The translations under genes and the position numbers were made by a program. Shown piece after piece: positions 1 through 34,280 of a stretch of DNA of 34,280 bases (within the stretch, counting starts at the first letter, position 1; each line of letters opens with the position of its first letter). The DNA lies in the NCBI GenBank assembly GCA_016934825.1, contig JAFGSB010000161.1:1-34280 (forward strand). The letters run 5' to 3'. The notes below the pieces were generated by a model that had not been told where the DNA came from, ran no database searches, and worked only from the letters and a program-made list of their open reading frames with translations. The DNA is from Candidatus Zhuqueibacterota bacterium (GTDB lineage Bacteria; Zhuqueibacterota; Zhuqueibacteria; Residuimicrobiales; Krinioviventaceae).

Positions 1-515
1 ATAAATAAATGTATATCTCTTTCCAGGTTCTTTTTCCTGATTCCTGCGGATTCACGGAAATCATTCACGATCATCTCATAAAGTTCCCAGCGACTATCGG
101 GATCAATGTGCCCGATATAATTTTGTATAATGTCATTATTCAGTAATAAAAAGGTGTATTTGAAAAAGCGGAGAATATACTGTTTCGCGGTCCTGTCACT
201 GATTGTGCAAAGATAGGCCGTAAACAGGTTTTCATTATTTCCGGATCTATACCTTTTTAACAGTCTATAATCTTTATTGATTAAATTTAAAAAAACTTTT
301 GAGGTAATATCATTTACAGCATCGGATAATTGCTTGTCCAACCGCTCTACTTTCCAGGCTTTGCATCTTTCTGTTACTATTTTATAGACAAGTAATTTAT
401 AGCGTTCGTTAAATATTTGCCAGGCATGGTTCCAGTGTGGTGACTGCGGATTGGTGCAATAAGCCAATAGTTCAGTAAGGGGAACTGATTTGTGAAGAGT
501 AGGTTTTTCAGTCAA
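1..515 (-). CDS. Sigma-70 family (ECF-like) RNA polymerase sigma factor, partial
   Basis: An open frame on the minus strand runs from a TTG at 515 to the left edge with no stop, about 171 residues. The C-terminal part lies outside the window. The N-terminal half has the look of sigma region 2: a segment HWNHAWQIFNERYKLLVYKI near residues 27-46 resembles the helix starting W..F..RY in region 2.1, and a segment AYLCTISDRTAKQYILRF near residues 100-117 resembles regions 2.3-2.4. It lacks the canonical acidic region-2.2 sequence of textbook ECF factors, so it is an atypical member. An in-frame TTG at 527 is an alternative start, and a stop at 533-531 limits the frame. Neither start has a strong Shine-Dalgarno site. 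It diverges from the phosphofructokinase group across a 1.4-kb gap. Family assignment is from pattern recognition only; region 4 cannot be seen. Confidence 0.6.
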   Translation of the reverse strand, partial: MTEKPTLHKSVPLTELLAYCTNPQSPHWNHAWQIFNERYKLLVYKIVTERCKAWKVERLDKQLSDAVNDITSKVFLNLINKDYRLLKRYRSGNNENLFTAYLCTISDRTAKQYILRFFKYTFLLLNNDIIQNYIGHIDPDSRWELYEMIVNDFRESAGIRKKNLERDIHLF

Positions 516-1186
516 TTTTTTACCCAATGCTTATATTATGAAAGTCATTTGCATTCGATTGAATCCGAAAAAAACCCCCTTCAGTTAAAAAATAATTTTA
601 TGCAGAAATTTTATTACATATATAATTATTTATCCGTAATGGGTTACATAGGAATGGCAATTTTCTAAATATTAGAATAAAGTTAGGGTATACGCAATAA
701 TATTCAAAAAAATCTAAAGTATTGGAATAAGTAATAATCCACTCTCTGATTCGTATATTAAGCGTGATTCTGTTTTGAAAATTATAATCGGTAATCGTAA
801 ATCTTTATGAATTGAATGAGCTACCTGGATGAAGAATCTTATTATCGGTAAAAGTCAAATAAATATACAAAAAATAAATTCACATTTCAATGTTTATTTT
901 TTTTAATAAAATAGAACGAAAAAATAATCATGTTTGTTACATCCGGCTACTCATTTGTTAGTCTATATGTGTAAAATTTAACGAATTTTGTATTAATTTT
1001 TTTTGAATAATAACAGTACTCGTAATCATAACAATTTATTATCCAACATATATGGATCAAGCAGATATAATTATGACAGGAAATTCATGACGAAAAAGAA
1101 TAAAAAAATAATTTGAAATGAAAGATTTTTCATTTTCAATTGCACTATATATATACGGTTGGTTGTGGTTTTACTATAATCAACTG

Positions 1187-1300
1187 TTTGACGCGGTTTT
1201 CCAGAGGGGGTATGTTCGGTGGGAAATGCGTAGGTTTGACAAAGGGGGATTATTCTAACTGATTTTTGACAGGCATTTTATGATGCCTGTCATATTTTTT
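1187..1300 (+). ncRNA. Candidate small RNA ending in an intrinsic terminator
   Basis: A strong intrinsic terminator at 1267-1300 has no plus-strand protein gene upstream of it, so something non-coding is probably transcribed into it. A TATAAT at 1175-1180 would place a start near 1187 and give an RNA of about 115 nt. No good -35 hexamer or extended -10 accompanies that box. The putative RNA is rich in G-runs (GAGGGGG at 1204-1210, AAAGGGGG at 1241-1248) although the surrounding DNA is AT-rich. I do not recognise it as 6S, tmRNA, SRP, RNase P or a known riboswitch. Confidence 0.3.
1267..1300 (+). terminator. Rho-independent terminator
   Basis: A perfect 10-bp stem, TGACAGGCAT (1267-1276) with ATGCCTGTCA (1283-1292), closes a 6-nt loop and is followed by TATTTTTTT. 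The T-tract lies only on the plus-strand side, so it acts on rightward transcription. There is no upstream plus-strand gene in the window. Confidence 0.75.
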
Positions 1301-1354
1301 TCAATACTTTTAGGGGGGAAAGTGGTGTTTTTTCCACTTTTAGTATTGAAAAAA
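1295..1354. repeat. Long interrupted inverted repeat
   Basis: The left arm reads TTTTTT CAATACT, then a 10-nt insertion TTTAGGGGGG, then AAAGTGG (1319-1325). The right arm reads CCACTTT (1334-1340), a single T, AGTATTG (1342-1348), then AAAAAA. The three paired blocks total about 20 bp per arm with an 8-nt loop. The left arm overlaps the T-tract of the preceding terminator. The hairpin is followed by A-runs rather than T-runs in either direction, so it is not an ordinary terminator. It could be a cruciform-forming element, a structured RNA or the remnant of a small palindromic element. Confidence 0.5.
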
Positions 1355-1756
1355 GTCAGTGTGAATTAAAGTACGATTTTTTACTCAAAAGTTTGTGTTC
1401 CGGCTCGACACGTACAAAAGGCCGCCTTAGGGGGGTCCGCTTTTTATCCTACCATGAACGAGGTCTACATTTCATTTTCAGCATTCGATATTCAGATAAT
1501 CCTGTACTATTTTTTATTTTTTTGACTTTTTTTTGTTGTGAAGGACCGTTATTTTGATAGTCTGCTTTAAATTCATTGTGGCTGATAATACCACAGATAA
1601 ATCTGGTCCCGTAAACCTCATGCTTAATTGACACTTGGATTTTTGTGAAAAGTTATTTATTTTTTTCATTATATTATATATATTTACTCATCGTGCCCGG
1701 TTTTAGGACATCACCGGTAAATCGGAATTGTAAGTTCAGAATGTAAAAAATGATTT

Positions 1757-1777
1757 CAATATGAAATTATCATATTG
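1757..1777 (+). promoter_or_regulatory. Perfect dyad in the leader of the phosphofructokinase gene
   Basis: CAATATGA (1757-1764) and TCATATTG (1770-1777) form a perfect 8-bp inverted repeat with a 5-nt spacer, about 120 bp upstream of the kinase start. It could be an operator for a dimeric regulator or a leader hairpin. No T-tract follows it. Confidence 0.3.
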
Positions 1778-1894
1778 CGGAAATATTAAATTTCAAAGGA
1801 TTACGGTATTATATCAACAACATAAAAAGTAGTGGTATGTCCGGGTAATACAGGACTGAGGTGATAAAAATCGAATTTTAACAAAGGAGTAATA

Positions 1895-3019
1895 GTGAGG
1901 ATTGCATTTGTAACAGGCGGAGGAGATTGCGCAGGTATTAATTCGGCAATAGCGCGGGCGATTTTACAGGGGGAAACAAAATACAAAAATACATTTATCG
2001 GTGTAAAAAAAGCATTCGAGGGACTCGCGGCCGATAATGTTGAAGAGTATGTCATGGAACTGAATTCTTCGGATGCCCTGAGAATATTCGATACGCCCAG
2101 TACAATACTGGGTTCATCCCGGTTCGCCCCATTCAGCGATAAAAATAAAGCATGGGCCCCCGATAAAATATTGAGTAATTTGAAAAAACTTGGTATTGAT
2201 GCTATAATCGCGACCGGCGGAAACGATACGGTCAATACCGCGCTGGGTGTACATAATATCAATTTTCCTGTTATTGCCATCCCGAAGAGTATAGATAACG
2301 ATATAAGCGGAACCGACTGGATGCTGGGGGCCCATACAGCCATTGATTACGCTGTTAAATCCTTTAAAAGCACCTCGGTTTCGGCGGAAACACATGCAAG
2401 GATTTCGATAAATGAGGTGATGGGCAGGAAAGCCGGCTGGCTTGCTTTTTACGCCGGAACAGGCAGCGGAGCGGATATAATTCTGGTCCCGGAAAAGAAA
2501 TTCAGCCTGACCGGTCTGGTGCAAAAAGTGAAGGAATTGAACGATAAAAAGGGATATGTTAACCTTGTTGTTTCCGAAGGGATCAATTTTAATCAAAATG
2601 ATCCCCTGTTCAGGGAAGCCGTGGCCGAAAATGCCGGTGATAAAATTTTGAAATCCATGTTGACCGAACAGCCGGAAATCGATCCGCACGGTAACATGAA
2701 ATTAGGAGGCGCGGGAATTATTATTCAACGATTCCTTGCGCAGGGTCTGGGGGTCGGGTTAAGCCGGGTGCGGCAGTCGAATACCGGATTCGCTTTAAGG
2801 GGACTACCGCCGAACGGGTTTGATATTAATTTGGGCCAGCGGTTTGGTCGTAAAGCGGTGAATCTGCTGCAGGAAAATAAATCCGGCTTGATGGTCGGAA
2901 TCAGGGGGATGGAGATCGTAACCGTGCCCATGAAGGACGCGCTGCCGCAGTATACCCTTAATGCAATGAATGAGGATGAATTAAGGGATCTGGGTGTGTT
3001 TTTTAATGTATCAGGTTGA
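1895..3019 (+). CDS. pfkA: 6-phosphofructokinase, pyrophosphate-type signature
   Basis: This is a PfkA-superfamily phosphofructokinase that interconverts fructose 6-phosphate and fructose 1,6-bisphosphate in central glycolysis. The N-terminal phosphate-donor loop GGGDCAGIN is at residues 8-16, GGNDT at 108-112, PKSIDND at 130-136, and a conserved VMGRKAGWLA segment follows. In E. coli-type ATP enzymes the matching motifs are GGDGS and PGTIDND. Here Asp111 and Lys131 occupy the two positions that in this family mark PPi-dependent enzymes, so PPi use is likely. Asn110 replaces the usual acidic residue beside Asp111. At 374 residues it is longer than the roughly 320-residue bacterial ATP enzyme. 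The GTG start is chosen because AAAGGAG lies about 8 bases upstream. Large antisense frames across this gene are shadows. Confidence 0.9.
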   Translation: MRIAFVTGGGDCAGINSAIARAILQGETKYKNTFIGVKKAFEGLAADNVEEYVMELNSSDALRIFDTPSTILGSSRFAPFSDKNKAWAPDKILSNLKKLGIDAIIATGGNDTVNTALGVHNINFPVIAIPKSIDNDISGTDWMLGAHTAIDYAVKSFKSTSVSAETHARISINEVMGRKAGWLAFYAGTGSGADIILVPEKKFSLTGLVQKVKELNDKKGYVNLVVSEGINFNQNDPLFREAVAENAGDKILKSMLTEQPEIDPHGNMKLGGAGIIIQRFLAQGLGVGLSRVRQSNTGFALRGLPPNGFDINLGQRFGRKAVNLLQENKSGLMVGIRGMEIVTVPMKDALPQYTLNAMNEDELRDLGVFFNVSG

Positions 3020-3067
3020 ATATTTCCTGATGTTATAAACTGTATTTATAGACATTGGAGGAATGTT

Positions 3068-3535
3068 TTGGACCAACAACAAAGCAAATTAAAGCCCGCA
3101 GTGTGGGGCGGTCTTTTCATCGGTGTTATTACCGGTGTGCCAATTTTGAATTTAATCAATTGTTTTTGTTGTGTGGGCGTGATTGGCGGGGGAATATTAT
3201 CTGTTTACCTGTATCGCAACAGTCTTAAAGAGGATCAAATTATGAGTATGAGTGATGGGGTTGCGATCGGGTTGTTGGCCGGGGTCCTGGGAGCTTTTAG
3301 CGGCGCCATATTGAACGGAATTTTCGGGGCGATGACCAGAGATATATTGGAATTTGCCTCAAAATACATCGATAATCCGCAAATTGATGAAATTCTGTAT
3401 AATATAACAGCCGCCCAGATCGCAAAGGGATTTTTCCTGTTGAATATTCTTGGTAATTTGCTGATTGACTGTGTGTTCGGCCTCATCGGCGGTATGATTG
3501 GTTTTGCGATTTATGGAAAAGCGAAAATGGTTTAG
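3068..3535 (+). CDS. Small glycine-rich integral membrane protein, function unknown
   Basis: This 155-residue protein has about four hydrophobic segments, near residues 10-30, 33-50, 65-90 and 120-150. They are rich in Gly and Ala with GxxxG-like spacing (GVITGV, GVIGGG, GLLAGVLGA, GLIGGMIG), typical of tightly packed transmembrane helices. A polar loop around residues 95-115 separates the two halves. The TTG start is supported by GGAGG six bases upstream. It lies 48 bp after the kinase gene and 22 bp before the GIY-YIG gene, so it is probably co-transcribed. I do not recognise a family. Confidence 0.75.
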   Translation: MDQQQSKLKPAVWGGLFIGVITGVPILNLINCFCCVGVIGGGILSVYLYRNSLKEDQIMSMSDGVAIGLLAGVLGAFSGAILNGIFGAMTRDILEFASKYIDNPQIDEILYNITAAQIAKGFFLLNILGNLLIDCVFGLIGGMIGFAIYGKAKMV

Positions 3536-3557
3536 TTGAATCAAGGAAACCGAAACC

Positions 3558-4949
3558 TTGTACGAACATATTGTAAAATATTTGCGGGAAAAAGCTGCTC
3601 CGGCTTCGGCTTCTGAAATCGTCAACCAGGTTTTAAAAATTAAAGGTGGGGACGAACAAACCGCTGAACAGATACTCAGACCCATACTTAAAGACGCTGA
3701 AAATATATATTATACCAAAAACGGATTAATCGAGTTGAAACAGGGCGGGGCTGAATCTGTACAAGAAGACGAACATATAGTATTTTGTAAAATAATACCC
3801 GCCTCATCCCGATCCATTTCACAATGGAACAGTTTACAGCTTGTATTCTACCGTCGAAATAAGGAATTAGAAAGGTATAATTTTTTTGAACATGCACCCG
3901 CAACACAGTTAAATCCCCTTCAACTAAGGAGTCATTTTGAACAAATCAGAAATTTGATCAAAAATTTCCCCATCGTTTTTGATGGCTTCGGCAACCAGAT
4001 ATCGTTATTCAAATGTACCATGCTTAAACTTACCGGTAAAGACCTGGAAAATCCTGTAATTTCCCTGTACCGGGTGGCAAAACGAATATTCCCGGATATT
4101 AAAATTCAGGATCCCGCCCACCTCTCTTTTTTACTTGGCGGCAGAGGGTATAAGGACGCTGTTATGGAAATTCAAATGAATTCACTGATCGAACAGTTTT
4201 TCAGTTTACGTCAGTTCTGTTATGATAAAGAGGTTACGAGTCTGACAGAATTAATTGAATTTCAGGAAATAAAAAAAACAAAAGTTGATTTTGGCGGTTA
4301 TGCCTTTAACGATGCATTTTTGGAGAATTTACCCTCTGATCCAGGTGTTTATATAATGAAAAATGAAGCTGAGCAGGTTATTTACGTCGGCAAGTCAAAA
4401 AATTTATACAACAGGTTAAATTCTTATTTTACCGGATTGGAAAAGGTAGAAAAAAAACTGGAAAAGATAAGATTTGAAATTCATGATATCGAAATTATTC
4501 TGACCGGTTCCGAGCTGGAGGCATTATTGTTGGAACAGGAATTGATTGATCAGTATAAACCTCCCATCAACAGGCAACTGGAGGTACATGAAAGGATCAG
4601 AAAGGAACGTTATATTTACAAAAGAATTTTATTCCTGCCTTCCGCAACAATGGATAAAATTAAGTTATATTTCATCGATCCGCAGACCGGACTGAGAAGC
4701 ATGGAAGTACAGGCCGATGGTTCCAATATAGATGAAATTGCGGAGGAAGCAACACTTTTTTTAAATTCGGATAAAAAGAATCATTATGATAAAAGACTTG
4801 ATCTTGTGGCAAGCTGGTTGTATCATAATGAAGATCATGTTAATAGTATTGATATACGTAAATATGCCGATTTCGGTGAAGTTATCCGGTTGATAAAGGA
4901 TTTTACAAAGACTTTGAAAGAAGACTTTAGCCGTGTTGTACACTATTAA
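3558..4949 (+). CDS. Winged-helix / degenerate exonuclease / GIY-YIG (UvrC-Cho-like) protein
   Basis: A 463-residue multidomain protein. Residues 1-60 look like a small winged-helix domain (ASEIVNQVLKIKGG, then NGLIEL). Residues about 70-240 follow the layout of a DnaQ-type DEDDh exonuclease (FPIVFDGFGNQISLF, then ISLYRVAKRIFP), but the first catalytic D-x-E is not present and the last H/D motif is not recognisable, so this part appears inactive. Residues about 257-345 are a convincing UvrC N-terminal-type GIY-YIG nuclease: PGVY at 262-265, IYVGKSKNL with Tyr276 and Gly278, Arg286 in YNRL, and Glu326 in LLLEQELI, followed by KPPIN. The last 110 residues are unassigned. DnaQ-UvrC fusions (Cho-like incision nucleases) are known; this one replaces an active exonuclease with a relic and adds a DNA-binding-type head. 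The start is TTG with AAGGAAA upstream. Confidence 0.75.
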   Translation: MYEHIVKYLREKAAPASASEIVNQVLKIKGGDEQTAEQILRPILKDAENIYYTKNGLIELKQGGAESVQEDEHIVFCKIIPASSRSISQWNSLQLVFYRRNKELERYNFFEHAPATQLNPLQLRSHFEQIRNLIKNFPIVFDGFGNQISLFKCTMLKLTGKDLENPVISLYRVAKRIFPDIKIQDPAHLSFLLGGRGYKDAVMEIQMNSLIEQFFSLRQFCYDKEVTSLTELIEFQEIKKTKVDFGGYAFNDAFLENLPSDPGVYIMKNEAEQVIYVGKSKNLYNRLNSYFTGLEKVEKKLEKIRFEIHDIEIILTGSELEALLLEQELIDQYKPPINRQLEVHERIRKERYIYKRILFLPSATMDKIKLYFIDPQTGLRSMEVQADGSNIDEIAEEATLFLNSDKKNHYDKRLDLVASWLYHNEDHVNSIDIRKYADFGEVIRLIKDFTKTLKEDFSRVVHY

Positions 4950-5041
4950 TAAAAATGTTATAAAAAAGAAATACCATTTAGCAGGTATTTGGAATGATAA
5001 ATTATCATTATGTGTTTAATAATAATTTAAAAGGTAACGAA

Positions 5042-5767
5042 ATGTCCGAAAAAGTGAGTCCGTTTGTTGTCACCAACAAATCGTGGGTTATCCGAAAAGT
5101 TTTGGCGGATTATTTTTATGCGAAAAATTTATTTACAAAGTTATCGCAAGAGTTTCACGACGGCAAGGAGATATCTTTTGAAAAGGTAAAAAAATTTTCC
5201 GAATTACTTTACACCGCCAAGGAGGATTTACATCTTATCTTCAAACGGCTTAAGGACCCGCAGAAAAGCCGGTTCGAAAATTCTTCAAAATATACACCTA
5301 ATGCAGATGAAATAGATTTTATGAATAATGTAGGCCTCCTGTTTCACAAAGCAACCGTCGCCAGAGAATTGAAATATATGTTAGAAGTTTATACAACGGA
5401 CAGTGATGATTACGTACAATTAAAAAGTTTGCTGGGTAATTATGTGGAAAAGATGGAAATCCTGTTTGAAGACGGTATTGAACTTGTGAAACATTTATTA
5501 AAGGATTATAATGACAATCTTGTCGTGATTTTGTACCTGGTAGAAAATGAAAAGTATGTCATGTCTGCACTTGGTGAAAACCTGGAGAGTTTGTTGGAAA
5601 GAATTGAAGGAAACAAAAATATTGACAAAAAATTGGTCAAGGTCGGTAAATATTGTCTGCAAAGTGGGTGGCCGGACCGAGCCTACAGTATATTTAGTAA
5701 AGCGCTTTCTTTTAATAATAAAAATACTGAAGCCAAAAAGTATCTCGTAACGAGTTTCATGGAATGA
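5042..5767 (+). CDS. Alpha-helical protein of unknown function with a TPR-like C-terminus
   Basis: A 241-residue soluble protein, predicted almost wholly helical. The C-terminal 45 residues (KVGKYCLQSGWPDRAYSIF, then a second helix ending in AKKYL) resemble one and a half tetratricopeptide helices. No catalytic motif, signal peptide or membrane segment is visible. The ATG at 5042 is preferred over the in-frame ATG at 4994 because AAAAGG lies just upstream and the extra 16 residues are low-complexity Asn/Tyr-rich. It sits between the GIY-YIG gene and the STAS gene, with a likely promoter for the latter in the gap after it. A role in a partner-switching or scaffold context is possible but unproven. 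Confidence 0.7.
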   Translation: MSEKVSPFVVTNKSWVIRKVLADYFYAKNLFTKLSQEFHDGKEISFEKVKKFSELLYTAKEDLHLIFKRLKDPQKSRFENSSKYTPNADEIDFMNNVGLLFHKATVARELKYMLEVYTTDSDDYVQLKSLLGNYVEKMEILFEDGIELVKHLLKDYNDNLVVILYLVENEKYVMSALGENLESLLERIEGNKNIDKKLVKVGKYCLQSGWPDRAYSIFSKALSFNNKNTEAKKYLVTSFME

Positions 5768-5837
5768 TTATATCCGATTGTTTTATAAGACAATTATTGT
5801 AGATTATATATATTGTTTCATTAATACTAAATTCAGG

Positions 5838-5866
5838 TTGATTTAAAGGCAAAAATTATTTATCTT
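5838..5866 (+). promoter_or_regulatory. Likely sigma-70-type promoter for the STAS gene
   Basis: TTGATT at 5838-5843 and TATCTT at 5861-5866 are separated by 17 bp. This predicts a transcript start near 5873, a short leader and a GGAGGA site at about 5895, just ahead of the STAS start at 5907. Confidence 0.4.
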
Positions 5867-5906
5867 AAATTTTAGGACATAAATATTAAACTGTGGAGGA
5901 ATAAAG

Positions 5907-6248
5907 ATGTCATTTAAAGAACAAATGCATGGTGATGTGGCAGTAATTGAATTAAAAGGTAAATTAATGGGCGGCCCTGAAACAACTGGAATTCATACAA
6001 AAGTAAAAGAATTGGTTAATAATAATATTAATAAAGTTGTTATTGATCTTGGCAAAGTCACCTGGATGAACAGTACCGGCCTGGGCGCATTGATGGGTTC
6101 AATGACAACTTTGAGAAACGCGAATGGTGATTTGAAACTCGTCAGGGTTACGGAAAAAGTTAAAAGTTTGTTCATGATCACAAAATTAATTACGATTTTC
6201 GATACATTAGATAGCGTGGAAGAAGCTATAGAATCGTTCAAATCATAG
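5907..6248 (+). CDS. STAS-domain anti-anti-sigma factor (SpoIIAA/RsbV-like)
   Basis: A 113-residue single-domain protein of the SpoIIAA/RsbV family. In known members a serine is phosphorylated by an anti-sigma kinase, and the unphosphorylated form binds the kinase to release a sigma factor or trigger another partner switch. The fold is readable from the N-terminal VAVIELKGKLMGG strand pair and the central WMNSTGLGALMG loop-helix, with the candidate phospho-acceptor at Ser56. The residue before it is Asn rather than the Asp of SpoIIAA, a variation common in stand-alone STAS proteins. GTGGAGGAATAAAG precedes the ATG. No cognate serine kinase or phosphatase is in the window. The sigma-factor fragment at the left edge is too far away to link by operon. 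Confidence 0.9.
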   Translation: MSFKEQMHGDVAVIELKGKLMGGPETTGIHTKVKELVNNNINKVVIDLGKVTWMNSTGLGALMGSMTTLRNANGDLKLVRVTEKVKSLFMITKLITIFDTLDSVEEAIESFKS

Positions 6249-6302
6249 TTTACATAGCTGTAATTTCCTTCCGCGATGAATAATATATGGGAAGGAGCTT
6301 TT

Positions 6303-8594
6303 ATGAAAAATTTTATTTTATATAGAATCTCGAAAATTATTATTTTCGCCATATTATATTTAATTATAAACGATCCTGTATATGCGGTAACCAACCGGGC
6401 TTATGAACCGATAGTGATAAGCGGTAATTTACTGCCGGATTTTTACAATGCGGATTTAACACATCTAATCGTTTATAAATATAATACGTCTTCGAAAACA
6501 TGGACCAGGATTTCGTCTCAAATCGATGAACGGGGATCCGATGGTAAATATTTGTTCGATACCCCGGATAACCAGTTTAGCGCAAATGACGAACTCGTGG
6601 TCCTGGCAAAAGATTGCGGTGACAAAGCTCCTTCCAATATGTGGCTTGATGAAACGACGGCACAGAATTATGATCGATATGAAATTAAAATTACCGATCC
6701 TTATTACAGTAAAATCGGATACGTTTATGTTTTCAGGACCGATAATCCCGGTTCACATCCGGATACAGGGGATATGATCGATGCCGTCCCCGCAGATGAC
6801 CGGATTGTCACCAACTTTTATGATCTTGATTTTGAAAGCAGGGTCGGTTTAATGACGAACCTCAAGATTACAAATACCGGCGGAGGAACCGATATTGATA
6901 TTCTGGACCGTATGAAACTGCGTATTAATGGCACTGTTGACCTGAGTCAGTTTGGCGGAATAGGCACATTAGACCTTAAGATTAATGAAAATGATCATCT
7001 TAAAAAAGACACTGCTCCCGGATTTATTGACGGTAAAGTCCGGGTAATTAGGAACTGGAAATTCAGCCTGGAATATGCTTTTGAAATTTTAGGGCAAAAG
7101 ATAACATATACTTTCCCGCTTGAATTTCTATTCAAATTATATCCCAATAGCTGTGACTTTGGTAACGCCTCCTTTGTAGTACCCCAGGGTTTGAGTGTGG
7201 ATTTGTTCCGGTTTTCATTTGATCTGAATACCAACGCCAATCTGATGAGATTATTCGCATCAACAGAAGGTTTTTTTGATAATTACCCGGATGGCGAGAT
7301 AATCGACGCAAATGGTTATGACGGCGTTCCGAGGCTTTTTCTGCCAAGATATGGATGGAACTGGTGGATGCAAACCGGAACGCAGGGTACCTTATTAGCA
7401 AATGCAATAGTATCTGATGTAGGGTCATACCAATATTTATATTATATTGATTTTATGACGGGTACCAATGACGGAACTCCAGATACGGGAACCAGCGGAT
7501 CATGGGGAGATACCGGCGTAAAATATGTAAATAATATTGTTTCCGGTGATACGGTCAAGTTGGGCGCCAAACTGTATTTTTTAGGTGCAAACCTGCCCCC
7601 GGACAGCGCCGAGGTTTATCGTCAGTTCAACGCAAACCCGGTTACCATTGAGACGGCTTCCCAGAATTATGATATTATCGCACCGGCAATGATTAGCGAT
7701 TTAGATGTCACAATGTCCGATAATTCAGCAGTATTAACCTGGACGGCTCCCGGGGACAACGGTACCACGGGCGGACCGGCAGATTATTATATTTTAAAAT
7801 ACAGCTCCGGCAATCCTTTACCTATACCGGATTACTGGTGGATGAATACGGCCTCAGCCCAGGGTCTCCCGGAACCTGCCGAGCCGGGTACAATACAAAG
7901 TTTCACGGTTGAAGGACTGGTAAAGGAAAGAATATATTATTTCGTCATGCGTAGTGTAGATGAAGCGGGCAACGAGTCACCCCTGTCTTCGATTGCGAAC
8001 GGCACAACAACACCTGTTGAATTGGCAGGTTTTACCGCAGCACAGCAGAACCGGTTCGTAAATTTGTACTGGACCACCGAGAGTGAAACAAATAACCTGG
8101 GTTTTGCGGTTGAACGTAAATTTGCTGATGAGGATACCTGGACTGAATTAACTTTTATCAAAGGAAACGGCACGACAACTTTGAAAAATTCATATTCGTA
8201 CCAGGATGAACCTCAGTATGTCGGTAAAACGAGTTACCGTTTAAAACAGATAGACACCGACGGCACTTTTACCTACAGCCGGGAAATTTCGTTAAATATA
8301 AATGCACCGGACCGTTTTATTTTGTTGCAGAATTATCCAAATCCGTTTAATCCCGATACGATGATTGAATTTGAAATCCCGGATAATGTTTCCGGCCAAA
8401 TGGAATTAATCATATATGATCTGCTTGGCCGTAAAGTACGGGAATTAATGAATAAACCCGGACAGGCCGGTTATTATAAATTGGTATGGGACGGTAATGA
8501 TGATTTTGGCCGTGAAGTGGTTTCCGGTAATTATTTTTATATGTTAAAAGTTGGTGATGAAAAACAAATTAGAAGAATGATCAAATTAAAATAA
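6303..8594 (+). CDS. Secreted multidomain protein with FN3 and T9SS sorting domain
   Basis: A 763-residue exported protein. A Sec signal peptide (hydrophobic core IIIFAILYLII, cleavage probably after VYA) is followed by an unrecognised region of about 430 residues. That region holds QIDERG and DELVVLAKDCGDKAP motifs and is rich in aromatics. A fibronectin type III domain comes next (ISDLDVTMSDNSAVLTW to YFVMRSVDEAGNESP). Then comes a beta-rich module (PVELAGF to SYRLKQIDTDG) that often precedes the sorting domain in these bacteria. The C-terminus is a T9SS type A sorting domain with LLQNYPNPFNPDT, LLGRKVREL and a basic tail. The ATG at 6303 is chosen over 6276 because GGAAGGAG lies directly upstream and the signal peptide then starts cleanly. 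It begins a run of six T9SS cargo genes. The substrate or binding target is unknown. Confidence 0.85.
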   Translation: MKNFILYRISKIIIFAILYLIINDPVYAVTNRAYEPIVISGNLLPDFYNADLTHLIVYKYNTSSKTWTRISSQIDERGSDGKYLFDTPDNQFSANDELVVLAKDCGDKAPSNMWLDETTAQNYDRYEIKITDPYYSKIGYVYVFRTDNPGSHPDTGDMIDAVPADDRIVTNFYDLDFESRVGLMTNLKITNTGGGTDIDILDRMKLRINGTVDLSQFGGIGTLDLKINENDHLKKDTAPGFIDGKVRVIRNWKFSLEYAFEILGQKITYTFPLEFLFKLYPNSCDFGNASFVVPQGLSVDLFRFSFDLNTNANLMRLFASTEGFFDNYPDGEIIDANGYDGVPRLFLPRYGWNWWMQTGTQGTLLANAIVSDVGSYQYLYYIDFMTGTNDGTPDTGTSGSWGDTGVKYVNNIVSGDTVKLGAKLYFLGANLPPDSAEVYRQFNANPVTIETASQNYDIIAPAMISDLDVTMSDNSAVLTWTAPGDNGTTGGPADYYILKYSSGNPLPIPDYWWMNTASAQGLPEPAEPGTIQSFTVEGLVKERIYYFVMRSVDEAGNESPLSSIANGTTTPVELAGFTAAQQNRFVNLYWTTESETNNLGFAVERKFADEDTWTELTFIKGNGTTTLKNSYSYQDEPQYVGKTSYRLKQIDTDGTFTYSREISLNINAPDRFILLQNYPNPFNPDTMIEFEIPDNVSGQMELIIYDLLGRKVRELMNKPGQAGYYKLVWDGNDDFGREVVSGNYFYMLKVGDEKQIRRMIKLK

Positions 8595-8708
8595 TTTTGT
8601 CAAAGAAACAGTTATGAATAAATAAGTGCAGCCGCCGATTCTATATGATCTTTTTCGACATTATGGTTTATGGAGTGGCTTGTTCAAAGAATAGAGGGGA
8701 ATAATAAG

Positions 8709-9353
8709 ATGCCATCATCTTCTATTATCGGATCCTCAAGTAACTATAAATCTGAAGTGGACCTTGCGTGTTTTCTTGTTATCGCATCTGAGAAGAAAGT
8801 ATACCTGAATTGGATAACGACAAAGGAAATTGGTAATGTCGGTTTTTCTATTGAAAGAAAAATTATGAACAGCACCAATTGGAAGCAAGTCGGATTTGTG
8901 GCCGGAAAGGGCGAATTTTATACAAAACATGAATATGATTATGAAGATGAGCCCGGTGTAACAGGATTATTATCATACCGGTTAAAACAAAATGGTGCCG
9001 ATGGATCTGATTATTACAGCAGCGTTGTAAATATTACTATAAAGAATTATAATAATATTGTTTTGCATCAGAATTATCCGAATCCATTTGTTGATTCGAC
9101 AAATATAATATTTCAGTTACCGAATAATATATCCGGTAAAGTGGTTGTGAAAATATTGGATGTTCATGGGCAAGATGTCCGGCTGTTATATGATAAACCT
9201 GCGTTACTGGGTTATTATAACATCGAATGGAACAGTTGTGATGATAAGGGCAAACGGGTAAAGCCGGGAATTTATACATGTATTTTAGAAACCCAAAGTC
9301 AACAATTCATAAAAAAAATGATGAAATTAAGTTACAAGCCCCAATTTGACTAA
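8709..9353 (+). CDS. Orphan T9SS sorting-domain protein lacking a signal peptide
   Basis: A 214-residue protein that aligns with the last 200 residues of its upstream neighbour. VDLACFLVIASEKKVYLNW matches VELAGFTAAQQNRFVNLYW, followed by GFSIERK, YRLKQNGADGSDYY and the sorting domain with LHQNYPNPFVDST. It has no Sec signal peptide: the N-terminus is MPSSSIIGSSSNYKSEVD. It therefore should not reach the periplasm, where T9SS recognises its cargo, unless another start exists. The ATG at 8709 follows GAGGGGA at a good distance; the in-frame ATG at 8670 adds no signal sequence either. The C-terminus runs seven residues past the usual basic end. It may be a duplicated and truncated copy of the neighbouring gene, possibly decaying. 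Confidence 0.65.
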   Translation: MPSSSIIGSSSNYKSEVDLACFLVIASEKKVYLNWITTKEIGNVGFSIERKIMNSTNWKQVGFVAGKGEFYTKHEYDYEDEPGVTGLLSYRLKQNGADGSDYYSSVVNITIKNYNNIVLHQNYPNPFVDSTNIIFQLPNNISGKVVVKILDVHGQDVRLLYDKPALLGYYNIEWNSCDDKGKRVKPGIYTCILETQSQQFIKKMMKLSYKPQFD

Positions 9354-9552
9354 TTTGGATGCCTGACGCCTTTCATTTTTTTATAATTTATCCCCAAAAT
9401 CGACTGTATTTCCCAAAAAATTAATATTCGAAATTCGTGTATGATAAAAATGAGGGTATAAAAGTTGCGTTTATTATATTAATTTTTATTTGAATTACCT
9501 TTGCTGTCGTAAATTATTAAAAAACAACTGTTAGTGTGCCAAAGGCAAATAT

Positions 9553-12500
9553 ATGTTTAAAAAAGTTTGTTTTATTTTGATACAAATTGTTGTTATTGTT
9601 TCACAGAGTATACAAGCGCGTACTGTGGTTAAAGAAAATCATTCTTCTGTCTTTTCCGTTTACGAGATAGTTGAAATATCATTATCCGTATCGGAACCGT
9701 CAGTGCAGAATCCCTTTACGGAGGTGTCGGTCTCGGCTGTTTTTACTGCACCGTCCGCGGATGAAATTCAAATCAAAGGATTTTGTGATTCAAACAACGG
9801 CTCATTATACCGGCTCCGGTTTACTCCCGCATTAACCGGCACTTATTCGTATGAGATCACCTACCAGGATCCTCTTGGAAGCGAACATTTTTCAGGGCAA
9901 TTTAACGTCAATTCCGGCGGTGCGCGAAACGGTTTCATTACTGCCGATCCGGAATATCCCACGCGTTTTAAATTTACCAGCGGCGGACATCCGTTTATTT
10001 GTTCGAAAACGGCGTGGCTCATTGCCGGTATCCCGGAAAATACTTATAAAGGTTTTCTTGACAAAATGGTGCCGCGCAAGGAAAATTGTATTCGATTTGG
10101 TTTTGAATTTGATTACTCAACAGAGTCTCCCTATATTGATGTCTGGCCGTGGGCAGGCACCCGCAGTAATCCGGATTATTCCCGGTTTGACGTCAGTTTC
10201 TGGAGAAATGTAGATAATATTATTGAATACGCGGCGCAAAGAGATATTTATTCGGAATGTGTTATTTTTACCAGCCAGAGAACGACACTTGAATGGACCC
10301 ACGCCCAGCGTTATCTTGATTATATATTAGCGAGGCTGGCCTGTTATCCTTCTATCATATTATTTCAGACAAACAATGAATACAATTCCACGATTGACAG
10401 CAAGAGCTATTTAATCCAGGTAGCGGATTATATTCATCAAAACGATCCGTATGATCATCTTGTCGCACCCGCCCATCGCAGTACAACCGATGCGGCCTGG
10501 GCGGATGAAGACTGGGTTGATGTGGCAATCAACCATTGGGCAAAATATAACAAGAACAGTCTTTTGACAATATACGACATTGCCACCAGAATAACCAAAT
10601 ACGGCAAACCGGCCTGGTGTGACGAAACGGCGCGGGAAGACCGGCACAGTAATAACAGCAGCGTTCACAGAAGAAAACAGTACTGGACCTGGAACATGGC
10701 CGGCGTTTACTGGTCATTTCATTCCTGGGAAGGCAGCGAGGGGATACTAGACCTGACATACAACGGTCCCGGATATGAATACGAACCGTTTATCCGGCCG
10801 TTCTGGGAAAAAACAGAATTCTGGAAAATGCTGCCCAATAATAACCTGATCAGGAATGATCCGCCTTCACTTTACGAACGGTGTATTGCCTCGGATGAAG
10901 AGATTGTGATTTACATGTGTAACGGACCAGATAATCCCCTGACGCTTGCGGACCTGCCGGATAATTATACCGATTCCGGGCCGATCCGTGTTGAACTGCC
11001 CGATGGAATATTCAATGCCGAATTTTATAATCCGTCCAACGGGCAATATTATACCGACTATAAAAAAGTAGAAATCGCAGGTGGACAGAATGTTACACTT
11101 ACTTTTCCGACTTTTAATCATGATCTGGTGATATATATTTCCAAAACCGGTGAATTCCCGGTGACGACGGCGGATTTTTCCGCGCAGCCATTGACCGGTT
11201 ACGCTCCTCTGGCGGTTCAGTTCACCAACCTGTCCTCGGAAGCACATACATACGAATGGAATTTCGGCGACGGCTCGCCGCATACATCCCTGAAAGACCC
11301 GGAGCATGTTTATCCATCCGAGGGTACTTATTCTGTTACTTTAACGGCTACAGGTACATACGGAGCGGACACTGAAGTTAAAACCGGGTATATTGAGGTC
11401 AAGGAAAAGACTGTCGGATTTACCGATATTACAACGTCTTCCAATACGGCCGGGTTTTCATCGTCCGGGTACGGACACGGGGTTTCGTTTACCGATATTG
11501 ACCTTGACCGTTTGGTCGATCTGTTTGTCAGCAATGCAGGAGGGTCCGTCAAGCCGGTGGACCTGCTTTATAAAAACCAGGGGTCGGGTGAATTCCTGAG
11601 CGAGTCCGTAATACGCGGTATCGGCGACGAAGGATTCACGCATAGTATTGTAAACGCCGATTTTGATTCTGACGGCGATCCTGACGCATTTTTTGCCAAC
11701 CAGCCTGTCGGGGCGGATATCAACGCCGGAAGAAACCGGTTATACCGTAACGACGGCGCCGGGTATTATACGGATATCACGGAGTTGGCCGGACTGCCGG
11801 AGGAATATAACTATACACGCGGCGCCGTTGCCTGTGATATAAATAATGACGGCTATCCGGATATTTACGCCGTTAACTGGGCAGCCGCTAACGAGATGTA
11901 TATAAATGACGGCTCCGGAAGATTGAAGCGGGAGGACCGCGGTGCCAACGGAGCGCCGGGTAATAACGCAATCGAGACAGGCGTGACGGCCGCGGATTTT
12001 GACCGTGACGGAGATGTTGATATTTACGTCTGCCGGCACGACGCCGGTAACCTGTTATATGTCAATGACGGAACGGGATATTTTAACGAGGACGCGCAAA
12101 GCCGGGGCGTGGACATCGGCGGCCGATCCAACGGCGCAACATTTGCCGATATCGATAATGACGGCGACCTGGATCTGTTTGTCGTAAATGAATGTTTGTC
12201 CGGCAGTACGGTTTTACCTTTGTTGAATATCCTGATCAACAATGGAGACGGGACATTTCAAAATAAAAGCGATCTTTATGGCATCAATGTCAGCGGATAC
12301 TCCGTACTGTTTGGTGATGTGGACAATGATGCAGACCCGGATATGGCGCTGGTCAGAAATAATTTTATTGTTTCGGATGAAAAGCCCGCTTTATACCTAA
12401 ACGACGGGTCCGGCGGTTTTGAATTGATACCTGGATCGGGGATTGAAGGGAATGCGCAGGATGCCCGCGGGGGCGGTTTTGCCGATATCGACAATGACGG

Positions 12501-14322
12501 TGATATGGATCTCTATATCGCCTGTGCGGCGGGGCAGAATTTTATGCTGCGCAATGATCTGGTGAACGGAAATCATTATATCGATATTTTGTGTGAAGGG
12601 CCAAAGGGAGATTACGGCGGCGTGGGCACCAAAGTGTCGGTGTATGAACCGGGTCATATCGGTGATAATGAATATCTTTTAGGTTACCAGGAAGTGGTTT
12701 CCAATTATGGATATCTGAGCCAAAATCAGCCTGCGTTACATTTCGGACTGGGTCAGTTCAGCAATTGCGATATCAGGATCGAATTGATCAAAACGGACGG
12801 TACGGAGAACAGTGTGCTGGACACCACTAATATTGGCGCAGACCAGGTTTTTATTATGGATGTTTTTAAAGAATTTTATCCGCCCGTTATATTTGATATA
12901 CAGGATTCCGGTGATCGTAATTTAACGTTTACCTGGTCCCGGGTTAACGGCGCCACCGGGTACCATGTTTACCGTGATACAAGCCCTGATTTTGTTCCCG
13001 ACACACAGGGCGGCAGCAACAGGGTCGGCGAGAATGTTAATGACCAGGATCCCGGTTTAACGGATATACAATGGACGGATACGGATATAGTGACCGGCGA
13101 TATTGAAAACAATTATTATTATAAAATTACATCTGTGAAAGGTTCGGAAGAAAGTGCGGCGTCAGTCACATTCGGTGAATTTGATTATGAGCTTGTCACA
13201 ACCGATAAAACGGATTTTAATGAAATCGCATTACCCCTGTATGTAAAGAATGTTTTCAAGGCTAACGATTTAATGGATTTAATATTGGACTGCAATTCAG
13301 TCGCAAGGTGGAATTCCGGTCTGCAGGATTACGAGATGTATGTGCCGGGTTATGAAATAAGTAATTTTTCCGTCGAACCGGGTTACCCCTATTATGTGAA
13401 TATCACCACAAACAGTATCCTGACGATAACAGGGGAAATACAGTTCCCTGTCTTTCAGTTGGATACGACCCGAACCACGGATTTTAATGAAATAATATTA
13501 ACATTTGATAAAACACATATCAAAAACGCCTCCGCCCTGATGGCCGACATACCACATTGTAACAGCGTGGCGAGATGGAATGCGGCCGCGCAGGGATACG
13601 AACAATATATACCGGGCCTGGTATTCACAGATTTTAGTACAACAATGGGTTATCCATATTATGTCAATGTAACGGAAAATACAACCTGGCCGGAAAAGTT
13701 GTTTTCGAAACCGGCGGTTACCGCAAAAAAAACGCATTGTCCCGTTACTTCAAAAGCGCCGCACGTAGTTTACGGTGAAATTAAACACGCCGGATTTTTC
13801 AGGTTTGTCGCGTTTTTGAAAAAGAATCCTTCGGATCTGTTGACAGATGAATCACCCGGCTGTATCAAAAATGAATATTACTGGATTGTGCAGACGGCAA
13901 ATTTCAAAAGCGGATGGAATGCCGGAGATATAATCAGTATAGAGTTTTACGACGATCAAGATCAATTATTGGGGAAAACGGAATGGCCCCTGACCCATAA
14001 TGCTTATGATTATACCGGAACTTTTGATTTAGGAACGGTCCCGCAAGCCTATTCCCTCGAACAAAATTATCCGAATCCGTTTAATGCGGAAACCACGATC
14101 GGCTTCAGTTTACCGGGGAATTCCGATATATCATTAAAAATATATAATACAAAAGGCCAGTTGATCCGGACTCTTGTGGACCATAACAAACCTCCGGGGA
14201 ATTATAAGGTCGTCTGGGATGGAAAAAACGAATCCGGATTACCTGCCGCCAGCGGCACGTATTTATATGTTATGAAATCAAATTTCTTCAAAAAAGTGCT
14301 CAAGGCTGTATTATTAAAGTAA
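9553..14322 (+). CDS. Giant secreted GH-like / PKD / FG-GAP / ASPIC protein, T9SS cargo
   Basis: A 1589-residue exported protein. After a signal peptide (to about residue 22) comes a DUF5060-like beta domain (about 28-115), then a clan-A-type TIM barrel resembling DUF4038/apiosidase-like glycosidases (about 130-430). Glu276 in TNNEYNS and Glu358 in WCDETARED are the likely acid/base and nucleophile. Then come a PKD domain (about 537-618, WNFGDGSPHTS), about seven FG-GAP/VCBS-type repeats with DIDNDGDLDLF-like calcium loops (620-1000), an ASPIC/UnbV domain (about 1007-1105), FN3 (1111-1209), two CNSVARWN modules (1214-1380), one PHxVxG module (1402-1494) and a T9SS sorting domain (EQNYPNPFNAET). 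It probably acts on a carbohydrate at the cell surface; the substrate cannot be read from sequence. AAAGG seven bases upstream supports the ATG. Confidence 0.85.
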   Translation: MFKKVCFILIQIVVIVSQSIQARTVVKENHSSVFSVYEIVEISLSVSEPSVQNPFTEVSVSAVFTAPSADEIQIKGFCDSNNGSLYRLRFTPALTGTYSYEITYQDPLGSEHFSGQFNVNSGGARNGFITADPEYPTRFKFTSGGHPFICSKTAWLIAGIPENTYKGFLDKMVPRKENCIRFGFEFDYSTESPYIDVWPWAGTRSNPDYSRFDVSFWRNVDNIIEYAAQRDIYSECVIFTSQRTTLEWTHAQRYLDYILARLACYPSIILFQTNNEYNSTIDSKSYLIQVADYIHQNDPYDHLVAPAHRSTTDAAWADEDWVDVAINHWAKYNKNSLLTIYDIATRITKYGKPAWCDETAREDRHSNNSSVHRRKQYWTWNMAGVYWSFHSWEGSEGILDLTYNGPGYEYEPFIRPFWEKTEFWKMLPNNNLIRNDPPSLYERCIASDEEIVIYMCNGPDNPLTLADLPDNYTDSGPIRVELPDGIFNAEFYNPSNGQYYTDYKKVEIAGGQNVTLTFPTFNHDLVIYISKTGEFPVTTADFSAQPLTGYAPLAVQFTNLSSEAHTYEWNFGDGSPHTSLKDPEHVYPSEGTYSVTLTATGTYGADTEVKTGYIEVKEKTVGFTDITTSSNTAGFSSSGYGHGVSFTDIDLDRLVDLFVSNAGGSVKPVDLLYKNQGSGEFLSESVIRGIGDEGFTHSIVNADFDSDGDPDAFFANQPVGADINAGRNRLYRNDGAGYYTDITELAGLPEEYNYTRGAVACDINNDGYPDIYAVNWAAANEMYINDGSGRLKREDRGANGAPGNNAIETGVTAADFDRDGDVDIYVCRHDAGNLLYVNDGTGYFNEDAQSRGVDIGGRSNGATFADIDNDGDLDLFVVNECLSGSTVLPLLNILINNGDGTFQNKSDLYGINVSGYSVLFGDVDNDADPDMALVRNNFIVSDEKPALYLNDGSGGFELIPGSGIEGNAQDARGGGFADIDNDGDMDLYIACAAGQNFMLRNDLVNGNHYIDILCEGPKGDYGGVGTKVSVYEPGHIGDNEYLLGYQEVVSNYGYLSQNQPALHFGLGQFSNCDIRIELIKTDGTENSVLDTTNIGADQVFIMDVFKEFYPPVIFDIQDSGDRNLTFTWSRVNGATGYHVYRDTSPDFVPDTQGGSNRVGENVNDQDPGLTDIQWTDTDIVTGDIENNYYYKITSVKGSEESAASVTFGEFDYELVTTDKTDFNEIALPLYVKNVFKANDLMDLILDCNSVARWNSGLQDYEMYVPGYEISNFSVEPGYPYYVNITTNSILTITGEIQFPVFQLDTTRTTDFNEIILTFDKTHIKNASALMADIPHCNSVARWNAAAQGYEQYIPGLVFTDFSTTMGYPYYVNVTENTTWPEKLFSKPAVTAKKTHCPVTSKAPHVVYGEIKHAGFFRFVAFLKKNPSDLLTDESPGCIKNEYYWIVQTANFKSGWNAGDIISIEFYDDQDQLLGKTEWPLTHNAYDYTGTFDLGTVPQAYSLEQNYPNPFNAETTIGFSLPGNSDISLKIYNTKGQLIRTLVDHNKPPGNYKVVWDGKNESGLPAASGTYLYVMKSNFFKKVLKAVLLK
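13192..13695 (+). repeat. Tandem CNSVARWN protein modules (two copies)
   Basis: Two in-frame copies (13192-13461 and 13462-13695) encode a module of 78-90 residues. Each has TDFNEI near its start, CNSVARWN in the middle, a YE(M/Q)Y(V/I)PG turn and GYPYYVN near the end. The same tandem pair occurs in the next gene at 16022-16520. I do not recognise a named domain. Confidence 0.7.
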
Positions 14323-14497
14323 TGTGAATTTATAGCAATTTCCGACATGAATTAATTCATTTATAAATAACAATAGCTTATGGAGGAGTGAAGTTTCATA
14401 ATAAAAATTATTCAGATGAGTTTGAAAGAAAAGATGTTGAGTAATCCACCGGATCACAATGTACGTTTATAGGAAATTTTGTATATCAGGAGATAAA

Positions 14498-17158
14498 ATG
14501 TTCAAGAGTTCAATATATTATAATAAAATACACGCTGAAATTATCTTTATACTCATATTTATTATATTATCAACCGTAGGGTCTTCTTTTGCCACAACAA
14601 TTAATGATATCGAGATCATTCCCAAAGTGACAATAGAATCTACGAACGAAGGTTACAGTCCTTTTGTAGCTGTAAATCCGGTCGACAAGTTTCCGCATGT
14701 TTTTTGGTGTAAAAACGGCGATATTTACCACTCTTATCGAAAGGCGGACGGGGCCTGGAAGGCGTATGAGATTTTTCCTGATGGCGGATATAATGTATAC
14801 AGCGTCGATGAAGATGAGGACAGCGTGCTTTTCCGTAAGCCCATTCGGAATGTCGCCGTGGAATTTGATACGCTGGGTGTCATGCATCTCGTCTTCGCGG
14901 AAGAAAACGGCGGTATTTATCACATGAAAAGAAGCGGCGGAACATGGACCCAGCCGCAGCTTGTCTGTAAAAATACAATAACCAAAGTCAATCTGGATAT
15001 TGCCCTTTTTGAAAACCGGATTTACATCTGCTATGAAGAGGGCAGGGACGATAAACTCTACACGGTGGAGTTTGACGGCACACAATGGAAAAAACCTTTA
15101 TTCATGACTGGGGGAGAATTTTGTTATCTGGCAACCAGTGATAACGGTTATTTATATTTCAGCTCGCGCACAAGCGTCAATCCCCGGAACGCTTATTTCG
15201 CGTATATTGCACCGGGCGGCACTTCATGGCAAAGAGTGAATAATGTCACCAATGCAACCATTAAAGTGGGGGCCGGGCCGCATTTGACGGTATCCAACGG
15301 ACGGATTTTTCTGGCATGGCCGGGATTGACCAATCTGGGTGATAATGATAAACAAACGGCCCTGTTTTGCGCGTCCGCGCTGGAACCGGGTAACAGTTGG
15401 ACGCCTCAATTCGGCGCGGATACATTATTTTATGAAAATACCGGAGACCCGTTTCCCCGTGTTGCCGCCTATGAAGACGGTACGGTTGTGTATTTGAATT
15501 CCCGGCGCCTGATATCCCGTTTTATGATCTGGAACGGCACGGCCTGGAGCGGGTACCGACAGGCGCCATGGGGTGAAACGTTGTCGGAGGTGGCCAGCGA
15601 TGGACTTACGGTATGGGTAATATCGTTAAGTCTCAGCAAAAGCCGTCCGTGGTGGAAAGGACCGATATCGATTACCGGATTAAAAAATATCGCCCCTTAC
15701 CTGAACGTGACGCCGCCGGAATTGACGGCCGCCAATAAAGTCAACGGCAATAATTTACAGTTAACGTTTACCGAAGTTTTGGGTGCAACCTCATACAGGG
15801 TGTATCGTGGAACAACTGCCGTTTTTACCCCGGATTTACAGAATGGAACGAACAGGATTGCTGCGGATGTTGTCGACCAGGACACAGGAACTCCCGGCAT
15901 TCAGTGGACCGATACCGATAACGTAACCGGCAACCCGGCCGTAAATTATTTTTATGCCGTGACAGCCGTCGGTGCAAAGGAAAGTGATCCCTCGAATAAA
16001 ATCGGCGAGTTTGATTATCAGCTTGTCACAACCACTTCCACGGATTTTAATGAAATTGCCCTGCCGCTTGAATTGACCGGTATAACTAAAGCAAATGAAC
16101 TGATGAATGTTATCCCGTACTGCAATTCAATTGCCAGGTGGGACGCCGCCTCTCAGGGATATGTGCAATATATTCCGGAACTGACATTTACGGATTTTGA
16201 TATACAGGCGGGACGTCCCTATTACGTCAATATAACCGCGAATTCGGTTTTTACCCTGACCGGCAGCGTCATTTCCCCGGTGTTCAATTTACTGACAACG
16301 GAATCGACCAGTTTTAATGAGATTGTGCTGCCTCTGGATAAAACATCCATAACCAAAGCTTCGGAGTTGTTGACTGATGTACAGGATTGCGACGCGGTTG
16401 CGCAGTGGAATGCCGTTTTACAAAATTATGATATGTACATCCCCGCTCAGTCGTTTTCCGATTTCCAGACCAAAGTCGGTTATCCTTATTATATTCATGT
16501 GACATCGGGCAGTACATGGCCCGGGAGCGGACTACTGAAAAACAATTTGACGGCCATACAATCGACACGATCGCTGTCAAAGGTTCCTCACGCGGTTTAT
16601 GGAAACCTGAATTCCGCCATGCCTGATATTCATTTTACGGCAAGTATAGAGGGCAGGCCCGATGATATATTGACTGAAAAATCACCCGGATGTTTTTTGC
16701 AGGACTCGAAATTTGTTGTACAGACAGGCAGTTTTATCCACGGCTGGCAGATAGGCGACAAACTGAAAATTCAATTTCATGATGTTAACGGAAATACGGT
16801 CGGGCAGGCGCGGGCAATTTTAAGCGCAAATGCTTTTGACAAGACTGCCGATACAGAGTTGACAATAAGGAATATCCCCGCAGATTACCATTTGATGCAG
16901 AATTTCCCGAATCCGTTCAACCCGGAAACTTTGATCAGTTTTAGTATTCCGAAAGATGGTCATGTCGGTCTGCTGGTGTTTAATACGATGGGACAAAAAA
17001 TACGTACCCTTGTCAATGAGTACAAAAATGCCGGTACATTTAACGTGACCTGGGACGGAAGGAATGACGCGGGTTTGAATGTATCGTCCGGAACATATAT
17101 CTATGTATTGAAAAGCGGCGATATGAACATTAAACGAAAAGCGGTACTGCTTCGTTAA
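14498..17158 (+). CDS. Secreted beta-propeller-like protein with FN3 and T9SS sorting domain
   Basis: An 886-residue exported protein with a signal peptide ending near SSFA. Residues about 40-400 contain repeated strands and turns such as HVFWCKNGDIYHSYR, MHLVFAEENGGIYHMKR and IYICYEEGRDDKLYTV, the pattern of a sialidase/BNR-like beta-propeller. The Asp-box consensus is weak and no catalytic residues can be assigned. Then follow FN3 (about 400-504), two CNSVARWN modules (about 509-675), one PHxVxG module (about 696-794) and the sorting domain (MQNFPNPFNPET). The C-terminal half, from FN3 onward, is colinear with and clearly homologous to that of the preceding gene, so the two arose by duplication with exchange of the N-terminal business end. 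The ATG at 14498 follows AGGAGATAAA; the in-frame ATG at 14459 has no such site and would spoil the signal peptide. Confidence 0.85.
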   Translation: MFKSSIYYNKIHAEIIFILIFIILSTVGSSFATTINDIEIIPKVTIESTNEGYSPFVAVNPVDKFPHVFWCKNGDIYHSYRKADGAWKAYEIFPDGGYNVYSVDEDEDSVLFRKPIRNVAVEFDTLGVMHLVFAEENGGIYHMKRSGGTWTQPQLVCKNTITKVNLDIALFENRIYICYEEGRDDKLYTVEFDGTQWKKPLFMTGGEFCYLATSDNGYLYFSSRTSVNPRNAYFAYIAPGGTSWQRVNNVTNATIKVGAGPHLTVSNGRIFLAWPGLTNLGDNDKQTALFCASALEPGNSWTPQFGADTLFYENTGDPFPRVAAYEDGTVVYLNSRRLISRFMIWNGTAWSGYRQAPWGETLSEVASDGLTVWVISLSLSKSRPWWKGPISITGLKNIAPYLNVTPPELTAANKVNGNNLQLTFTEVLGATSYRVYRGTTAVFTPDLQNGTNRIAADVVDQDTGTPGIQWTDTDNVTGNPAVNYFYAVTAVGAKESDPSNKIGEFDYQLVTTTSTDFNEIALPLELTGITKANELMNVIPYCNSIARWDAASQGYVQYIPELTFTDFDIQAGRPYYVNITANSVFTLTGSVISPVFNLLTTESTSFNEIVLPLDKTSITKASELLTDVQDCDAVAQWNAVLQNYDMYIPAQSFSDFQTKVGYPYYIHVTSGSTWPGSGLLKNNLTAIQSTRSLSKVPHAVYGNLNSAMPDIHFTASIEGRPDDILTEKSPGCFLQDSKFVVQTGSFIHGWQIGDKLKIQFHDVNGNTVGQARAILSANAFDKTADTELTIRNIPADYHLMQNFPNPFNPETLISFSIPKDGHVGLLVFNTMGQKIRTLVNEYKNAGTFNVTWDGRNDAGLNVSSGTYIYVLKSGDMNIKRKAVLLR
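16022..16520 (+). repeat. Tandem CNSVARWN protein modules (second pair)
   Basis: Two in-frame copies (16022-16294 and 16295-16520) parallel the pair in the previous gene: STDFNEIALPL, CNSIARWD, then RPYYVNIT in the first copy; TSFNEIVLPL, CDAVAQWN, then GYPYYIHVT in the second. First copies of the two genes resemble each other more than they resemble the second copies, which suggests the pair was duplicated as a unit. Confidence 0.65.
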
Positions 17159-17188
17159 CCCCTTAAAAAATTTTTTTGGATAAATAAA

Positions 17189-17869
17189 ATGTTTAAAAGA
17201 ATAAATTTTTTTGTTTATATTTTATCAATTTGTTTTTCAACGGTCCTGTACAGTGGAGGGGTTCCGCACGCGGTTGTCGGAACTCTACAGTATTCCGACG
17301 GACGATTCCCTTCAACGGTCGACTGGAAAGCATTTATAACGGCAAGATCAACGGATGTACTTGAATTCGAAAAGCCCTCCTTATATGACAGCCTGTCCGG
17401 AGGATTTTTAATTCAGTGCGCCGGGTTTTTGTCCTGGACTGCGGGGGAAACCCTGCATGTTGATTTTACGGACAATCAAAATGCCGCCGGTTCGGCGGAT
17501 GTGGTTCTGACTTTCAATCCTGTGGATGACGCCGGCGTCATCATTTTAAAAGAACCCGCCGGCGTGGAACATTCAGATAACGAAAAACCGGTAAAGTTTG
17601 AGTTATATCAAAATTATCCCAATCCTTTTAATCCGGAAACGGTAATCGCTTTTATGATTGACACGCCCCAATATGTCACGTTAAATATTTATAATTCTTC
17701 GGGTCAGTTGATCAAAACGTTATTTTCAGGATTTAAGGGCAGCGGGGAACATCATGTGATATGGAATGGAAAAGACAGGACGGGATGTCCGGCCGCAAGC
17801 GGATTATATTTATATGTTTTAAACGGAGAGAATTTTACCCGACAATTAAAAGCACATTTATTACGATGA
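17189..17869 (+). CDS. Minimal secreted PHxVxG-module protein with T9SS sorting domain
   Basis: A 226-residue exported protein consisting only of a signal peptide, one copy of the PHxVxG module (about residues 25-122: VPHAVVG, then LQYSDGRFPSTVDWKAF, LSWTAGETLHVDF) and a T9SS sorting domain (YQNYPNPFNPET, SSGQLIKTLF, GLYLYVL). It is the simplest carrier of a module found in four neighbouring giants. That makes it the natural reference copy for what the module does alone. The gene starts 30 bp after the previous stop, without a strong Shine-Dalgarno site. Function unknown; a small surface or matrix protein is plausible. Confidence 0.8.
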   Translation: MFKRINFFVYILSICFSTVLYSGGVPHAVVGTLQYSDGRFPSTVDWKAFITARSTDVLEFEKPSLYDSLSGGFLIQCAGFLSWTAGETLHVDFTDNQNAAGSADVVLTFNPVDDAGVIILKEPAGVEHSDNEKPVKFELYQNYPNPFNPETVIAFMIDTPQYVTLNIYNSSGQLIKTLFSGFKGSGEHHVIWNGKDRTGCPAASGLYLYVLNGENFTRQLKAHLLR

Positions 17870-17911
17870 GACTGTTTTGATCATGAAATTTATTAACAGA
17901 AGGAATTTAAC

Positions 17912-20900
17912 GTGAAGATCAGGCATGTATCTTTTTTATTTATCGCGACAATATTATTTATTATAAATTTGTTCAGTTTTGTTGATGTATTCGCACAAGC
18001 TCCGCATTCAGTCGGCGGCAGGCTTGAATATTCTGACGGAACACATCCGGCAAGTGTCACCTGGAGTGCTTATTTGACCAAAAATCCCGGTAAAACAATC
18101 AACCAGGATGCGCCGGGTTCCGAATATTATGGTGCATCCTCGGGTGAATTCATTATCCAGATAAGCGGCGTGAATGCTTTGCCGGAATGGTCAGCCGGAG
18201 ATGTGCTGCATATTGATTTTAATGACGGAGACGGTTACACCGCTTCATTAGATGTTACGCTAACGACGGAACCTTACGAGTACGTTGGTACAGTAACACT
18301 GATACGGTATCCGCGCCAGATCACTATTACCACGAATCCGTCGGGATTGCAATTTATCGCCGACGGCAGTACGTATACCGCGCCGCATACATTTACATGG
18401 GAACAGGGTTCCGGGCATACCTTGGATGTCACGTCCCCGCAATCATTGGGGGTAACCGGTGTTCAATATACTTTTGCCTCCTGGAGCGACGGCGGTTCCA
18501 AACTGCATAGTTATACGGTTCCCCTCGGCGATGAAATCCTGACCGCCGCGTTTAATACGCAGTATCAATTGAATATTATTTCCCCTCACGGAAATCCGCA
18601 GGGCGGGGGCTGGTACAATGCGGGTACCGGGGCACAATTCAGTATTACCTCGCCGGAGTCGGGCGGAACCGGCAAACAATTCGTGTTCACCGGTTGGACC
18701 GGAAGCGGCAGCGGCTCATATACCGGTACGCAGACCACATACACCGTAGTCATGAACAATCCAATTACCGAGACCGCCGGCTGGAAAACCCAGTTCCGGC
18801 TTACAACCGGCGTAAGCCCCGCGGGAAGCGGGACCGTAACGGCTAATCCATCCGGGACCTGGTTTGACAGCAGCGCAGTAGTCGGTTTGTCCGCGACAGC
18901 CAATTCCGGATTTATGTGGAGCAAATGGTCGGGTGACCTGAGCGGTACGACAAATCCGGTTAATATCACGATGAATGCTCCCAAAAACGTAACCGCGAAT
19001 TTTGGCAAACCTGTGCAGATTACCATAAATACCAGTCCGGCAAACCGGCGTTTTTCTGTCGACGGCAGCAATTATACGACACCGCAGACTTTTACATGGG
19101 CGGAAAACAGCCTGCATAATATTTCCGTAACCACACCGCAGGCCGGAACAACGGGAATACAATATACGTTCACGGCATGGAGCCCGGGCGGCAGTACGGC
19201 CCCGGTCCTGACATATACGGTCCCCGGAACCAACCAGACCATAACAGCGAATTTTAAAACCCAATATGAATTGTCGGTAATTTCGGAAAGAGGGGAGCCA
19301 TCGGGGGCCGGATGGTATGACGCCGGTTCAAACGCGCAGTTCAGTGTAACGACGCCGGTTTCCGGCGGAACGGGTACGCAATATGTATTTACGGGCTGGA
19401 CCGGCAGCGGCAACGGTTCCTATACCGGCACACAGACCACATACACCGTTATTATGAACAATCCGATGACGGAAACGGCAAGCTGGAAAAAGCAATATTA
19501 TTTGACCGTGAATTCCGGGTTCGGCAATCCGCAGGGTCAGGGGTGGTACGATTCCGGCGCAACGGCGGCGTTCTCCGTGACCTCGCCGGATGTTCGGGGA
19601 AACACAAAATACATTTTTTTAAACTGGTCAGGAGCATATAACGGCAGTGAAACCGGTCATTCGATTTCAATGAATGCGCCCAAAACTGTGACCGCCGCCT
19701 GGAAAACGCAGCATTATCTGACAACCGCGGAAAATCCGGATGCCGGCGGAGATATGACACCCGTTCCCCCAGGTGGCTGGTATGACGAAAACGAGGTTGT
19801 GAATTTGAACGCGACAGTGAATACGGGTTATGCATGGGGCGGATGGTCCGGTTCGTTGAGCGGTACCATAAGACCAACTTTAATAACCATGGACACGTCA
19901 AAGAGCGTTACGGCCAATTTTAACAAAGTTTCTCAAATTACCGTAAAAACGAATATCGACGGTTTTGAGTTTTCAGTGGATGAGGCAAATTATTATTCCG
20001 CCAGAACCTTTTCGTGGATAGTGGGCAGTACCCACACCCTGGCGACGGCGTCTCCGCAGGATTATAACGCCACCCCTTACATTTTTACATCCTGGAGCGA
20101 CGGCGGGACCATCAATCACACATATACGGTTGCCGATAAAAAGGATACCGTAACGGCCTTTTTTGAACCGAGGGAATTTAAACTGACAATGGCGGTTGAA
20201 CCCCTGAATACCGGTTCGACCACACCCGCTGTCGGTGTTCATGTCTACAATCCCGGGCAGGTCGTATCTATTTCGGCCGTTCCGATTTCCGGATACAGGT
20301 TTATCAAATGGATCGGAGATGTGGACAGCCCGGATTCTCCCGCAACAACCGTTACCATGGATGACAACAAGGCGGTCATTGCCAAATTTATCCGGATCGG
20401 AGATGTCCGGGTCACGACAGACCCGGAAGGTCTTCGTATTGTTGTCGATCAGACAGCCTATACATCGCCGCAGGATTTTCACTGGACACCCGGTACAAAC
20501 CATACGATCAGTATCGATTCTACGACGCAAAACCGCGGGAGCGGCACCCGTTTTATATTTCAGCGCTGGAGTGACGACGGAGCCGCGGCCCACCAGATAA
20601 CCGTTAATGAGGAATATATTTATACGGCGGAATTTCTGACCCGCTACAAACTGACTACCGCTGACGACCCGGCAGCGGGCGGTTCAATGACACCCGCGCC
20701 TCCCGGCAATTGGTACGATATGGGTACACGTGTTGAAGTAAAAGCCAGGCCGGATACACTGAACGGTTATATTTTTTCAGGCTGGAGCGGCGATTTAAGC
20801 GGTAAAACCAATCCGGATTCCGTTTTGATGGACGGCCCCAAAATCATAACGGCAAAATATACCCGCATGTTAAATGTCCGTATCAATACCGTACCTGATA

Positions 20901-22405
20901 GTATGTCCGTAATTGTTGATGAAATAAAGTATACATCGCCTTGCGATTTTACCTGGGAGGACGGTTCCACACATAGCCTGGGTGCGGATACACTCAAGAG
21001 CGACGGTCCCGGAAAGAGATATATCTTTGATAACTGGAGTGATGCAAAGCCTTTATTGCACACGGTAACTGTAATGTCGGATACTGTTTTCACTGCAAGT
21101 TATAACCGGCAGTATTATCTGTCCACATTTGTCGATCCGGCTGACGGCGGCAGTATAACCCCAGCAGCGCCCGGGGCGTGGTTCGATCGGGACAGCAGGG
21201 TAGAGCTGCTGGCGAAAGCAAATACGAATTTGGATTATATTTTTTCCGAGTGGACGGGCGCCCTCACCGGAAACCAGAACCCGGACACACTGACACTGGA
21301 TGCGCCCAAATCGGTTACGGCTCATTTTCGTTCCAGTGATGACCAGGCGCCGATCCTGTCTTATGTATACCCGGCCGACGGTTCCAAACAGATCCCCCGG
21401 AACGAATCCATTCAATTCAAAGTTACGGATACCGGAACGGGAATCAAATTAAATTCCCTGCAATTCTATGTGAACAATAAAACGATTGTCAAAAACGGAT
21501 TGGATTTCACCGGCGGTTTGGCCACGGTCAAGTATACAGGTAAAAGTTGTTCCGTATTTTATGATCCCCCGGAATATTTTATGCCAGACAGCACGATAAC
21601 CTTAAATATTCAGTGCCAGGATCTTTCCAGGCTGAATAACATGATGGACAGTACAGCCGGTTTTGTTGTCGGCGCGGCAACAGTAGCCTGCACAAAAACG
21701 GACACATTGGATCAGAATGGCGGCGTCGTATTTGATGATTCAACCGGAATCGTTATGTTCGTGCCCGACAGCGCATTAACGGATACGACAATTTTAACAA
21801 TCGGCCGTGTAAACTCTTATCCGGAATTACCGGCGGATGATAAGGAATACCAGACAGCGGTCCATTTCGGGCCGTCCGGACTCCGGTTCGCCGACTCTGT
21901 GACCGTAACCATACCGTATGATCAATCCGTACTCGATAACGCCGGCGTCGCCAGACCGGAAGATCTGACAGTATATTATTATTCGGTTTTCGAAGGTAGT
22001 TGGCATACTTTAAAAATCATTAATTCCAATGCGCAGAATATTTATGTTAAAATAAAAGAGTTATGTTACCTGGTATACGGAGAAAAAAATTCTACCTATT
22101 CCGAACCCGGGAAATTTTTCGGCCCGACAACATTTGAGTTGTCACAGAATTACCCGAATCCATTTAATCCGCAGACGACGATTAAATACCAGGTGCCGCA
22201 GAATGTATATGTTACACTGGAAATATTTAATATTAATGGTCAAAAGATTAAAACCCTCATCCGCGAAGACAGGATGGCGGGGTATTATACCGTCGTTTGG
22301 GACGGTACAAATGATTATAATATGGCTGTCTCTACCGGTATGTACTTTTTAAAAATGAAAGCCGGAGAATATGTTAAAATCATCAAGATGTCATTTCTAA
22401 AATGA
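17912..22405 (+). CDS. Giant adhesin-like InlB-B-repeat protein, T9SS cargo
   Basis: A 1497-residue exported protein. A signal peptide ends at about VFAQ. Then comes one PHxVxG module (about 30-130). Next are about 13 repeats of 70-80 residues (about 137-1140) in two classes: five of class A (ITITTNPSGLQF, VDGxxY, TFTWxxGSxHT) and eight of class B (SPAGSGTVT, WYDxG, GWSGxLSG, VTANF), the latter like divergent InlB B-repeats. An Ig-like domain (QAPILSYVYPADGSKQIPRN), a ZU5-like domain (NGGVVFDDSTGIVMFVPDSA, then FGPSGLRFADSVTVTIPYD) and the sorting domain (SQNYPNPFNPQT) follow. A surface stalk or adhesin role is inferred from architecture. The GTG start follows AGAAGGAA. Composition is richer in GC than the intergenic DNA, as in its neighbours. 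Confidence 0.85.
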   Translation: MKIRHVSFLFIATILFIINLFSFVDVFAQAPHSVGGRLEYSDGTHPASVTWSAYLTKNPGKTINQDAPGSEYYGASSGEFIIQISGVNALPEWSAGDVLHIDFNDGDGYTASLDVTLTTEPYEYVGTVTLIRYPRQITITTNPSGLQFIADGSTYTAPHTFTWEQGSGHTLDVTSPQSLGVTGVQYTFASWSDGGSKLHSYTVPLGDEILTAAFNTQYQLNIISPHGNPQGGGWYNAGTGAQFSITSPESGGTGKQFVFTGWTGSGSGSYTGTQTTYTVVMNNPITETAGWKTQFRLTTGVSPAGSGTVTANPSGTWFDSSAVVGLSATANSGFMWSKWSGDLSGTTNPVNITMNAPKNVTANFGKPVQITINTSPANRRFSVDGSNYTTPQTFTWAENSLHNISVTTPQAGTTGIQYTFTAWSPGGSTAPVLTYTVPGTNQTITANFKTQYELSVISERGEPSGAGWYDAGSNAQFSVTTPVSGGTGTQYVFTGWTGSGNGSYTGTQTTYTVIMNNPMTETASWKKQYYLTVNSGFGNPQGQGWYDSGATAAFSVTSPDVRGNTKYIFLNWSGAYNGSETGHSISMNAPKTVTAAWKTQHYLTTAENPDAGGDMTPVPPGGWYDENEVVNLNATVNTGYAWGGWSGSLSGTIRPTLITMDTSKSVTANFNKVSQITVKTNIDGFEFSVDEANYYSARTFSWIVGSTHTLATASPQDYNATPYIFTSWSDGGTINHTYTVADKKDTVTAFFEPREFKLTMAVEPLNTGSTTPAVGVHVYNPGQVVSISAVPISGYRFIKWIGDVDSPDSPATTVTMDDNKAVIAKFIRIGDVRVTTDPEGLRIVVDQTAYTSPQDFHWTPGTNHTISIDSTTQNRGSGTRFIFQRWSDDGAAAHQITVNEEYIYTAEFLTRYKLTTADDPAAGGSMTPAPPGNWYDMGTRVEVKARPDTLNGYIFSGWSGDLSGKTNPDSVLMDGPKIITAKYTRMLNVRINTVPDSMSVIVDEIKYTSPCDFTWEDGSTHSLGADTLKSDGPGKRYIFDNWSDAKPLLHTVTVMSDTVFTASYNRQYYLSTFVDPADGGSITPAAPGAWFDRDSRVELLAKANTNLDYIFSEWTGALTGNQNPDTLTLDAPKSVTAHFRSSDDQAPILSYVYPADGSKQIPRNESIQFKVTDTGTGIKLNSLQFYVNNKTIVKNGLDFTGGLATVKYTGKSCSVFYDPPEYFMPDSTITLNIQCQDLSRLNNMMDSTAGFVVGAATVACTKTDTLDQNGGVVFDDSTGIVMFVPDSALTDTTILTIGRVNSYPELPADDKEYQTAVHFGPSGLRFADSVTVTIPYDQSVLDNAGVARPEDLTVYYYSVFEGSWHTLKIINSNAQNIYVKIKELCYLVYGEKNSTYSEPGKFFGPTTFELSQNYPNPFNPQTTIKYQVPQNVYVTLEIFNINGQKIKTLIREDRMAGYYTVVWDGTNDYNMAVSTGMYFLKMKAGEYVKIIKMSFLK
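18319..21330 (+). repeat. Mixed class A/class B InlB-like repeat tract
   Basis: Class A copies begin near 18319, 19018, 19939, 20407 and 20878; class B copies fill the intervals and follow the last A. The copies are diverged at DNA level apart from two near-identical stretches, GSYTGTQTTYTV at about 18710 and 19425, which suggest local duplication or conversion. Confidence 0.75.
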
Positions 22406-22975
22406 GGAAAATGTAGACTATCAGGTCGGTAAACCAGATTCGTATGAGCTTGCAGGTAGATAAAAATTGCTTAATTGAGTGAAAATGGTAATGGTATAGA
22501 CGATTGTCGGAAGTAATATATTTATCTCCGTCTGACGGTTATACCGGTTGAATGGCGACGTCCCTTAAAACTCAGGGGTCAGGCCTATCATCCCTATTAA
22601 CAAGTAGTTGTTAAAATAATAAATCGGCTATTATCAATGGCATATTTATTGTAAAGTCATTTGGGATATGTGGATTTTGGACCGGTTTTATATATAACCG
22701 TTTGATTTTAAATGTATTGCAGAATTATATTACAGTTAGTTTCCGAATTCTTTCTCTGACCAGAGTATAACTTGATTGTCCCGTATAAAATATTCAAGTG
22801 GGATAAATTTATATTAAAGTAATTAAATTAAAGGAGAAAAGCAGTATCAGAGACGAATAGAACAATTTAGAAAACGGCAATATAGTCACAATTTTAAGTA
22901 ACATTATTTTAAAACACAATAAAGAATGTTAGAATTAATATTGATTTTGACAAATACACTATGGAGGATCAGAAA
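22406..22975. other. Intergenic region between the two giant adhesin genes
   Basis: This 570-bp AT-rich gap holds no convincing gene or RNA. No clear T-tract terminator follows the upstream gene. The one structured element I can support is an 18-bp near-palindrome at 22683-22700. The far end carries the GGAGG ribosome site of the next gene. Confidence 0.6.
22683..22700. promoter_or_regulatory. Near-palindromic possible operator
   Basis: CGGTTTTATATATAACCG is an 18-bp palindrome with one mismatched pair. It lies about 275 bp upstream of the second giant adhesin gene. It could bind a dimeric regulator; no recognisable promoter hexamers flank it convincingly. Confidence 0.25.
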
Positions 22976-25900
22976 GTGTTTAAATATAAATATAATGTAT
23001 GGATATTATTCACGCTGTTGTTTATTTTCGGAATCTGTGAAAATATTTTCGCGGCCGACGATCATTGGGTAAAAGGGACTATCCGGTACAGCGACGGCAC
23101 CTTTCCCAGCGATATAACCTTCAGGGCTTATATCAGCAGCCCTGACCGGCATACCGATGTGATAACAGATGACGGCCCGGATCACAAATATCATCATGAT
23201 ACCGGCGGCGTCGAAATTCAATTGAAATATTTTCATAATAACTGGTCTCCCGGTGAAACACTGTGCATTAATTTTGTGGATACTCACGGGAACCCTTTAA
23301 CTGTATATGTTGTATTGACCAGCAATCCCGAGGATAATTTCGGCACATATACGATGTCGAGAACCAAGGCGAAATTGACCATTAAACATTATATGGAGTC
23401 CTGGGGTAGGATTGAGCCTGTTGACGGCGAACATATATATAACATAGGCGAGGTGGTTCAATTAAGGGCCTATCCGGCAAAAGGATACCGATTCAAATAC
23501 TGGACCACCAATGTGGCCGATCCTTACGCTGCCTTTACAACGGTCACCATGAACGGGGACCAAAAGGTGGACGGCGTTTTTTCAAAATTATATTATACCG
23601 TAACAATGGTTTCCGATCCGCCGGAAGGCGGCGTTACCGATCCTCCTACAGGTGTATACACCGATGTTTATAACAGCGGGGACGTTATACAACTTACAGC
23701 GACGCCGAATCCAGGTTACCGTTTTGTTTCCTGGAGCGGAAATGTGGTTGATTCTACAAGCCAGACGACATCCATTACGATTCTTCAGCATGAAACCATA
23801 ACCGCCAGGTTCGAGCAGGCGTCCTGCACTTTGAATATGCACGTTAATCCGGGCAACGGCGGAACGGTCACTCCCGCTGTCGGCGAGCATACATATGACG
23901 CCGGTACGGTTGTGCCCATCTCCGCCGTACCGCAGACAGGATATTTGTTCGTTAACTGGACCGGCGATGTGGCGGAACCCGACAATCCCAACACGACCGT
24001 CACCATGAACGGCGACAAGGATGTCACCGCCAATTTTTCGAAACCGCAGGTCACCCTTAATTTATCCGTTTCACCCGCGGGATCGGGTACGACCGTACCG
24101 GCCGCAGGGCAGTATTCTGTGGATGAGGATTCCGTGGTAACGCTTCAGGCCGTTGCCGGACCGGGGTACCAGTTTGTGAACTGGACGGGAGCAGTGGCCG
24201 ATCCGAACAATCCCAACACAACGGTAACCATGAGCGAAAATAAAACGGTAACGGCAAATTTCGCAAGAATAAAAGTAACTCTTACCATGTCCGTATCACC
24301 GGCAGGATGGGGTACAACCGCGCCGGCTGTCGGGCAGTATGCGGTAAATATGGATTCCGTGGTCTCGATCCAGGCCGTTGCCGGCGAGGGTTACCAGTTT
24401 GTGAACTGGACGGGAGAAGTGGCCGATCCCAACAATCCCGTTACTACGGTGACCATGACCGGTAATAAAACCGTAACCGCGAATTTTTCAAGACCGCGGG
24501 TCACCCTTAACGTATCCGTTTCACCCGCGGGATCAGGTACAACCGTACCTGCAGCCGGTCAGTATTCGGTGGAAATGGATTCGGTTGTAACACTTCAGGC
24601 TGTTGCCGGACAGGGCTACCAGTTTGTTAACTGGACCGGTGACGTTGCGGACCCGAATAGTCCCAATACGACGGTAACCATAACCGGCCCCAAAACCGTG
24701 ACCGCCAATTTTGAAAAGATTCAGGTTACTCTGGGCCTGGCCGTTTCTCCCGCAGGTTCGGGGACGACCTTGCCTGCTGCCGGGCTGTATTCTGTGGATA
24801 TGGATTCGGTTGTTACAATACAGGCCGTTGCCGGACCGGGGTACCAGTTTGTGAACTGGACGGGAGAAGTGGCCGATCCTAACAATCCTGTTACAACGGT
24901 AACAATGACCGGTAATAAAGCTGTAACAGCCAAATTCGAAAAATTAAAAGTTACCCTGACATTATCCGTATTGCCCGAAGGCTGGGGTACGTCCATACCG
25001 ACAGCGGGACAATATACTGTGGAAATGGATTCGGTTGTTGCGATCCAGGCCGTTGCCGGCGAGGGCTACCAGTTTGTGAACTGGACGGGAGAAGTGGCCG
25101 ACCCCAACAATCCCGTTACAACGGTGACCATGACCGGCCATAAAACCGTAATTGCCAATTTTGAAAAGGCAAAAATTAGCCTGACCATATCCGTTTCACC
25201 TTCCGGTTCGGGTACGACAGTGCCCGCCGCCGGACAATATACAGTGGAAAAAGATTCTGTGCTTGCGCTGCAGGCCATTGCCAATGAGGGATACTTTTTT
25301 GTAAACTGGACGGGTGATGTGGCGGACCCCAACAATCCCGTTACGACGGTGACTATAACCGGCAATATGGAAGTAAAAGCGAATTTTGCCAAGCCCAAAG
25401 TTTCACTGACTTTATCCGTTCTGCCGGAAGACGCCGGAACGACCGTGCCGCCGGTCGGTCAATATTCCGTGGACACGGATTCTGTTGTTATGATTGAAGC
25501 CAGGGCGGCCGCGGGTTTCCAGTTTGTGAACTGGACGGGCAAAGTAGCGGAGCCGGATTCCGCGCGAACGACAGTTACAATGGATTCAAGTAGAAATATT
25601 ACTGCAAATTTTATAGCTTTAACGGACGTTGTTGTTACGACAAACCCGGTCGGACTGCGTATCGTCGTAGACGGAAATCCTTACTACTCGCCTCAGGTGT
25701 TCAGTTGGGTTGGCGGTTCGGAACATACAATCGGTATCGATTCGACGGAACAAAACGGCAGTAAAGGAATAAGATACCTGTATGAGGGCTGGAGCGATGA
25801 GGGAGAGCAAATACATAATATAATTACGGGCGATAAATTTCTGTATACCGCGAATTTTAAAACCCAATATTATCTTTTTACTCTTGTGGAACCGGAAAAC

Positions 25901-27436
25901 GCCGGCATAATAACGCCTGCCGCCCCGGGCGCCTGGTTTGACAGTGGTACTGAGGTCCCCGTCACGGTGACGGAAAACCCGGAAACCGGGTATGTATTCT
26001 GGGAGTGGAGCGGTAATCTGAACGGCTCCGCGAATCCGGATACGGTCGTCATGGATACGACCAAATCCGTAACCGCACGTTTTATTGCCAGTGATTCTGA
26101 AGCGCCTGTTTTGACGAATGTCTATCCGGTTAAAGAGGCCCTGGAAATACCACGAAACACATCAATACAATTTAAACTGTCTGACGAGGTGAGCGGTATA
26201 AATCCGTCAACTCTACAATTTACTGTGGAAGCTTTTACTGTAATATCAAACGGAGTAGACCAGACTGAAGGAAGAACAAATATCGTTTTTAACGGGCATG
26301 GCTGTTCCGTATTTTATCAGCCTGAACAATCGTTTGATGAGGGTGAATCCATTGTTGTCAATATCGAATGTGAAGACCAGTCGTTGTTCAAAAACAGGCT
26401 GGACAGCACTTTTTCGTTTAAAATCGGTTCATCTCAGATTGTTTACACAAAAAGAGATACCGTCAATCAAACCGGCGGAGTGGTATTTGATGATACAACC
26501 GGGATAACGGTGACCATTCCGGCAAATGCGCTTGCCGATACGACTGAAATTACCATCAATGTTGTCAAAGATTACCCGGAATTACCGCCCGGCAGGAAAG
26601 GTCTGTCGTTGGGCGCTTATTTCGGGCCATCGGGACTGCAATTCGCCGATTCGGTAACCATTTCCATACCCTATGATCAGGCGGTACTGGACAGTGCGGG
26701 CGTAACGAATCCGATGGACCTGAAGGTATATTATTTTTCCGTATTGTCGGGCCAATGGATTACATTAAAAGTGATCGGCGCCGATGCTAAGAATATCTTT
26801 GTAAAAGTAAAGGAATTCTGCTACCTGGTCTATGGTGTTAAATATACGACTTTGAGTAAACCCAATACGCCGGTCGGACAAACAAAATTGTTGGTCAATA
26901 CGCTGTATGGATTTGAAACTTCAAAGGTTAGTTCACTCCTCGGTCATGCCGTGGAATATAGATTTGATTGGGGCGACGGCTATATGTCAAGCTGGTCGCA
27001 GGACACAACCGCTGCCCATAAATGGACGGATATGGGAAGATTCGGCGTTGTGGCCTTTGCCAGGTCCATTACCGATTCGACGCAGACCAATCAATCCGAT
27101 ACACTGTTTGTGACGGTAACAGACCTGTCCTCCATCGACCCGGACGGCGCTGCTCCGAAATCGTTCAGGTTATCACAGAATTTTCCGAATCCCTTTAATC
27201 CGCAGACAACGATCAAATATCAGGTACCGAAGAATATAAATGTTACCCTGGAGATCTATAATGTCAACGGACAAAAGATCAAAACGCTGGTAAATGAAGA
27301 AAAGGTGACGGGGTCTTATACGGTCATCTGGGACGGAAGAGATGATTATAATGTGGCCGTTTCATCCGGATTGTACTTTTTAAAGATGAAGGCCGGTGAT
27401 TATACCAAAGTGGTCAAAATGTCGTTTTTGAAGTAA
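22976..27436 (+). CDS. Giant adhesin-like protein with homogenised InlB-B repeats, T9SS cargo
   Basis: A 1486-residue exported protein. The signal peptide ends near IFAA, followed by one PHxVxG-type module (DHWVKGTIRYSDGTFPSD). Ten class B InlB-like repeats come next, the last eight exactly 75 residues each (core GYQFVNWTGEVADPNNP, then TVTMTGNKTVTANF). After them are one class A and one class B repeat, an Ig-like domain (APVLTNVYPVKEALEIPRN), a ZU5-like domain (TGGVVFDDTTGITVTIPANA), a PKD-like domain (FDWGDGYMSSWS) and the sorting domain (SQNFPNPFNPQT). From the final A/B pair onward it is colinear with its upstream paralogue, except for the added PKD-like domain. The GTG at 22976 is preferred over the ATG at 22961, because that ATG is embedded in the GGAGG site that serves the GTG eight bases later. 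Confidence 0.85.
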   Translation: MFKYKYNVWILFTLLFIFGICENIFAADDHWVKGTIRYSDGTFPSDITFRAYISSPDRHTDVITDDGPDHKYHHDTGGVEIQLKYFHNNWSPGETLCINFVDTHGNPLTVYVVLTSNPEDNFGTYTMSRTKAKLTIKHYMESWGRIEPVDGEHIYNIGEVVQLRAYPAKGYRFKYWTTNVADPYAAFTTVTMNGDQKVDGVFSKLYYTVTMVSDPPEGGVTDPPTGVYTDVYNSGDVIQLTATPNPGYRFVSWSGNVVDSTSQTTSITILQHETITARFEQASCTLNMHVNPGNGGTVTPAVGEHTYDAGTVVPISAVPQTGYLFVNWTGDVAEPDNPNTTVTMNGDKDVTANFSKPQVTLNLSVSPAGSGTTVPAAGQYSVDEDSVVTLQAVAGPGYQFVNWTGAVADPNNPNTTVTMSENKTVTANFARIKVTLTMSVSPAGWGTTAPAVGQYAVNMDSVVSIQAVAGEGYQFVNWTGEVADPNNPVTTVTMTGNKTVTANFSRPRVTLNVSVSPAGSGTTVPAAGQYSVEMDSVVTLQAVAGQGYQFVNWTGDVADPNSPNTTVTITGPKTVTANFEKIQVTLGLAVSPAGSGTTLPAAGLYSVDMDSVVTIQAVAGPGYQFVNWTGEVADPNNPVTTVTMTGNKAVTAKFEKLKVTLTLSVLPEGWGTSIPTAGQYTVEMDSVVAIQAVAGEGYQFVNWTGEVADPNNPVTTVTMTGHKTVIANFEKAKISLTISVSPSGSGTTVPAAGQYTVEKDSVLALQAIANEGYFFVNWTGDVADPNNPVTTVTITGNMEVKANFAKPKVSLTLSVLPEDAGTTVPPVGQYSVDTDSVVMIEARAAAGFQFVNWTGKVAEPDSARTTVTMDSSRNITANFIALTDVVVTTNPVGLRIVVDGNPYYSPQVFSWVGGSEHTIGIDSTEQNGSKGIRYLYEGWSDEGEQIHNIITGDKFLYTANFKTQYYLFTLVEPENAGIITPAAPGAWFDSGTEVPVTVTENPETGYVFWEWSGNLNGSANPDTVVMDTTKSVTARFIASDSEAPVLTNVYPVKEALEIPRNTSIQFKLSDEVSGINPSTLQFTVEAFTVISNGVDQTEGRTNIVFNGHGCSVFYQPEQSFDEGESIVVNIECEDQSLFKNRLDSTFSFKIGSSQIVYTKRDTVNQTGGVVFDDTTGITVTIPANALADTTEITINVVKDYPELPPGRKGLSLGAYFGPSGLQFADSVTISIPYDQAVLDSAGVTNPMDLKVYYFSVLSGQWITLKVIGADAKNIFVKVKEFCYLVYGVKYTTLSKPNTPVGQTKLLVNTLYGFETSKVSSLLGHAVEYRFDWGDGYMSSWSQDTTAAHKWTDMGRFGVVAFARSITDSTQTNQSDTLFVTVTDLSSIDPDGAAPKSFRLSQNFPNPFNPQTTIKYQVPKNINVTLEIYNVNGQKIKTLVNEEKVTGSYTVIWDGRDDYNVAVSSGLYFLKMKAGDYTKVVKMSFLK
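23822..25621 (+). repeat. Eight exact-length 225-bp in-frame repeats
   Basis: Repeat units start at 23822, 24047, 24272, 24497, 24722, 24947, 25172 and 25397: eight units of exactly 225 bp with no indels. The middle units share long near-identical DNA stretches, for example TACCAGTTTGTGAACTGGAC followed by GGGAGAAGTGGCCGA in several copies. Two longer, more diverged units precede them (from about 23363). The constant length and patchwork identity indicate recent duplication or gene conversion. Confidence 0.9.
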
Positions 27437-27443
27437 AACAAAC

Positions 27444-27521
27444 CTCTGTGATCTCAGAGCTCTCCGTGGTTTGATGAATATTTTAATAAACCACCGAGGA
27501 CACTGAGGTCACAGAGTTTTT
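27444..27521 (+). terminator. Long hairpin terminator
   Basis: Outer arms CTCTGTG (27444-27450) and CACAGAG (27510-27516) and inner arms GTGGTTT (27466-27472) and AAACCAC (27488-27494) form an imperfect hairpin of about 29 bp per arm, followed by TTTTT. It lies just after the stop of the second giant adhesin gene and insulates it from radC. A-rich sequence on the left side could let it work leftward as well. Intergenic palindromes with CTCTGTG and CCGTGG words recur in other bacterial genomes, so it may be a dispersed element. Confidence 0.7.
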
Positions 27522-27604
27522 AATTTTTACATGGTAATTAAAAATTAAATCATTTTTACGATTACACGTCCCGGGTTACATTCTGTTCAGAATTTTTATC
27601 GCAT

Positions 27605-27633
27605 TTGACTCTTGATTTTTATTTAATTATAAT
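27605..27633 (+). promoter_or_regulatory. Near-consensus sigma-70 promoter upstream of radC
   Basis: TTGACT at 27605-27610 and a perfect TATAAT at 27628-27633 are separated by exactly 17 bp. Transcription should start near 27640, leaving a leader of about 54 nt before radC and possibly driving the whole radC-BMC run. Confidence 0.65.
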
Positions 27634-27693
27634 ATATATTCACCAGTATCCGGTTAAATCCGGAGACGGGTTTTATAAATTGAAATTTTATAT

Positions 27694-28389
27694 ATGGGGA
27701 AATATAATACAAAAATACCGGATTGGCCGGAGGACGAACGTCCGCGTGAGCGGATGTTGAATCACGGACCGGAAGCCCTGTCCGAAGCGGAATTGCTGGG
27801 TATTCTGCTCAGAACGGGGAATGGTAAAAATACCTCCGTTGATCTGGCGCGGCTTTTATTAAAGAAATTCGAAGGTTTGCGCGGGCTGGATCAAAAACCG
27901 GTTAATGTTCTTTGTGAAGAAAAAGGCATCGGCCTGGCCAAAGCCTGCCAGATAAAAGCCGCTTTGGAAATTGCAAAAAGACTGGTACAGCAGCAGTCGC
28001 GGGTCCGCGAACGGATCAGCAGTTCCGAAGACGTTTACAAACTGGTGCATTTGCGCATGCGGGATTTGGGACGCGAAGAATTCAGGGTTGTTTTTTTGTC
28101 CCGGCGTAACGAAATCATTGCGGATAAGGTGCTGTTTGAAGGAAGTTTGGTGGAGAGTGTGGCTTCTCCCCGAGAAATTATTTTAAATGCCGTGCAATTG
28201 GCGGCAGCCAACGTCATATTACTGCATAATCATCCCAGCGGCAATCCGTATCCGTCAAATGAGGATAAAAATATCACTCAAAAAATTGTCAAAGCCTGCA
28301 AATTTGTTGAAATCGCTGTCCTGGATCATATCATTATCGGCAAAGATTCATATTTCAGTTTTGCCGATAAGGGATTAATATCGTCATAA
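27694..28389 (+). CDS. radC: RadC-family JAB1/MPN-domain protein
   Basis: A 231-residue RadC (UPF0758) protein. The N-terminal half has the helix-hairpin-helix-like lead domain (DWPEDERPRERMLNHGPEAL, SEAELLGILLRTG, then GIGLAKACQIKAALEIAKR). The C-terminal half is a JAB1/MPN metal-binding domain with the JAMM ligands His178, His180 and Asp191 in HNHPSGNPYPSNED. Length matches the family. Despite its name, a direct role in DNA repair is doubtful and the biochemical activity is unsettled. It is the first gene after a near-consensus promoter and lies only 22 bp before the first microcompartment gene. The two are probably co-transcribed, though radC is usually not part of BMC loci. Confidence 0.92.
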   Translation: MGKYNTKIPDWPEDERPRERMLNHGPEALSEAELLGILLRTGNGKNTSVDLARLLLKKFEGLRGLDQKPVNVLCEEKGIGLAKACQIKAALEIAKRLVQQQSRVRERISSSEDVYKLVHLRMRDLGREEFRVVFLSRRNEIIADKVLFEGSLVESVASPREIILNAVQLAAANVILLHNHPSGNPYPSNEDKNITQKIVKACKFVEIAVLDHIIIGKDSYFSFADKGLISS

Positions 28390-28411
28390 ATATAGATTTA
28401 AAGGAGATAAA

Positions 28412-28708
28412 TTGGAAATTGGTAAAATAGTCGGTACAGTTGTGTCCACGGTAAAAGATAAAAAATTATCGGGCAGCAAATTACTTATTGTCAACATAAC
28501 TTCCGCGGACGGGAAACCGACGTCAAATCATGTTATTGCCGTCGACACGGTTGGCGCCGGCACCGGGGAACTGGTTATCATTGTGCGGGGCAGTTCCGCG
28601 CGGCAGGCCCAAAACATGGAGACCGTACCCACGGACACAAGTATTATCGGCATTATCGACACGCTGGAATATGAAGGTAAAGTGGTTTTTCAAAAATACC
28701 CGACCTGA
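28412..28708 (+). CDS. BMC-P vertex shell protein (EutN/CcmL family), copy 1
   Basis: A 98-residue EutN/CcmL protein. Family members form pentamers that cap the vertices of bacterial microcompartment shells. Hallmarks are GKIVGTVVSTVKDKKLSG and KLLIVNI at the N-terminus, AVDTVGAGTGELVIIVRGSS in the middle, and PTDTSIIGIIDTL near the C-terminus. The TTG start follows AAAGGAGATAAA. It lies directly upstream of the aldehyde dehydrogenase. Of the three copies here it is the most canonical in sequence. Confidence 0.92.
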   Translation: MEIGKIVGTVVSTVKDKKLSGSKLLIVNITSADGKPTSNHVIAVDTVGAGTGELVIIVRGSSARQAQNMETVPTDTSIIGIIDTLEYEGKVVFQKYPT

Positions 28709-28757
28709 TATTTAGAGATCTCGGAATGTTAACTTTTTTTAATAGAGGATTCTTGTC

Positions 28758-30179
28758 GTGGATGAAAAACAAATAAGTGTAATTGTTCAAAAGGTACTGA
28801 ACGAACTAGGGAAAAACGGCGAAAAAAAATCCGATGTCCCATGTAATACATGCCAGAGCGGTGTTTTTGACCGCATTGAGGATGCAATTGAGGCGGCATA
28901 CCAGGCACAACTCCAGCTTGTCAACCAGACAATTGAAAAGCGGAAAGAGATCATCGAAGCCATCCGCCGGGTCGGACAGGATAATGCCGTTGAGTTTGCA
29001 CGAAGAACCATAGATGAGACCCGGATGGGTCGATATGAACATAAAGTATTAAAATGCCAGTTGGCTTCCAAACACACACTTGGCGTTGAAGACCTTGAGA
29101 CCATAGCGTGGTCCGGTGATCATGGCCTGACTATAGAAGAACTCGCGCCGTTCGGTGTCATTGGCGCTATTTTACCGTCAACACACCCGGTGCCGACGAT
29201 GATCAATAATTCGATCAGTATGATATCGGCCGGCAACTCGGTTGTTGTCAACGCGCACCCCGGCGCGAAAAACGTGTCGAATTTTGCAGTTCAGTTGTTA
29301 AATCAGGGGATCATAGCCGCGGGAGGACCGGCGAACCTGATTGCATGCGCCAAAAGTCCCACCATGGAAACCGGACAAGTATTGTTCACGCATCCCAAAA
29401 TCGCCATACTGACCATTACCGGCGGTCCCGGTGTGGTCAAAGCCGCGATGAAGGCCGGGAAACGCGCTATTTGCGCCGGTCCCGGTAATCCGCCCGTTGT
29501 GGTCGATGAAACGGCGGATCTGGCAAACGCCGCGAAATGTATCGTGGCGGGCGCCACATTTGATAATAACCTGTTATGTATCGGTGAAAAGATCATCATA
29601 GCCGTCGAATCCATCGCCGATGAGCTGAAACGGCAGCTAACGGCGCATAATTCTTTTGAAATATCCACAAAGCAAATGGATGATCTGGCCAATATCGTGT
29701 TCAAGAACGGCGGCTGGGGCGAAGAGGAACCTTTTCTGAATCGTGAATGGGTCGGAAAAGACGCCCAAACGCTGGCGCAGGCGCTTGGTATCAGCGTACC
29801 CCCGGACACGGAAATGTTGTTCGGCGAAACGCCGGATGATCATCCGTTTGTCAACGGGGAACAGATGATGTGTTGTCTGCCGTTTTTGAGATCACCCAAT
29901 GTAGACGCGGCGATATTACTGGCGCAAAAAGTTGAACACTCTTTCCGGCATTCGGCGATGATGCATTCCAAGAATGTCGAAAATATGACCAAAATGGGTA
30001 AAATAATGAATTGTACGCTTTTTGTGAAGAACGGCCCCTCCTCGGCCGGACTGGGAATCGGCGGCGAGGGATATTTTACCCATAGTATCGCCAGCCCGAC
30101 AGGCGAAGGTATCACGTCGACGCGGACATTCACCCGCCGGCGCCGCTGCGCAATGGTAGATTATTTAAATATTTTATAA
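28758..30179 (+). CDS. CoA-acylating aldehyde dehydrogenase of a microcompartment (PduP/EutE-like)
   Basis: A 473-residue PduP/EutE-family enzyme that oxidises an aldehyde to an acyl-CoA with NAD+ and CoA inside a microcompartment. The catalytic cysteine is Cys274 in NNLLCIGEK. ITGGPGVVKAAMKAGKRAI and AGPGNPPVVVDETAD match the cofactor-binding region. The first 18 residues (ISVIVQKVLNEL core) form an amphipathic helix, followed by a linker and then GVFDRIEDAIEAA. This is the layout of PduP, whose N-terminal helix is an encapsulation peptide. Next to a class II fuculose/rhamnulose-phosphate-type aldolase the natural substrate is likely L-lactaldehyde, giving lactoyl-CoA; this is inferred from context. 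The GTG start follows GAGG. The next gene starts 12 bp after the stop. Confidence 0.92.
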   Translation: MDEKQISVIVQKVLNELGKNGEKKSDVPCNTCQSGVFDRIEDAIEAAYQAQLQLVNQTIEKRKEIIEAIRRVGQDNAVEFARRTIDETRMGRYEHKVLKCQLASKHTLGVEDLETIAWSGDHGLTIEELAPFGVIGAILPSTHPVPTMINNSISMISAGNSVVVNAHPGAKNVSNFAVQLLNQGIIAAGGPANLIACAKSPTMETGQVLFTHPKIAILTITGGPGVVKAAMKAGKRAICAGPGNPPVVVDETADLANAAKCIVAGATFDNNLLCIGEKIIIAVESIADELKRQLTAHNSFEISTKQMDDLANIVFKNGGWGEEEPFLNREWVGKDAQTLAQALGISVPPDTEMLFGETPDDHPFVNGEQMMCCLPFLRSPNVDAAILLAQKVEHSFRHSAMMHSKNVENMTKMGKIMNCTLFVKNGPSSAGLGIGGEGYFTHSIASPTGEGITSTRTFTRRRRCAMVDYLNIL

Positions 30180-30191
30180 GGTACGAATGGT

Positions 30192-30524
30192 ATGAAACTC
30201 GGAATAATCGTCGGCAAAGTCTGGGCAACGCAAAAGGACCCCCAGTTAAAAGGGGTGAAATTATATGTCCTTCAGCCCGTGAATGAAAAAAGAGAAAAAA
30301 TGGGCAAACCGATCTTGGCGGCCGATACTGTAGGCGCGGGTCAGGGCGAACTGGTATACTGGGTTGGCGCGCGGGAGGCGACTTTTGCCATGCCCGGCAG
30401 AAAAATACCCAGTGACGCGTCGATAGTCGGCATTGTAGATCATACATATTCTGAAAATAAAGATATTCTAAAACAGCGTCTGTCGGACTGGAAAAACAAA
30501 AATACATCAATCAGCCGGGATTAA
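30192..30524 (+). CDS. BMC-P vertex shell protein (EutN/CcmL family), copy 2, with C-terminal extension
   Basis: A 110-residue EutN/CcmL protein with the expected KLGIIVGKVWATQKDPQLKG start, AADTVGAGQGELVYWV centre and PSDASIVGIVDH. Beyond the usual C-terminal strand it carries about 22 extra residues, highly charged and helix-prone (KDILKQRLSDWKNKN). The GSSAR-type turn of copy 1 is replaced by GAREATF. It follows the aldehyde dehydrogenase by 12 bp and precedes copy 3 by 3 bp, so the genes are clearly co-transcribed. The tail could mediate interaction with cargo or other shell proteins. Confidence 0.9.
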   Translation: MKLGIIVGKVWATQKDPQLKGVKLYVLQPVNEKREKMGKPILAADTVGAGQGELVYWVGAREATFAMPGRKIPSDASIVGIVDHTYSENKDILKQRLSDWKNKNTSISRD

Positions 30525-30527
30525 AAA

Positions 30528-30806
30528 ATGGAATTAGCGGTCGTCATCGGAAATATAACTTCAACAATTTACCATCCGGCTTATAAAAGCTGTAAATTAA
30601 TGCTGGTTGAGAATATTAATCCCGATATGGAACAGAACGGCAATATCACGGTGGCGGTCGATTCCGTTGACGCCGGAATCGGCGATGTCGTGCTGGTTGC
30701 CCGCGAAGGGAAAACAGCCGGCGATGTGCTGGGACAAAAACAGGTACCGGTGCGGAGTGTGATTGTCGGAGTGGTCGATCACCTGAGTGTGACAAAAAGC
30801 AGGTAA
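30528..30806 (+). CDS. BMC-P vertex shell protein (EutN/CcmL family), copy 3
   Basis: A 92-residue EutN/CcmL protein, the most diverged of the three: LAVVIGNITSTIYHPAYKSC at the start, AVDSVDAGIGDVVLVAREGK in the middle (the usual G before AG is D), and PVRSVIVGVVDHLSV at the end. Three BMC-P paralogues in one locus are typical of the Planctomycetes/Verrucomicrobia-type (PVM) fucose/rhamnose microcompartment and its relatives. It is packed between copy 2 and the aldolase. Confidence 0.9.
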   Translation: MELAVVIGNITSTIYHPAYKSCKLMLVENINPDMEQNGNITVAVDSVDAGIGDVVLVAREGKTAGDVLGQKQVPVRSVIVGVVDHLSVTKSR

Positions 30807-30832
30807 ATTTTACTTTAAAAAGAACAGGAATT

Positions 30833-31609
30833 ATGGCTATATCAATATTCAGTTTAAAAAAGGAAATGGTCGAAATGTGCCGCCGCATCTACGAACGCGG
30901 GTATGTCGCGGCCAACGATGGTAATGTCAGCGCGCGTATTGGAAACGGCCATTTTTTAATGACGCCAACCGGCATGAGCAAGGGATTTCTGCAGCCGGGC
31001 GATCTGGTTGTTGTCGATGAGGACGGTAATAAAGTTGCCGGAACCAGAACGGCGTCTTCGGAAGCAAAAATGCATTTGACTGTTTATAAACAAAGACCGG
31101 ACATCAACGCCGTGGTGCACGCGCATCCGCCGACGGCAACGGGATTTGCCGTGGCCGGGATCCCCTTGACCAAATGTGTCCTGCCCGAGGTCATTATTTC
31201 GATCGGTTCGATCCCGATCGCCGAATACGCCGCGCCGGGTACGCAGCAGCTTGCCGATGTCGTGACCAGTTATTTAAGCCGCTATGACGCCGTTTTACTG
31301 GAAAATCATGGTGCCATAACAGTGGGCGACAGTATTACAAACGCCCACTTTAAAATGGAAACCATAGAACATTTCGCCAAAATCATGTTCGTCGCGCACC
31401 AGTTGGGCAATGTCAAGTCGCTGAAAGGGCAGGATGTGGTCGACCTGGTGGAACAGCGAAAAAAGTACGGCGTCCGTCCCGACGCGCCGGTATGCGAATC
31501 CGATGAATGCCAGGTATCTACGGCGGCAACCGAAAAAGATCAGGTAAAGGACGTTTCACCCGATTTCGTCGAACAGATCACCAAACAGGTCATTCACAAG
31601 TTAAAATAA
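30833..31609 (+). CDS. Class II sugar-phosphate aldolase (fuculose/rhamnulose-1-phosphate type)
   Basis: A 258-residue zinc-dependent class II aldolase/adducin-family enzyme. The metal and catalytic residues align with E. coli FucA (Glu73, His92, His94, His155) at a constant offset of four: Glu77 in SSEAKMH, His96 and His98 in VVHAHPPTATG, and His159 in LENHGA. Family members cleave L-fuculose- or L-rhamnulose-1-phosphate to DHAP and L-lactaldehyde. The protein extends about 40 residues past the fold through a linker to a final amphipathic helix (FVEQITKQVIHKLK). This is very like the N-terminal helix of the aldehyde dehydrogenase and is a probable encapsulation peptide. Ribulose-phosphate epimerase or related aldolase activity cannot be excluded from sequence alone, but BMC context favours lactaldehyde production. 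Confidence 0.9.
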   Translation: MAISIFSLKKEMVEMCRRIYERGYVAANDGNVSARIGNGHFLMTPTGMSKGFLQPGDLVVVDEDGNKVAGTRTASSEAKMHLTVYKQRPDINAVVHAHPPTATGFAVAGIPLTKCVLPEVIISIGSIPIAEYAAPGTQQLADVVTSYLSRYDAVLLENHGAITVGDSITNAHFKMETIEHFAKIMFVAHQLGNVKSLKGQDVVDLVEQRKKYGVRPDAPVCESDECQVSTAATEKDQVKDVSPDFVEQITKQVIHKLK

Positions 31610-31776
31610 AAATTACAGGAAGCGTGCGCGCCCTGAATCAAAAGAACCATAGTTTTTATGTGATTAATATTTACAGCTATGTGAATTTCCGGATACACAT
31701 TTTTCCTCCCAGATATAATAAATAGAAACGTCAAAATTTAAATCGTTTGTTTCCCTTGCCTGCAAAATAAAGTCTA

Positions 31777-33330
31777 ATGAAACAAAAAAACAGTTACAAA
31801 ACAGCCGAAGGCATCCTTTTTACCGATCAATACCAGTTAACCATGGCGCAACTGTATTACCGGTACGGACTTTACGATAACAAAGTCCGGTTTGATTATT
31901 TTTTCAGGGATTATCCCGATTACGGACAACACAAAGCGGGTTATTGTATTCATGCAGGTTTGGAATGGCTGCTGAACTGGATGTCGAATGTCAGATTTAC
32001 GGACAAAGATGTTGAGTACCTGCAAAATCATAAAGACCGGACGGGGAACGCCGTATTTTCTGAGGATTTTATTAAATGGTTGAGAGAAAACGGTCATTTC
32101 GGAACCATAAGCATGCAGGCGATCCCGGAAGGACGCGTGGTGCACCCAAATGAACCGCTGGTGGTCGTCAGCGGTCCCCTGGCGATATGCCAGATCCTGG
32201 AAACGGCCCTGTTGAACGAGTTGAATTATCAGACGCTTATAGCCACCAAAGCGTCCCGTATCCGGGAAATCGTGGAAAACGGTTTGGTATTGGAATTTGG
32301 GGCCAGGCGCGGCGCTGAACGCGGTGCAATCGCCGCGGCGAGGGCAGCCCTGATCGGCGGCGCTGATTTTTCTTCCAATGTGGGCATTTCGCATGAGCTG
32401 GGTTATCCTCCCAAAGGCACGCATGCGCACAGCATGGTGCAGGTATTTATCACCATGGGCATGACCGAACTGGACGCGTTTCGCGCTTACGCCGATGTCT
32501 ATCCCGACGAATGCCTGCTGCTCGTGGATACGATCAATACCCTGGAGAGCGGCGTGCCCAACGCGATAAAGGTTTTCGAGGAGTTATCGAAAAAAGGACA
32601 TAAACCTATGGGTATCCGTCTCGATTCGGGCGATCTGGCATGGCTTGCCATACAGGCGGCAAAAATGCTGAACGACGCCGGTTTCAGGGACACGGTCATT
32701 GTGTTGTCCAACGAACTGGATGAACTGATTATTTGGCAGATTCTGTCGCAGATCAAAAATGAAGCGCCCAAATTCGGGGTGGACGCCGATGACCTGATAA
32801 ACCGTCTGGTTTACGGAGTGGGGACAAGGTTGATCACTTCGGCGGGCGCCGGGGCGTTAAACGGGGTGTATAAACTTGTCGCCGTATATCATGAAAAAGA
32901 ATGGAAATCCGCGATCAAGATATCCGAGACCGACGCCAAAATACCCAATCCCGGCACCAAACAGGTCTGGAGGATTTATGACCGGCGCGAAAAGGCAACA
33001 GCCGACTTGTTGAGTTTGAGTAACGAAGACCCGCAAGACATGCAACAGATTATTTTAAGACACCCGACAGACCGCTTAAAATACCGAAAACTGACCCCGG
33101 AAGAAATGATAAAGTGTGAACCGTTGTTAATTGATATATTGAAAAACGGAAAACGAGTTGCCGCGACGCCCACGATCGAAGAGATCAGGGCATTGCGCCG
33201 CGGGGATGTCAAAGCCCTGGACGACGGTGTGAAGCGGCTGATGAATCCCCATGTTTATCACGTTTCTTTGACGGAAAAATTATGGGCCGAAAAACAAAAA
33301 GCCATAGAATCCGCAAAAGAAAATGGATAA
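31777..33330 (+). CDS. pncB: Nicotinate phosphoribosyltransferase
   Basis: A 517-residue NAPRTase of the longer type, which makes nicotinate mononucleotide from nicotinate and PRPP in the NAD+ salvage pathway. [16 protein letters not shown] opens the protein. [26 protein letters not shown] (His216 is the expected phospho-histidine position) and [11 protein letters not shown] mark the active site. The start is ATG after a 167-bp gap from the aldolase that shows no clear promoter or terminator. It lies six bases upstream of the CHAD gene. Proximity to an NAD+-dependent microcompartment pathway may be functional or accidental. Confidence 0.93.
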
Positions 33331-33336
33331 AGATTA

Positions 33337-34236
33337 ATGGGACCGCCAATTGAAAAGACATTGCCGGAATTGATCCGGATCTTACTGCTGGAACAGATTG
33401 ACATCGCGCGGTCGATGCTGCTGAATAAAAGTCTGGATTTTAATGACGTGATACATGACGTTCGCACCAGTTTCAAAAAAATCCGCGCTTTTATATTATT
33501 GTTAAAGACTGAATTAGGCGAGGATGTCTATAAAAACGAGACCCGTTGTTTTCGCGCCGAAGGAAAAGGAATTGCTGAATTGCGGGACAGTTATGTTGTT
33601 TTGATGACACTGGAACTGCTTGCCGTCAAATACCCGGATCAACTGCGGAACAACACCGTCAACGCCGTACAAAACAAGCTAACGGCAGGTTACGAAGCAA
33701 AGAAAAATTTTGTCCTGGAACAGGATGAGTTAACGAAACAGGCCGGGCGGCTGCTGACTGTCAAAAACCGGGTAACCGGATGGAGCCTGCCTGAAAACGG
33801 CGGTGATCTGATTTTCGATCGGTTAAAAGAGTGTTATGAAAAAGGCCGCTCGCAAATGACGGACGCAAAGACGGACAAAACCGATAAAAGACTGCATAAC
33901 TGGCGGAAAATTGTGAAACATCTCTGGTACCAGGTCAGGGTGTTTGAGCCGTTCAACCCGGAAATATTGATCCCTTTTGACGAATCGCTGCACTCGCTTT
34001 CCGATTTTTTGGGGGAAGATCACGATCTTGCTGTGCTTAACAATATAATACCGGCTCCGGAAGACATTGAAAACAAAAACGAATTAAATATTTTGCGGAA
34101 TTGTATTTATGCGGAACGTAACAAACTACAGACCGGCGCTTTTTCTCTTGCCGATTCCATTTACGCAGAGTCTTCCGGGCAGTTCGCGGACAGGATTGCC
34201 GGTTACTGGCGGAACGGAACCATTAAACCGGATTAA
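33337..34236 (+). CDS. CHAD-domain protein
   Basis: A 299-residue, helix-rich protein whose basic/histidine helices fit the CHAD domain. VIHDVRTSFKKIRAFILLLK lies near residues 38-57, LHNWRKIVKHLWYQVR near 187-202, and LSDFLGEDHDLAVL near 222-235. CHAD domains bind inorganic polyphosphate through conserved basic residues and are often found beside polyphosphate or nucleotide metabolism genes. The start is ATG six bases after the pncB stop, so the two are co-transcribed. There is no CYTH domain, although CYTH-CHAD fusions are common. The remaining 44 bases of the window show only a weak ACGTTT/AAACGT hairpin. Confidence 0.88.
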   Translation: MGPPIEKTLPELIRILLLEQIDIARSMLLNKSLDFNDVIHDVRTSFKKIRAFILLLKTELGEDVYKNETRCFRAEGKGIAELRDSYVVLMTLELLAVKYPDQLRNNTVNAVQNKLTAGYEAKKNFVLEQDELTKQAGRLLTVKNRVTGWSLPENGGDLIFDRLKECYEKGRSQMTDAKTDKTDKRLHNWRKIVKHLWYQVRVFEPFNPEILIPFDESLHSLSDFLGEDHDLAVLNNIIPAPEDIENKNELNILRNCIYAERNKLQTGAFSLADSIYAESSGQFADRIAGYWRNGTIKPD

Positions 34237-34280
34237 ATTTTTAACGTTTTTTTAAACGTAAAGCTGTAAAGAAACTGCAG

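Follow-up and report, generated by a model that had tools for sequence, protein, structure and literature searches.

A predicted transthyretin-like module of T9SS-exported surface proteins and its putative partner, a tandem TDF repeat

The window, by which we mean the whole stretch of 34,280 nucleotides analysed here (Candidatus Zhuqueibacterota bacterium, contig JAFGSB010000161.1), encodes five exported surface proteins, A to E, each of them comprising one copy of a module of about 95 residues and a C-terminal T9SS sorting domain. In A and B the module is preceded by a pair of repeats of a second type, which we term TDF. Signal peptides were assigned as hydrophobic N-termini judged by eye. 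The features are as follows.

9553-14322, + strand: gene A, 1589 aa, with DUF5060/apiosidase-like, PKD, FG-GAP, ASPIC and FN3-like regions, a TDF pair, the module and a T9SS sorting domain
13186-13713, + strand: TDF repeat pair of gene A, two repeats of ~90 aa
13759-14037, + strand: module copy A, pre-sorting type (segment alignment, profile)
14056-14319, + strand: T9SS type A sorting domain of A (TIGR04183, 26.4 bits)
14459-17158, + strand: gene B, 899 aa, with a propeller-like region (weak DUF5050), an FN3-like region, a TDF pair, the module and a sorting domain
16016-16546, + strand: TDF repeat pair of gene B
16586-16867, + strand: module copy B, pre-sorting type (segment alignment, profile; AlphaFold2 model with the sorting domain, pLDDT 90)
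16892-17155, + strand: sorting domain of B (TIGR04183, 23.4 bits; best match of its model, PorU 1055-1157, PDB 6za2, Z 11.3)
17189-17869, + strand: gene C, 226 aa, signal peptide, module and sorting domain only; separated from B by 30 nt
17264-17554, + strand: module copy C, N-terminal type (profile; AlphaFold2 pLDDT 91.3, pTM 0.83)
17603-17866, + strand: sorting domain of C (TIGR04183, 30.7 bits)
17912-22405, + strand: gene D, 1497 aa, signal peptide, module, InlB-B/PEGA repeats, ZU5 and sorting domain; starts 42 nt after C
18002-18298, + strand: module copy D, N-terminal type (segment alignment, profile)
22139-22402, + strand: sorting domain of D (TIGR04183, 32.6 bits)
22961-27436, + strand: gene E, 1491 aa, signal peptide, module, 11 InlB-B repeats, ZU5 and sorting domain
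23060-23353, + strand: module copy E, N-terminal type (segment alignment, profile)
27170-27433, + strand: sorting domain of E (TIGR04183, 32.5 bits)

In both D (17912-22405) and E (22961-27436), a ZU5-like domain lies between the InlB-type repeats and the sorting domain. Further downstream, the region 28412-31609 looks, by eye only, like a bacterial microcompartment locus, in which three small open reading frames (at 28412, 30192 and 30528) resemble shell-vertex proteins of the EutN/CcmL type and two genes resemble an aldehyde dehydrogenase (28758-30179) and a class II aldolase (30833-31609).

The first-pass annotation had proposed that the five genes share this module, and its interpretation is supported. 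With the refined segments of the five copies aligned, 11 columns are invariant. A profile built from four window copies and searched for the fifth recovered every copy (E-values of 1.4e-15 for A, 1.2e-12 for B, 6.7e-23 for C, 8.4e-17 for D and 2.1e-13 for E). The real modules score 43-76 bits, far above the best value of 9.7 bits among 2,100 shuffled window proteins, and chance similarity is ruled out by these two results. The boundaries first assigned are correct within a few bases for A, C, D and E, whereas the segment given for B (16584-16878) did not keep the reading frame and overran by about 11 nt. The two positions described then are likewise borne out: the module directly follows a signal-peptide-like N-terminus in C, D and E, and in A and B it sits just before a sorting domain that passes TIGR04183 as T9SS type A; the small protein said to consist of module and sorting domain only is the 226-aa product of gene C. 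Erosion of the SDGxxP motif in the pre-sorting copies extends to the family as a whole, a DG..P-like motif being present in 2 of 20 C-terminal-type modules compared with 22 of 35 N-terminal ones. The TDF pair in front of copies A and B, and five further copies in the same genome, were absent from that annotation.

The genome holds 10 copies in all, five in the window and the others on contigs C118, C70, C165 (two copies) and C33. A narrow pattern scan of genome contigs gave four loci. Across the phylum the module occurs in 26 of 82 genomes, in about 80 copies (81 modules counted), one of which (L048) is identical to another (G071), and in other phyla it is rare (7 genomes out of about 306). 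Its position is bimodal among 60 non-redundant copies: one type lies right behind the signal peptide, the other about 100-112 residues from the C-terminus and separated from the sorting domain by 13-25 residues, and 5 of the 60 belong to neither type. The position classes cluster on the tree, which is itself poorly resolved (3 changes for the C-terminal class, compared with 16.8 in shuffles). Modules of the N-terminal class, the C-terminal class and the small proteins form one family (hhalign probability 99.8-100%). Three aromatic positions are conserved, W60 in 92%, F57 in 83% and W50 in 63% of copies. A disulfide role for two frequent cysteines (GCGY, VQCGNF) was rejected, as they show no co-variation by eye and many copies carry only one of them. 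A phage origin was also rejected, a scan of viral contigs having yielded no relative.

In line with the earlier remark that no named family was recognised, Pfam and NCBIfam contain no credible model over the module in the five full-length window proteins. When 24 diverse members were scanned singly, the matches were isolated and weak, none above chance (best E-value 0.0055, in one member only), and a sequence search of the PDB gave no match. The module is an undescribed family of known fold. Two other arrangements were observed: in another phylum, a 240-aa protein (L127, 4140-4862) is made up of a signal peptide followed by two modules, no sorting domain having been detected in it, and on contig C165 of the genome studied here two small module-FN3-sorting proteins face each other (L063, 8319-9473 on the + strand and 9725-10741 on the - strand), near glycosyltransferase-like genes and with no TDF client detected.

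An AlphaFold2 model of the module, based on nine sequences, is confident (pLDDT 91.3, pTM 0.83) and all beta except for one short helical turn. The predicted fold is a transthyretin/CnaB-like (prealbumin-like) beta-sandwich. This is the outcome that the first-pass annotation had named as support for novelty, a beta-sandwich with no significant Pfam match, with the caveat that the fold is already known. Foldseek returned no PDB match below 1e-3 (E no better than 4e-3). The neighbours found with VIA-align are SlaB (Z 9.2), the teneurin TTR domain (Z 8.9), the CPD transthyretin-like domain (5aq0; Z 8.5, rmsd 2.3 over 80 residues), CnaB2 (Z 8.2), and Mfa2 and the SusC N-terminal extension (Z 7.5-7.6), a list in which missing fold classes carry no evidential weight. 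Like the module, the TTR-like, carboxypeptidase-regulatory-like and CnaB domains (teneurin TTR, CPD TTL, CnaB2, SusC NTE, Mfa2) are all-beta sandwiches of about 95 residues, matched over 78-92 residues at Z 7.5-9.2; they too are extracellular and repeatedly serve as N-terminal or stalk domains. The module shows no sequence or profile relation to them that we could find, and it has no conserved Lys/Asn pair of the isopeptide type. Because best Z values of 7-8 are common for models without relatives, we take the similarity as a fold assignment and not as homology. Membership of CarboxypepD_reg (PF13620) was rejected by sequence (hhalign 0.06-0.49% against 30 domains of the same genome; no Pfam match), and so was a CnaB/SpaA isopeptide domain, Lys and Asn being absent from the columns conserved in at least half of 60 sequences. 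In a model of copy B together with its sorting domain, both domains are confident (pLDDT 90) and their mutual placement is not (pTM 0.55); a rigid unit of module and sorting domain is not supported.

The TDF repeat is a second undescribed family. It comprises about 90 residues, usually in tandem, with the consensus TTDFNEIALPL...CNSVARWNA..QGYEQYVPG...F..GYPYYVNVT, and has no credible match in Pfam or NCBIfam. TDF repeats, usually two, precede every fused pre-sorting module examined in the phylum, 34-97 nt upstream and in the same frame. The order at the fused loci examined, including A and B of the window, is TDF-TDF-module-sorting domain, and the regions N-terminal to the pair vary (GH2, FG-GAP, rhamnogalacturonan-lyase-like, PKD/apiosidase-like).

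The same two families also occur split between adjacent genes. In the split form the TDF pair ends about 0-20 residues from the C-terminus of a signal-peptide protein that lacks a sorting domain. A signal peptide, the module, in some cases an FN3-like domain, and a sorting domain are then encoded by the gene that follows, which lies no more than 756 nt away and in most cases about 160 nt or less. This form is found twice elsewhere in the genome studied here (C70, C33), and among the TDF-tailed clients are a subtilase and Ig proteins of Big_5/HYDIN-like type. For 46 of 53 TDF blocks throughout the phylum, a same-strand module lies at most 800 nt downstream. Of the remaining seven, three have a diverged or more distant next-gene module that a refined profile detects (L162, 4e-10; L163, 9e-15; L170, 8e-14); the other four are three extra clients in tandem clusters with one module anchor (L174, L175) and one block at a contig end. 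Among the 82 genomes, 25 contain both families, one the module only, one TDF only and 55 neither (Fisher p 9e-19, with genomes treated as independent despite their relatedness). Many of the loci are orthologous, so they are not independent events; the linkage of TDF and module is well supported.

In the tandem clusters (L174, 1037-11240; L175, 3067-9831), two to three TDF-tailed proteins, one of them a subtilase, accompany a single module-sorting gene, as though the clients shared an anchor.

Both forms extend beyond the phylum. The fused form occurs there together with a module-sorting protein of 204-212 aa (L123, L125, L126), the counterpart of the 226-aa protein C, and split pairs are found at L129, L131, L182 and L187, the modules at the last two having been looked for because TDF was already found there. 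Next-gene modules beside TDF in G232 (E 7e-4, +19 nt) and G238 (E 9e-5, +25 nt) have modest E-values and are assigned partly by position. Gene order recurs as well: a TDF-TDF-module-sorting gene is followed closely by an N-terminal-module gene in the window (B to C, 30 nt, with D a further 42 nt after C), in G001, G069, G011, G034, G046, G075 and G029 (154 nt), and outside the phylum in G232, G084 and G371. At L187 (1-11742), the TDF pair forms the end of a giant protein (open frame of 4732 aa); the next protein, 25 nt further on, has 1838 aa and a diverged module at its N-terminus, and a sorting domain was not recognised in it.

Several observations count against a partnership of the two domains. 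No free TDF-tailed client lies beside the large N-terminal-module proteins D and E of the window, 35 of the 81 modules are not what a TDF block has as its nearest module within 800 nt, and in G120 and G265 the stretch from a single TDF-like domain to the sorting tail holds a different domain, not recognisable as the module and only faintly similar to it. L183 (1717-4638), L184, L185 and L186 carry in the module's place, behind a single TDF-like domain and ahead of the sorting tail, a different domain of ~100 aa (WAFVVSGHLEG...VGDVIEL...), possibly a remote relative.

The export context is that of T9SS. All five window proteins carry a type A sorting domain above the TIGR04183 cut-off of 23 bits (23.4-32.6 bits), and the same genome encodes SprA (893 bits summed), at least 150 sorting domains and 18 PorV-family proteins over cut-off; summing neighbouring pieces raises the PorV-family count by one. 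PorV is the carrier of type A substrates, which are then either released or linked to surface LPS (PMC10994853). Our literature search found nothing joining T9SS with KSB1, and nothing relevant on transthyretin-like domains together with T9SS.

Two domains that are fused in some proteins and split between neighbouring genes in others are a classic sign of interacting domains. From this pattern, we propose that the module is an undescribed TTR/CnaB-like family on T9SS-exported proteins and the partner of the tandem TDF pair (TDF2), a reading to which we give an even chance. We infer a physical contact between module and TDF2 and, through that contact, anchoring (or co-export) of the clients. 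In a fused client with its own sorting signal, the module would lie proximal to the membrane, with TDF2 resting on it in cis. A split client, ending in TDF2 and devoid of a sorting domain, would be held at the surface in trans by the module-sorting protein of the next gene; C, D and E of the window are further module-bearing surface proteins of the same gene cluster. That clients without a T9SS signal are captured through their TDF tails by a neighbouring module-sorting protein, or carried by it through the translocon, and are elsewhere fused to the module, is a tentative proposal that we hold with somewhat less than even confidence. The outline resembles cohesin-dockerin, with a tail domain on the client and a surface-anchored receptor domain, trans-encoded in adjacent genes as in a two-part docking system, and one anchor for several clients in L174 and L175. 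Going by the Pfam scans, which gave no match, the module-TDF2 pair is unrelated to cohesin-dockerin; it is also often fused in one chain, and its docking is putative.

The module may instead serve T9SS cargo only as a structural spacer or as a folding cap, forming with the TDF pair a non-binding supra-domain from which gene fission transferred it to a secreted protein next door. The bead-like behaviour of module and sorting domain in the AlphaFold2 model fits this explanation, and could hold for TDF2 and the module too; so does the great diversity of partners (GH2, FG-GAP, apiosidase-like, propeller). The DUF1735/BACON domains of Bacteroidota, which are interpreted as spacers (PMC11216935), are, like the module, small beta-sandwiches beside the signal peptide of surface enzymes, although they reside mostly on lipoproteins of polysaccharide utilisation loci (PMC11216935), whereas the module is found on T9SS cargo and shows no family match. 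We consider a mere spacer rather unlikely: it leaves unexplained that a module gene is kept beside TDF2-tailed, sorting-less proteins across many families and in other phyla, and that the two families co-occur almost perfectly among genomes.

It is less probable still that the module protects or escorts cargo during T9SS export, the module-CTD protein of the split form co-exporting its CTD-less client via the translocon. The modules of A, B and their relatives are beta-sandwiches abutting the sorting domain, at the same place as the Ig-like domain that directly precedes the CTD of T9SS cargo, and such domains are essential for cargo stability during secretion according to the title of Sato 2018 (cited in PMC10994853). 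Moreover, T9SS export needs a CTD, and the clients lack one yet have signal-peptide-like N-termini. Unlike the pre-CTD Ig-like domain, the module is also found behind signal peptides, on separate proteins and tied to TDF2; an escort role leaves unexplained its position right after the signal peptide in proteins of 1,500 residues, far from the CTD, and the titles and abstracts of the literature yielded no precedent for co-export. A carbohydrate-binding module that tethers proteins to glycans would agree with a predicted beta-sandwich bearing conserved aromatics (W60, F57, W50), with weak Foldseek matches to CBM41 and with the glycosidases among the partners. This last reading seems to us very improbable, as no CBM family model matches the module in the five window proteins or the 24 diverse members, the closest structural neighbours are TTR-like domains with structural or protein-interaction roles, and the linkage to TDF would have no explanation.

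With the partnership of module and TDF2 as a proposal, two domain families that are absent from Pfam and NCBIfam, present in uncultured KSB1-related bacteria and sparse elsewhere, can be tested as a pair. Should the two bind physically, the pair would be a possible surface-display tool, and T9SS bacteria would have a modular display route for proteins that lack a T9SS signal, so that predictions of the surface proteome relying on sorting domains alone would miss some of its members.
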